NCBI RefSeq assembly: GCF_024372725.1 | Contig: NZ_VOUA01000033.1 | Location: 1 to 45,151, forward strand | Direction: 5' to 3' | Source: Methanosarcina sp. KYL-1 | GTDB taxonomy: Archaea > Halobacteriota > Methanosarcinia > Methanosarcinales > Methanosarcinaceae | Length of the DNA: 45,151 nucleotides | Part shown: piece after piece, positions 1 through 45,151 of the stretch | How the letters are laid out: every line of letters begins with the position of its first letter | How positions within the stretch are numbered: position 1 is the first letter of the stretch | Made by a program: the position numbers and the translations under genes | The notes under the pieces: generated by a model | What the model was told of the DNA's origin: nothing | Database searches by the model: none | The model's input: only the letters and a program-made list of their open reading frames with translations

Positions 1-1
1 G

Positions 2-88
2 TGGACAGGCTATCGGTTTTTTGCCGATAATCTTCGACAAACAGGCTTGAAGATGGGTATTGAGTTCTTAGAGCCAATACCTGGATGA
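2..88 (+). pseudogene. C-terminal tail of a gene entering from the left, possibly tnpB
   Basis: An open frame enters from before the window and gives 28 codons ending in TGA at 86-88. The tail contains TGYRFFADN and GIEFLEPIPG. I do not recognise the peptide itself. It is directly followed by hairpin DNA typical of the right end of IS200/IS605 elements, where tnpB usually ends, so a tnpB tail is the simplest guess. It could also be a chance frame. Confidence 0.3.
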
Positions 89-149
89 TTCGAGTACTCG
101 AAGGAAGCCCCTTCCTCGACTCCGAAGGAGGCAGGGAGGGGTAGTTCAC
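89..149 (+). mobile_element. Right end of an IS200/IS605-type element (tnpB/omega-RNA end)
   Basis: A perfect palindrome CGAGTACTCG (91-100) is followed by a stem CCCCTTCCT (108-116) pairing with AGGGAGGGG (133-141), then TAGTTCAC (142-149). A GC-rich hairpin ending in GGGGTAGTTCAC is the usual look of the right end behind archaeal tnpB genes. In active elements this segment is the 3' part of the omega RNA, and the guide is read from the DNA just beyond it (here from about 150). The exact end is not certain. Confidence 0.5.
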
Positions 150-191
150 TTTCCCTCAAACTTTCCTGCAGAAAAACATGGTTTTGTGTCC

Positions 192-237
192 TTTCGGAGT
201 GGAAAATTCTGTTCTTTCGGAGCGGAAGATTCTGTTC
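192..237. repeat. Two tandem 23-bp units
   Basis: The unit TTTCGGAGTGGAAAATTCTG plus TTC (192-214) is followed immediately by a near copy (215-237) with two substitutions. It lies between the IS remnant and the 3' end of cofC. No function is evident. Confidence 0.7.
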
Positions 238-264
238 GTTTGGGGGTCCGGGATGTTTAAGGGC

Positions 265-891
265 TCAAACCGGAGCCAGCCCGACCCTTCCTCTACTTAC
301 TTCGAGTCTGAACTTCCGGTTGATGTAAGCTCTTGAGGCACCTTTTCCATGTATGAGCAGCTCCACCAGGTCTTCGGGTTCATCGATGTCCGTGCCTGCA
401 AGGAACGAATCATAGACCTCGACGCTCTGCCCGGCTTCTTCCGCGATCGAACGGTGGGTCAGGAAACTTGAGCCGTAGTACCGCACACGGTAGCTGGAGG
501 GGTTCTTTATGAAAAGGACGTTTGTCCCTCCTCCTTTTCCCGGGACGATGCATACGTCCTTTCCGGTTGAGCTGATGTCTTTTATGTGGTTTGCGGAGAG
601 GAGGGGCAGGTCGGCCATAGCGATCAGGACAGGTTCTCCTGCTTTTTCGAGGTAGAGGTTGAGGGCTTCGTTCAGGTCTTTTTCATCCAGGATGACCCGG
701 GCTTTCTCCATGTCCTCAAGCCCGTACATCGAGGGGCTCAGGATATCGATATTTTCGATTCCGGCTTCCCGGAGGGAACCTATTACCTGGTTCAGCATGA
801 GCTCAACAAATTCTTCCCTCTCCTCCTGGCTCAGGACCGGGGATAATCGGGATTTTGCACCGGATTTCTTATAGGGGATTACGGCTCTCAT
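265..891 (-). CDS. cofC: CofC, 2-phospho-L-lactate guanylyltransferase
   Basis: CofC activates 2-phospho-L-lactate (or the related phospho-acid) with GTP to give the dinucleotide intermediate that CofD joins to Fo in coenzyme F420 synthesis. The 208-residue product begins MRAVIPYK, followed by the K-S-R-L-S-P nucleotide-binding stretch, and carries MADLPLL, VPGKGGGTN and FLAGTDIDEPEDL, all characteristic of the family. The frame stays open upstream, and an ATG at 966 overlaps the cofH stop (ATGA). I prefer ATG 891 because it gives the normal family N-terminus and has AGGA about 8 nt before it. It is the last gene of the minus-strand F420 cluster and ends near IS debris. Confidence 0.95.
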   Translation of the reverse strand: MRAVIPYKKSGAKSRLSPVLSQEEREEFVELMLNQVIGSLREAGIENIDILSPSMYGLEDMEKARVILDEKDLNEALNLYLEKAGEPVLIAMADLPLLSANHIKDISSTGKDVCIVPGKGGGTNVLFIKNPSSYRVRYYGSSFLTHRSIAEEAGQSVEVYDSFLAGTDIDEPEDLVELLIHGKGASRAYINRKFRLEVSRGRVGLAPV

Positions 892-962
892 CTGAATTCC
901 TGCGGTTTGTGTGCGCTTTTGTACGTAGTCGAAAGTTTTTCTCTTTTTTCCATACGCTGTTT

Positions 963-2117
963 TCATTCCCTGCTGCCTATCCCGGCTTTCTGGTAATTCG
1001 GGACCGAACCCTGGCTTTCGAGACAGCGGGGTTCTACCTGCCGGTACAGGGTGTCCCTCTGCACCGGAATCCTTCCTGCGCCTTTTATCATCCATTCGAA
1101 CTCCGCAGGAGACACGTATTCCCCGTTGCTGCCCCCTGAGGCAGTTGAGATCTGGTCTTCCATCAGGGTGCCGCCCAGGTCGTTGGCCCCGCACTGGAGG
1201 GCTACCTGGGCAAGTTTTTTCCCGAGCTTCACCCAGGTTGCCTGGATATTGTTTACATGAGTGTGCAGGATGGTCCGGGCGATTGCATGGAGCTGGAGGT
1301 CTTCAAGCCCGGTGCTCTGGAACTTTCCTGATGCGAGCATCTTTTCCCCGACCCTGTTGTTGTAGGGCAAAAAGGACATCGGGATGAGTTCGGAAAACCC
1401 GCGGGTCTCCTGCTGGATTTCACGGATGGTGAAGATGTGGTCCAGGCGCTCTTCTAAGGTTTCCACATGCCCGTACATGATGGTCGCATTGGTAGAGATC
1501 CCGGCTTTGTGGGCTGCGGTCACGGTGTCGACCCACTGCTGGGTATTTATCTTGCTCGGGCAGATGATTTTCCTTACCCTGTCTGAAAGGATTTCAGCCG
1601 AGGTCCCGGTCAGAGAGTCAATCCCGCTCTTTTTCAGTTTCCTGAGGGCTTCTTCTACGGACATGCCGGAAAGCCCAGCTGCGTAGTTCACTTCCATAGG
1701 GGACAGGGCGTGGAGGCACATATCAGGATATTCGGCTTTTATGGACTCGACGATCTCCAGGTAGAATTCCATGTCCGCTTCCGGGGTGTACCCTCCCTGG
1801 ATGCAGATTTCTACGGCTCCGGCTTTTTTTGCGTCTCCCACTTTTTTCAGGATTTCTTCTACGTTAAGGATGTAGCCTTTTTCAGTCCTGTAGGCACAGA
1901 ACCCGCAGTTTCCGACACACTTGTTTGTGATGTAGATGTTCCTGTTCACCACATAGGTGACCACGTCGCCCACAGCCAGGGCTCGCAGTTCATCGGCCAG
2001 CGCGAAAAGCTCAAACGGGTTTCCTTTGAGCAAGAGGAGAGCGTCTTCTTTTGTGCATTTCCCCTGGTGCGCCCTTTCAATGACGTCCTCGGAGATTGTC
2101 GGTTTTTTCATGTCCAT
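963..2117 (-). CDS. cofH: CofH paralog, Fo synthase subunit 2 (second copy)
   Basis: Radical SAM enzyme of the CofH family, which transfers the hydroxybenzyl group from tyrosine onto the ribityl-pyrimidine in making Fo, the F420 chromophore. The cluster-binding motif is CVGNCGFC near residue 70, followed by the ICIQGG and HVNNIQATWVKLG blocks. The product is 384 residues. TTG 2135 and ATG 2111 are alternatives; ATG 2117 has AGGA 8 nt upstream. It lies 57 bp after the other cofH and is clearly a paralog of it. It differs at conserved places, with SLTGTSAEIL where the sister has TMPGTAAEIL, and ALSPMEVNYA for SFSPMEVYHA. A tail of about 15 residues extends beyond the sister's end. Confidence 0.9.
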   Translation of the reverse strand: MDMKKPTISEDVIERAHQGKCTKEDALLLLKGNPFELFALADELRALAVGDVVTYVVNRNIYITNKCVGNCGFCAYRTEKGYILNVEEILKKVGDAKKAGAVEICIQGGYTPEADMEFYLEIVESIKAEYPDMCLHALSPMEVNYAAGLSGMSVEEALRKLKKSGIDSLTGTSAEILSDRVRKIICPSKINTQQWVDTVTAAHKAGISTNATIMYGHVETLEERLDHIFTIREIQQETRGFSELIPMSFLPYNNRVGEKMLASGKFQSTGLEDLQLHAIARTILHTHVNNIQATWVKLGKKLAQVALQCGANDLGGTLMEDQISTASGGSNGEYVSPAEFEWMIKGAGRIPVQRDTLYRQVEPRCLESQGSVPNYQKAGIGSRE

Positions 2118-2174
2118 CCGATCATTCCTGTCCAAAATTCATGTTTTCCCTGAACCGTTCCCGGATGAGCAGGT

Positions 2175-3305
2175 TTATTGGGATGCTCCGAACCGGGGCA
2201 CTTTTCCAGGATTTCCGGAAGCCAGCTCATGTATTCCTCTGTAAAGGGTAGTTCTTTCTTTCGGGACCCTGCCGGCTCCGTGGATCATCCATTCCAGCTC
2301 TTCCACAGAAATCATTTCCCCGTGGTTTGCCCCGGCTGATTTGGAGATGCTTTCTTCCATCAGGGTGCCGCCGAGGTCGTTGACCCCGCAGTGGAGGGCA
2401 AACTGGGCAAGCTTTTTCCCCAGTTTCACCCAGCTTGCCTGGATGTTATCCACATGCCTGTGGAAGAGGATTCGTGAAAGCGCATAAACCTTAAGGTCTT
2501 CCAGACCGGGGGTGGCGTATCGGCCTTCTCTTATCATTTTTTCCCCTATCGGGTTGTTGTAGGGCATGAAAGGAAGGGGCACAAACTCGGTAATGCCTCC
2601 GGTTTCTTTCTGGATCTCGCGGATAATCAGCATGTGCTCGATCCTTTCTTCGGGGGTTTCAACGTGCCCGTACATCATGGTTGCAGTGGTGGGAATCCCT
2701 GCAGCATGGGCCTGCGTAACAACATCGATCCATTCTGCGGTCTTGAGTTTCGAGGGGCAGATGATTTCACGCACACGGTCTGAAAGAATTTCGGCTGCAG
2801 TCCCGGGCATGGTGTCAAGCCCGCTCTTCTTGAGCCTGAAAAGGGCTTCTTTTACCGGGATTCCGCTGATGTGGGAGGCGTGGTAGACTTCCATCGGGGA
2901 AAAGGAGTGGATATGCATTTCCGGAAATTCGGCTTTTATGGATTCTACAATATCAAGGTAGAAGTCCAGGCCCACTTCGGGGAGCAGCCCTCCCTGGATA
3001 CAGACTTCCGTAGCTTTTGCCTCTGCGGCCACTCTTACCTTTGCAAGGATCTCTTCCAGGCTCAGGGTGTATCCTTTGTTGTCTCTGAATGCGCAGAACC
3101 CGCAGGTTCCCACACAGCGGCTTGTAAAATTGATGTTCCTGTTTACGACGTACGTGACCTCGTCTCCCACGGCAAGGGTGCGGAGCTCGTCTGCAAACCT
3201 GAAGAGTTCGAATGGCGGCACCTCCAGGAGCAGGAGGGTGTCTTCTTTAGTGCTTTTTCCCTGGTATGCGCGTTCAATGAGGTCGTCGGGGATTATACTG
3301 TCCAT
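2175..3305 (-). CDS. cofH: CofH, Fo synthase subunit 2
   Basis: Radical SAM enzyme that, with CofG, builds the deazaflavin Fo from tyrosine and the riboflavin precursor diaminouracil. The 376 residues carry the CVGTCGFC cluster motif near residue 63, EVCIQGG, FSPMEV, the TMPGTAAEILSD block and NDLGGTLMEE, so this copy looks canonical. The ATG lies 5 nt past the cofG stop, with GAGGAG 9 nt upstream of it, so cofG and cofH are probably translationally linked. The second cofH follows 57 bp downstream. Methanosarcina genomes are known to carry two cofH genes. Confidence 0.95.
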   Translation of the reverse strand: MDSIIPDDLIERAYQGKSTKEDTLLLLEVPPFELFRFADELRTLAVGDEVTYVVNRNINFTSRCVGTCGFCAFRDNKGYTLSLEEILAKVRVAAEAKATEVCIQGGLLPEVGLDFYLDIVESIKAEFPEMHIHSFSPMEVYHASHISGIPVKEALFRLKKSGLDTMPGTAAEILSDRVREIICPSKLKTAEWIDVVTQAHAAGIPTTATMMYGHVETPEERIEHMLIIREIQKETGGITEFVPLPFMPYNNPIGEKMIREGRYATPGLEDLKVYALSRILFHRHVDNIQASWVKLGKKLAQFALHCGVNDLGGTLMEESISKSAGANHGEMISVEELEWMIHGAGRVPKERTTLYRGIHELASGNPGKVPRFGASQ

Positions 3306-3310
3306 TTTTC

Positions 3311-4333
3311 TTACTCCTCTGAATTCCCGGTTCCGGGCTGTTTCCTGTAACCTTCTCTGTCAGAGAGCCGCTTGATCAGCTCTCCTATCCTTTCCGAGTA
3401 CCACCCTTCCTGCACATACCGGGGGTAGATCGGCAGTCGTTCCCTGAGGGGGATGTCTCCTAACTTCGCCTGCAGGTCTTTTACGTCTGGCCATTCGGCC
3501 TCCGGATTGATCCAGTCAATGGTAAGAGGGGAGATGCCTCCCAGGTCAGTTACCCCTTTTGCGATAAGGGCTTTTGGCTCTATCAGGTTTGGGGCTACCT
3601 GCACGGCCACTTCAGGCGGCAGGATTTCCCTGGCAAGGGATACTGCATCCATCATCTCATCCACCGTGGGCTCGGGATGCTTTTCCATGGGCGTCCCGGG
3701 TTTGGGGGCAAAGTTCTGGATAATGACTTCCTGGATATGCCCGTACTTCCTGTGCAGGCCTGCGATTGCTTCAAGGGACTCGACCCTGTCCTCCCTGCTT
3801 TCTCCTATTCCCACAAGGATGCCCGTGGTATAGGGGATCTGCAGTTTTCCGGCTTCCCGGATCGTCTCAAGCCTGCTTTCGGGAAGCTTTCCCGGGCAGT
3901 CTTTATGGGCGTCCAGGGTTGCAGTGCTCTCGAGCATCAGCCCCATGCTGGCGTTTAATGGCTTTAAGGCTTCGAGTTCGGCCCGGGTCATGACCCCGGC
4001 ATTGGTGTGGGGCAGGATCCCGATTTCGATTGCAGCTTCACTGAGACAGATGAGGTATTCCAGGGTGGAGGAATACCCCAGCTCTCCGAGCCATTTCATG
4101 TATTCGGGTAGCTCTTCGGCGTATTCTCCGAAGGTGAAAAGAGCTTCCGTGCACCCGGCCTTCACTCCGTTTTCAAGGATAAGGATTATCTCTTCGGGTT
4201 TCATGAGCCGGGCTCCGGGCTGTCCTGGCTCCCGCCGAAAACCGCAGTAGCCGCAGCGGTTCCTGCAGACATTGGTTACGGGGATGAAAACGTTTTTTGA
4301 GTAAGTTACAAAAGGTGGTTTTTCCGGTGGAAT
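3311..4333 (-). CDS. cofG: CofG, Fo synthase subunit 1 (probable ATT start)
   Basis: Radical SAM partner of CofH in Fo synthesis. Translating upstream of the first ATG (4204) gives the essential cluster motif CRNRCGYCGFRR (about 4271-4236), so the gene must start earlier. The frame is closed by TAA about 30 nt before 4333 and has no ATG, GTG or TTG between that stop and the motif. ATT at 4333-4331 has AGGTG 7 nt upstream and gives a 340-residue protein starting (M)PPEKPPFVTYSKNVFIPVT, a normal length for CofG. Other family blocks are ILVGIGES, QNFAPKPGTPM and DLGGISPLT. A sequencing error destroying an ATG is the main alternative. It lies 93 bp after the oxidoreductase gene. Confidence 0.93.
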   Translation of the reverse strand: MPPEKPPFVTYSKNVFIPVTNVCRNRCGYCGFRREPGQPGARLMKPEEIILILENGVKAGCTEALFTFGEYAEELPEYMKWLGELGYSSTLEYLICLSEAAIEIGILPHTNAGVMTRAELEALKPLNASMGLMLESTATLDAHKDCPGKLPESRLETIREAGKLQIPYTTGILVGIGESREDRVESLEAIAGLHRKYGHIQEVIIQNFAPKPGTPMEKHPEPTVDEMMDAVSLAREILPPEVAVQVAPNLIEPKALIAKGVTDLGGISPLTIDWINPEAEWPDVKDLQAKLGDIPLRERLPIYPRYVQEGWYSERIGELIKRLSDREGYRKQPGTGNSEE

Positions 4334-4426
4334 GGTAAAACACCTGCTTAGTTCTGGTTTTTATCGGAATCAGGGTTTATTCTCATCGGGTTTTGTCGTA
4401 ATCAGGGTTCATTGTAATCGGGAATT

Positions 4427-5704
4427 TCAGCCGAGGATTTTCTTCATGGTTGCAGCCACACCAAGGGCTACACCTTCGACTTCGATGCCTCCTTTGCCCT
4501 TGGCCCCGTCCCCTACGACGTAAAGCCCCGTGATCGGGGTTTCGTTTCCGGGGTCGGTGCCTGAGGCTGCCCTGTTTACGGGCCAGCCGTCATGGTATGA
4601 CTGGATGAGCAGGACTTCGTATTTTTTGCCGGGGAAGATCGCTTTCAGGTCTTTTAGCCCGAGTTCTATTTCGGCCTCCAGGTCCTTTACGTTCTCGGGA
4701 GCTACGTGCTGGTGGGACATGGTCAGGTGTCTGCCAGGCGGGGCAAGTTTCGGGTCGACCTGGGTGACTTCGTTGATCCCGTTAATCCTTTTTGCATAGG
4801 GGGTCAGCAGGACTCCGGAATGCCCGATTAGGGGCTCGGCTGCGGAAAGGCAGATCTTTATTCCGGCTGAGGGCTGGAGGGTCTCAAGCATCTCGAGGTA
4901 GCCCGCGTATTTTTCTCCGGACAGGGCTTCTCCACAGAGCCCGGCAGTTGCGGCATGCCCTATATTACTGATGACCTGGTCGGCCTCATGTTCCTCGCCG
5001 TTCACGAGGACGCCTGTAACCTTTCCGTTTTCCACCAGGATTTTCGAGACCTCGGTTTTTGTGCGGATTATCCCGCCGTTTGCTGCGATCACCGCTTCCA
5101 GGGCGTCGATCACCCCTTTGCACCCTCCCATGGGGACACCGGGGCCGCCGAAACGGTACAGGTTTTCAATAATTTCAAAGACTTCTTCTACCGGGACTTC
5201 TTCGCTTCTCAGGCTAAGGGACCAGCCGCAAAAGGAGTCCGCAAGCCTTACCAGCCATTCGTCCTTTACCTGGGTTTTGATCCAGGCCTGCAGAGTACTT
5301 CCCGCGGGACGGTTCTTTCTGGTGCTTGCTATCAAAAAAGCGGTTTTCAGGCGGTCTTTGTTGGAAAGAAGTGCAGGAAAATCGTAGAAAGGGATGTCCC
5401 TGAATCCGGCGCCGTAATCAGTACTCCCTTTTTTAAGGGGTACGCGCAGGGCTGTCTGACCTGACCGAACGATCTGCACGTCTGCTCCTACTTCTTCAAG
5501 GAGCCTGGCCAGAGGGCCTCCGGGCCCGTGGGGGAACATATGGAAAGCTCCGCTGGAAAGCTGGAAACCTTCGTACTCGAGATTTGTGAACCTGCCTCCT
5601 GTGATCGGAAGCCTTTCAAAAACTTCAACTGCATACCCTGCTTTCGAGAGCCTGGCAGCACTCAGGAGCCCACCAAGTCCGGCTCCGATAACTATCGCTT
5701 TCAT
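4427..5704 (-). CDS. FAD-dependent oxidoreductase, phytoene desaturase (CrtI)-like
   Basis: The 425-residue protein begins with a dinucleotide-binding motif, MKAIVIGAGLGGLLSAARL, followed by the acidic end of beta-2 (VEVFER) and GGR. It closes with the FAD-contact block GLYVVGDGAKGKGGIEVEG, as in the phytoene desaturase/amine oxidase superfamily. The ATG overlaps the TGA of the ferredoxin gene (ATGA), so the two are probably coupled and the ferredoxin may be the electron donor. The substrate is unknown; prenyl chains are common substrates in this superfamily. Its place between the F420 genes and fpo hints at a role in lipid or methanophenazine metabolism, which is only inference. The frame extends 17 codons upstream, inside the ferredoxin gene. 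Confidence 0.85.
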   Translation of the reverse strand: MKAIVIGAGLGGLLSAARLSKAGYAVEVFERLPITGGRFTNLEYEGFQLSSGAFHMFPHGPGGPLARLLEEVGADVQIVRSGQTALRVPLKKGSTDYGAGFRDIPFYDFPALLSNKDRLKTAFLIASTRKNRPAGSTLQAWIKTQVKDEWLVRLADSFCGWSLSLRSEEVPVEEVFEIIENLYRFGGPGVPMGGCKGVIDALEAVIAANGGIIRTKTEVSKILVENGKVTGVLVNGEEHEADQVISNIGHAATAGLCGEALSGEKYAGYLEMLETLQPSAGIKICLSAAEPLIGHSGVLLTPYAKRINGINEVTQVDPKLAPPGRHLTMSHQHVAPENVKDLEAEIELGLKDLKAIFPGKKYEVLLIQSYHDGWPVNRAASGTDPGNETPITGLYVVGDGAKGKGGIEVEGVALGVAATMKKILG

Positions 5705-5862
5705 ACCTGCACCTCTATGGCCCTGACAGGACAGTAGGGGGCACATATCCCGCATTCAATACAGGCATCTGTGGCCCTGGCTTTTCCCAGGACTTCTATT
5801 GCACCTTTCTTGCAAAAGGAAGCACACTGGCCGCACCCTACGCAGTTCTCGTTAATCTTCAT
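5701..5862 (-). CDS. Small 2x[4Fe-4S] ferredoxin
   Basis: A 53-residue protein starting MKINENCVGCGQCASFCKKG, with a second cluster motif CIECGICAPYCP. It is a minimal bacterial-type ferredoxin with two four-cysteine sets and little else. ATG 5862 follows GGTGG at good spacing; a longer frame to 5988 has no family-like sequence. It is the first gene of the minus-strand cluster and overlaps the FAD oxidoreductase by 4 nt, so it is likely that enzyme's redox partner. Confidence 0.9.
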   Translation of the reverse strand: MKINENCVGCGQCASFCKKGAIEVLGKARATDACIECGICAPYCPVRAIEVQV

Positions 5863-5894
5863 GCGATTCCACCAGATTCCTATCATGAAAGGAG

Positions 5895-5907
5895 TTATTA
5901 TAATGTG
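5895..5907 (-). promoter_or_regulatory. Candidate TATA box for the ferredoxin-oxidoreductase-cof cluster
   Basis: Read on the minus strand the site is CACATTATAATAA, with its TATA core about 35-43 nt before the ferredoxin ATG. A start of transcription 25 nt downstream would give a leader of roughly 12 nt with room for the GGTGG site. It was assigned by position and sequence only. Confidence 0.4.
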
Positions 5908-7125
5908 TTGGTATGATGTATCAGTCCCATGCATCGGCCCCTTTATGTTTTCAGGGTACAGGTCGGAGGCTTTTTTGTCTTTGTGCAATTCCCTGGCTGC
6001 CTTTAACGTGCAGTCAGCAACAATGTGCAGTCCGTAATATGTCTTTTAATTATTCCTTTATGGTTATAATATGCTGCTTTTCCATGCACCGAACATGGAG
6101 GCCTTTTAAGTGATTGGTAATATGACGGCCTTTTAAGTGATCGGTAATGTGCTGACCCATTATATACTCAGGAGGTGTCACATTTTTATCCCAAACAATT
6201 CCCGATATTTGTCCGGGTTTGTCACCAATTCGGGTATGTGATTAATTCTATTTCGCGTATTGCTGGGGATTGCCGGGATTATAATCCTGAAATGCCAGTA
6301 TAATACATACAGCTTTTTCCTTCTGCAGGGACAGAGGGGCAGAATATTGAAATCTCCTTTCTTTATGCTGTCCCGAGTGTCCTTTCCCGGATTCCCAGTT
6401 CCTCATATTTTTTTCTTTTATACTGCCCCGGAAGTCTGTGAACCTTCGGTTTTGTCATTATTATCTGTAATGTATTCAAAGGTTTTTAAGGGATTTTAAA
6501 ATAATAATTATCTATATATATTTCTTCTCCATCCTCTTTAAAATCATTGGACCTGAGGTGAATTTTTTTATATGCGCCATGACAATCTTGGGTTAACAAC
6601 CTATTTATGGTGTATATATATTTTCGCAGGCAGTATAATGCTTCCCCTACATTTTATTTTTACATTTTTGTATTTTAAAAACAGATGTTCAATTATTTCT
6701 ACTTAATATTTATATAATATTAATTATCTAGCACATAGCTATAAATAACCCCTAATTCATTTGCAGAATTAACTTGGCGGTTTGAAATCTTAATTATTAA
6801 TTATACTAATTTCATGATAATTTGACCCTGCTGCCGAAGGGTGGGACCTCCCTAACTTCTGGCGATTTATTAAAACAGTTCGGGTTTGGAAGGCAATTTT
6901 CAAACCCCGCAAAGCGTGTGCCTGTGTTCGCACAGATTCGGGTCTGTCAGAAAAACGGGTACTCGGAATGCAGGTATTACATAACAGGACCTGTATTCGT
7001 CCCGATTGCGGTTCAGGTAAAAACCACAGTCTTTCGGATACAGTTTTTTTGTCCGGGATAATAATTTATTATCCAGGTCATGCAATGCTGCAGTTTCAGA
7101 TTGCCGCACTTAGACAGGTGATACA
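5908..7125. other. 1.2-kb divergent intergenic region upstream of fpo
   Basis: I find no convincing gene here. The part from about 6480 to 6810 is strongly AT-rich and has several TATA-like runs: TCTATATATATTTC near 6511, TGTATATATATTTT near 6611 and TTTATATAATAT at 6709-6720. Any of these could serve fpo, which would then have a leader of several hundred bases. Two short open frames (6260-6499 and 6822-7061, plus) lack protein-like composition. Confidence 0.5.
6100..6152. repeat. Two direct 26-bp repeats, period 27
   Basis: GGCCTTTTAAGTGATTGGTA plus ATATGA (6100-6125) recurs at 6127-6152 with a few substitutions. It lies in the fpo/ferredoxin intergenic region and could be a regulator site pair or a simple duplication. 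Confidence 0.7.
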
Positions 7126-7500
7126 ATGTCTGGAATAATTGATAGCTACATACCGGTTGCAGTCTTTCTTGTCGTGGCGCTCATCATGCCGCCCATGACA
7201 ATGTTCATCGTAAAGCAACTGAGTCCGAGGAGCAAGGCAGCAAGCAAATACACAACATATGAATCGGGTTCCGTTCCCACCGGGACTGCAAGGATCCAGT
7301 TCAATGTTGAGTATTATCTCTATGCGATTGCTTTCGTCCTCTTTGATATTGAGGTGCTTTTCCTTTACCCCTGGGCCACGGTCTACAAGGGGCACGGGAT
7401 CACTTCAATCGCAGTAATCGAGATGGTTGTCTTTATCTTCGTACTGCTCTTCGGATACCTCTATCTCTGGAAGAAGGAGGCCCTTACATGGGTGAAGTGA
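7126..7500 (+). CDS. fpoA: FpoA, F420H2 dehydrogenase membrane subunit (NuoA-like)
   Basis: First gene of the fpo operon, which encodes the proton-pumping complex that oxidises reduced F420 and reduces methanophenazine in the cytoplasmic membrane. The 124-residue protein has three membrane segments (about 8-30, 64-84 and 94-115) and the NuoA family stretch YESGSVPTGTAR...FNVEYYLYA...FDIEVLFLYPW. CAGGTG stands 5 nt before the ATG. Its 3' end overlaps fpoB by 13 nt. Confidence 0.96.
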   Translation: MSGIIDSYIPVAVFLVVALIMPPMTMFIVKQLSPRSKAASKYTTYESGSVPTGTARIQFNVEYYLYAIAFVLFDIEVLFLYPWATVYKGHGITSIAVIEMVVFIFVLLFGYLYLWKKEALTWVK

Positions 7501-8042
7501 AGGCGAAAAAAACGAATGAATCAAAGGCCAATCAGGAAGAAGAAATCCCCGGGGTGATCACGACCACCACAAGTGCGATCCACAACTTCCTAAAGAAGAC
7601 CAAGGCTCAGGACCTGATCAACTGGGGGAGAAAAAACTCCCTCTGGTTCATGACCCAGCCCATGGGCTGCTGCGGAGTGGAAATGATCGCAACCGGCTGT
7701 GCTCACTACGACACTGACCGTTTCGGGATCATCCCGAGGAACTCCCCGAGGCACGCCGATGTCATGATCATCAGCGGCTATGTGACAAAGAAATACCTGC
7801 CAGCCTTAAAGCGGCTCTGGGAACAGATGCCTGCTCCCAAGTGGGTGATCTGCATGGGGGACTGCTCGATTAGCGGCGGCCCGTTTTACGAGTCCTACAG
7901 CACGGTGCAGAACATCGATGAACTCTTTCCTATTGATGTGTTCATTCCCGGCTGCCCGCCGAGGCCTGAAGCCCTGATCCAGGGGTTCGTGGAACTGCAG
8001 AACAAGATAATAGCCAAAAAAGACCGGGGCACGGAATATTGA
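7488..8042 (+). CDS. fpoB: FpoB, F420H2 dehydrogenase [4Fe-4S] subunit (NuoB-like)
   Basis: The 184-residue peripheral-arm subunit carries the iron-sulfur cluster closest to the membrane (N2-equivalent). The ligands are visible as GCCGVEM, CMGDC and GCPPRPE, with RNSPRHADVMIISG between them. The N-terminal 25 residues are charged and variable. The gene begins inside fpoA and ends 37 bp before fpoC. It is expected to pass electrons to methanophenazine together with FpoD and FpoH. Confidence 0.96.
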   Translation: MGEVKAKKTNESKANQEEEIPGVITTTTSAIHNFLKKTKAQDLINWGRKNSLWFMTQPMGCCGVEMIATGCAHYDTDRFGIIPRNSPRHADVMIISGYVTKKYLPALKRLWEQMPAPKWVICMGDCSISGGPFYESYSTVQNIDELFPIDVFIPGCPPRPEALIQGFVELQNKIIAKKDRGTEY

Positions 8043-8079
8043 GGTTTTTCTGAAATTTCAGAGTATTAGAGGGAAAATC

Positions 8080-8556
8080 ATGGATGCCAGAACAATTATC
8101 CAATCATTAACCGGGGCATTTTCAGAGGCAATTTCCGAAGCCGAGGTCGAATCCCCTGTCCGCATAAGGGCATACGTGGACGGCAGCTTTGCAAAAGAGG
8201 TCTGCCAGTACCTGAAAGATTCCCTTCAGTTCGACCACCTCTGCTCCGTCTGCGGAGTGGACTACCCCAAAAGAAACGAGCTGGAAGTAGTCTACCACAT
8301 AGCTTCATACGACCACCCTGTGGTCCTGACGCTGAAAGCAAGGCTGCCAAGGGATTCCCCTGAAATCGAATCTATTGTACCTGTATACTGGAATGCTAAC
8401 TGGTATGAAAGGGAAACCTACGAACTCTACGGGATCATGTTCAAAAACCATCCGAACCTGAAACCTCTGGTGCTTCCCGAAGAAATGCTGGGCGAATGGC
8501 CCCTTCGGAAAGACTACGAGGGTTTCCCGAACAGGACTGCAAGAAACCTGGTGTGA
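8080..8556 (+). CDS. fpoC: FpoC, F420H2 dehydrogenase subunit (NuoC-like)
   Basis: A 158-residue hydrophilic subunit of the connecting arm. Family blocks seen are VCGVDYPKRNELEVVYHIAS, WYERETYELYGIMFKNHPNL and WPLRKDYEGFP, which match NuoC. No cofactor motif is expected. It lies between fpoB and fpoD with a 10-bp gap to the latter. Confidence 0.95.
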   Translation: MDARTIIQSLTGAFSEAISEAEVESPVRIRAYVDGSFAKEVCQYLKDSLQFDHLCSVCGVDYPKRNELEVVYHIASYDHPVVLTLKARLPRDSPEIESIVPVYWNANWYERETYELYGIMFKNHPNLKPLVLPEEMLGEWPLRKDYEGFPNRTARNLV

Positions 8557-8566
8557 GGGGTGAAAA

Positions 8567-9691
8567 ATGGAAGAAATGCTTGGATCAAATGAGATGATTG
8601 TACACCTGGGCCCCCAGCATCCCATGCAGCCCGGACCCTTCAGGCTGAACCTGAGGTTGAAAGGGGAAACTGTGATGGATGCTGAGGTGGAACTGGGTTT
8701 CATTCACAAAGGCATAGAAAAGATCCTGGAGAACAAGACATACCTCCAGGGAATTACAATCGTGGACAGGATCTGCTATCTGGTGGCCCTGACAAACGAA
8801 GAATGTTTTGTGGGCTGCGTAGAAAAGCTGGCAGGAATCGAGGTTCCCGAAAGGGCTCAGTACATAAGAGTCATTGTAGAAGAGCTCTCCAGGCTCCAGA
8901 GCCACCTGCTTGGTATGGGTGAGTATGGGGAATTCATCGGCTTTGTTTCCATGTTCATGTACACGATCAAGGAAAGGGAAGATATCCTGACCCTTATCGA
9001 CATGGTTACCGGAGCCCGGGTTACACACACTTTCCTCAAGTTCGGAGGAGTGCGCGACGACCTGCCTGAAGGTTTCAAGGAAAAAGCCCTTCCTGTCCTG
9101 AACAACCTCAAGAGAGTAATTGACGATTACGAGGAAATGTTCAACACGGACAGAATCTACAGGGAACGTGCTGAGGGTGTTGGCATCCTTACCGCAGACG
9201 TTGCAAAGAGCCTTGGGGTTTCGGGGCCTGCGCTCCGGGCAACGGGCGTTCCTTTCGATATAAGGAAGAACGAGCCCTACCTTGTTTATAAGGACCTGGA
9301 CTTCAAGGTCTGTACCGACACCGCAGGGGACTGCGCTGCAAGGGTGCGGGTCAGGCTTAACGAGATGCGGGAGAGTATCTATATTATAGAACAGTGCCTT
9401 GACCGGATCCCTGGCGGCCCGATCTTCCCGGTAAACTCTCCCTATGGCAGGAGGACCCCTGTTATGAGAGTTCCCGCCGGAGAGGTGTTCCACAGGGTCG
9501 AAGACCCGAGAGGCGAGATGGGCATGTACATGGTCTCCGACGGCACGGACAAGCCCCACAGGGTAAAAGTCAGAGGCCCCTACTTCCCGACCCTTCAGGC
9601 CCTGCCTCCGCTGATTAAGGGCACAACGGTTGCGGACGTGGCAGCAATTTCAGGCAGCATGGACGGCTGCACCAGTGAAGCGGATAGGTGA
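8567..9691 (+). CDS. fpoD: FpoD, F420H2 dehydrogenase subunit (NuoD-like)
   Basis: The 374-residue subunit is related to NuoD and the large subunit of NiFe hydrogenases, and forms the quinone-type (here methanophenazine) pocket with FpoB and FpoH. It shows NEMIVHLGPQHPMQPGPFRL near the N-terminus, GFIHKGIEK, LLGMGEYGEF and ATGVPFDIRKNEPY. The hydrogenase nickel cysteines are absent, as expected for this branch. Its stop overlaps the first possible start of fpoH. Confidence 0.96.
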   Translation: MEEMLGSNEMIVHLGPQHPMQPGPFRLNLRLKGETVMDAEVELGFIHKGIEKILENKTYLQGITIVDRICYLVALTNEECFVGCVEKLAGIEVPERAQYIRVIVEELSRLQSHLLGMGEYGEFIGFVSMFMYTIKEREDILTLIDMVTGARVTHTFLKFGGVRDDLPEGFKEKALPVLNNLKRVIDDYEEMFNTDRIYRERAEGVGILTADVAKSLGVSGPALRATGVPFDIRKNEPYLVYKDLDFKVCTDTAGDCAARVRVRLNEMRESIYIIEQCLDRIPGGPIFPVNSPYGRRTPVMRVPAGEVFHRVEDPRGEMGMYMVSDGTDKPHRVKVRGPYFPTLQALPPLIKGTTVADVAAISGSMDGCTSEADR

Positions 9692-9696
9692 GTGTG

Positions 9697-10734
9697 ATGA
9701 TAGAAATCCCTGAATTCATAGTTCCGTTCCTTCCCTGGATCCGCGGGATTGTAGGCCTGTCCCTTATAGGAGCCATCTTCCTGGGCGCAATGGGTGCGGT
9801 CTGGATTGAACGTAAACTCTCAGCCGACATCCAGTTCAGGTACGGCCCCATGAGGGTAGGAAAATTCGGGCTCCTGCAGCTGGTAGCCGATGCGATCAAG
9901 CTCTTTACGAAAGAAGACCTTAGGCCAAAGAACGCTGACCGTCTCCTTTTCGACAACGCCCCGATCTTCATGATGGGCTCGGTTTTCCTTATGCTTGTTG
10001 CAATCCCCGTAGGTGCTGTTTTTATTAACGGGGTCGAGTACCCGTTAGCGGCAACCGAAATGGACATCAGTGTCCTTTATATCGAGGCAGTGTCTGCAAT
10101 TTCCATCTTCGGGATTTTCATGATTGCCTACGGTTCGAACAACAAGTATTCTCTCCTTGGTGCATTCAGGAACTTTGCCCGGATGGTCGGGTATGAAGTG
10201 CCCCTCGGAATCACTGTTGTAAGTGTGGCTGTAATGACCGGGTCCCTTAACATCGTGGAAATCGCACAGGCCCAGGGGCTTGTCTGGAACATTTTCTTGC
10301 AGCCGCTCGGATTTATTGTCTTCTTTATTGCCCTTATGGCTGATATGGGAAGGCTTCCTTTCGACCAGAACGAGTCCGAAGAAGAACTGGTCGCAGGGTG
10401 GATTACCGAATACACAGGAATGCGTTTCGGGCTCGGGTTCTTTGCCGAGTACATCCACATGATCCTCGGTTCTTTCCTTGTGGCTCTTCTCTTCCTTGGC
10501 GGCTGGAACGTGCCGGCATTTGTAGCAAACAACCCGATACTTGGCCTTATTGCCCCCACAGGTTTCCTGCTTGTGAAAACCGTTCTTGTCCTGTGTACTA
10601 TTATCATGATGAGATGGGCTGTCCCCAGGTTCAGAATCGACCAGGTAGTGGACCTCAGCTGGAAAAAGCTCCTGCCTCTGTCCCTCCTGAACCTTGCCTG
10701 GGCAGTGGGCCTCGGGCTCTATCTGGGAGTGTGA
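9697..10734 (+). CDS. fpoH: FpoH, F420H2 dehydrogenase membrane subunit (NuoH-like)
   Basis: A 345-residue membrane subunit with about eight helices that joins the peripheral arm to the proton pumps. It has the NuoH signatures ERKLSADIQFRYGPMRVG and LPFDQNESEEELVAG followed by TEYTGMRFGLGFFAEY, the acidic loop near the quinone site. I chose ATG 9697 because GGTG lies 6 nt upstream; a GTG at 9688 would add three residues and overlap the fpoD stop. Confidence 0.95.
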   Translation: MIEIPEFIVPFLPWIRGIVGLSLIGAIFLGAMGAVWIERKLSADIQFRYGPMRVGKFGLLQLVADAIKLFTKEDLRPKNADRLLFDNAPIFMMGSVFLMLVAIPVGAVFINGVEYPLAATEMDISVLYIEAVSAISIFGIFMIAYGSNNKYSLLGAFRNFARMVGYEVPLGITVVSVAVMTGSLNIVEIAQAQGLVWNIFLQPLGFIVFFIALMADMGRLPFDQNESEEELVAGWITEYTGMRFGLGFFAEYIHMILGSFLVALLFLGGWNVPAFVANNPILGLIAPTGFLLVKTVLVLCTIIMMRWAVPRFRIDQVVDLSWKKLLPLSLLNLAWAVGLGLYLGV

Positions 10735-10740
10735 GAGAGC

Positions 10741-11151
10741 ATGGTTCTTAAAAATATCAGATATGCGCTTAAAAACATCCCTAAGGAACGCGTAACCAGG
10801 CTGTGCCCTGAAGTGGAAAGCCCGCTCTCCGACAGGTTCAGGGGGCTGCAGATCCTCGACAAAAGTAAATGTATAGGCTGTGGGATCTGTGCCAACACCT
10901 GCCCTAACAACGCAATCAGGATCGTAAAAGCCCCGATTGCCCCTGGCAGTGGAAAACAGCGCTGGTTCCCGGAAATTGACATAGGTCACTGCCTCTTCTG
11001 TGGGCTTTGCATTGACCAGTGCCCGAAAGGTGCACTTTCCAGCGGGAAAGAATACTGCAAGGGCGTCGTCAAGTGGACTCACAAAGACCTGCTCATGACC
11101 CCTGAAAAACTTGCCCGGGAAGTTGACCTTGAGGAAGGTGATGAGAGATGA
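10741..11151 (+). CDS. fpoI: FpoI, F420H2 dehydrogenase 2x[4Fe-4S] subunit (NuoI-like)
   Basis: A 136-residue ferredoxin-like subunit with two cluster motifs, CIGCGICANTCP (about 42-53) and CLFCGLCIDQCP (about 83-94). In the complex it passes electrons from the F420-oxidising FpoF protein to FpoB; no fpoF gene lies in this window. The start is 6 nt after fpoH and the stop overlaps fpoJ (ATGA). Confidence 0.96.
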   Translation: MVLKNIRYALKNIPKERVTRLCPEVESPLSDRFRGLQILDKSKCIGCGICANTCPNNAIRIVKAPIAPGSGKQRWFPEIDIGHCLFCGLCIDQCPKGALSSGKEYCKGVVKWTHKDLLMTPEKLAREVDLEEGDER

Positions 11152-11438
11152 CCGGACTTGAATCTATCGGAGCCCTTCTGGAAATGGGGGCATTTGGCCT
11201 GCTTGCCGTAGTAACGGTATTCTTCGCAATCTTTGTGGTTATCGCAAAGGACGTTGTGAGGGCCGGACTTGCCCTTATCATGTGCATGTTCGGCGTTGCA
11301 GCGCTCTACATCTTATTGAACGCCCAGTTCCTCGGAATTGTCCAGGTGCTGGTCTACATCGGGGCAATCGGAGTTTTGATCCTCTTTGCCGTGATGCTTA
11401 CCAAGCGCGAACTCGGAGGTGCTTCCAATGCAGATTAA
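11148..11438 (+). CDS. fpoJ: FpoJ N-terminal half (NuoJ-like)
   Basis: A 96-residue membrane protein with three helices equal to the N-terminal part of NuoJ, including the block LGIVQVLVYIGAIGVLILFAVML. The remaining NuoJ helices are in the next gene. A split fpoJ is known in Methanosarcina, so this is not a frameshift in this genome. It overlaps fpoI by 4 nt and the next gene by 11 nt. Confidence 0.93.
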   Translation: MTGLESIGALLEMGAFGLLAVVTVFFAIFVVIAKDVVRAGLALIMCMFGVAALYILLNAQFLGIVQVLVYIGAIGVLILFAVMLTKRELGGASNAD

Positions 11439-11679
11439 CCGGCCAGCAGCCCTTGCAGTGTCCCTGCTCTTCCTGTTCGTCGTGGTGCTGGGGACCTTCG
11501 GGACTTCCTGGAATACCGTCTCCGAACTTCCCGCTAACCCGGCTGACCAGAGCAACATAGAAGGCATTGGCATGCTCATCTTCACCCAGTACGTGGTGCC
11601 TTTTGAGGTCCTGTCAATCGTCCTGCTTGCGTCCCTGATCGGGGCAATCTATATGGCAAAAGGAGAGGGAGACAAATGA
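11428..11679 (+). CDS. fpoJ: FpoJ C-terminal half (NuoJ-like)
   Basis: An 83-residue protein with two membrane helices (about 10-29 and 53-75) corresponding to the C-terminal part of NuoJ, with [22 protein letters not shown] 11428 has GGAGGTG 6 nt upstream, inside the preceding gene. A GTG at 11419 would add three residues but lacks that site. It ends overlapping fpoK. Confidence 0.92.
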
Positions 11680-11978
11680 TTCCCTTAAGCTTTTACCTCG
11701 GCCTTGCAGCCCTGCTTTTCTCCATCGGGCTCTACGGCGTAATGACACATAAAAGCGGTATCAGGCTGATCATGTGCATCGAGCTCATGCTGAACTCCGC
11801 AAACCTGAACCTTGTGGCTTTCTCAAGTTACACGGACACCTTAAACGGCCAGGTCTTTGCCCTGTTCTCCATTGCTCTTGCGGCTGCCGAAGCAGCAATC
11901 GGGTTTGCTATCTTCATGGCAATCTACAGGATGCATGACAGGATCAACCTTGACGAGCTTAACCTTCTGAGGTGGTAA
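11676..11978 (+). CDS. fpoK: FpoK, F420H2 dehydrogenase membrane subunit (NuoK-like)
   Basis: A 100-residue subunit, the usual NuoK length, with three helices. The conserved membrane glutamates lie in [22 protein letters not shown] and in [17 protein letters not shown], residues implicated in proton transfer. It overlaps fpoJ by ATGA. Confidence 0.96.
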
Positions 11979-11980
11979 AA

Positions 11981-13990
11981 ATGGCTCTGGAAGAATTTGC
12001 ATTTTTGATCCCGGTGCTTCCGGCACTGGCTTTTGTAATCACCTTCTTCTTCGGGAAGAAACTGCCCTCCGGAGGGGCAATCGTTCCGATAGCAGCCATT
12101 GCCGCCTCCTTCGTAATCTCTTTCATGATTACCCTGGGGCTCCTGGCAAACCCTGAAGAGGTTGTCAGCCAGTCCGTTTCCTGGTTTGCAGTGCTCAACC
12201 TGGGAGTATTAATTGACCCCCTGGCTGCAGTTATGCTGTCCATGGTCACTTTCGTGAGCCTGCTTATCCACATCTACGCAGTCGGGTACATGTCCCACGA
12301 CCCCGCAAAGTCCAGGTACTTCGCAGAAACCGCACTCTTCACCGCGGCCATGCTGTCCCTTATCCTCTCGGACAACATCCTGCAGCTCTTTGTCTCCTGG
12401 GAACTTGTGGGGCTTTGCTCTTACCTGCTGATCGGTTTCTGGTTTGAAAAGCCCTCGGCTGCATCCGCTGCAAAGAAAGCTTTCCTGACCACCAGGATCG
12501 GAGACGTGATGTTCCTTACGGGCATCATCGTGCTCACCGCAGACCTCCTGAAACTTGCAGGCGGGTTCACCGAAGGGGTATACCTGCTCCGCTTTGACGA
12601 GATTTTCGGGTACATCCCCCAGCTTTCGGCCCTGCAGGCAAACGTTTTCGGCTTTGAAGTGAGCCACCTTACTATTATTACTCTGCTCTTCTTCGGAGGA
12701 GCCGTAGGGAAATCCGGGCAGTTCCCCCTGCATGTGTGGCTTCCCGACGCAATGGAAGGCCCGACAACGGTTTCAGCCCTTATACATGCAGCAACAATGG
12801 TTACTGCGGGGGTCTACCTGGTCGCAAGGACTTTCCCGATGTTCATCGCAGCCCCCGACTCCCTGATGGTCGTGGCCTACTTCGGAGGCTTTACCGCCCT
12901 CTTTGCAGGCACCATGGGCATTGTGATGAACGACCTCAAGCGTGTGCTGGCCTTTTCCACTATCAGCCAGCTCGGGTATATGATGCTCGGCCTTGGGCTG
13001 GGAGCAGCTATCGGGCTTGAGGCAGTGGGAGTTTCCCTCTTCCACCTGATCAACCACGCTTTCTTCAAGGCCCTCCTCTTCCTCTGTGCCGGAAGTGTGA
13101 TCCACGCAGTCGGAACCCAGGACATGAGGGAGCTCGGAGGCGTAGGAAAGGTAATGCCGATCACTGCAGCCACCATGGCCGTTGCAGCCCTTGCCCTTGC
13201 GGGTTTCGGGATCCCCGGAACCTCAATCGGGACAAGCGGTTTCTTCTCAAAAGACGCAATCATCGAGAGTGCATTCCTCTTCGGAGAACACACCCACAAC
13301 TGGGTCCCATACCTGTTCTCCATCGCAGCTGCACTTCTTACCTCGATTTACATCTTCAGGCTGATCTTCATGACCTTTACGGGAAAGCCGCGGAGCAGCT
13401 ACGGCGGGCACGAGTCTCCTGCAGTGATGACCATTCCGCTCGGCATCCTGGCACTCTTTGCCCTGGTGTTCGGCGGGCTGACCCAGACCGGCTTCATGAA
13501 CTTCCTTGAAGAAACCTTTACAAACAGCTTTGTTTCCGTGGACATCGGAAGCCTTGCCGAAATCGGCGGGAACGAACTTGTCCATGCTGCAGGGCACGAG
13601 CCTCTTTTCATCCTCTGGCTCCCGCTCATTGTTGCTCTTGCAGGTCTCGGAATTGCCTTTGCGCTCTACTACCTGAGGGCAGTGGACCTCGGAGCCCTGG
13701 CTTCCATGAAGAACCCGGTCTACAAGCTGCTCTACAAGCGCTACTACCAGCACGAGATCTACACGGAATTCTTCTCAATCGGTGTGGTCTACGGCGTCGT
13801 TGCCTTCCTGGCCCAGGTAGTTGACGTGGTCGTTGACAGCATTGTGGAGGCAGTCGGAATTGTCACGGTTGCTGCAAGCGAAGAGCTCCGGAAAATCCAG
13901 ACCGGGGTTGTCCAGACCTATGCAACCGTCGTGATCGCAGGTGTGAGCCTGTTGATAATACTTGTTAAGTTGATAATGGAGGTGCTGTGA
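11981..13990 (+). CDS. fpoL: FpoL, F420H2 dehydrogenase proton-pump subunit (NuoL-like)
   Basis: The 669-residue antiporter-like subunit is the outermost proton pump. Key blocks are SWELVGLCSYLLIGFWF with its conserved glutamate, FPLHVWLPDAMEGPTTVSAL with the broken-helix histidine, the FSTISQLGYMMLGLGLG segment, and a C-terminal extension expected to form the lateral helix. ATG 11981 follows GAGGTGG; an upstream GTG at 11972 overlaps fpoK. The stop shares a base with the fpoM start (TGATG). Confidence 0.96.
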   Translation: MALEEFAFLIPVLPALAFVITFFFGKKLPSGGAIVPIAAIAASFVISFMITLGLLANPEEVVSQSVSWFAVLNLGVLIDPLAAVMLSMVTFVSLLIHIYAVGYMSHDPAKSRYFAETALFTAAMLSLILSDNILQLFVSWELVGLCSYLLIGFWFEKPSAASAAKKAFLTTRIGDVMFLTGIIVLTADLLKLAGGFTEGVYLLRFDEIFGYIPQLSALQANVFGFEVSHLTIITLLFFGGAVGKSGQFPLHVWLPDAMEGPTTVSALIHAATMVTAGVYLVARTFPMFIAAPDSLMVVAYFGGFTALFAGTMGIVMNDLKRVLAFSTISQLGYMMLGLGLGAAIGLEAVGVSLFHLINHAFFKALLFLCAGSVIHAVGTQDMRELGGVGKVMPITAATMAVAALALAGFGIPGTSIGTSGFFSKDAIIESAFLFGEHTHNWVPYLFSIAAALLTSIYIFRLIFMTFTGKPRSSYGGHESPAVMTIPLGILALFALVFGGLTQTGFMNFLEETFTNSFVSVDIGSLAEIGGNELVHAAGHEPLFILWLPLIVALAGLGIAFALYYLRAVDLGALASMKNPVYKLLYKRYYQHEIYTEFFSIGVVYGVVAFLAQVVDVVVDSIVEAVGIVTVAASEELRKIQTGVVQTYATVVIAGVSLLIILVKLIMEVL

Positions 13991-15477
13991 TGCTGCCGGT
14001 CGCATCGTTGCTGATCCTGGTGCCGCTGATTTTTGCAGCAGTGACCTTTTTTGCAAAAACGAAAGAACAGGCTGCAGGAATGGGCCTTCTCGGGTCTTTG
14101 GTGACCCTGGGCCTTGCCCTTTATGCCTACATGAACTTTGACAGCAGCACGGCTGCAATGCAGTTCTTTGAGTCCGTGGAGTGGATCCCCTCCCTCGGGG
14201 TCAGCTACACCGTGGGAATTGACGGCATTTCCATGCCCCTCATATTGCTCAATGCAATTGTGATCCCCCTTCTGGTCCTCTACTCCTGGAAAGAGGAGAG
14301 AGAAGCCCCTAACAGGTTCTACGGCCTGATCCTTACCATGCAGGCTGCAGTTATCGGGGTCTTCGTAGCCCTGGACTTCTTCATGTTCTACATCTTCTGG
14401 GAGCTTACCCTGATCCCGCTCTTCTTCATGGTGAACATCTGGGGCGGGGAAAAGAGGGCCCATGCGTCCTACAAGTTCTTCATCTACACGCATGTCGCAT
14501 CCCTTGTAATGCTCCTGGGAATCTTCGGGCTCTTCTATGCTGCCTGGCAGCAGACCGGGGTCCCGACCTTCGACATAAGGGAACTGATCGCACAGTTCCA
14601 GTTCTTTGAGTCCGGAATGCTCAGGGATGCAATCTTCCTTGCAATCCTCTTTGGGTTCCTGGCAAAGATCCCGACTTTCCCCTTCCACTCCTGGCTTCCG
14701 GATGCCTACTCCGAAGCCCCGACCGCAGGCAGTGTGCTCTTTGTCCTGCTCAAGATCGGTGGATACGGGCTCTTCAGGATCATCCTGCCGATGCTTCCTA
14801 ACACCGGAAGCCCCAACCTGATCATTGCCATGATGGGTCTTCTCGGGTCGGTCAGCATCCTCTACGGAGCTCTCCTGGCACTCAGGCAAAAGGACCTCAA
14901 ACGCATGATCGCCTACTCCAGTGTGAGCCACATGGGCTATGTGACCCTGGGTTCGGCAGGCCTTGTAGCCCTCTCGGTTTCGGGTGCGATGTTCCAGCAG
15001 TTCTCCCACGGGCTTATCATGAGCATCCTGTTCATGTCCGCAGGCGCAATCCATGCCAGTGCAGGTACAAGGATCATCAACGAGCTCGGCGGGCTTGCCC
15101 GGAAGATGCCCAAACTGGCAGTTATCATGATGGTCGGCTTTATGGCCTCTCTCGGCCTCCCGGGCCTTACGGGGTTCATTGCCGAGTTCCTGGTGCTGAC
15201 CTTCAGCTTCGTGAACCTGCCCGGCTTTGTGGTAATCGCCCTGCTTGCAATCGTGATTACTGCGGGATACCACCTCTGGGCAATGCAGCGGGCAATGTTC
15301 GGAGTGTACAATGAGAAACTCGGGGACGTGAAGGACATAAATGCGCTTCAGGTCTTCTCCATGGCCGTAATCGCCCTCCTGGTGCTTTACTTCGGCCTGA
15401 ACCCGAGCCCGGTGCTTGATATGATGATTACTAATTCGGAAGCAATAGTCAGCCTGGCGGCTGCAGCGGGGGTGTGA
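13990..15477 (+). CDS. fpoM: FpoM, F420H2 dehydrogenase proton-pump subunit (NuoM-like)
   Basis: A 495-residue antiporter-like membrane subunit. It shows FYIFWELTLIPLFFMV with the conserved glutamate, FPFHSWLPDAYSEAPTAGSV, and MIAYSSVSHMGYVTLG. GGAGGTG precedes ATG 13990, which shares its A with the fpoL stop. It ends 3 nt before fpoN. Confidence 0.96.
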   Translation: MLPVASLLILVPLIFAAVTFFAKTKEQAAGMGLLGSLVTLGLALYAYMNFDSSTAAMQFFESVEWIPSLGVSYTVGIDGISMPLILLNAIVIPLLVLYSWKEEREAPNRFYGLILTMQAAVIGVFVALDFFMFYIFWELTLIPLFFMVNIWGGEKRAHASYKFFIYTHVASLVMLLGIFGLFYAAWQQTGVPTFDIRELIAQFQFFESGMLRDAIFLAILFGFLAKIPTFPFHSWLPDAYSEAPTAGSVLFVLLKIGGYGLFRIILPMLPNTGSPNLIIAMMGLLGSVSILYGALLALRQKDLKRMIAYSSVSHMGYVTLGSAGLVALSVSGAMFQQFSHGLIMSILFMSAGAIHASAGTRIINELGGLARKMPKLAVIMMVGFMASLGLPGLTGFIAEFLVLTFSFVNLPGFVVIALLAIVITAGYHLWAMQRAMFGVYNEKLGDVKDINALQVFSMAVIALLVLYFGLNPSPVLDMMITNSEAIVSLAAAAGV

Positions 15478-15480
15478 AGC

Positions 15481-16926
15481 ATGGAAAACCTGACGCTCCT
15501 CGCACCTGAACTCGCAATTGCGGTTACCGGCCTCTTTGTCCTGCTGGCAGGGATTTTCATGTCCCCCCAGGCCAAAAACATGCTGGGATACCTTGCAACC
15601 TTCGGCATCCTTGGAGCCCTCGGCCTGACAGTCGGGAGCTTCGGGACCGAAGCAGCAATGTTTTCGGGCACCCTCAGCATCGATGCCCTCTCCCAGTTCT
15701 TCAAACTGGTCTTCCTGGCAGTCGCCCTGCTGGTCTCGGTAGCTGCAATCAAGTACACCGAAGACAGCAACCACACCGAAGAGTTCTATGCCCTGGTGCT
15801 CTTTGCAACCTTCGGCATGATGTTCGTGGCCTCAGCCAACGACCTGATCGTGCTCTTCTGCGCCTTTGAGCTTGCAAGCCTGGCTACCTATGCCCTTGCA
15901 GGCTACGAAAAGCAGAACGCAAGGTCCCTCGAAGCCGCAATGAAGTACTTCGTGATCGGCTCGGTCTCGGCTGCCCTGATGCTCTTTGGCATCTCCTTCG
16001 TCTACGGGGCAACCGGCACGACGAGCATCCCCCTGATCGCAGCAAACAGCGGGCTCCTTGTGAACAACCCCATCGGGCTTGTGGCAGTCGTCCTGCTAAT
16101 TGCAGGCTTCGGCTTCAAGATGGCCCTTGTGCCCTTCCACATGTGGGCTCCGGATACCTACCAGGGCTCCCCCTCGGTCGTGTCCGCCCTCCTTGCAGCC
16201 GGGTCCAAGAAGATGGGCTTTGTTGCAGCCTTCAGGCTTTTCATCGTGGCCCTCATAGCCCTTCAGCCTGACTGGCAGCTCGCCTTTACGATCCTGGCTG
16301 TTGTTACCATGACCTTCGGAAACGTGGTAGCAGTTGCCCAGACCAGCGTCAAGCGCATGCTCGCCTACTCGTCCCTGGCCCAGGCCGGGTACATTGCAAT
16401 GGCCTTCGTGGTCATGACCCCCATGGCCCTTACAGGCGGCATCCTCTACGCCCTTGCCCACGCCTTCATGAAGGCAGGCGCATTCATAGCCGCTGCAGCC
16501 GTGGTCTGGATGGTCACCTCGGAAAAGAAAGGAAACCTGGAAGTCCCCGACCACCTTGACAGCTTTAAGGGCCTCGGGAAGAGAATGCCTCTTGCAGCCA
16601 TTTCCATGACGATATTCGTCTTTGCCCTTGCCGGGATTCCCCCGACTGCAGGGTACATGGCCAAGTTCGTGCTCTTCTCCTCGACCATCCAGGCAGGGCT
16701 TGTATGGCTTGCGGTTATTGCCATCCTGAACAGTGCTCTTTCCCTGTTCTACTACGCAAGGCTCGTGAAGTACATGTACTTCCTGCCTCCCGATGGTGAA
16801 AAGGTCAGCACTCCCTTCCCGTACGCAATGGCCCTCCTGCTCGCAGTGGCTGGCGTCCTGGTAATCGGCATCTGGCCCGAACCCTTCATGCAGTGGGCAA
16901 TGGAAGCGGCAAAGGTACTGGTCTAA
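15481..16926 (+). CDS. fpoN: FpoN, F420H2 dehydrogenase proton-pump subunit (NuoN-like)
   Basis: A 481-residue antiporter-like subunit, the third pump of the membrane arm. Recognisable blocks are FCAFELASLATYALAGYEK, VPFHMWAPDTYQGSPSVVSA and MLAYSSLAQAGYIAMAF. The gene is followed by a 22-nt spacer with AAGGAGGT before fpoO. Confidence 0.96.
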   Translation: MENLTLLAPELAIAVTGLFVLLAGIFMSPQAKNMLGYLATFGILGALGLTVGSFGTEAAMFSGTLSIDALSQFFKLVFLAVALLVSVAAIKYTEDSNHTEEFYALVLFATFGMMFVASANDLIVLFCAFELASLATYALAGYEKQNARSLEAAMKYFVIGSVSAALMLFGISFVYGATGTTSIPLIAANSGLLVNNPIGLVAVVLLIAGFGFKMALVPFHMWAPDTYQGSPSVVSALLAAGSKKMGFVAAFRLFIVALIALQPDWQLAFTILAVVTMTFGNVVAVAQTSVKRMLAYSSLAQAGYIAMAFVVMTPMALTGGILYALAHAFMKAGAFIAAAAVVWMVTSEKKGNLEVPDHLDSFKGLGKRMPLAAISMTIFVFALAGIPPTAGYMAKFVLFSSTIQAGLVWLAVIAILNSALSLFYYARLVKYMYFLPPDGEKVSTPFPYAMALLLAVAGVLVIGIWPEPFMQWAMEAAKVLV

Positions 16927-16948
16927 GGAGTTAAGGAGGTAAAGAGAA

Positions 16949-17320
16949 ATGACAGATTGTGATCTTTGCGGACGCGCAATCCCGACCGTAAACCCGGTCA
17001 GGGTCCTGCGCCCTCTCCTCAAGTTCGCCTACCCCGAAGGAGTCTGGAAAGGCCTCTGCGAGACCTGCCTTGAATCCGCCGAGGAAACCCGCGTAAAAGT
17101 GGCAAAAGAGACCTCTGCAGGCAAAAAAGGCAAATGCGCCCTCTGCGGAGATAAAACCGACCTTTACGCCGTGGAAATGCATATCCCTGACTTCTCAAAA
17201 GAAGTCGTAAAAAAGAATGCAATGCTCTGTGAGAAATGCTTAAAGGCAGCCGGTGAGACTTACGTGAAGTTCAAGAGGGAACAGCACGGGGAACACGGGC
17301 ACGGGCACGGGCATCATTAA
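16949..17320 (+). CDS. fpoO: FpoO, F420H2 dehydrogenase accessory metal-binding subunit
   Basis: The last fpo gene; its 123-residue product is a small soluble protein special to the Methanosarcina-type complex and has no counterpart in bacterial complex I. Four CxxC pairs are visible (CDLC, CETC, CALC, CEKC), enough for two rubredoxin- or zinc-ribbon-like sites, and a histidine-rich tail GHGHGHH. FpoO has been described as a likely iron-sulfur protein; its role is not settled. It is the intact parent of three partial copies further downstream (18326-18691, 19944-20174, 28890-29189). Confidence 0.95.
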   Translation: MTDCDLCGRAIPTVNPVRVLRPLLKFAYPEGVWKGLCETCLESAEETRVKVAKETSAGKKGKCALCGDKTDLYAVEMHIPDFSKEVVKKNAMLCEKCLKAAGETYVKFKREQHGEHGHGHGHH

Positions 17321-17330
17321 GTGAGGTTGA

Positions 17331-17363
17331 AGCTGCTGTTATGGCGGCTTTTTTCTTCCTTTT
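17331..17363 (+). terminator. Terminator of the fpo operon
   Basis: AGCTGCT (17331-17337) pairs with GGCGGCT (17343-17349), allowing G-U pairs, followed by a T-rich run. Closely related hairpins follow each of the three degraded fpoO copies, which shows the copied segment included the terminator. Confidence 0.7.
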
Positions 17364-17385
17364 TTTTGATTATTGAAATCTCATT

Positions 17386-17811
17386 TTATTCTGCAAGTTT
17401 CTCTGCGTATTCTGCAGCGTAAAAGGCAAATGTATCAAAATCTTCCAGGTTTTCAGCTAGCAGTTTTCTTAATACGTCAGGGTCCAATTCTTCATATATA
17501 TGGACCAGAACATTTCTGAACCCTGCTGCAAAAGCGAATTCCTCTGCAAATTCTTTAGGGATTATTTTGTGCCTGCCAAGAATCCGAAAAACACTCCTAT
17601 AGTCTTCAGGCCTTTCAAACCCCTCTTTTGAGATGATGATTTCTCCGATGTCAATGGCACATTCAATTGCAAGCTGGAAATTTCTCTCGACTGCGGAACG
17701 TTTTTCATAATTGCTTTCGAGGTCCGTGCTGTCGGAATCTATTGATTTCAGGTAGTCCATACAGCGCTGCATGAAGTTTAACTTTCTAAAGATCTTATCT
17801 GCTGCTGACAT
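17386..17811 (-). CDS. hepT: HepT-family HEPN toxin
   Basis: A 141-residue all-helical protein of the HepT/DUF86 family, the RNase-like toxin of type VII HEPN-MNT systems. The signature R-x4-H-x-Y is present as RNVLVHIY near residue 98. The preceding gene is mntA, whose end it overlaps by 17 nt, the usual order and coupling for this pair. It is convergent with fpoO and its 3' end lies 66 bp from the fpoO stop. Pieces of a second hepT lie at 28703-28888 and 29351-29465. Confidence 0.9.
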   Translation of the reverse strand: MSAADKIFRKLNFMQRCMDYLKSIDSDSTDLESNYEKRSAVERNFQLAIECAIDIGEIIISKEGFERPEDYRSVFRILGRHKIIPKEFAEEFAFAAGFRNVLVHIYEELDPDVLRKLLAENLEDFDTFAFYAAEYAEKLAE

Positions 17812-18295
17812 TCGGAATACCTCTCTTCTCCCTTATTCGTTTCAGCAATTCCTTATTTAAAAAGTCTTCATGGTACTTTCTGTCCAGGTATCTGGACATT
17901 ACACGATGCTCCACGTCCAGTTTAAGGTCTTCGTTTCTGACTAATAACGGCACATTGGGCTTTATTACCTCAAAATTAATAACCGGTGAAGCATCATTCA
18001 TCACTACAAGGTCTACATGATCGGTTTTGAGGAAGGTTGCAAGCTCTCCCATTAATTCCAGGCGCTTTTCGATCCTCTCTCCTTTTGTAAGTTTGCCGGA
18101 AAGATACACAGCTATATCAATATCGCTTAACGGCCCTTCCGTGCCTTCGGCTGTCGAGCCGAAGAGATATGCAAGTTCAACATATTCCCGTGCCTTGAAA
18201 AATTCAGGGAGCACGGTACACAGAATCTCTTTCCCTCTCTTATGTGGTGTAGAGCCCATTGCATTCTTCTTTATGTCCTGTTCTTTCAAATACAT
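17795..18295 (-). CDS. mntA: MntA-family minimal nucleotidyltransferase antitoxin
   Basis: A 166-residue protein with the nucleotidyltransferase signature GS-x10-D-x-D, seen as FGSTAEGTEGPLSDIDIAV near residue 46, and a third acidic position in HVDLVVMN. In characterised pairs MntA neutralises HepT by adding AMP to the tyrosine of the R-x4-H-x-Y motif, which this HepT retains. ATG 18295 is chosen; a later ATG at residue 13 is possible. Its upstream region runs directly into the divergent fpoO copy, so promoter and copy share about 30 bp. Confidence 0.9.
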   Translation of the reverse strand: MYLKEQDIKKNAMGSTPHKRGKEILCTVLPEFFKAREYVELAYLFGSTAEGTEGPLSDIDIAVYLSGKLTKGERIEKRLELMGELATFLKTDHVDLVVMNDASPVINFEVIKPNVPLLVRNEDLKLDVEHRVMSRYLDRKYHEDFLNKELLKRIREKRGIPNVSSR

Positions 18296-18325
18296 TATGT
18301 TGCAGGTGTTGCAGGTAGGGTCATT

Positions 18326-18691
18326 GTGACATATTGTGATCTTTGCGGACGTGCAATCCCGACCGTAAACCCGGTCAGGGTCCTGCGCCCTCTCCTCAAG
18401 TTCGCCTACCCCGAAGGCGTCTGGGCAGGCCTCTGCGAGAACTGTCTCGAATCCGCCGACAAAACCCGCGTAAAAGTGGAAAAAGAGATCTTTACAGGCA
18501 CTTCCGACAAATGCGACCTCTGCGGCTCAAAAACCGACCTTTACGCTGCAGAAATGCACATCCCCGACTTCTCAAAAGAAATCGTAAAAAAGGATGCCAT
18601 GCTCTGAAAAAAATGCCTGGATGCAGCCGGTGAAACCTACGTGAAGTTCAAGAGGGAACAGCACGGGGAACACGGGCACTCGAAGCATTAA
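18326..18691 (+). pseudogene. fpoO: fpoO copy 2, full length with an in-frame TGA
   Basis: This copy begins GTG where fpoO has ATG and matches fpoO over its whole length, ending GHSKH-stop. A TGA at 18605-18607 replaces the TGT codon of the first cysteine of the fourth CxxC pair; beyond it the frame continues correctly as KKCLDAAGETYVKFKREQ to the normal stop. No other break is seen and the first three CxxC pairs are intact. Upstream there is no fpo-like AAGGAGGT site, so translation is doubtful. It is followed by a copy of the fpoO terminator. Confidence 0.85.
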
Positions 18692-18702
18692 AGTTGAGTT
18701 GG

Positions 18703-18738
18703 AGCTGCTTTTAAAGCGGCTTTTTTCTTATTTTTTTT
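18703..18738 (+). terminator. Terminator copy behind fpoO copy 2
   Basis: AGCTGCTT (18703-18710) pairs with AAGCGGCT (18714-18721), followed by a long T-rich run. It is homologous to the fpo terminator at 17331 and slightly longer in stem. Confidence 0.65.
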
Positions 18739-18799
18739 GGCGGGTGCTGGTAGCTTTATATCCCTCGCCAGTTTCTTTTTGACATAATTCCAAAGTTTC

Positions 18800-19840
18800 T
18801 TAAAACCATTTGTCAAGCTTTTGTTGGTTTTTTGCCTCAATTAAACGTGAATAATAGAAGTTGTCGACTTTTATCTTTTCTTTCGTTCTAACATTGCCTT
18901 GAAGGTCTAGATAAGTAATAACTTCCTCCGGTGTCATTTTATCTTTTGGAAAAAACGATATCTGGTATGTCCTATAGTAATTACTTTTGTAGTAATTTCC
19001 TATCATCTGTCCTTTTTGACTCTTTTTGCGATCCAAAAGTTTACGCAATGTTGGTTTGAAAAGTTCACAAACTTCTTTTTTTCTTGAATTATTTGACGAG
19101 TTATGGATAGTTGAAAAAGTTGCTCCAAGAATCAAGTCGATCAATTGAATAAATTGGGATTCATCTGACTTGCTTTCTCTATGGTCTGAGTCGATAAATT
19201 TTATTTCGTCACAGTTTATGCTCAACTTATCTATTGCGAATTCGGTTTGTTGAATTGGGTGCCAAGGGAAAAAATCATGGTATTCTTGACTTCCTCTGTC
19301 ATGAAATATAGAATTCACGACAATATTGGAGTAATCTTTAAAAAAATAGTTTAAACCGCTCATTAAAACAGTTCTATAAAATCGGTTATAGATGTTAAGT
19401 TCTATTTTTCCGCCACTACCAAATTCTCTGTAATCTATGTTTGAAAGATTTATTCCCAGAATATTAAAGTATAACATTTTTCGGTGCTTTTGACAAGCTT
19501 CCCTGTTGATAAAATTGATCCAATTTTTTGCTATCATGTATCTAGCACTTGATCTGTGAATTTCTTTGAAATGAATCTCAGTATCATTATCTTCATGAAA
19601 CTTACATCTATCAGGACAGCATGAATCTGAGACATTCCAATGGTGATTTTTTATGCACCGCAGATCTTTCAAGTTTGTCAAAACATCCTCTTTGCAATCT
19701 TTAGGGACAAAGAGAGCTCCGAGGTACATCCATTTTGTATTATCAAAAGGGTCTACGCTACTGAAAATTTCATCAGAATAAATCTCAAGTTCGATATTTC
19801 CGTTTAAGTACGTGGAAAATTTGCCTCCGTCACTTATCAA
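18800..19840 (-). CDS. DUF3800-like protein, putative nuclease
   Basis: A 346-residue soluble protein. Near the N-terminus EIYSDEIFSS resembles the D-E-S/G motif of DUF3800 proteins, and near residue 228 ESQFIQLIDLILGA matches their closing E-x-x-x-x-Q-x-x-D-L-I block. DUF3800 has been predicted to have an RNase H-like fold and often occurs in defence regions. A CCPDRC...H cluster near residue 75 may bind metal. The start is TTG 19840 because no ATG precedes the first motif. A TATA-like ATATAC (around 19870-19880) lies roughly 30 nt upstream, so the message may be leaderless. Composition is clearly more AT-rich than fpo, suggesting transfer. Confidence 0.6.
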   Translation of the reverse strand: MISDGGKFSTYLNGNIELEIYSDEIFSSVDPFDNTKWMYLGALFVPKDCKEDVLTNLKDLRCIKNHHWNVSDSCCPDRCKFHEDNDTEIHFKEIHRSSARYMIAKNWINFINREACQKHRKMLYFNILGINLSNIDYREFGSGGKIELNIYNRFYRTVLMSGLNYFFKDYSNIVVNSIFHDRGSQEYHDFFPWHPIQQTEFAIDKLSINCDEIKFIDSDHRESKSDESQFIQLIDLILGATFSTIHNSSNNSRKKEVCELFKPTLRKLLDRKKSQKGQMIGNYYKSNYYRTYQISFFPKDKMTPEEVITYLDLQGNVRTKEKIKVDNFYYSRLIEAKNQQKLDKWF

Positions 19841-19943
19841 GTTTAATTTTTTTGCTTTGTATTTCTTACAGTATATTGAGCAGTTATTAATCTTTCTTTA
19901 TGTTGTGAGGTTTGGACATATTTGAGGTCTGTTCCAAATTTAT

Positions 19944-20174
19944 GTGACGATCTATGTAAAAGTGGAAAAAGAAGAACTTGCAGGCACCCCCGGCAAATGC
20001 ACCCTCTGCGGCACAAAAACCGACCTCTACGCCGTGGAAATGCACATCCCCAACTTCTCAAAAGGTGTCATGACTGAAAACGCAATGCTCTGCGAGAAGT
20101 GTTTAAAGGCAGCCGGTGAAAGCTACGTCAAGTTTAAAAGAGAACAGGCGGAGCACGGGCACGGGCATCATTAA
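19944..20174 (+). pseudogene. fpoO: fpoO copy 3, C-terminal part only
   Basis: Homology starts at 19956 (codon for V in TRVKVEKE of the full protein) and runs to the stop, keeping CTLC, CEKC and HGHGHH. The frame is open from a GTG at 19944, whose first codons are unrelated sequence, and no ribosome site is evident. The N-terminal half with two CxxC pairs is missing, so a working FpoO is unlikely. It is about 91% identical (20 differences in 219 positions, hand count) to the same part of copy 4 at 28971-29189, with no length difference. Confidence 0.8.
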
Positions 20175-20184
20175 GTGGATTTGA

Positions 20185-20215
20185 AGCTGCTGTTAAGGCG
20201 GCTTTTTTCTTTTTT
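20185..20215 (+). terminator. Terminator copy behind fpoO copy 3
   Basis: AGCTGCT (20185-20191) pairs with GGCGGCT ending at 20203, then a run rich in T. It is homologous to the fpo terminator. Confidence 0.6.
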
Positions 20216-20754
20216 TTGTTTTTTGATGGGTGCTTTTATCCTGAAGGTTCCTATTGGTTCGCTTTTAATTTCATTTTCTCGACTGCTTTGATTTATTATC
20301 AACATCAAAAGCATTTTCATCTTTTTATATTTCTATATTTTATACTCTTTCTCTAAAAAACGAAACATTTATCTATTCTTATTCTATACAACAGTATAAA
20401 ATATTTTATTTATTATATACACATTTTATATATGTACACTGTTGGTATGTTCCGGAAAAGAGGAAGACATAGAGGGGGATTAGAAAGGAAATTTTGACTA
20501 CATGGGATGCCTCCGTTTGGTGGGGTATATAGAGATGAATGATTTTTTTCATGATGAAACCAGCCAAGAAGTTTCATCGAGTCATGGGTTTGATGGCAGC
20601 AGTTAAAAAATGTGAGGATGAAGATTTGAAGGTCTGAGTGATTAGAGATTGAAATTGTTTGTCTAATTTTTCATAAAATAATCTGGAAGGGCTTCTGATA
20701 AAGTACTGAGTTATGTTCTGTATTTTTGATCTTTGAAAATAGGGGTGATATTTG
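20216..20754. other. Intergenic region before the RHS gene with a trace of hepT
   Basis: The first 80 bp resemble the DNA after fpoO copy 4 (GTGCTTTT, GAAGGT, CTATTGGTT, TTCTCGACTGC). The last motif corresponds to the AVEK codons of hepT on the minus strand. From 20340 to 20450 the DNA is very AT-rich with TATA-like TTTATATATG near 20425. A 28-codon frame at 20551-20637 has no ribosome site and no known match. GGGGTGAT precedes the RHS start. Confidence 0.5.
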
Positions 20755-23700
20755 ATGAAAACAAATCGGAAAATAATTTGTTTACCTTTACTTGTTGTTT
20801 TTCTGACGATGATTACAGGGACGGCAATAGCTGATGACGTTAACGTGGAATTAGTTAGTCACCTTGACGGAGAGGTTTACGATGTGGAGGTAGTTGGGGA
20901 TTATGCATATATTGGAACGGGGCAGGAACTTGTTATATTTGACATCAGTGACGCATTCAATCCATCAGAAGTGGGGAGGGTGCTTACACCATCGATAGTA
21001 TTTGGTGTTGCTGTGGCAGGCAGCTATGCCTATGTAGTCTCTAGTGGTCTTGTTATTGTGGATGTCACAAACCCAGCAGCACCAACCCTTGCAGGCAGTT
21101 ATGATACTGTTGATACTGTTGGTCATGGTGTTGCTGTGGCAGGCAGCTATGCCTATGTAACCTCTAGTAGCAATGGTCTTGTTATTGTGGATGTCACCAC
21201 CCCATCCGCACCAACCCTTGCAGGCAGTTATTATACTCGTTGTCCACTTTGTGTCGCTGTTGCAGGCAATTATGCCTACGTAGCCGATTGGGACAATGGT
21301 CTTGTTATTGTGGATGTCACCACCCCATCCGCACCAACCCTTACAGGTAGTTATGATACTGCTGGTTATGCAGAGGGTGTTGCTGTGGCAGGCAATTATG
21401 CCTACATAGCCTCTGGTAGCAATGGTCTTGTTATTGTGGATGTCACCACCCCATCCGCACCAACCCTTGCAGGCAGTTATGATACTGCTGGTTATGCACG
21501 TGGTGTTGCGGTGGCAGGAAATTATGCATACGTAGCCGATTCTTACAATGGTCTTGTCATTGTGGATGTCACAGATCCAGCAGCACCAACTATCGCAGGC
21601 AGTTATGATACTGCTGGTTATGCAGAGGGTGTTGCTGTGGCAGGCAATTATGCCTATGTAGCCGATAATACCAATGGTCTTGTGATTTTGCGAACTGATA
21701 TCCAAGATCAGGGACCAACTGATGAATCTTTAGTCCAGGTAGAAGGCAGTCCCGAAGTCTACTGGTTCCAGAATAACAAACTTTACTGGGTGACCGATTG
21801 GGAAATAATCAACCAGATGGCAGGTGTGTCGGGCTGGGACAGCGTGAACACCCTGCCAGCCGGTGACTTTGATCCTGCGGATTATTCACAGGGTCCACGT
21901 TTTATCAGTACGGAATCGATTTCTGATGGGCTGCTTATCAGGGAACTGGGTGATTACAAAGTTTATTTGATTGAAAACGGGAAGAAACGCCATATTACAT
22001 CTCCTGAAGCTCTTGAATGGAACGGATACAGTTTTGATGATGTCATAGATGTATCTCCATCAATTATCGGAATGTTCTCATCAGGGAGTGAAATCAGCAA
22101 CGATAAAACCCTGCTTCAAAGAGAAGGACTTCCCGATATCTACTGGCTTCAGAACAACAAACTATACTGGGTCACAGACTGGGACGTGATCAATAAGATG
22201 TCAGATGTCCCCGGTTGGGATCACGTGAACACTCTACCATCAAGCATGTTCAACCCGGAGGATTATGAGCAAGGACCCAGGTTTATTAGTACAGGAATAG
22301 AGTCGGATGGTTTGTTAATCCAAGAACAGGGATACCCTGAGGTATATCTTATTCTTGGTGGTGAAAAGCATCACTTTACTTCTCCTGAGGCATTCTTGGA
22401 GAGTGGATACAGCTTTGATGATGTGATAAGTGTATCAACAGAAATACTTGCAACATTTAAATCTGGAAGTGATGTAAGCAAATCTTCTTCTGTTCATAAT
22501 ATCGATAAAGGCACTGACTACACTTCAATACAAGCTGCTATTAATGATGCAAGTTCAGGTGATGAAATACATGTGGATAGTGGCACATATGTTGAATATG
22601 TTAGAATAGATAAGAGCTTAATATTAAAAGGTGATAGCGCGGATACAGTAAAAGTAGTGTCACCTTCAGGCTATTCTGTTTTTGGTGTTGCAACTAATGA
22701 TGGACGAGTCACAATTAGTGGATTCACAGTAACAGGAGCAGATTTTGATGGTACTGGCCCTGCTGCAGGAATTAAATGTTCTTCTTCAGATTGCATAATA
22801 TCAGACAATATCCTTTATAACAATAATTGTGGAATTCAATGCCTTGTAGAGTGGGGTTCTCAAGGAACATTAACCATAATTAATAACACATTTGATTCAA
22901 ATAGACTTGGCACATATATACATAAATCAAATGTGTTATTAATTGGTAATAAAGCCGTATCAAACGAATGGGGTCTACATGTAGGTGGTAAAGACAATGT
23001 TATAAAAGACAACATTGCAAACTCTAATAGCATTGGTTTATTTATCGGACAAAATTCAATGAATAATACTTTAATAAATAATACTGCAAATTCAAATGCT
23101 GATTATGGCTTCCAAATTCAAAGCTCCTCCTATATTGAACTTATTAACAATACCGCAGATTCCAACGGAGGATGTGGGATCTACTTACAATTTTTTGCGA
23201 ATGGTACATACCACAATCTTCTGTATCATAATAATCTAATTAACAATGGTTATAATCTAATTACCAATAATTATACTAACGCTATAGATGCAAATATTTT
23301 TGATTCCACCGGTTATACATGGAACACGTGGGATAATGATTACCCATCAGGTGGCAATTACTGGAGCGATTACACTGGTTCTGATAATTTCAAAGGTCCA
23401 AATCAAGATCAACCTGGCAGTGATGGCATCGGTGATACCCCCTACCCGATCCCGGGCGGCAGCAGTGTGGATAGATATCCGCTGATGGCACCATATTCTT
23501 CAACCCCGCCTTCATCATCTATGCAAGATAAATCTCTTCTCCAGGTGCAAGGCAGTCCAGATGTCTACTGGTTCCAGAACAACAAACTTTACTGGGTGAC
23601 CGATTGGGATATAATCAACCAGATGTCAGGTGTGCCGGGCTGGGACAGTGTGAACACCCTGCCAGCCAGTGACTTTGACCCAGCGGATTATTCACAGGGT

Positions 23701-26700
23701 CCACGTTTCATCAGTACGGAATCGATTTCTGATGGGCTGCTTATCAGGGAAGTGGGAGATTACAAAGTTTATTTGATTGAAAATGGGAAGAAACGTCACT
23801 TTACATCTCCTGAAGCTCTCGAATGGAATGGATTCAGTTTTGATGATGTCATAGACGTTTCTTCGTCGATAATAAACATGTTTCCAGAGGGAAACGAGAT
23901 AAATATTAATGAACCAATTTTTGAGATCATTAAACCAGGTGCCTTTTTAGAAGGAACTTTTGATCAATACAATTACGGTTCGTACCCCATGATTATGGAA
24001 GTTACAGATGTAGATGGACTGGAATTTAGTGGAATACTTTACTGGCCAGATCTTGGGGATAGTAAAACTAAGTTTACAGGTACAATTGATCCAAACTTAA
24101 ATCAAGCTTGGTTTACGGAATACGAACAAATACAGGGGTCATCTTCCATAGTTCTTAATGGGGATTATTATGCGGAACTAAAAGGTGATACTCTCAGCGG
24201 GTACTGGAACTGGCCAAATGGTGGAGAAGGGGGTACTTTTTGGATATCTCCTTCTTCTGGTAACATAGATGAAGATAACGAAGCTATAAGTGCTACTTAT
24301 GGCGGTCCTTCAGAATCAAACAGTCTTCATTCCGATGATCCGATAAACATGGGAACTGGTAGTTACTTCTACAATCACCAAGACATCTACATCCCCGGGC
24401 AGGGTCTACCTTTGGCAATTACACGTTCATATAATTCCATGGATGATTATAACGGGCCACTAGGTCATGGCTGGACATTCAATTACAATATGAATTTGAT
24501 CGTTTCAGCTACTGGTGATGTAACGGTCATGAGAGAAAGTGGCAGAAGGGACAGGTATACACTGAATACAGACGGGACCTATTCCGCACCACTGGGTGTC
24601 TTTGATACTTTAACCAAAAACCCGGATGGAACCTATATTTTAACAGGAAAGGACAGGACACGGTATAACTTTGGCCCAGATGGAAAACTTACCAGTATAA
24701 TAGACAAAAACGATAACCAAGTAAGTTTAACGTATACTGGAGACTATCTGACAGAAGTTACCGATGCTTCTGGCCGGGAGCTGATTCTGGCCTATGATAC
24801 AGAGGGTCACATCATTTCGATCACCGATCCGATAGGCAGGGTATGGAGCTATTCATATGATAGCCAGGGTAATCTGATCGAATGTCTGAATCCCATGGGC
24901 GGTCAATTCAGTTACACATATGATGAAAATAACTGGATGACATCAATAACCGATCCTCTTGGAAATCAGATCATGGCAAATACCTATGATGATGAAGGAC
25001 GCGTGATCAGTCAGAGCAATGCCCTTGGATCGGTCTATACTTTCGATTATGATACAGAGAACCAAAGGACTACTGAAACTGATCCCTTTGGCAATACTAA
25101 GGTCTATGCATACGATGAACACTTCTGGGGACTGAGTGAAACCGACCAGCTCGGGAACACAGTAACTTATGCCTATGACGAAGATGGTAATAGGATCAGT
25201 GTGACCAATGAGAATGGCCAGACCAGCACATTTGCATATGATGAAAATGGTGATGTTATCGGCATCACTGATCCGCTGGGTTATACTACATCCATGGCAT
25301 ATGATTCAGAAGACAATCTGATAAGTCTTACAGATGCACTGGGTCGGCAGATGTCCCTGGAGTATAATAGCAATAATGACCTTAGCAAAATAATCAATGC
25401 TCTGGGTTATGAGTTTGTTTTTACTTATGATCTGCACGGACAGCTTATAAGCAGCACGGATGCCAACGGTAACACTGCAACCTTTGCCTATAACGCCAAC
25501 GGAGACAAAATTAGTGTTGTTGATGCCCTGGGTAACACTGCATCTCTAACTTATGACATGATAGGCCGGGTTACCAGCATAACCGATGCCAATGGCAACA
25601 CATACACATTACAATACGATGTCCTTGACAGGGTCATAAGCGTTACCGACCCACTTGGAAATACTGCAACCAGTACATATGATGCGGCTGGAAATATGAT
25701 TTGTCTTACCGATGCTTCAGGAAGCGCAACAACGTATTCCTATGACCCCTTATACAATTTGCTTGAGGTAACGAACGCCGTAGGTGATTCTGTTAGCTTT
25801 ACATATGATGCCGTTGGCAACATGATCGCAGTTACAGATGCAAAGGATCAGACCACAAACATCAACTACGATCCCCTGAATCGCCCCGTTTCTGTTACCG
25901 ACCCATTGGGTTATATTTCAACAGTTGAATATGATGCCGTTGGTAACGGTATCAGCTTTACGGATGCTGCCGGAAGCGTGACAACATACTCTTATGACCT
26001 GCTTAATAGGTTGATCGAGGTTACGGATGCAATGGGTGGATCAGTGATCTATGAGTATGATGTTGTGGGCAATATGGTTTCTATGACAGATGCAAACGGG
26101 CATACCACGAGTTACGCCTATGATTCATTGGATCGTCCTGTCTCTGCAACCGATCCGTTGGGATACACTACGAGTAACACCTATGATGCCGTTGGCAACA
26201 TGGTCAGCCTCACCGATGCAAATGGTGAGACAACAACTTACAGTTACGATGCTGTTGATCGTCTGGTGCAGATCTCCTATCCGGATGGTCAAAATGTGAT
26301 ATATGGCCATGATGGCCTGGGTAACCGCCTCACCATGCAGGATAGCCATGGAGTAACGAACTATGAGTATGACAGCCTGAACCGCTTGCTCAGTGTCCTC
26401 GATTCCGACTCAGAACAGGTGAGCTACACCTATGACGAATCCGGTAACCGTGCTGAAATTACATATCCTGATGGAAAGGTTGCCTCTTACATATATGACG
26501 ATATAAACAGGCTCATTGGCGTGACTGGTCGGGATGGTTTGATCACAGGCTATGCATATGATACAAACGGTAACCTGATAAATATGACCTATCCAAACGG
26601 TATGTCCACAGACTATGTTTATGATGCAAATGACAGACTCGTCAGGCTTATCAATAAAAATGAAACCCAGGTAGTCTCGAGTTTTGAGTACACTCTGGAT

Positions 26701-28185
26701 CCCGTAGGCAATCGTTTGAGCGTTGATGAGCTGTTTTCAGGAAGGTTCGAGGCAGAGGATCCGGTTTGTGACGAAGCACAGGTTCTCACTACTACCTATG
26801 AGTATGATGGTCTCTACCGCCTGACCGAGGTCAACTATCCTTTCGATAAGACTGTGCAGTATAACTATGATCCTATGGGTAATCGTATCAGTATGATAAC
26901 AACAGTCGATGGAATAGACACTACTGTGGATTACTCATATGATGTTGCTGACCGCCTGTTGAGTTCCGGTAGCATTGCATATACATATGACAACAACGGA
27001 AATCTGATCGAGAAGATGGAAAATCCGGGACAGGTTACACTCTACACCTATGATGCAGCAAACCACTTAACAGGCATATCTGCAGTCATAAATAGCAAGA
27101 AATCCCCTAAAGACCTGTACAATTTCGAGTATGATGGTGACGGAAATCGTATCATCAAGACCGAAATTCATGGAAATAACCTGCGTTCAACAGAGTATGT
27201 ATGGGATGTCAACAGTTTCCTGCCACAAGTGCTTGCTGAATCTGATAAGAAGGATTCAACCTATTACACTTATGGGCTGGACCTCATTTCCATGACAGAT
27301 CCTCAAAGAGGGGAATTCTACTATCAATATGATGGACTTGGAAGTGTACGTAGCCTGAGTGATAGCCAACAAAGTGTTAAAACTATTTACTTCTATGATG
27401 CTTTCGGACAAATACAGAAGGAAATGGGTCATGTTGATAATGAATTCCTGTTCACCGGAGAACAAATGGATGACGAGACTGGATTGATGTATCTCAGAGC
27501 AAGGTATTATGATCCCGAGATTGGTAGATTTATCAACAAGGATCCGTTTGAAGGTTTTATGTCAAACACTCAGAGTCTGAACAGGTATTCTTATGTTCAG
27601 AATAATCCGGTTAACTATGTTGATCCTACAGGCTTATGTTCAGAGGATGGTAACACGGTAAAAAGTGTAGATGAAATTTTCTGGACAAAAAGATATGTAG
27701 ATCCGGCGATGTCTTTTTTTACAGATCCTTTTGTTATTAATAGAGTCACATATTTAGGAGCAGCAACGAGGAACCAGGGTACAAGTCTCAATAGTATATG
27801 GCCATACATTGAATCAAGAAAATCTCTTAAAGGAACTACGAATACGGCTGAAAATATCATGATGGGAGTAACTGTGGCTACAGAATTATCTGAAAGTTTC
27901 CACAGCCATGGTCTCACTCTTTCAGATATACCAACATCTAAAGAAGAAATTGTTGATATTTGGGAACATTCGAGTGATATAGATAAGTTAGATGCTGCAT
28001 ATACTACTGTATCAATTATACGGGATACAGCTGTGAATTCTGGTTTCGAGTTTACTCACGTAAATGATGTGACTAGATTTGTGGATCCGGAGTGGGAATA
28101 CTCAATAGACACAATGACAGTTCGTTATGAAGAGGCGCAAATGGTATATCGTTATTTTAGAGATGACTATGAATGGCCGTGGTAA
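20755..28185 (+). CDS. Giant secreted RHS/YD-repeat protein with variable C-terminal domain
   Basis: A 2476-residue protein. Approximate layout: signal peptide 1-27; LVIVD-type beta-propeller repeats (GVAVAGNYAYVADxxNGLV) 38-316; a module with WFQNNKLYWVTDW and VYLIENGKKRH at 323-447, a divergent copy at 448-580 and a third at 923-1045; a NosD-like parallel beta-helix 582-910; an unrecognised beta-rich stretch 1056-1190; the RHS entry segment (INMGTGSYFY, RSYNSMD) 1193-1262; a long series of YD repeats 1300-2165; the RHS core (LFTGEQMDDETGLMYLRARY, then YDPEIGRFINKDP) 2185-2295; and a 180-residue C-terminal domain I do not recognise. This is the layout of polymorphic toxins and cell-surface adhesins. 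TTG 20752 is an alternative start. It is bracketed by fpoO copies 3 and 4. No clear immunity gene follows. Confidence 0.9.
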   Translation: MKTNRKIICLPLLVVFLTMITGTAIADDVNVELVSHLDGEVYDVEVVGDYAYIGTGQELVIFDISDAFNPSEVGRVLTPSIVFGVAVAGSYAYVVSSGLVIVDVTNPAAPTLAGSYDTVDTVGHGVAVAGSYAYVTSSSNGLVIVDVTTPSAPTLAGSYYTRCPLCVAVAGNYAYVADWDNGLVIVDVTTPSAPTLTGSYDTAGYAEGVAVAGNYAYIASGSNGLVIVDVTTPSAPTLAGSYDTAGYARGVAVAGNYAYVADSYNGLVIVDVTDPAAPTIAGSYDTAGYAEGVAVAGNYAYVADNTNGLVILRTDIQDQGPTDESLVQVEGSPEVYWFQNNKLYWVTDWEIINQMAGVSGWDSVNTLPAGDFDPADYSQGPRFISTESISDGLLIRELGDYKVYLIENGKKRHITSPEALEWNGYSFDDVIDVSPSIIGMFSSGSEISNDKTLLQREGLPDIYWLQNNKLYWVTDWDVINKMSDVPGWDHVNTLPSSMFNPEDYEQGPRFISTGIESDGLLIQEQGYPEVYLILGGEKHHFTSPEAFLESGYSFDDVISVSTEILATFKSGSDVSKSSSVHNIDKGTDYTSIQAAINDASSGDEIHVDSGTYVEYVRIDKSLILKGDSADTVKVVSPSGYSVFGVATNDGRVTISGFTVTGADFDGTGPAAGIKCSSSDCIISDNILYNNNCGIQCLVEWGSQGTLTIINNTFDSNRLGTYIHKSNVLLIGNKAVSNEWGLHVGGKDNVIKDNIANSNSIGLFIGQNSMNNTLINNTANSNADYGFQIQSSSYIELINNTADSNGGCGIYLQFFANGTYHNLLYHNNLINNGYNLITNNYTNAIDANIFDSTGYTWNTWDNDYPSGGNYWSDYTGSDNFKGPNQDQPGSDGIGDTPYPIPGGSSVDRYPLMAPYSSTPPSSSMQDKSLLQVQGSPDVYWFQNNKLYWVTDWDIINQMSGVPGWDSVNTLPASDFDPADYSQGPRFISTESISDGLLIREVGDYKVYLIENGKKRHFTSPEALEWNGFSFDDVIDVSSSIINMFPEGNEININEPIFEIIKPGAFLEGTFDQYNYGSYPMIMEVTDVDGLEFSGILYWPDLGDSKTKFTGTIDPNLNQAWFTEYEQIQGSSSIVLNGDYYAELKGDTLSGYWNWPNGGEGGTFWISPSSGNIDEDNEAISATYGGPSESNSLHSDDPINMGTGSYFYNHQDIYIPGQGLPLAITRSYNSMDDYNGPLGHGWTFNYNMNLIVSATGDVTVMRESGRRDRYTLNTDGTYSAPLGVFDTLTKNPDGTYILTGKDRTRYNFGPDGKLTSIIDKNDNQVSLTYTGDYLTEVTDASGRELILAYDTEGHIISITDPIGRVWSYSYDSQGNLIECLNPMGGQFSYTYDENNWMTSITDPLGNQIMANTYDDEGRVISQSNALGSVYTFDYDTENQRTTETDPFGNTKVYAYDEHFWGLSETDQLGNTVTYAYDEDGNRISVTNENGQTSTFAYDENGDVIGITDPLGYTTSMAYDSEDNLISLTDALGRQMSLEYNSNNDLSKIINALGYEFVFTYDLHGQLISSTDANGNTATFAYNANGDKISVVDALGNTASLTYDMIGRVTSITDANGNTYTLQYDVLDRVISVTDPLGNTATSTYDAAGNMICLTDASGSATTYSYDPLYNLLEVTNAVGDSVSFTYDAVGNMIAVTDAKDQTTNINYDPLNRPVSVTDPLGYISTVEYDAVGNGISFTDAAGSVTTYSYDLLNRLIEVTDAMGGSVIYEYDVVGNMVSMTDANGHTTSYAYDSLDRPVSATDPLGYTTSNTYDAVGNMVSLTDANGETTTYSYDAVDRLVQISYPDGQNVIYGHDGLGNRLTMQDSHGVTNYEYDSLNRLLSVLDSDSEQVSYTYDESGNRAEITYPDGKVASYIYDDINRLIGVTGRDGLITGYAYDTNGNLINMTYPNGMSTDYVYDANDRLVRLINKNETQVVSSFEYTLDPVGNRLSVDELFSGRFEAEDPVCDEAQVLTTTYEYDGLYRLTEVNYPFDKTVQYNYDPMGNRISMITTVDGIDTTVDYSYDVADRLLSSGSIAYTYDNNGNLIEKMENPGQVTLYTYDAANHLTGISAVINSKKSPKDLYNFEYDGDGNRIIKTEIHGNNLRSTEYVWDVNSFLPQVLAESDKKDSTYYTYGLDLISMTDPQRGEFYYQYDGLGSVRSLSDSQQSVKTIYFYDAFGQIQKEMGHVDNEFLFTGEQMDDETGLMYLRARYYDPEIGRFINKDPFEGFMSNTQSLNRYSYVQNNPVNYVDPTGLCSEDGNTVKSVDEIFWTKRYVDPAMSFFTDPFVINRVTYLGAATRNQGTSLNSIWPYIESRKSLKGTTNTAENIMMGVTVATELSESFHSHGLTLSDIPTSKEEIVDIWEHSSDIDKLDAAYTTVSIIRDTAVNSGFEFTHVNDVTRFVDPEWEYSIDTMTVRYEEAQMVYRYFRDDYEWPW
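21722..23880. repeat. Long internal repeat of the RHS gene (two near-identical 360-bp units)
   Basis: The DNA at 21722-22085 and 23521-23880 encodes the same 120-residue module with very few changes, while the middle copy (about 22098-22490) has diverged. The outer pair therefore looks recently duplicated or homogenised across the NosD-like domain. Confidence 0.75.
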
Positions 28186-28260
28186 TATTGTTCAAAAATA
28201 TGGATTTAAATTGAGTATTTGTAGAACTGAAATAATCTCTGATGAAAAGTGTGGGGTTCC

Positions 28261-28490
28261 TTACCTCAAACTTTTCTCTATTTTTAACCTTTTCTCAATA
28301 TCCTTGTCAAAGATAAACTGGGATATCCGGTATTTCTCATTGAACTTGTCGATGTTCTCGAAAGCCTTCTCTACAACCTTCTCATCAGTCAATTCCTTTA
28401 GGAACTCACCGCTCTGGCTGATCTGACCTACTTTCGGCAGGTGGCTTGCATATTCTGAATCATTTTTCCCGATGCCGTTTTTCGCCTTGT
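28261..28490 (-). pseudogene. C-terminal remnant of an unidentified gene
   Basis: On the minus strand, after an in-frame TGA near 28495, about 75 codons read as a well-formed charged helical peptide (SEYASHLPKVGQISQSGEF, later FNEKYRISQFIFDKDIEKRL) ending in TAA at 28263-28261. No start codon is seen, so this is probably the 3' piece of a lost gene. I do not recognise the family. It lies convergent with the RHS gene, 75 bp past its stop. Confidence 0.4.
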
Positions 28491-28702
28491 TTCAGAAATT
28501 ACATCCAATATATGTAGATTCCATACACATGCTCTTACTTATATATGGACCGAGATTTCAAGTATATGTAAACGTTATCAAATGATTTCAGTTAGAGATT
28601 GTTAATTCAAAAACGGCATCAAAAGAAATGTCTAAATTATTATGTCGACCGGCCGAATATAAGATTTTTGAAGAATTGGAAGATAAATTGTAAAAGTAAT
28701 TT

Positions 28703-28888
28703 TCATTCAGTTTCTTTCTTCTCAACATACTCCAGCACATACCCCGCAAATTCCTCAAAATCCCCAAGTTTCTCGGTCAGGAATTCTTCCAGAACCCCGG
28801 GGTCCACTTCGTCATACATGTGGACGAGTATATTCCTGAACCCTGCGGCAGGTGCGAATTTTTCTGCAAAATCCTTCGGGGAGATCCC
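28703..28888 (-). pseudogene. hepT: hepT copy 2, C-terminal piece
   Basis: About 61 codons from ISPKDFAEKFAPAAGFRNILV to the TGA at 28705-28703 match the C-terminal part of the intact HepT (IIPKEFAEEFAFAAGFRNVLV), including the R-x4-H-x-Y motif as RNILVHMY. Upstream of this point the hepT sequence is replaced by fpoO copy 4. The N-terminal piece lies beyond that copy at 29351-29465. Confidence 0.8.
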
Positions 28889-28889
28889 T

Positions 28890-29189
28890 CCCCTCCTCAA
28901 ATTCGTCTATCCCGAAGGAGTCTGGACAGGCCTCTGCGAGACCTGCCTCGAATCCGCCGACAAAACCCGCGTAAAAGTGGAAAAAGAAGAACTTGAAGGC
29001 ACCCCCGGCAAATGCGACCTCTGCGGCTCAAAAACCGACCTCTACCCCGTAGAGCTCCGCATCCCCAACTTCTCAAAAGGCGTTGTGACTGAAAACGCCA
29101 TGCTCTGTGAGAAGTGTTTGAAGGCAGCCGGTGAAACCTACGTCAAGTTCAAAAGAGAACAGGCGGAACACGGGCACGGGCATCATTAG
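28890..29189 (+). pseudogene. fpoO: fpoO copy 4, lacking the first 21 codons
   Basis: Homology begins at PLLKFVYPEGVW (residue 22 of FpoO) and runs to the end, with CETC, CDLC, CEKC and HGHGHH kept and a TAG stop. A continuous frame reaches back through antisense hepT to 28599, but that portion is not protein-like. The fpoO start region and first CxxC are missing. The junction with hepT lies in a CCCTC-rich stretch near 28886-28896, so short shared sequence may have guided the join. Confidence 0.82.
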
Positions 29190-29203
29190 GTGTATTTGAA
29201 GCT

Positions 29204-29265
29204 GCTGCTTTTTAAAGCGGCTTTTTCTTTTTTTCTTTGGCATGAAAGTACCGGAGTACTTTCAT
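29204..29265 (+). terminator. Terminator copy behind fpoO copy 4 plus a second hairpin
   Basis: GCTGCTTT (29204-29211) pairs with AAAGCGGC (29214-29221), then a T-rich run, as after the other fpoO copies. A second perfect hairpin, ATGAAAGTAC-CGGA-GTACTTTCAT (29242-29265), followed by TTTTTT, lies in roughly 60 bp that the matching region after copy 3 lacks. A similar hairpin occurs at 44670-44694. Confidence 0.6.
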
Positions 29266-29350
29266 TTTTTGTGCCTGTAATTCAAAAATTTCATGTACGT
29301 TTTTTTGGCAGGTGCTTTTTGAAGGTGCCTGTTGGTTAATTTATATCTCT

Positions 29351-29465
29351 TTTTCTCGACTGCACTTCTTCTTTCGTAGTCGTATTCCAGATTTAAGGTT
29401 TCGGGGTTCAGGGACTTGAGGTAATGCATACACCTTTTCATGGGACTTAATTTTCTGAGAATCAT
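29351..29465 (-). pseudogene. hepT: hepT copy 2, N-terminal piece
   Basis: From ATG 29465 the frame reads MILRKLSPMKRCMHYLKSLN and on through NLEYDYERRSAVEK, matching the first 43 or so residues of the intact HepT (FRKLNFMQRCMDYLKSIDS). Homology ends near 29351. About 40 codons of the hepT middle are missing and fpoO copy 4 stands in their place. The gene cannot make a working toxin. Confidence 0.78.
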
Positions 29466-29481
29466 TTCTTAACTTTTCATT

Positions 29482-29649
29482 TCAGGAATACCACTCTTTA
29501 AACTGTTTCACAAATTCATTTTCAAAATTTTCTATGCGGTATTCTTTCAAATATATTTGTGTACTCGTTTCAGGAAAGTTGATTTGAAGTGCCAGTGACC
29601 TCTTATGTTTGCATTTAACTTTTGAAAAGATAGTAAAATATAGAATAGT
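29482..29649 (-). pseudogene. Possible remnant of a partner gene upstream of hepT copy 2
   Basis: On the minus strand about 55 codons without a start read through QINFPETSTQIYLKEYRIEN and FENEFVKQFKEWYS to a TGA 17 nt before the hepT start. The position matches where mntA would end in an mntA-hepT pair. The peptide is not clearly similar to the intact MntA, so it may be a different antitoxin, a decayed one, or chance. Confidence 0.25.
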
Positions 29650-29834
29650 TTTTATGTACTAATTTCATACCCTAACTGTATATATTACTTTATTTATTTC
29701 ACGCATTTGCTGTCATAAAAAATTTATTTTATTACTTTTGGCCTGAAAAATTAGGGGTATTTTTATGATCCTGCTCCGGTTGGGCTTTACAGGCCAAATA
29801 CTTGTGGAGTCAGTCGATAATGTGGAGCGAAATA

Positions 29835-31220
29835 ATGAAAATCAGACATCTTGGAAGTTGCTTTTGTTTACTTATATTGTTTTTTTTTACATCTGTTTCT
29901 CCTGTTGAAGCAGCTGCCGATTCCTCTCGCAGCATAATTTTGGAACCGGACGTAACATACGTACATCCCGGAGACGTGTTTACAGTAACCGTAAGCATAG
30001 ACCCGCAGTCAATGGAAGTTTACGGGGTCCAGTACAACGTATCATTTGACCCGGATGCCTTTGAAATATTGTCGCAGTCCCAGGGGCCCTTCCTCTCTCA
30101 GGACGGCCGGCCTGCGTTTGTAGTCCGGGAAACATATCCCGAAAAAGGCGAAGTCCTCTATGTAGAATCAAGGTACGGGATAAAGACGGGGGTCTCTGCA
30201 CCCGGTATAGTTTCAACAATTGAATTTAGGGTAAAGGACCCGATTTCATCTTATGGAGTAAAAGAATTCATCCTTAATAATGTTATAATTGTAGATTCAA
30301 ATCTTCAAATTACCGGTTTTGATCCCAGTAGCGGGACAGTTGTTTTGATTGGGCCGGTAGTTTCCGGTTTCACTCCCAGTGTCAGTGAAGGCGAAGCTCC
30401 GTTAACAGTTAAGTTCACCGACACTTCCATGAATGCCGTTTCCTGGTCATGGGACTTTAATGGCGACGGCCTCGTGGATTCCAGGGCACAGAATCCGGAA
30501 TTCACGTACACCGAACCCGGGGAGTATGTCGTTTCCCTTACCGCAGCAAACAAACTCGGTACCGGGGATACTTCAACACAATCCATCCTCGTTACAGGTC
30601 CGCAGGTTTATGGGCCTCCTGTTATCAATTCGGTTGATCTCTTCCCTGCCAGGACAACGCCTGGCGCTGCAATAAATGTAAGTGTGGACGTCGTGGGCGA
30701 GGCTGAAGTAATTGAAGTAGCGGTCGGCGACGTTTTGCTTGTCAAAAAAACAGATGGGATCTGGCAGGGAAGCATAATTGCTCCTTCTTCTCCTGGTGAT
30801 TATTCCCTTTCAATTGCAGCAAGTGACGCCGCTGGCAGCACTGCGGAAACTTCAGTGCCCTACCATGTGGTCCTGTGTAAAGGTGGAGTTGACATTTCCA
30901 TATCTCCAGGAGTCAGTTTTGCCAGTTCGGGAAATACTGTTTCCTTAACTTTAAAGGTAAAAAACACCCAGAACATCGATGACATTTTTAATGTCCGGAT
31001 AAATACTGACAGGTTGCGAGAATCTCTTTGTGCGGACCTTTCCGGCTTTAGCTGGACTGAAAATGAGGTTAAGCTCAGGGCAGGGGAAGAAAAGATATTC
31101 CCACTTGAGGTGAGGGTGCCTGTAGGGGCTTCTCGGGGTTTAAAGTTCTTCAGGGCGAATGTGGACTCGGAGATGTCTGCTGTTTATGGGTTTGATAAGG
31201 GGCTTTTGATAGTATCGTGA
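29835..31220 (+). CDS. Secreted cohesin-like/PKD-domain surface protein
   Basis: A 461-residue exported protein. A signal peptide (about 1-28, with CLLILFFFTS) is followed by a cohesin-like beta domain (about 32-165: VHPGDVFTVTVSIDP, GVQYNVSFDP, GIVSTIEFRVKD), a PKD domain (about 168-255: APLTVKFTDTSMNAVSWSWDFNGDG), then two Ig-like beta domains. There is no C-terminal membrane anchor. Such proteins are typical of the Methanosarcina cell surface; binding partner unknown. ATG 29835 follows GGAG at normal spacing; ATG 29820 and TTG 29802 are alternatives. A TATA-like CTGTATATATTAC lies near 29677. Confidence 0.82.
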   Translation: MKIRHLGSCFCLLILFFFTSVSPVEAAADSSRSIILEPDVTYVHPGDVFTVTVSIDPQSMEVYGVQYNVSFDPDAFEILSQSQGPFLSQDGRPAFVVRETYPEKGEVLYVESRYGIKTGVSAPGIVSTIEFRVKDPISSYGVKEFILNNVIIVDSNLQITGFDPSSGTVVLIGPVVSGFTPSVSEGEAPLTVKFTDTSMNAVSWSWDFNGDGLVDSRAQNPEFTYTEPGEYVVSLTAANKLGTGDTSTQSILVTGPQVYGPPVINSVDLFPARTTPGAAINVSVDVVGEAEVIEVAVGDVLLVKKTDGIWQGSIIAPSSPGDYSLSIAASDAAGSTAETSVPYHVVLCKGGVDISISPGVSFASSGNTVSLTLKVKNTQNIDDIFNVRINTDRLRESLCADLSGFSWTENEVKLRAGEEKIFPLEVRVPVGASRGLKFFRANVDSEMSAVYGFDKGLLIVS

Positions 31221-31260
31221 AAAAAGAAATAATCTCTATTGAAGGAATTTCATAAACAGG

Positions 31261-31299
31261 AAGTTATGGAAAAGTTTCCATAACTTCTCTATTTTGTTT
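31261..31299 (+). terminator. Terminator of the PKD-domain gene
   Basis: AAGTTATGGAAA (31261-31272) pairs perfectly with TTTCCATAACTT (31275-31286) around a 2-nt loop, followed by a T-rich tract. The next 300 bp hold no gene that I can support. Confidence 0.7.
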
Positions 31300-31592
31300 T
31301 CAAACATCTTCTTTGCCTTATTTTCAAATATCTTCTTTTGCATTATCGTGAAAGTTCACAAAATTTATTATGTAATTGCAGTATCTTCTACACTACGATT
31401 TACCCATGCCGCCTGCTTATTTCTCCTTCTATATCCAGATATGCTGAAGTTCTAGTCGATATGAAGAGAACCTTCTGTTTCCAGCTGAAAAGGCGGAGGC
31501 TTAAGAAAGGGGGTTTTTAAATTACTAAAAAAGAAACTCAGGGCTTCAGAAATAAGTTATGGAAAAAAGCTAACAGAACAAGTTAAAAAACA

Positions 31593-31628
31593 GAAGGTTG
31601 TGGAAATAATCCCACAACTTCTTTTTAC
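31593..31628. terminator. Bidirectional hairpin after the NSS transporter cluster
   Basis: GGTTGTGG and CCCACAAC form a stem with a short loop, with AACTTCTTTTT on one side and a run of A on the other, so it can end transcription in either direction. It lies about 20 bp past the 3' end of the small subunit gene. Confidence 0.55.
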
Positions 31629-31647
31629 ACTTTTTATTATTTCCTTT

Positions 31648-31752
31648 TCAGAGCATCTTCTTTCTCAGGGCTATGCTCAGGCAATAAGCAAGTCCTCCGT
31701 AAAGGAACACAAACCCGAAGACAGCCATTGCGATGCTGCCAGTGGACAGCAT
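31648..31752 (-). CDS. MetS-like small membrane subunit of NSS transporter
   Basis: A 34-residue gene, starting 1 nt after the transporter stop. It begins MLSTGSIAMAVFGFVFLYGG, has one membrane helix (about 6-27) and ends LRKKML. Its ATG has GGAGG at 8-nt spacing, and that site lies inside the end of the transporter gene. Bacterial NSS-family methionine/alanine importers carry a similar tiny partner (MetS), needed for transport in Corynebacterium. Position, size and single helix support the same role here. Confidence 0.75.
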   Translation of the reverse strand: MLSTGSIAMAVFGFVFLYGGLAYCLSIALRKKML

Positions 31753-31753
31753 T

Positions 31754-33226
31754 TTACTCAACCTCCTTCTTGATCCGGGGCATGATGAAGGATATAATTA
31801 TTCCTGCAACGAGCACGCCAACCCCTACCATGAGTGCGGCTATGTCATAGTCTCCGCCTCCGTAGGGCTCAACGATGTTGTTCCAGGTCTCCTGAGCCAG
31901 CAGGACAATAAGGACGAGGGGCAGGAATACTTTTGTGGCAATGTCCCACCAGCTTCCGGCCATGATGTCCGAGTAGGAGTTGACCCATTCCTTGATTTTG
32001 TCCCCGCCGTAGACCCAGCAGATTGCTACGGCTTCAAAGAGCCCGACCAGCAGGAGCCCGTAGTTGTTAACGAAATGGTCAATTATGTCCAGCCAGTAAA
32101 GCCCTCCTTTGGTTGCATAGATCAGGCTGCCTAAAAGGGCCATACCAATTGTAATGTCCACTGCCCGGCTCCTGCTCATTTCAAACTTATCCATCATGGC
32201 TGCAGCAAAGCCTTCGACGATGGAGATCAGGGAAGAGAGCGCCGCAACCAGGATGCTCAGGAAGAAAACCACTGCTGTAAGCGCTTTTAACCCCGGGAGC
32301 ATGTTAAGGGCTTCGGGCAGGACCACGAATACAAGGCCTACGCCGCTTGCCACGACTTCCTGGATGCCTACACCTTTGGCTGCTGCCATGTACCCGAGGG
32401 TCCCAAAGACTGCAAAGCCCATGGTGAAACTGAAGGCGGCATCTGCAAGGCTAACGATAAAAGCGTTGTTTACGATATCGCTCTTATTCGGAAGGTAGCT
32501 TGAGTAGGTGATCATGATCGCCATCCCGAGGCTCAGGCTGAAGAATGCCTGCCCGTAGGCTGCGATCCAGATTTTCGGGTCGGTGAGCTTGCTGAAGTCC
32601 GGCTTAAGGTACCATTCGAGTCCTTCGAGGGAACCCACGAGGGTTACTCCCCGTAAGACTAATACGACGAGGAGAATCCAGAGGAGAGGCATGAAAATCT
32701 TGTTTGCCTTTTCGATTCCTCCCTGGACACCCTTCTTTTCAACGATCCAGACAATAGCCCATACAGCAAGCAGGCCTAGAAGAGCCTTGTAGGCAAAACC
32801 TCCCAGGACCCAGGGGGATTCCGAAATTTCGAGTACCTCTCCGAAGAGGAAACCGGCAGTATCCGTCCCCCAGCCCAGGGTGAAGGCATTTACCAGGTAT
32901 GTCAGGCTCCAGCCCACGATGACCGCATAATACGTTGTGATGATGAAACCGGTCATGACTCCCAGCCAGCCGATCCATTCGAAACTTTTCTTTGCTCTTT
33001 TCAGGGACATGGGGGCCGAGCCCCGAAACTTACTTCCTAACCCGAATTCAAGGATCATCAGGGGGATACCTGCAGTTAAAATGGCTACAAAGTACGGAAT
33101 CAGGAAGGCCCCTCCGCCGTTTTCGTATGCCATGTAACTGAATCTCCAGATGTTTCCGAGGCCCACAGCAGACCCTACCGCTGCGAGAATAAATCCAACT
33201 CTGGTGTTCCAAACTTCTCTTGCCAT
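31754..33226 (-). CDS. Sodium-dependent NSS-family transporter
   Basis: A 490-residue membrane protein with about 11-12 helices. The first helix, GFILAAVGSAVGLGNIWRFSYM, is the sodium- and substrate-binding signature of the neurotransmitter:sodium symporter family; ENGGGAFLIPYF and AYGQAFFSLSLGMAIMITYS (helix 6) are also typical. The substrate is probably an amino acid; which one cannot be read. A candidate TATA (AACTTATACCCC on the minus strand, near 33384-33396) would give a leader of about 130 nt. Confidence 0.93.
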   Translation of the reverse strand: MAREVWNTRVGFILAAVGSAVGLGNIWRFSYMAYENGGGAFLIPYFVAILTAGIPLMILEFGLGSKFRGSAPMSLKRAKKSFEWIGWLGVMTGFIITTYYAVIVGWSLTYLVNAFTLGWGTDTAGFLFGEVLEISESPWVLGGFAYKALLGLLAVWAIVWIVEKKGVQGGIEKANKIFMPLLWILLVVLVLRGVTLVGSLEGLEWYLKPDFSKLTDPKIWIAAYGQAFFSLSLGMAIMITYSSYLPNKSDIVNNAFIVSLADAAFSFTMGFAVFGTLGYMAAAKGVGIQEVVASGVGLVFVVLPEALNMLPGLKALTAVVFFLSILVAALSSLISIVEGFAAAMMDKFEMSRSRAVDITIGMALLGSLIYATKGGLYWLDIIDHFVNNYGLLLVGLFEAVAICWVYGGDKIKEWVNSYSDIMAGSWWDIATKVFLPLVLIVLLAQETWNNIVEPYGGGDYDIAALMVGVGVLVAGIIISFIMPRIKKEVE

Positions 33227-33741
33227 TAAACCACATCACTATTATAGCCCTTTATAGCCCGCACTCCGAGGTAGTAAGGTTGAGAGCTACACACTCCAGT
33301 AAGATAACTGCAATAAACCAGAATTAATGCAGGTTTTACCATAGTTACGTCAGCGTATCCTTATACTGCCACTCTCAGGGTGCGGGGTATAAGTTTTTCC
33401 TGTTTTTTCAGAATTTGCTGGTTTACTTATCATATGAAGTAAACACTCACATAAGTAAACACTCACATAAGTAAAAACTCACGTGAAGTAAAAACTCACG
33501 TGAAGTAAAAACTCCATGAAGTAAACACTCACATAAGTAAATTGTTTAATCACTGATTTTCAGTACTTTTATTGCTGATTTCCAGTACTATTTATTGTGA
33601 TAATATATCTATAATTTAATTATTACTATTTTACATAATTATAATATGTAAAATAAATAAATACTGATCTCTCTAATCTTTTTTACCGTCCGTTTCCAAC
33701 AATAAATTCATGTGTAATAAAGTCCTTCTTTATTAACTAAT
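33227..33741. other. Intergenic region between the NSS transporter and propeller genes
   Basis: No gene is seen. Beyond the candidate promoter of the transporter it holds a tandem repeat array (33436-33540), a second pair of 20-bp repeats around CTGATTTTCAGTACT (33553-33600), and a very AT-rich stretch (33600-33660) that may contain the promoter of the propeller gene. Confidence 0.5.
33436..33540. repeat. Tandem array of about six 16-18-bp units
   Basis: The unit AAGTAAACACTCACAT and its variants (AAGTAAAAACTCACGTG, and a shortened AAGTAAAAACTCCATG) are repeated head to tail without unique spacers. It is not a CRISPR. It may be a variable-number repeat or an operator array in the promoter region. 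Confidence 0.8.
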
Positions 33742-35322
33742 ATGAAGCAGTCATCGGGAACAAGGGTATTTTTAGGGCTGGGCCTGCTTTTCTGCCTTCT
33801 TTCGGTTGCGGCAGCTTCAGACCCGGCGGTTTCGGATAATGAAGATGTAGATCTGTCTGAACTCGAAGCTTTTTACTTGCTCAGCAGATGTGAAACAGGT
33901 TGCATTGTCAATGCAGTTTCGCTCTCTTCAGGGGGGGATTATGTTGCTGCAGGATGTTTTGATCACAACGTTTCTTTTTTTGATTCTGGAGGGACAGAAC
34001 TCTGGAATTATGTTACAGGAAACATTGTATATACTGTGTCTGTTTCTTCAGATGGATCTCGGGTTGCAGCCGGAAGTAATGATAATAAGGTGTACTTTTT
34101 CAACCGGGCCGGGGATTTGCTCTGGAATTACGATACAGGAGGCATCCTCAACAGCGTTAAGGTCTCTGCTTACGGTTCTTCCGTTGTGGCAGGGAATGAG
34201 GACGGCAGGGTTTACCTCTTTGATGGGAATGGAACCCTTCTCTGGAGTTTTGATTCCGGGGATGCGGTCCGGGATGTTGCAATTTCCAGGGACGGGGACT
34301 ATGTGGCTGCTGGCACTTACAATCATTACGTCTATCTGTTTGACCGGGAAGGTAAAAAGGTCTGGGAGCGGAGGACCGGAAGCGTAATCAACAGTGTGAG
34401 CATGACTCCCGGGGCTTACTATGTTGCTGCCGGAGGTTCCAACAACAATGTATACCTCTTTGACCGGAAAATGGAGCAGAAAAAGGATTATTCCTGGATG
34501 AATGATCCGGGGGACTGGATAGGCAGTGTTTCTTTAACTTACAACGGCTCGCACATGGCTGCAGGAAGCTTTGACGATAAGGTCTACATGTTCAACCGCA
34601 GCGGGGCAAAACTCTGGGAGTACGGGACCGGAGGGGACGTATACAGTGTTTCCGCTTCTCCTGACACTTCATATATTGCCGCAGGAAGCTGGGACCACAC
34701 TTTCTATATCCTGAGTATGGAAGGAGAAGAACTCTGGAAATACACAACCCTCGGAAAAATAAACAGTGTTTCCGTTTCCCGGGACAGTTCAACCGTAGCC
34801 GCAGGAAGTGACGACGGGACCGTGTATATCTTCAGCCGGAACGCCACAGCCTTTGCGCTGCTCCTCGGAGATGACCGTTTCCTTCCTGAGGAAGTCCCGG
34901 TAAACGATGGGAAAGCTCAGGTGGAAGAATCAGACCAGGAGTTAAACGACGCCACGGTAATTACTGGAGGAGTTGAAAACAATGTAGTTTCTTCCTCTCC
35001 TGCCTCAGAGGTTTCCGGAGAGGGACAGTCTCCCGAAGCTTCCGGTTCTGAGTATTCGGATTCCGAGGGCGCGGGTCCTGAGGAAAGCTCTTCCGGAGTC
35101 CTGAGGTTGCTAAGCTCTTTAAAACTTCCTCTTGCCATATTCCTGGCATTCTCAGTTGGTTCAGTCCTTGTTATTAAAAAGGTCAAAAACAAAAAACAGG
35201 AAGAATATGAGGACCTTGAGAATTTCGAGGATTTTGAAAATGAAGAATATTCACGGGATAGTGAAGAAGCTTTTGAAGGCGAGGATTTCTTCGAAAATGA
35301 CGATTCCCTTGAAAACAAATGA
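33742..35322 (+). CDS. Membrane-anchored beta-propeller surface protein
   Basis: A 526-residue protein with a signal peptide (1-26), seven or eight WD40/PQQ-like propeller blades (about 45-375; recurring VAAGSNDNKVYFFNRAGDLL and W-x-Y/F-x-T/S-G patterns), a low-complexity Ser/Glu linker (about 390-460), one membrane helix (LPLAIFLAFSVGSVLVI, about 468-486) and a strongly acidic cytoplasmic tail of about 36 residues. The propeller would face outward and the acidic tail inward. The ligand is unknown. It stands alone, between two transporter genes. Confidence 0.85.
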   Translation: MKQSSGTRVFLGLGLLFCLLSVAAASDPAVSDNEDVDLSELEAFYLLSRCETGCIVNAVSLSSGGDYVAAGCFDHNVSFFDSGGTELWNYVTGNIVYTVSVSSDGSRVAAGSNDNKVYFFNRAGDLLWNYDTGGILNSVKVSAYGSSVVAGNEDGRVYLFDGNGTLLWSFDSGDAVRDVAISRDGDYVAAGTYNHYVYLFDREGKKVWERRTGSVINSVSMTPGAYYVAAGGSNNNVYLFDRKMEQKKDYSWMNDPGDWIGSVSLTYNGSHMAAGSFDDKVYMFNRSGAKLWEYGTGGDVYSVSASPDTSYIAAGSWDHTFYILSMEGEELWKYTTLGKINSVSVSRDSSTVAAGSDDGTVYIFSRNATAFALLLGDDRFLPEEVPVNDGKAQVEESDQELNDATVITGGVENNVVSSSPASEVSGEGQSPEASGSEYSDSEGAGPEESSSGVLRLLSSLKLPLAIFLAFSVGSVLVIKKVKNKKQEEYEDLENFEDFENEEYSRDSEEAFEGEDFFENDDSLENK

Positions 35323-35692
35323 TGAAGGGGCTCGATGGCCTATTTTCAGGCTTTTCTCGAGTTATCCTCCTCTCATTTTTTTACCGCACGGCAGTAGAGT
35401 CTTTTTACTTACGGTACAACTTTATCCGTGTACATCTTTATACATTGTATCTGCACTTCAGGGTATAACGTTTTTATCATTTCAAATTCAAATTTATTAC
35501 AGCCGATCCGGCTGCCTGGTCAGGTCCGTGTTTTCCTGAACTTATTTTCAGGAAGCCTGTGTTAAGCCCTTTAAGCCTTTCAGGTTTCATTGTGGGTCTC
35601 CCACCTCATAGTGCTAAGGGTCACAGAACTGTGCCACGAGCTGCTATCGGCCCTTTTTGCAAGATTGGAGGCTCCGGAGAAATTGATTTACC
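35323..35692. other. Intergenic region before the DAACS symporter
   Basis: No gene that I can support. There are short open frames without ribosome sites, and no clear tRNA or terminator. TATA-like sequence is weak (TTATACATTG near 35437). Confidence 0.4.
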
Positions 35693-37141
35693 ATGTTTGG
35701 AATTGACAAAAAACCCAATCATGTGGAACGCATCCATCCCCGTCCCCTTAAACAGCTCAGCTACCAGCTTCAGGATATTTTAAAGAAAAGGCTCTGGCTC
35801 CAGATCATGGTCGGCATGGTGCTGGGGATTGCCCTGGGGCTGCTGCTAGGGCCCTTTGGGGGAATACTGGATGAAAAAACAGCATATGCCCTGGGAGAAT
35901 GGCTTTCCCTTCCCGGGTATATTTTCCTCAGGCTCCTGCAGATGATCGTGGTGCCCCTAATCTTTGCCTCCATCATCCGGGGGATTGCCGGAGGTTCGGA
36001 TGTCGAACAGCTCCGAAAGGTAGGGTTGAGAATCCTGGGCTACTTTTTGTTTACCACCAGCATTGCGATCTGCATAGGGCTGGGACTTTCCCTTTTTATC
36101 AAACCGGGGCTTTACATCAGCGGGGACCTTGTCCAGAGCACTCTGGGCAGCTCTCCGGTTGTTCCGGCAGCTAACGAATCTTCCATTCCCGCTCCTACTC
36201 TCAGCAACGTGCCCCTCCTTATAGGGGACCTTGTCCCTAAAAATCCCCTTGTTTCCATGGTAAATGGGGAGATGCTCCAGGTAGTGATTTTCTCCGTGAT
36301 CGTGGGAGTAGCTCTCGTGTCCATGCTCCCGGCCCAGGCAAAGCCCCTCCTTGACCTGATGGGTTCGATCCAGGAGGTGTGCATGACCGTTGTGAAATGG
36401 AGCATGCTGATAGCCCCGGTTGCCGTCTTCGGGCTGCTTGCGAACTTCACCATTAAATTGGGAGTCGGGACCCTCGTGGGCATGGCAATGTATGTGGGGA
36501 CCGTGCTCCTTGGGCTTTTGCTCCTGCTCTTATTTTACCTTCTCATCGTAACTTTTGTTTCCAGGCGCAACCCCCTCTCTTTTTTAAAAGATGTGAGGGA
36601 GGTCATGCTGCTTGCCTTTTCCACTTCCAGTTCTGCGGCTGTCATGCCCATGTCCATAAAAACCGCTGACGAAAAAGTGGGTGTAAGGCCTTCTATCTCC
36701 CATTTCATAATCCCCCTCGGGGCAACCGTAAACATGGACGGGACTGCGCTCTATCAGGCAATAGCAGCTGTTTTCCTTGCCCAGGTTTTCGGGGTTGAGC
36801 TAGGGATCGGGGCCCTGGTTCTGATCATGGTCACCACTGTCGGGGCATCTATAGGGACCCCCTCGACTCCTGGGGTAGGAATAGTGATCCTTTCTTTGAT
36901 CCTGGGCAGTGTCGGAATCCCGACAGCAGGGATAGCCCTGATAATCGGGGTGGACCGGATCCTGGACATGAGCCGGACTGCAATCAACGTTACGGGAGAC
37001 CTTGTTGCCTGCACCGTGATGGACAGGTGGGTGGGAGGCAAACTGAGCGCTGAAGCCGAACTTGCCAGGGAGTCCAGAAGAGACCTCCGGAGGAAAAAGA
37101 GCGGGGAAGATGTCCTCGTGGATGAAAACACGGGGCGCTGA
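35693..37141 (+). CDS. DAACS-family (GltP/DctA-type) cation symporter
   Basis: A 482-residue membrane protein of the dicarboxylate/amino acid:cation symporter family. Seen are the hairpin-1 serine-rich motif (AFSTSSSAAVMPMSIK), the helix-7 motif NMDGTALYQ, the hairpin-2 stretch GASIGTPSTPGVGIVIL, and the helix-8 block GVDRILDMSRTAINVTGD that binds substrate in GltPh homologues. Substrate is probably glutamate, aspartate or a C4-dicarboxylate. The N-terminus is about 30 residues long before the first helix. Between helices 3 and 4 there is a long loop, NESSIPAPTLSNVPLL. Confidence 0.93.
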   Translation: MFGIDKKPNHVERIHPRPLKQLSYQLQDILKKRLWLQIMVGMVLGIALGLLLGPFGGILDEKTAYALGEWLSLPGYIFLRLLQMIVVPLIFASIIRGIAGGSDVEQLRKVGLRILGYFLFTTSIAICIGLGLSLFIKPGLYISGDLVQSTLGSSPVVPAANESSIPAPTLSNVPLLIGDLVPKNPLVSMVNGEMLQVVIFSVIVGVALVSMLPAQAKPLLDLMGSIQEVCMTVVKWSMLIAPVAVFGLLANFTIKLGVGTLVGMAMYVGTVLLGLLLLLLFYLLIVTFVSRRNPLSFLKDVREVMLLAFSTSSSAAVMPMSIKTADEKVGVRPSISHFIIPLGATVNMDGTALYQAIAAVFLAQVFGVELGIGALVLIMVTTVGASIGTPSTPGVGIVILSLILGSVGIPTAGIALIIGVDRILDMSRTAINVTGDLVACTVMDRWVGGKLSAEAELARESRRDLRRKKSGEDVLVDENTGR

Positions 37142-37153
37142 GGCCTGGAGTTT

Positions 37154-37186
37154 TTCAACCTTTTTAAAGGCTGAAAATCTTTTTTA
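37154..37186 (+). terminator. Terminator of the DAACS gene
   Basis: TTCAACCTTT pairs with AAAGGCTGAA (37154-37175; one A-C mismatch), followed by TCTTTTTT. A second, looser AAAGGCTGAAAA follows near 37205. Confidence 0.55.
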
Positions 37187-37243
37187 AGGTAAAAATTCTT
37201 ATTAAAGGCTGAAAACTTTCCTGCGCCCTTTCAGTTCCGGGGG

Positions 37244-37876
37244 TCAAGCCCGGGGATCTTTTTTATTTTTCTTGCTTGCGGCTTCCGAGAGCTTTCTTAC
37301 ATGGAAGTCCGAGTCAAGTTCTGCTGCAAGCTTCCTGCACTTTTCCACATCTATTTCTGGCAGTTCTACCACTGTCACCCTGGTAGGGATTCCGGCTTTT
37401 CGGGCTTCCCGGACAAAATCAAGTACTGCTCTGTAAGCATTTTTATGGGCAGGCCTGCAGAGCCTGTTATACGTTTCTTCGGATTCGGCGTTCAGGCTGA
37501 CAGAGATGGAATCGATCCCGGCCCTTTTCAGTTCCGTGATAACGTCTTTTTTGGGATGGATCAGGGAAGCGTGCCCGTTAGTATCAAGCCTGACCTTCAA
37601 CTCACGTTTTTTAAGCCAGTGGGTCACTTCAAGGAGCACATCCAGGCGGAGGGTGGGCTCTCCAAGGCCGGTGAACACAATTTCCCTGTACTTCGAAAGG
37701 TCAAGTTTTTCAAGGGCTTCTATGATCTCTTCTACTGAGGGTTCTTTTGACAGTCTCAGGTCGTAGCCGTATACCCCTGTTGCGAAGTTGCGGATGCAGA
37801 AAACGCAGTCTGCAGTGCAGCGGTTCGTAAGGTTCAGGTACAGGTTCCCGTGGGCTTTATAGTAGATGGTATCCAT
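37244..37876 (-). CDS. TatD-associated radical SAM protein
   Basis: A 210-residue radical SAM protein. It opens MDTIYYKAHGNLYLNLTNRC and has the CTADCVFC cluster motif, then FTGLGEPTLR and RLDTNGHA, as in the small family that often sits beside or is fused to TatD DNase genes. Reaction unknown. No TatD gene is next to it here. It is divergent from the L7Ae cluster with a 278-bp gap. Confidence 0.85.
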   Translation of the reverse strand: MDTIYYKAHGNLYLNLTNRCTADCVFCIRNFATGVYGYDLRLSKEPSVEEIIEALEKLDLSKYREIVFTGLGEPTLRLDVLLEVTHWLKKRELKVRLDTNGHASLIHPKKDVITELKRAGIDSISVSLNAESEETYNRLCRPAHKNAYRAVLDFVREARKAGIPTRVTVVELPEIDVEKCRKLAAELDSDFHVRKLSEAASKKNKKDPRA

Positions 37877-37952
37877 ATGCGTTCATTTTCCGGGTTTTGT
37901 ATTGATTTATTTTCCTGTTTTTGGGGTGTCAGCCGCTTTTCCAAGCAGAAAG

Positions 37953-38094
37953 TTTATAGGCAATTATGTACTTCTAAGGTTCTGCCTGCAGCATTTAGCT
38001 AGCAGTATCTATGTTTCGATTAATTTACTTTCCGCATTGAAGTATTTCAAGTTCTCTTTTTGGAATTTGATTTTTCGATGCGACTCAATATATG
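37953..38094 (+). promoter_or_regulatory. Two candidate TATA boxes for the L7Ae cluster
   Basis: TTTATAGG (37953-37960) and AATATATG (38087-38094) are both plausible. The first would give a leader of about 170 nt containing the whole hairpin described next. The second would put transcription start near 38118 and remove its left arm. Confidence 0.35.
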
Positions 38095-38109
38095 TTTAAA
38101 ACCTATGAT

Positions 38110-38517
<408 letters not shown>

Positions 38518-38531
38518 GCTCGAGCAGCTAA

Positions 38532-38768
<237 letters not shown>

Positions 38769-38781
38769 AGCGGTACGGTGA

Positions 38782-38976
<195 letters not shown>

Positions 38977-39027
38977 GCCAGGCAAAATCAAGCCGGCTGA
39001 AGAACAAAAGGCATAAAAGGTGTGCAC

Positions 39028-39477
39028 ATGGAACAGACATACGTTATGGTAAAGCCTGACGGAGTCCAGCGCGGGCTGGTAGGAGAGGTAGTTTCCAGAA
39101 TTGAGAAACGGGGGCTGAAAATCGTTGCCCTTAGGATGAACGTAATCAGTGACGCCGCTGCAAAGGAGCACTATGCTGAACATGCAGCCAGGCCATTCTT
39201 CCCCTCCCTTATCGGGTTTATCACTTCCGGCCCTTCGGTCTCTATGGTCGTTGCCGGAAAAGATGCAATAAAGGTAATGAGGGCTGTAAACGGGGCTACA
39301 AACCCTGTGGATGCCGCTCCAGGAACTGTCCGCGGAGACTTCGCTCTGGATGTAGGCAGGAACGTAGTTCACGCCTCCGATTCTCCGGAAGCTGCAGCAA
39401 GGGAAATTGCAATCCACTTCAAGGACTCTGAAATTGCAGCCTACTCCAGGATCGACGAGGTCTGTCTGTACGAATAA
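39028..39477 (+). CDS. ndk: Nucleoside diphosphate kinase
   Basis: A 149-residue enzyme that equilibrates nucleoside di- and triphosphates. It begins [20 protein letters not shown] and has the active-site histidine in [15 protein letters not shown] 39028 follows AAAGGTG; the GTG at 39022 overlaps that site. The gene is part of the translation cluster just before aIF5B. Confidence 0.97.
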
Positions 39478-39630
39478 AGCAGGTGCATCAAAGCCTTTTC
39501 GTGTCCCGGCATTTCGGGCACGACTTCAGGCCTTTACCTATCCGGTACCTGCAAAATGGTCCTTCCGGGAATCTCCCGGGCCCTTCTGGACCTGCAACAA
39601 GTAAGACGCGGGAATGAGAGAGGTTTGTAT

Positions 39631-41406
39631 ATGACCGACAAGAAAAACCTGAGGACTCCCATCGTCTGTGTGATGGGGCATGTCGACCACGGAAAAACCA
39701 CTCTGCTGGACAAGATCAGAGGTACTGCGATTGTCAGCGGAGAAGCCGGGGCCATCACCCAGCACATAGGGGCAACTGAAGTCCCGATAGACGTGATTGT
39801 CAACAAACTCGGAGACCCAAGGCTCCGGGAACGTTTCCTCGTGCCCGGACTGCTCTTTATTGACACTCCGGGGCATCATGCTTTTACAACACTGCGGAGC
39901 AGGGGAGGCGCCCTTGCCGACCTTGCGATTGTGGTCGTGGACATAAACGAAGGCTTCAAGCCCCAGACTTACGAGAGCCTGCAGATCTTAAAACGGTTCA
40001 AAACTCCTTTTGTCGTAGTAGCCAACAAGATCGACAGGATCGGCGGCTGGGTCTCGCAAAAAGACCTGCCTTTTGCTGTAACTTTCAAAAAACAGAACGA
40101 ACAGGTCCAGTCCCGGCTTGAAACGAAGCTCTATGAGGTTATCGGGGAGCTTTACAACCAGGGCTTTGCAGCAGAACGCTACGACAGGGTTACGAACTTC
40201 CAGAAAACCCTGGGTGTTGTGCCTGTAAGTGCTTTTACAGGAGAAGGTATTCCTGATGTCCTGATGGTGCTGCTCGGGCTGGCCCAGAAGTTCCTTGAGG
40301 CAAACCTGCAGTACAGTGCAACCGGCCCTGGGGTCGGGACTGTCCTGGAGGTCAAGGAAGAAAAAGGCCTGGGCTCAACTCTTGACATTATCCTCTACGA
40401 CGGTGTGTTGAAGAAAGGGGATACGGTCGTTATCGGAAGTCTGGGCGAGCCTATCCAGACCAAGGTAAGGGCCCTGTTAAAACCCAGGGAACTTTCCGAG
40501 ATCCGTTACGAAAGCAAGTTCCAGCAGGTCAACAAGGTTACTGCCGCAGTTGGTGTGAAGATTTCGGCTCCCGGCCTGGAAGGGGCCCTTGCAGGCTCTC
40601 CCATAAGGGTTGCTGCGGAAGATACGGTTGAAGAAATCGTCAAGCAGGTAAAGTCCGAGATCGAAGAAGTCAGGATTGATACGGGTTCCGTAGGGGTTAT
40701 GATAAAAGCAGATACCCTTGGTTCCTTAGAAGCCCTTGTCCATGAGTTCCAGAAAGATGAGGTCCCTATCAGGAAAGCTGAGGTGGGAGACATTTCCCAC
40801 AGGGATGCGGTCGAGGCTTCTACAGTTGAAGACCCTCTCTACTCGGTACTTATCGGTTTCAGTGTTAAAATCCACCCTGACGCTAGAGATTTCCTGCAGG
40901 AAAGTAACGTGAAGGTGTTCACGAGTGACGTGATCTACCGCCTGGTCGAGGACTACCAGAAATACGTTAAAGAACAGCAGGAAAAGGCTGAAAAGAAGAT
41001 TTTCGAAACCATCATCCGCCCGGGCAGGTTCAAGATCCTTCCGGGATGCGTATTCCGCCAGAGCAAGCCCGCGGTTGTCGGGGTAAGGGTTCTCGGTGGG
41101 GTCGTTCGGACAAATGCCGACGTTATGCTTGAAAACGGGACTGTCGTGGGCAAGATTAAGGGCCTTCAGTCCGAAGGGGAAAACATTCCCACTGCCAAAG
41201 CAGGTAAGGAAGTTGCAATGGCAATTGACAGCGTAACCGTAGGCAGGCAGGTCAAAGAGGAAGACGTACTCTATATCAACGTGCCTGAAAGGCATGCCAA
41301 AGTCCTTGAGCACGAAATCTACGAGTCCCTTTCCGGGGACGAAAAGGAAACCCTGGATTCGTTCCTTACGATAAAACGCAGGGACAATCCTTTCTGGGCA
41401 AAATAA
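39631..41406 (+). CDS. infB: Translation initiation factor aIF5B (IF2-like)
   Basis: A 591-residue GTPase for ribosomal subunit joining. Motifs: G1 GHVDHGKTTLL (about 16-26), G3 DTPGHHAF, G4 NKID, then IF2-type beta-barrel domains and the C-terminal helix. It lacks the long N-terminal extension of eukaryotic eIF5B, as usual in archaea, and has no intein. ATG 39631 follows GAGAGG; an upstream in-frame ATG at 39556 adds 25 residues unlike the family. A hairpin (CGTG-CCCG type, about 39500-39521) lies in the gap after ndk. Confidence 0.97.
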   Translation: MTDKKNLRTPIVCVMGHVDHGKTTLLDKIRGTAIVSGEAGAITQHIGATEVPIDVIVNKLGDPRLRERFLVPGLLFIDTPGHHAFTTLRSRGGALADLAIVVVDINEGFKPQTYESLQILKRFKTPFVVVANKIDRIGGWVSQKDLPFAVTFKKQNEQVQSRLETKLYEVIGELYNQGFAAERYDRVTNFQKTLGVVPVSAFTGEGIPDVLMVLLGLAQKFLEANLQYSATGPGVGTVLEVKEEKGLGSTLDIILYDGVLKKGDTVVIGSLGEPIQTKVRALLKPRELSEIRYESKFQQVNKVTAAVGVKISAPGLEGALAGSPIRVAAEDTVEEIVKQVKSEIEEVRIDTGSVGVMIKADTLGSLEALVHEFQKDEVPIRKAEVGDISHRDAVEASTVEDPLYSVLIGFSVKIHPDARDFLQESNVKVFTSDVIYRLVEDYQKYVKEQQEKAEKKIFETIIRPGRFKILPGCVFRQSKPAVVGVRVLGGVVRTNADVMLENGTVVGKIKGLQSEGENIPTAKAGKEVAMAIDSVTVGRQVKEEDVLYINVPERHAKVLEHEIYESLSGDEKETLDSFLTIKRRDNPFWAK

Positions 41407-41578
41407 TGCGACATGCAATCAAACTAATGCTGACGGGTAAACAATACCTTGGTTATAATGCGGTTATAATGCATAGGCGTGCAGAATACTGCCGGGCAAT
41501 GCAGGTAAGGATTCAGGTAAATAAGGCAAGGTAAGGCAAGGAAATTATCAGATAAATTTGATCTTTGGAGGATTTTAC

Positions 41579-41995
41579 ATGGCAAATTTCAAAGTTGTAG
41601 TCTCTGACCCAAAAGAGGCACGTGCTTACCAGATCGATGTAAAGGATGCTGGAGCAAACGCATTAATCGGAAAAGCAATCGGGGATGTTGTGGACGGCGC
41701 CATTTTCGGACTCGCCGGGTACAAGGTCCAGATCACCGGCGGCTGTGACGGCAGCGGTTTCGTAATGCGCCCGGACCTTCCGGGCCCCAGGAGACAGAGG
41801 ATCCTGGCTGCCGTAGGTGTCGGTTACACCCCCAAATCAAACGGGCAGCGCAGAAGAAAGATGATGCGCGGCAAGGAAATTGCTCCGGACATCGTCCAGG
41901 TCAACGCCAAGGTCGTTGAGTACGGAAGCAAGTCCATCAGGGCTCTCCTCGGTCTCGAAGTCGAAGAAGCCCCCGCTGAAGCTGCAGCAGAGTGA
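41579..41995 (+). CDS. rps6e: Ribosomal protein S6e
   Basis: A 138-residue small-subunit protein. It begins [20 protein letters not shown] and contains [17 protein letters not shown] and [14 protein letters not shown], typical of S6e. ATG 41579 follows TGGAGG; the frame extends 7 codons upstream through that site. The 170-bp gap after aIF5B holds small direct repeats (GGTTATAATGC twice at 41451-41472; AAGGCAAGG near 41525), so it may have its own promoter. Confidence 0.96.
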
Positions 41996-42032
41996 ACCGA
42001 ACACGGTTCGAAATATTAGGTTAAGCAAGTAA

Positions 42033-42070
42033 AAGAGTGATTTTCAGGTCACTCTTATTTTTCCCTTTTT
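42033..42070 (+). terminator. Terminator of rps6e
   Basis: AAGAGTGA (42033-42040) pairs with TCACTCTT (42049-42056), followed by ATTTTTCCCTTTTTT. Confidence 0.75.
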
Positions 42071-42075
42071 TATTC

Positions 42076-42168
42076 AGAATTTGTTTTTTTAGAACTTGTT
42101 TTTTTAGAACTTGTTTTTTTAGAACTTGTTTTTTCAGAACTTGTTTTTTCAGAACTTGTTTTTTCAGA
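42076..42168. repeat. Tandem 15-bp repeat, about six units
   Basis: AGAACTTGTTTTTTT or AGAACTTGTTTTTTC is repeated head to tail. The last unit, AGAACTCG, runs into the final codons and stop (TGA within TTCTGA, minus strand) of the transporter gene, so the array looks like serial duplication of the gene's 3' end. On the minus strand each unit carries AAAAAACAAG. Confidence 0.85.
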
Positions 42169-43960
42169 ACTCGTATATGAGTGGGGTTAGCAGGATTACG
42201 ATAAGGCTCACCAGAATTGTGAGGGGCAGTCCCACTTTTATGTAGTCTCCTGTAGCGTATCCTCCGGGCCCGAAGACCATGAGGTTGGTCTGGTACCCGG
42301 CGGGGTTGAGGAACGAATAGCTTGTCCCTAGCATAAGGGCAACTGCGAATGGCATGAAGCTGCTACCGATGTCCCCTGCAATTGAAACCGTAATCGGGAA
42401 CATGAAGGCTGCTGCTGCGGCATTTGTGATGACGTTTGTCATTATGATGCAGCTAACGAAGACTACCGTAAGTGCTACATACGGGTCGCTGCCCCCAAAG
42501 TCTGAGACCAGGCTGCCGATGACATCTGCAAGCCCGCTTTCCGTAACTGCCGCCTCAAACCCGACAGCGCATCCGAGCACCACGACCGTGTTCCATTCAA
42601 TGCTCTTAGTCGCTCTCCTTATGCTCATGCACCCGGTAGCAAGCATCGCAAAGGTTGCCAGAAGCGCAGCGTTGAGGATCGTAAGCAGTCCGAGTGCAGC
42701 CGATGCAACCATTGCCGCCGTGATTGCAATTGCGGCGATAGCCCGGTCCGTCCTCTTTATACGGTACCCCCTCAGGCGCTTGATAAGAATAAACTCGGCT
42801 TCGTTCCGGTTGTGGTAGAAAAACGAGTCCTCGACCTCAAGCACGGCATTGTCCCCTGGCCTGATCCGCACCTTCCGGAGAGGGACTGCCGGAGGCTCTC
42901 CTCCCCGGGAAATTGCCACAATCGCTGCCTCGTAAGGTTCCCCGGTCTCCCGGCGTTCTTCAATGCTGCGCCCGACAGCTGAACTCTGGGGAGATACTAC
43001 TACCTCCACAAGGCGGTGCCGGTACCGCTCGCCCTTCATCGGGGAAAGCGTGTTCAGCGGGGTAAGCCCTATGGTCGCCCAGAGTGCCGGAAGTCCTTCG
43101 GCATCAGTGGTGAAGGTCAGGATATCCCCCTGCCTTAGCACAAGGGCAGGTTCTATCGGGGGTTTTTCCTTCTCTCCCCGCCGAACCGAGTTCAGGGAAT
43201 ACCCCGTCGAGGCAGAAAAGCCGGCTTTTTCTATGTTCTTTCCTGCAAGGTAGGAATCCACATCGATAAAGAACTCAGCCCTGTAGAGGCGCCGTTTTGT
43301 CTCCTCCTTTTTTCCCTCACCATGCCCCGGAAGAAGTTTTGTGCCGATAAAGAGTAGGAAGACTATGCCGATGATAGCTGCAGGAAGTCCTACAACAGTC
43401 GGAATGAAGATCGTGATCCTTTCCATCACGGGCGCTCCCGGGTCATTTTTCGCGATCTGCTCGATTACGAGGCCCGCAACAATCAGGTTTGAAGAGGTGC
43501 CTATAAGGGTCGAAGCGCCCCCGAGTATGGAAGCGTAGCTTAAGGGGATGTAAAGTTTTGAAGAGTCGAGGCCTGTGTTCCTGGAAAGGTCGCGGATCAC
43601 AGGGATCATCATGGCAACGAGCGGAGTGTTGTTAAGAAACGCACTCCCTAATGCCACGGGAGGGAGGATCTTGAGCTGACCTTTGAGCAGCGATTTTGGC
43701 ATTCCCACAACACGGTCCGAAATCATCGTGATGGCCCCGGTGGAGTACATCCCCTCGGCAATCATGAAAAGTACGGCAACGGTCAGTACCCCCTGATTGG
43801 AAAAGCCTTTCAGTAACTCTTCTACCGGGGCAAGTCCGAACGTTATTGCGGCTGTGAGTGCTCCCAGGAAGATTACGTGCGCCGGCAGTTTGGAAAATAA
43901 GAGCATTGCAAAAGTAACTGCCAGAATCCCTGCTGTAATCCAGGCATCAGCTGTCATCAT
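42164..43960 (-). CDS. SLC13/DASS-type transporter with two TrkA-C domains
   Basis: A 598-residue membrane protein of the ArsB/DASS ion transporter superfamily. The N-terminal membrane half (FLNNTPLVAMMIPVIRDL, ASILGGASTLIGTSSNLIVAG) and C-terminal half (MTNVITNAAAAAFMFPI, LNPAGYQTNLMVFGPGGY) are separated by about 200 hydrophilic residues (205-400) with two RCK-C/TrkA-C-like domains (ALVLRQGDILTFTTDAEGL; VRIRPGDNAVLEVE). Substrates in the family are dicarboxylates, sulfate or arsenite; I cannot tell which. ATG 43960 follows GGGTGG. Transcribed toward rps6e; the 3' end is fused with the 15-bp repeat array. Confidence 0.9.
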   Translation of the reverse strand: MMTADAWITAGILAVTFAMLLFSKLPAHVIFLGALTAAITFGLAPVEELLKGFSNQGVLTVAVLFMIAEGMYSTGAITMISDRVVGMPKSLLKGQLKILPPVALGSAFLNNTPLVAMMIPVIRDLSRNTGLDSSKLYIPLSYASILGGASTLIGTSSNLIVAGLVIEQIAKNDPGAPVMERITIFIPTVVGLPAAIIGIVFLLFIGTKLLPGHGEGKKEETKRRLYRAEFFIDVDSYLAGKNIEKAGFSASTGYSLNSVRRGEKEKPPIEPALVLRQGDILTFTTDAEGLPALWATIGLTPLNTLSPMKGERYRHRLVEVVVSPQSSAVGRSIEERRETGEPYEAAIVAISRGGEPPAVPLRKVRIRPGDNAVLEVEDSFFYHNRNEAEFILIKRLRGYRIKRTDRAIAAIAITAAMVASAALGLLTILNAALLATFAMLATGCMSIRRATKSIEWNTVVVLGCAVGFEAAVTESGLADVIGSLVSDFGGSDPYVALTVVFVSCIIMTNVITNAAAAAFMFPITVSIAGDIGSSFMPFAVALMLGTSYSFLNPAGYQTNLMVFGPGGYATGDYIKVGLPLTILVSLIVILLTPLIYEF

Positions 43961-44782
43961 AATTTGCCCACCCCTTTATGAGACAATCTGTCTGCTGTAA
44001 GGCCCCGTCTTACCCCTCTGTTTATTTGCTCTCTGGTGCCATACCCAGCCATAATCCCTTTCAGAGTCCCTTTCATTAATCACGTCGATGGAGGCCGTCG
44101 CCATAAGAATGAACATCTTCTGCTCCGGTCAGGCAGATTAGGAGTCTCTAATTCTCTTTTCTATCTTGCCCGGAAGTGCTTCGGTTTTCCCCGTCTATGG
44201 AGAGGTTATTAATTTCACAAAAGATGTTTTCTGGATTTCCCCAATAGTCCTATTAATTATATTCTCTATATTATATTATTCTATTTTTTCCATTTTTCAT
44301 CTATATTATATAAAACATCAAAAGAGTCTCAAATAGTTTTATCGATTTAAACAAAATCCTATGTTTTCTTATCCTTCTTTTCAGTCATCAGGATGTACTT
44401 TTTAGTTATTCCGATGCACTTTCATGGAAGTGTCTGTCTGCTTCGCAGCTGGTGAGCAAATGTACCTTAAAAGTCGATCTAATAAGGTTTTAGGGTAAAC
44501 TGAAAGATAAAATTACAGTTGCTTTGTTCGGCTTTTTGTTTGGAGTAAATCAGTTTCACTGGTTAAACTGGAAGATAAAACAGGCAAGAACCGAAAAACG
44601 ATAGCATGAATCTTTGTGAAAATTGAAAAGACATCTGCGGAAAGCGGGTTGAATAACAGGCTCAAATAAATGAAAGTACTTGAAGCACTTTCATGGCGAA
44701 GAAGGGGAGGTTACTCAGGAATTCTCCCGGGTGTGGCCTTAGATTTCATATCCGTATTTGATAGAATTTAGGAGCATTAAGG
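43961..44782. other. Intergenic region between the transporter and the IS end
   Basis: No protein gene or tRNA that I can support in 820 bp. It is AT-rich from 44230 to 44360. A hairpin ATGAAAGT...ACTTTCAT lies at 44670-44694, and a smaller CACTT-TCATG-GAAGTG at about 44415-44430. Confidence 0.45.
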
Positions 44783-44948
44783 TCTAATCCCCGCTTTTTC
44801 AAAGGCGGGATACAGCCCGTCAACTCCAACAACGCAACTTTATTAACATATGTATAGTAACCATCTACATAAAATAATATGCCAGAGAAAGATTATTGGC
44901 TAGTATATTGATACCTAAAAGGTTGATACCTAAAAGGTGAACTGATTG
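44783..44948 (+). mobile_element. Left end of an IS200/IS605-type element
   Basis: A hairpin CCCGCTTT...AAAGGCGGG (about 44791-44813, one bulge) followed by ATACAGCCCGTCAACTCC and an AT-rich stretch leads into tnpB. A subterminal imperfect palindrome at this position is the usual left-end recognition structure of the group. The outer boundary is not resolved. No tnpA (Y1 transposase) lies on this side. Confidence 0.45.
44908..44937. repeat. Two tandem 15-bp units before tnpB
   Basis: TTGATACCTAAAAGG occurs twice without a spacer (44908-44922, 44923-44937). The second copy supplies the AAGGTGA ribosome site for tnpB, and the first has the same potential. Confidence 0.8.
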
Positions 44949-45151
44949 TTGAAAGTGCTTCGGTATAGAATCTATCCTTCAAAGGCTCAAAAAACAATTA
45001 TGACTAACACTCTTGAGCTTTGCAGGTGGACGTATAACGAAACACTCGCACTCAGGAAAAACGCATGGGAATTAGAACAAAAGAACATAGGTTACTATGA
45101 TTCTAAGAAAATGATTCCAGAATGGAAAAAAGAAAAGCCCGAATTGAAAAT
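44949..45151 (+). CDS. tnpB: TnpB, RNA-guided endonuclease of an IS200/IS605 element (5' part)
   Basis: The window ends after 67 codons. The product starts (M)KVLRYRIYPSKAQKTIMTNT, then ELCRWTYNETLALRKNAWEL, the N-terminal domain of TnpB/OrfB. TTG 44949 is chosen because AAGGTGA lies 8 nt upstream and no ATG occurs before the conserved start. The RuvC active site and zinc finger would be beyond the window, so intactness cannot be judged. Confidence 0.88.
   Translation, partial: MKVLRYRIYPSKAQKTIMTNTLELCRWTYNETLALRKNAWELEQKNIGYYDSKKMIPEWKKEKPELK

Follow-up and report, generated by a model that had tools for sequence, protein, structure and literature searches.

Partial copies of the respiratory subunit gene fpoO in a variable cargo region of Methanosarcina

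Islands at tRNA genes are bounded by attL and attR, and the 3' end of the gene is repeated downstream of the cargo in the same orientation. Repeated gene ends also mark displaced cargo among the orphan tips of rhs/cdi genes. Related processes have been described in bacteria. In hotspots of horizontal gene transfer driven by homologous recombination, flanking core genes swap cargo by double recombination (2017, PMC5635113). In homology-facilitated illegitimate recombination, an experimental process, DNA is added through one homologous and one illegitimate end (PMC3240628), and a truncated anchor-gene copy could presumably remain after such an event. In pneumococcus, alternative pairing of repeats produces merodiploids of ~100-900 kb (PMC3784515).

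The region considered here lies 3' of fpoO in Methanosarcina sp. KYL-1. The window is the whole stretch of DNA analysed, 45,151 nucleotides of contig NZ_VOUA01000033.1 (assembly GCF_024372725.1), and all coordinates refer to it. By title, we found no prior account of fpoO end copies in the open-access literature. Methanosarcina HepT/MntA is represented in that literature by work on toxin-antitoxin mechanism. The features of the region are as follows.

16949..17320, + strand: fpoO copy 1, the intact native gene, with fpoN directly 5'; its divergence from the sister genus is that expected from fpoN
17329..17366, + strand: terminator hairpin and T-run of copy 1, kept in the copy alignment
17386..17811, - strand: hepT of the unit type (PF01934, E 1.8e-30)
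17795..18295, - strand: mntA of the unit type (PF18765, E 2.2e-19; PF01909 also matched)
18296..18340, + strand: junction J2, DNA upstream of mntA joined to the fpoO start (codons 1-4); also in G011, G054, G063, G081, and G083
18326..18691, + strand: fpoO copy 2, full length, with a GTG start and one in-frame TGA; patchily native-like and sister-genus-like
18800..19840, - strand: DUF3800-like gene, found directly 3' of native fpoO in G035 and G068
19870..20174, + strand: fpoO copy 3, sister-genus-like; clearly recognizable between codon 49 and the stop, and in decayed form back to ~codon 31 (approximate start)
20752..28185, + strand: giant RHS/LVIVD/beta-helix gene, 2477 aa (PF05593 x23, PF08309 x7)
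28431..28666, + strand: segment with a 90% match to DNA 3' of an mntA-linked fpoO copy in G011
28703..28886, - strand: C-terminal remnant of an older hepT, its DNA 91% identical to the hepT tail of G025
28890..29236, + strand: fpoO copy 4 with terminator, codon 22 to the stop (28890-29189), set within the older hepT
29350..29527, - strand: N-terminal remnant of the older hepT and the start of its mntA, 81% to G025 positions 9680-9861
29802..31220, + strand: cohesin/PKD gene, whose G025 counterpart lies ~2.4 kb past the hepT-mntA pair of that genome

Four copies of fpoO are present in the 4.04-Mb assembly, one of them intact and all on the same contig and strand, as established by repeat search, alignments, and protein and DNA searches of the genome itself. 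An earlier sequence-only reading of this DNA had described three partial copies 3' of the intact gene and in its orientation, each followed by a version of the fpoO terminator, and both observations stand: a terminator-like hairpin with a T-run follows every copy, starting at 17329, 18701, 20183, and 29204. The copy boundaries given in that reading needed some revision. Copy 2 was delimited correctly, copy 3 is more than the 73-codon piece (19956-20174) that had been proposed, and its decayed stretch of codons ~31-49 is also present in G035. Copy 4 does begin at residue 22; the correction is that it sits inside the remnant of a second, minus-strand hepT. DNA identity to native fpoO is 88% for copy 2, 79% for copy 3, and 81% for copy 4, and between codons 7 and 33 copy 2 hardly differs from copy 1. 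Judged from the length and identity of the repeats (219-366 nt, 79-88%), a chance origin is excluded. An assembly artefact also appears unlikely because the copies differ from native fpoO by 12-21% and similar arrays are present in the single-contig assemblies G060 and G063.

Of the cargo that had been placed between the copies, namely hepT-mntA, a DUF3800-like gene, and a giant RHS gene, domain searches confirmed hepT and mntA. The adjacent HepT- and MntA-domain genes constitute a predicted HEPN/MNT toxin-antitoxin pair. The DUF3800 match in the window falls slightly under the Pfam cut-off (19.6 of 21 bits), and the G035 orthologue passes at 23.0. The giant gene combines 23 RHS-repeat stretches with LVIVD and NosD/beta-helix domains. 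The older hepT belongs to a different lineage, with a protein ~52% identical to that of the unit hepT and a tail that is 90.5% identical in DNA to that of G025. Relative to G025 and G077, ~114 bp is absent from this gene around copy 4.

Copy number and cargo were compared across the 26 genomes that carry native fpoO, of which 23 belong to the genus and 3 to the sister genus; G076, which has a 30-codon match at a contig edge without the native gene, was excluded. A genome search gave no fpoO match in G007, G072, G073, G074, G079, G080, or G042. Extra copies, mostly of the 3' part, numbered 22 in 13 of the 26 genomes, and the 15 that lie near native fpoO are all downstream of it on the same strand. 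Among other genera, all 38 genomes with an fpoO match had one fpoO gene each, in a search where the query was only ~35-50% identical in most genomes and short decayed copies could escape. Within the genus, no partial copies were seen of the control genes fpoN (at E 1e-10, a threshold that very short pieces could escape), fpoI (among the matches listed), or L7Ae (for which G072 has a second full-length copy).

The gene orders of 31 regions reveal that the cargo beside conserved fpoO differs across related genomes. At least five families of flank occur 3' of native fpoO, and four of these also occur 3' of extra copies. Furthermore, the right flank was collinear with the native fpoO right flank of another genome for 9 of 22 extra copies compared to 20 of the 499 positions drawn at random (Fisher 4e-7), with the largest family resting partly on weak links of 68-77% identity. 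Extra copies contained the synteny breakpoints of 39 of 388 bins, where 15.4 +/- 5.0 were expected; the observed number exceeds all 2000 random placements and is inflated, as any repeat ends alignments at its own edges. Left junctions joined to host-like distal fpoO recur across species, J1 in five genomes and J2 in six. No junction modules are more widespread than these two, and their divergence from one species to another roughly matches that of fpoN. They thus look old and inherited rather than repeatedly captured; lateral movement is not needed to explain them, since vertical inheritance combined with gene conversion would suffice. Their interpretation as recent, repeated arrivals is weakened accordingly.

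Some copies have ancestries that differ from those of their hosts. For the fpoO tree and approximately unbiased (AU) tests, copies of <200 nt were excluded and 41 rows were kept. The earlier reading had taken a hotspot to be unsupported should related genomes show no cargo variation at fpoO and the copies cluster as one old local duplication. The copies do not: a single clade was rejected for the 15 extra copies of >=200 nt (AU p 6e-58) and for the four copies of the window (p 0.003). Copies 2 and 3 of G021 and copy 3 of G070 group apart from the gene of their own genome, and AU tests gave p values of 0.0006-0.003 for the foreign affinity of copies. Copies 3 and 4 of the window are 91-92% identical to sister-genus fpoO (92% and 91%, respectively, to that of G035/G011), where native divergence predicts ~80%. 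Max-chi-square tests placed mosaic breaks in G060, G063, G081, G083, and window copy 2 (P 0.001-0.032; permutation P ~0.02 for window copy 2) and were not significant for three of nine fragments (G011 copy 2 and window copies 3 and 4); these eleven tests are uncorrected, draw on few informative sites, and detect a signal that edge decay could mimic. Intact fpoO genes show no excess incongruence with fpoN, and in a regression their 3' part follows fpoN with mean residuals within 1 SD (24 genomes; G078 and G061 excluded). We rejected the possibility that the intact gene of the window has a foreign 3' end, with copies 3 and 4 as the displaced native ends, because the intact gene fits this regression.

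Taken together, these results partly support a hotspot at fpoO. The variable cargo and the recurrent, non-monophyletic copies are as that proposal had it. The accompanying idea, a tRNA-like mechanism whereby the 3' end is copied or restored with every arrival, finds no support, given that the 5' boundaries of copies vary over about eleven positions (approximately codons 1, 12, 19, 22, 27, 31, 34, 36, 52, 59, and 88), that the intact gene fits a native origin, and that J1 and J2 keep pace with fpoN. The same spread of boundaries argues against a conserved boundary or constant target.

We favor, at a probability of roughly 0.6, an old array of cargo units split by 3' copies of fpoO, reshuffled by recombination between direct repeats and with some lateral exchange. 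The variable region would be old and not the product of a one-off duplication. Its units would include, among others, a NosD-type surface-protein gene, hepT-mntA, the DUF3800 gene, and the LVIVD/RHS giant gene; several units would terminate in their own fpoO copy, usually the 3' part. These direct repeats, up to ~370 bp plus the shared terminator, could act as homology points, and ordinary recombination among them, or with fpoO on incoming DNA of relatives, would delete, duplicate, insert, or swap cargo. Gene conversion may hold parts of the repeats close to the host gene, while selection would retain native fpoO and other copies decay. In the window, the segment from the DUF3800 gene to copy 3, along with copy 4, may derive from a sister-genus-like donor, with copy 4 stitched into the old hepT. 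We infer homologous recombination as the agent from these scars, as we do the order of events and the way in which the first units gained fpoO ends; neither a recombination intermediate nor a strain pair turned up in our material.

Other histories can be weighed against the same observations. A purely vertical one seems unlikely: copies would have arisen in the ancestor of the genus, in one or a few events, been inherited and lost differentially, and stayed host-like through gene conversion, with no hotspot for arrivals. The junctions common to several species speak for it, as do hepT-mntA units and most J1 flanks that diverge about as much as fpoN, yet it does not account for the sister-genus affinity of copies 3 and 4, for a DUF3800 gene at 93% where fpoN is at 87%, or for the misplaced copies of G021 and G070. 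In the same vein, a single ancestral order of units modified only by deletions would suit many copies but not those of G011, G054, and G021, whose gene orders match no single ancestral order that we found. The alternative that had been offered alongside the hotspot, in which an fpoO-hepT-mntA unit was duplicated locally in tandem and afterwards decayed and was replaced, is very improbable as the whole account, even with the near identity of copies 1 and 2 over codons 7-33 and hepT remnants on both sides of copy 4. Under simple tandem duplication the copies of one genome should form one clade, which those of the window do not; moreover, the older hepT is of another lineage and copies 3 and 4 resemble the sister genus. 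Duplication and deletion between repeats nevertheless probably contribute.

Integrases offer another route, in which tyrosine-integrase elements attach at fpoO in the manner of tRNA-gene islands, displacing its 3' end, and later lose their integrases. Evidence for this includes G035, where a gene for a 389-aa PF00589 integrase lies ~2 kb left of a fpoO fragment starting near codon 52. That fragment shares a ~26 bp core with another G035 fragment, ending at codon 62, whose right junction recurs in G011, and the full 3' end is kept in 15 of the 22 extra copies. However, the two G035 fragments lie on different contigs, close relatives of the integrase in G000, G054, G063, and G070 are located away from any fpoO copy, and the boundaries are too varied. 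PF00589 was found in none of the other 29 of 30 fetched regions and nowhere on the window contig, consistent with the sequence-only reading, which saw no integrase. Site-specific integration is thus distinctly unlikely. A scan of 52 proteins detected transposase domains in G062 and G083, and no fpoO relative was found on a vehicle among viral contigs (by a pattern-based scan) or plasmid or phage records. Finally, short fpoO fragments could be chance filler, joined illegitimately and with no role in moving cargo. The ends of copy 4 in hepT, the left without clear homology and the right with ~10 bp, would suit such joining; yet among the four genes tested fpoO alone is affected, the 15 nearby copies share one strand, and right flanks match the native fpoO flanks of other genomes. 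As a general account filler is hardly credible, and the strand and flank biases appear already to disfavour it, copy 4 excepted.

The array of reshuffled units that we favor resembles several known systems in part. Apart from the G035 integrase, the fpoO region has none of the marks of an integrase island, that is, an integrase inside, a constant att core, and a restored gene carrying the 3' part of the element; on the last point, fpoO of the window matches the native expectation. Unlike tRNA-gene islands, it has no constant crossover point, carries an integrase in only 1 of 30 regions, and is anchored by a protein gene. Unlike rhs/cdi tips, fpoO encodes a respiratory subunit and not a toxin with an exchanged tip. 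There is also a likeness to transfer hotspots: cargo turns over beside a core gene, mobile-element proteins are mostly absent (PF00589 search; 52 proteins scanned), and recombination at flanking core genes is the proposed driver (PMC5635113). In contrast to the bacterial cases treated there, the present spot is archaeal, and repeated copies of one core gene inside it supply many homology arms. The illegitimate process (PMC3240628) is experimental, whereas ours is inferred from scars, with junctions common to several species. As with pneumococcal merodiploids (PMC3784515), partial repeats and incoming DNA would yield duplications, but of ~1-9 kb here.

A broader reading is possible, though doubtful. 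In Methanosarcina the fpoO 3' end may serve as the repeat on which a cassette platform without an integrase operates, in which homologous recombination alone excises, stacks, and passes units, each made of cargo and an fpoO 3' copy, between species, and toxin-antitoxin units help to keep the array. The comparison is with integron cassettes, which rely on attC and an integrase. More generally, the region offers a concrete, testable case of an archaeal variable region that would be built and pruned without a dedicated recombinase, with partial copies of a respiratory gene serving as homology arms, and its shared junctions allow old inheritance, gene conversion, and recent transfer to be separated.

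Our results reveal that the fpoO copies are real, that they recur in the genus of the window and in its sister genus g11, and that they are tied to shuffling of the DNA behind fpoO. Protein and DNA searches of the 4.04-Mb assembly (66 contigs, the window being one complete contig) recovered four copies of this respiratory subunit gene, which confirms the three extra ones of the sequence-only reading.

fpoO copies of the window
16949-17320: copy 1, intact, behind fpoN
18326-18691: copy 2, full length with one TGA, starting about 30 nt past the start of mntA
from 19956 (codon 49): copy 3, clear from there, with a decayed leftward extension to about codon 31
from 28890 (codon 22): copy 4, running through to the stop

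As proposed, a terminator-type hairpin with a T-run directly follows each copy (4/4). Copy 3 had been taken for the C-terminal 73 codons, which describes its clear part but not the decayed one.

Native fpoO was found in 26 genomes (23 of the window genus, three of g11), and 13 of these carry extra copies (11/23 and 2/3, respectively). The extra copies total 22, that is, 21 in the main list and one further in G035, a g11 genome. Fifteen lie on the native gene's contig within about 12 kb, all of them downstream and on the same strand; the remaining seven sit on a different contig or, in the case of G062, about 495 kb off. Outside the two genera, fpoO was a single gene in the 38 genomes with a match, two G006 matches being neighbouring pieces. 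When three control genes (fpoN, fpoI, and L7Ae) were searched, no partial copies were seen in the genus. Specifically, further fpoN matches at a cut-off of 1e-10 were at most 31% identical, save adjoining fpoN pieces in G061 and G078; further fpoI matches, among those listed, reached at most 44%, and those of L7Ae at most 37%, except for a second full-length copy in G072.

Two observations concern individual genomes. On contig 2 of G062, where the positions involved are 1532941 and 2027614, related DDE transposase genes occur near both places and L7Ae lies about 25 kb from the fragment; this split looks like a rearrangement. Furthermore, the genus members G007 (99% complete), G073, and G074 lack fpoO, and their best fpoN matches are about 25-26% identical, which suggests that they have lost the Fpo complex.

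Clustering of the 450-nt flanks around fpoO copies gave four left types, all other left flanks being singletons.

Left flank types
L1: fpoN, 26 natives
L2: mntA, six copies (junction J2, mntA upstream DNA fused to the fpoO start)
L3: NosD-gene tail, five copies (junction J1, that tail fused to an fpoO copy)
L4: DUF3800, two copies

The same right types occur behind differing left types. For example, G035 and G068 have the DUF3800 flank after native fpoO (G011 has a remnant of it there), and the window has it after the mntA-side copy. The hepT flank, which in the window (and in G075, over about 90-100 nt) comes after native fpoO, is found after the NosD-side copy in G063 and G081. In six genomes native fpoO precedes the NosD flank, as do copies in G021 and G070. 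Weak links join part of the largest right-flank family, R1. The right flank was collinear with another genome's native flank for 9 of the 22 extra copies versus 20 of 499 random positions. In addition, synteny breakpoints coincided with extra copies in 39 of 388 bins versus 15.4 +/- 5.0 by chance, a count to which the repeats themselves contribute by ending alignments.

The tree of fpoO copies that had been called for (41 DNA rows) scatters the extra copies. A single clade was rejected for the 15 extra copies that are 200 nt or longer (AU p 6e-58), as were one clade of the window's four copies (p 0.003) and the grouping of G021 copies 2 and 3, or of G070 copy 3, with their own native gene (p <0.001). 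Some extra copies are nearest their own host's gene, e.g., in G060, G069, G070 (copy 2), G077, and G083. Across 24 genomes, fpoO divergence tracks that of fpoN, and the window's native gene fits this trend; copies 3 and 4 share 91-92% identity with fpoO of G035 and G011 versus 79-81% with the native gene. On this basis, copy 1 looks native in origin, and copies 3 and 4 look derived from a g11-like source. An excess likeness to G035 is also seen in the DUF3800 gene (93% versus 87% for fpoN).

Some of the evidence speaks against recurrent capture at fpoO. Between species, the hepT-mntA unit adjoining J2 and the DNA on the left side of J1 are about as diverged as fpoN, although the G021 J1 flank exceeds that level; the best reading of both modules is that they are old and have been inherited. 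If they are, the host-like fpoO beside them would reflect gene conversion. In J1 copies, a stretch of about 20 codons at the start is decayed and alike in four of five genomes; past that point the copies of G063, G081, and G060 are host-like. Eleven maximum chi-square tests covered nine fragments and one control gene. Uncorrected P values were 0.001-0.032 for G060, G063, G081, G083, and window copy 2 and 0.047 for G021 copy 3. The other three fragments, namely window copy 4 (0.06), window copy 3 (0.16), and G011 copy 2 (0.80), did not reach significance, and neither did the control, the G021 native gene (0.63). Since unit order differs among genomes (G011, G054, G021), deletion must have been supplemented by unequal exchange or insertion.

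Copy 4 is located within an older hepT gene: the DNA to its left, up to 28886, matches the tail of G025 hepT at 91%, and the DNA from 29350 on matches the head of the same hepT and the mntA start at 81%. By eye, the left joint has no useful homology; at the right joint, about 10 bases (TCTCGACTGC) are common to hepT and the sequence behind copy 3. Right behind the copy 4 terminator, at 29240-29267, is a hairpin of 24 nt whose 10-nt arms pair perfectly (ATGAAAGTAC-CGGA-GTACTTTCAT). A hairpin of this type also stands behind G083 copy 2, and 15 of 30 genus genomes have it at scattered places; G007 has 52 matches in each orientation. It is probably a small dispersed repeat.

The claim that no integrase accompanies fpoO in the window holds, as the window contig has no PF00589 match. 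A PF00589 search of 26 genomes placed matches in only one of the 30 fetched regions, on contig 37 of G035, the second match there being short, weaker, and further along. In this region (L065), a tyrosine integrase gene (500-1669, 389 aa) precedes an fpoO fragment (3656-3888) that begins about 2 kb to its right. The G035 pieces, one ending at codon 62 and the other starting at about codon 52, are on separate contigs (a fragment being on contig 1) and overlap by about 26 bp, a possible attachment core by its resemblance to attachment sites. Close relatives of this integrase in G000, G054, G063, and G070 are away from any fpoO copy. It is a lead for one lineage and no account of the whole pattern.

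The cargo is ordinary for a variable region, mixing surface proteins with toxin-antitoxin or defence genes. Pfam scans of 52 different proteins, picked from 164 open frames of at least 90 aa near copies, showed HepT, MntA, a VapB/PIN pair (G068), an OLD-type ATPase and DUF488 (G047, where PADLOC matched Old/GajA models and, for a neighbour, PDC-M19B), beta-helix/NosD surface proteins, LVIVD/PKD/RHS giants, a GDSL lipase, NlpC/P60, and transposase domains (G062, G083); many had no Pfam family. In the window's giant gene (20752-28185), a single reading frame combines seven LVIVD and two beta-helix/NosD stretches with 23 RHS repeats.

Taken together, the findings are explained most economically by homologous recombination and conversion among the fpoO direct repeats, which would have reshuffled an old variable region, along with some lateral exchange between relatives and occasional illegitimate joining (copy 4). 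The hotspot proposed at fpoO by analogy with tRNA sites survives in part: the region is not an integrase island, but its shuffling is tied to the copies. Two features of a homology-driven hotspot are present, namely variable cargo beside a conserved core gene and few PF00589 or transposase domains in the regions and proteins scanned. For a third, excess recombination in the flanking core gene, the picture is mixed: the extra copies show signs of recombination, but the 3' part of intact fpoO tracks fpoN across the 24 genomes compared. Overall, the region works like a hotspot of this class.

What the first reader, a model, noticed from the sequence alone, without database searches (positions are those of the whole stretch)
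20755..28185. Archaeal RHS giant with an unfamiliar domain order and tip
LVIVD propeller, three copies of an unknown module, a NosD-like beta-helix, then RHS shell and a 180-residue C-terminal domain (starting near TGLCSEDG) that I cannot place. RHS proteins of bacteria release toxins from a YD-repeat cocoon. The large N-terminal adhesin-like part and the signal peptide suggest a surface weapon or adhesin of a methanogen. Composition is AT-rich compared with fpo.
Basis: partly seen in the sequence, partly recalled or inferred. Interest (0 to 1): 0.65.

Follow-up and report, generated by a model that had tools for sequence, protein, structure and literature searches.

The report
Methanogen surface RHS protein, interchangeable tip
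A methane-making archaeon carries a very large secreted protein whose sticky front part is joined to a toxin-cage (RHS) body ending in a tip found nowhere else we could search; relatives keep the cage but change the tip, or keep the front and swap the whole body, which looks like an archaeal version of bacterial contact weapons, although no protective (immunity) gene sits beside it and toxicity is untested.

Summary
Window 20755-28185 (+) is one intact 2476-residue ORF: Sec-type signal, LVIVD propeller, modules M1 and M2, NosD-like beta-helix, M3, a linker, DUF6531, about 23 RHS repeats, Rhs core, and a 182-residue tip. The module is predicted with high confidence and resembles EccB and endolysin-type wall-binding repeats.

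The tip meets the classic test of a polymorphic effector. Two relatives share 64-72% of the shell end and three others also match it, yet identity collapses to background exactly after DPTGL, and no relative of the tip was found. Heads are exchanged too. The window shares its head with a metallopeptidase-like giant in an M. acetivorans-sized genome, and the second Methanosarcina RHS giant shares its head with a PKD/LGFP giant. All four start 0.46-0.59 kb after an fpoO copy. Extra fpoO fragments, partly of foreign ancestry, mark a recombination hotspot here.

Against a simple toxin: no immunity gene lies downstream (only phage-head and hepT relics), there is no cassette array, the tip model is unusable (pLDDT 41), and toxicity is untested. 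Best reading: a WapA-like, Sec-exported RHS effector carrier; a new variant of a known kind.

The parts
20755..28185 (+). Whole ORF, 2476 aa: LVIVD / EccB-like modules / NosD / RHS giant with variable tip
20755..20838 (+). Probable Sec signal peptide (MKTNRKIICLPLLVVFLTMITGTAIA-DD)
   Evidence: Read from the sequence; no predictor run
20839..21708 (+). LVIVD beta-propeller head, residues 29-318; 60% identical (head plus half module, 359 aa) to the head of the metallopeptidase-like giant of G075
21721..22104 (+). Module 1 (EccB/endolysin-type repeat pair)
22105..22488 (+). Module 2
22489..23499 (+). NosD-like right-handed beta-helix
23527..23913 (+). Module 3, 92% DNA identity to module 1; AF2 model pLDDT 90.9
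23914..24324 (+). Linker domain, residues 1054-1190, unassigned
24337..24558 (+). DUF6531 with DPINMGTG, like the N-terminal Rhs cleavage motif (D1195)
   Evidence: motif compared with PMC8636562
24559..27393 (+). RHS/YD repeat shell
27394..27636 (+). Rhs-associated core; D2263 (KDPFEG) and D2290 (DPTGL), the putative aspartyl autoprotease and cleavage point
27637..28182 (+). C-terminal tip, residues 2295-2476, no detectable relatives, GC3 0.27
28264..28479 (-). Remnant of the C-terminus of a phage Mu F-like head protein; not an immunity gene
28706..28936 (-). C-terminal part of a disrupted hepT
28884..29183 (+). fpoO fragment copy 4, of g5-type ancestry, sitting between the two hepT parts
29352..29480 (-). 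N-terminal part of the same disrupted hepT
19956..20168 (+). fpoO fragment copy 3, of g5-type ancestry, 0.58 kb upstream of the giant
18800..19840 (-). DUF3800-like protein, 92% identical to one in the G007 hotspot
18326..18682 (+). fpoO copy 2, with an in-frame TGA
17386..18295 (-). HepT (17386-17811) and MntA (17795-18295) toxin-antitoxin pair
16949..17320 (+). Intact fpoO, end of the fpo operon and left edge of the hotspot

Best explanation
A Sec-exported, WapA-like RHS effector carrier of a Methanosarcina-type methanogen. The propeller, the EccB/endolysin-like modules and the beta-helix form a long surface-binding head and stalk (inferred). DUF6531, the YD repeats and the core form the closed RHS shell (RHS identity shown by homology, closure inferred). 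Two conserved aspartate motifs, DPINMGTG at the N-terminal plug and KDP...DPTGL at the C-terminal plug, would cut the shell and free the last 182 residues inside it (inferred from bacterial Rhs). The freed tip acts on a neighbouring cell (inferred). Tips are replaced exactly at the cleavage point by recombination, and whole bodies are exchanged behind shared heads at an fpoO-linked hotspot (shown by comparison). The lack of an immunity gene suggests a target the producer does not have, an unlinked immunity factor, or a tip that is no longer active.
For: Complete RHS anatomy. Shell end 64-72% identical to two relatives, then a fall to background at residues 2295-2300 in five comparisons; tip-against-tip scores are no better than shuffled sequence for the window, G079 and G002. 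The tip has AT-rich third positions, as usual for a recently acquired cassette (0.27 against 0.44 for the repeats). Both cleavage-like motifs are present, and D2263 and D2290 are invariant in the three closest shells. Relatives of the shell in three other archaeal genomes (G329, G378, G270) keep one tip type with a membrane-protein gene immediately downstream, conserved to a similar degree as the tip (tip 86/37/37%, neighbour 89/49/48%), and G329 has a truncated shell-end duplicate with the same tip, like bacterial Rhs orphans. Methanosarcina genomes hold a second, classical RHS toxin clade with orphan arrays (PMC3482391). The module folds like EccB repeats, which resemble the wall-binding PlyCB.
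Against: No same-strand gene follows the tip in the window, in G079 or in G002, whereas known Rhs/WapA toxins have adjacent immunity genes. No orphan tips elsewhere in the genome. The tip matches no toxin family and its fold could not be predicted. The same heads carry non-RHS bodies, so the protein family as a whole could be adhesive or degradative. Delivery into another cell is unproven.
Confidence: 0.55

Rival explanations
1. A structural adhesin. The RHS shell is used as a rigid stalk, as in teneurin-like YD proteins, and the variable tip is only a small cap that drifts or serves antigenic variation; nothing is released.
For: Adhesin-like head and helix; no immunity gene in three of three members of this clade; same heads on PKD/LGFP bodies.
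Against: A drifting cap would not break exactly at the cleavage motif while the last 75 residues of the shell stay 48-92% identical. The cleavage motifs are kept.
Confidence: 0.25
2. A decayed or freshly replaced RHS toxin: the shell is intact, but the tip-immunity pair was scrambled by recombination at the hotspot, leaving an inactive or out-of-context tip.
For: The 700 bp after the stop are relics: a phage Mu F-like fragment, a split hepT and an fpoO fragment. The tip is unique among all genomes searched.
Against: The tip ORF is open over 182 codons and ends in a normal TAA; G079 and G002 also lack a neighbour but have quite different open tips.
Confidence: 0.15
3. A sub-case of the best explanation: the effector has a target that archaea lack (for example bacterial peptidoglycan or a bacterial receptor), so no immunity gene is needed, as for the archaeal peptidoglycan hydrolases described in PMC12352652.
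For: Absence of immunity genes with three different tips; the module fold is shared with bacterial wall-binding repeats.
Against: No hydrolase family is found in the tip; the target is unknown. EccB wall binding is itself only suggested.
Confidence: 0.2

Closest known systems
WapA-type RHS polymorphic toxins of Gram-positive bacteria
   Same: Sec signal, surface-binding N-terminus, RHS shell, variable C-terminus after a cleavage motif (PMC12704120)
   Different: Different head (LVIVD, EccB-like modules, NosD helix), archaeal host, no adjacent immunity gene, no orphan array
RHS polymorphic toxins of Methanosarcina acetivorans (Zhang et al. 2012, PMC3482391)
   Same: Archaeal, RHS repeats, exchangeable tips
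   Different: A distinct shell clade, only 33-37% identical, with a shared pre-toxin segment and orphan cassettes; the window protein has neither
RHS proteins of other Halobacteriota (G329, G378, G270)
   Same: Shell end 58-59% identical, break at the same point
   Different: Different, shorter heads; one shared glycine-rich tip type with a linked membrane-protein gene
LVIVD-headed giants of G075 and G007 near fpoO
   Same: Signal, propeller head, half module, upstream DNA and position after an fpoO copy
   Different: Body is LGFP plus metallopeptidase-like plus PKD, or LGFP plus PKD, instead of RHS
EccB repeats of ESX secretion systems / PlyCB of phage endolysin
   Same: Fold of the 128-aa module (Foldseek E 1.3e-4, probability 1.00)
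   Different: No sequence similarity detected in the PDB; binding not tested; TM-scores are low (about 0.36), perhaps because only part of the repeat pair superposes

Membership tests
RHS / YD-repeat shell proteins | Tandem YD repeats plus Rhs-associated core | tested here: met
   PF05593 23 stretches, TIGR01643 17 stretches, TIGR03696 E 2e-26
RHS / YD-repeat shell proteins | Closed hollow shell enclosing the C-terminus | not tested
   Shell not modelled; the two structure jobs went to the tip and the module
RHS polymorphic toxins | Aspartyl autocleavage motifs at both plugs | tested here: met
   DPINMGTG at 1195 and KDP(2263)...DPTGL(2290) present, motifs as in PMC8636562; cleavage itself not tested
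RHS polymorphic toxins | Conserved shell with hypervariable tip and a sharp junction | tested here: met
RHS polymorphic toxins | Tip is a toxin domain | tested here: inconclusive
   No family or structure relative; model pLDDT 41
RHS polymorphic toxins | Adjacent cognate immunity gene | tested here: not met
   Only relics and small ORFs without credible relatives in 700 bp downstream
RHS polymorphic toxins | Orphan tip/immunity cassettes | tested here: not met
   Single RHS locus in the genome
WapA | Sec signal peptide and envelope-binding N-terminal part | tested here: inconclusive
   Signal by eye; module fold like EccB/endolysin repeats; no predictor or binding test
WapA | Contact-dependent killing | not testable with these tools
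   Needs culture work
EccB/PlyCB-like repeats (module) | Repeat of a small beta sheet with helices as in EccB R1-R4 | tested here: met
   AF2 model pLDDT 90.9, Foldseek matches to EccB5, EccB1 and EccB3

The most novel reading that the evidence does not exclude
In Methanosarcina the DNA from the 3' end of fpoO through promoter, signal peptide and LVIVD head acts as a portable docking unit to which whole bodies (RHS cage with tip, metallopeptidase-like, PKD/LGFP) are joined by recombination, and the RHS member carries an immunity-free effector aimed at non-archaeal neighbours: an archaeal counterpart of polymorphic toxins diversified at two levels, body and tip.
Probability: 0.22. Interest if true: 0.72.

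Novelty: new variant of a known kind. Interest (0 to 1): 0.5.

Why it matters
Weapons of archaea are poorly known, and most described archaeal toxins follow bacterial designs. This protein joins an RHS cage to heads otherwise seen on ordinary methanogen surface proteins, with tips that change at the cleavage point and no immunity gene. If active, it would show how methanogens in mixed communities attack or bind neighbours, and genetically tractable Methanosarcina would make that testable. The fpoO hotspot gives a place to look for more such genes in any Methanosarcina genome.

Tried and rejected
Tip relatives: pattern scans of 85,000 genomes and of viral contigs, tblastn in plasmids and phages, 112 family and 393 phylum genomes, Pfam, PADLOC, PHROGs, PDB: nothing. 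The one weak hit (G051, E 0.007) is antisense to another gene and full of stops: chance. Tip structure from a single sequence: pLDDT 41, not used for fold search. The 43-aa ORF after the stop as an immunity gene: it is the end of a phage Mu F-like protein. The 99-aa ORF overlapping the stop: no relative beyond a weak PHROG match, and its second half is antisense to the phage relic, so not accepted. DUF3800 as partner: also occurs in hotspots without RHS. Pyrrolysine read-through of the stop: the stop is TAA. The idea of a tip conserved as a structural element: not supported. Makarova et al. 2019 on archaeal polymorphic toxins is not held in the library, so overlap with its lists could not be checked. 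One search was an invalid query.

Full report
1. The ORF. The window holds one open frame from ATG 20755 to TAA 28185, 2476 residues. Pfam and NCBIfam give LVIVD repeats, a NosD-like beta-helix, DUF6531, RHS repeats and the Rhs-associated core, all with strong scores. A 128-residue module occurs three times, at 21721-22104, 22105-22488 and 23527-23913, the first and third 92% identical in DNA. Segments differ in third-position GC (tip 0.27, helix 0.25, head 0.31, modules 0.40-0.47, repeats 0.44, fpo genes 0.61-0.74), which fits assembly from parts.

2. The unknown module. It has no Pfam or PDB sequence relative. With nine rows AlphaFold2 gave a confident model (pLDDT 90.9). Foldseek finds EccB of ESX secretion systems (best E 1.3e-4, probability 1.00) and, among viral proteins, several phage proteins including, with weaker scores, a CHAP protein, amidases and lysins. 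TM-scores are modest (about 0.35-0.45), as expected if only part of the repeat pair superposes. EccB1 repeats were reported to resemble PlyCB, a wall-binding endolysin subunit (PMC4769845). An envelope- or glycan-binding role is thus plausible, not shown.

3. The tip. The last 182 residues have no detectable relative in 112 genomes of the family, in 393 genomes of the phylum, where matches to the shell stop at or near the junction, in pattern scans of genome and viral collections, in plasmids and phages, nor in Pfam, PADLOC, PHROGs or PDB. The pattern scans find close relatives only. The single-sequence model is unusable (pLDDT 41, mostly helix).

4. Shell against tip. The closest shells are in G079 (a Methanosarcina) and G002 (another genus of the family; Methanosarcinaceae MAG JAFGQV010000143.1), 64 and 72% identical over the last 246 shell residues. 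Three further relatives, G329, G378 and G270, are 58-59% identical. In all five the identity in 25-residue bins stays at 48-92% between residues 2226 and 2300 and then drops to 4-28%. Tip-to-tip alignment scores among the window, G079 and G002 do not exceed shuffles. The break lies at DPTGL, the cleavage motif of bacterial Rhs proteins (PMC8636562); the N-terminal motif DPINMGTG is present as well. This is the signature of tip replacement and argues against a structural tip under common descent.

5. Immunity. The 700 bp after the stop contain the end of a phage Mu F-like head protein in antisense (28264-28479) and a hepT split by an fpoO fragment. No same-strand gene of credible size follows the tip in the window, G079 or G002. 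In contrast G329, G378 and G270 share one tip type and a membrane-protein gene directly downstream with similar degrees of conservation, and G329 has an orphan-like duplicate. A classical RHS toxin clade with orphan arrays exists in G075 and other Methanosarcina, in line with Zhang et al. 2012. Two defining features of polymorphic toxins, immunity gene and cassette array, are therefore not met here, and the protein is filed as an RHS protein that works like an effector carrier, not as a proven toxin system.

6. Heads are exchanged too. The head of the window protein is 60% identical (359 aa) to that of a giant in G075, a genome with the size I remember for M. acetivorans C2A (5.75 Mb), whose body is LGFP repeats, a metallopeptidase-like domain (Pfam below its cut-off; an HEIGHQ motif is seen in the sequence) and PKD. 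The head of the G079 RHS protein is 70.5% identical (628 aa) to that of a PKD/LGFP giant in G007. All four genes start 0.46-0.59 kb after an fpoO copy or fragment, and their upstream DNA aligns at 68-80% in three of the pairs compared. So the same head is found on different bodies, and the same body on different heads.

7. The locus. The stretch after fpoO is a hotspot in Methanosarcina. Several genomes of this genus and of sister genus g5 carry two to four fpoO copies or fragments with cargo between them: HepT/MntA pairs, DUF3800, beta-helix and PKD surface proteins. Other genera of the family have one copy; G074's two matches are adjacent pieces of one gene. In a DNA tree the window's copies 3 and 4 group at 100/100 with fpoO of g5 genomes rather than with the window's own fpoO; the DUF3800 protein is 92% and the HepT/MntA pair about 90% identical to g5 proteins. 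Extra fpoO fragments therefore look like foreign flanks carried in with cargo. One g5 contig has a tyrosine recombinase near its fpoO fragment, but whether an integrase or plain homologous recombination moves the cargo is open.

8. Verdict. Most likely this is a Sec-exported, WapA-like RHS effector carrier with an envelope-binding head (0.55). Shown: anatomy, homology of the shell, module fold (predicted), tip replacement, head/body exchange, hotspot. Inferred: export, closed shell, cleavage, release, effect on neighbours. RHS toxins of archaea are known; the head, the two-level exchange and the missing immunity make this a new variant of a known kind.

Noticed in passing
window 16949-29236: Four copies or fragments of fpoO with cargo between them; copies 3 and 4 are of g5-type (foreign) ancestry. 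Extra fpoO copies recur in several Methanosarcina genomes: a recombination hotspot after the fpo operon.
   Followed up: partly
window 28706-29480: A hepT gene (-) is split by an fpoO fragment (+): codons 66-142 lie left of it, codons 1-43 right of it.
   Followed up: partly
window 28264-28479: Relic of a phage Mu F-like head protein directly after the RHS gene, 79% identical to intact ~296-aa proteins in other Methanosarcinaceae.
   Followed up: partly
window 17386-18295: Intact HepT/MntA toxin-antitoxin pair between fpoO copies 1 and 2; the same pair sits in the fpoO hotspot of many Methanosarcina genomes.
   Followed up: partly
L139, L140, L141: RHS proteins of three other archaeal genomes share a glycine-rich tip and a co-conserved downstream membrane protein: a candidate new toxin-immunity pair.
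   Followed up: partly
L097:500-1669 and 3656-3885: A tyrosine recombinase gene lies about 2 kb upstream of an fpoO fragment on this contig: possible mover of the hotspot cargo.
   Followed up: no
window 18800-19840: DUF3800-like 346-aa protein with a weak PADLOC PDC-M04A match, shared with fpoO hotspots of G007 (92%) and G085 (80%).
   Followed up: partly
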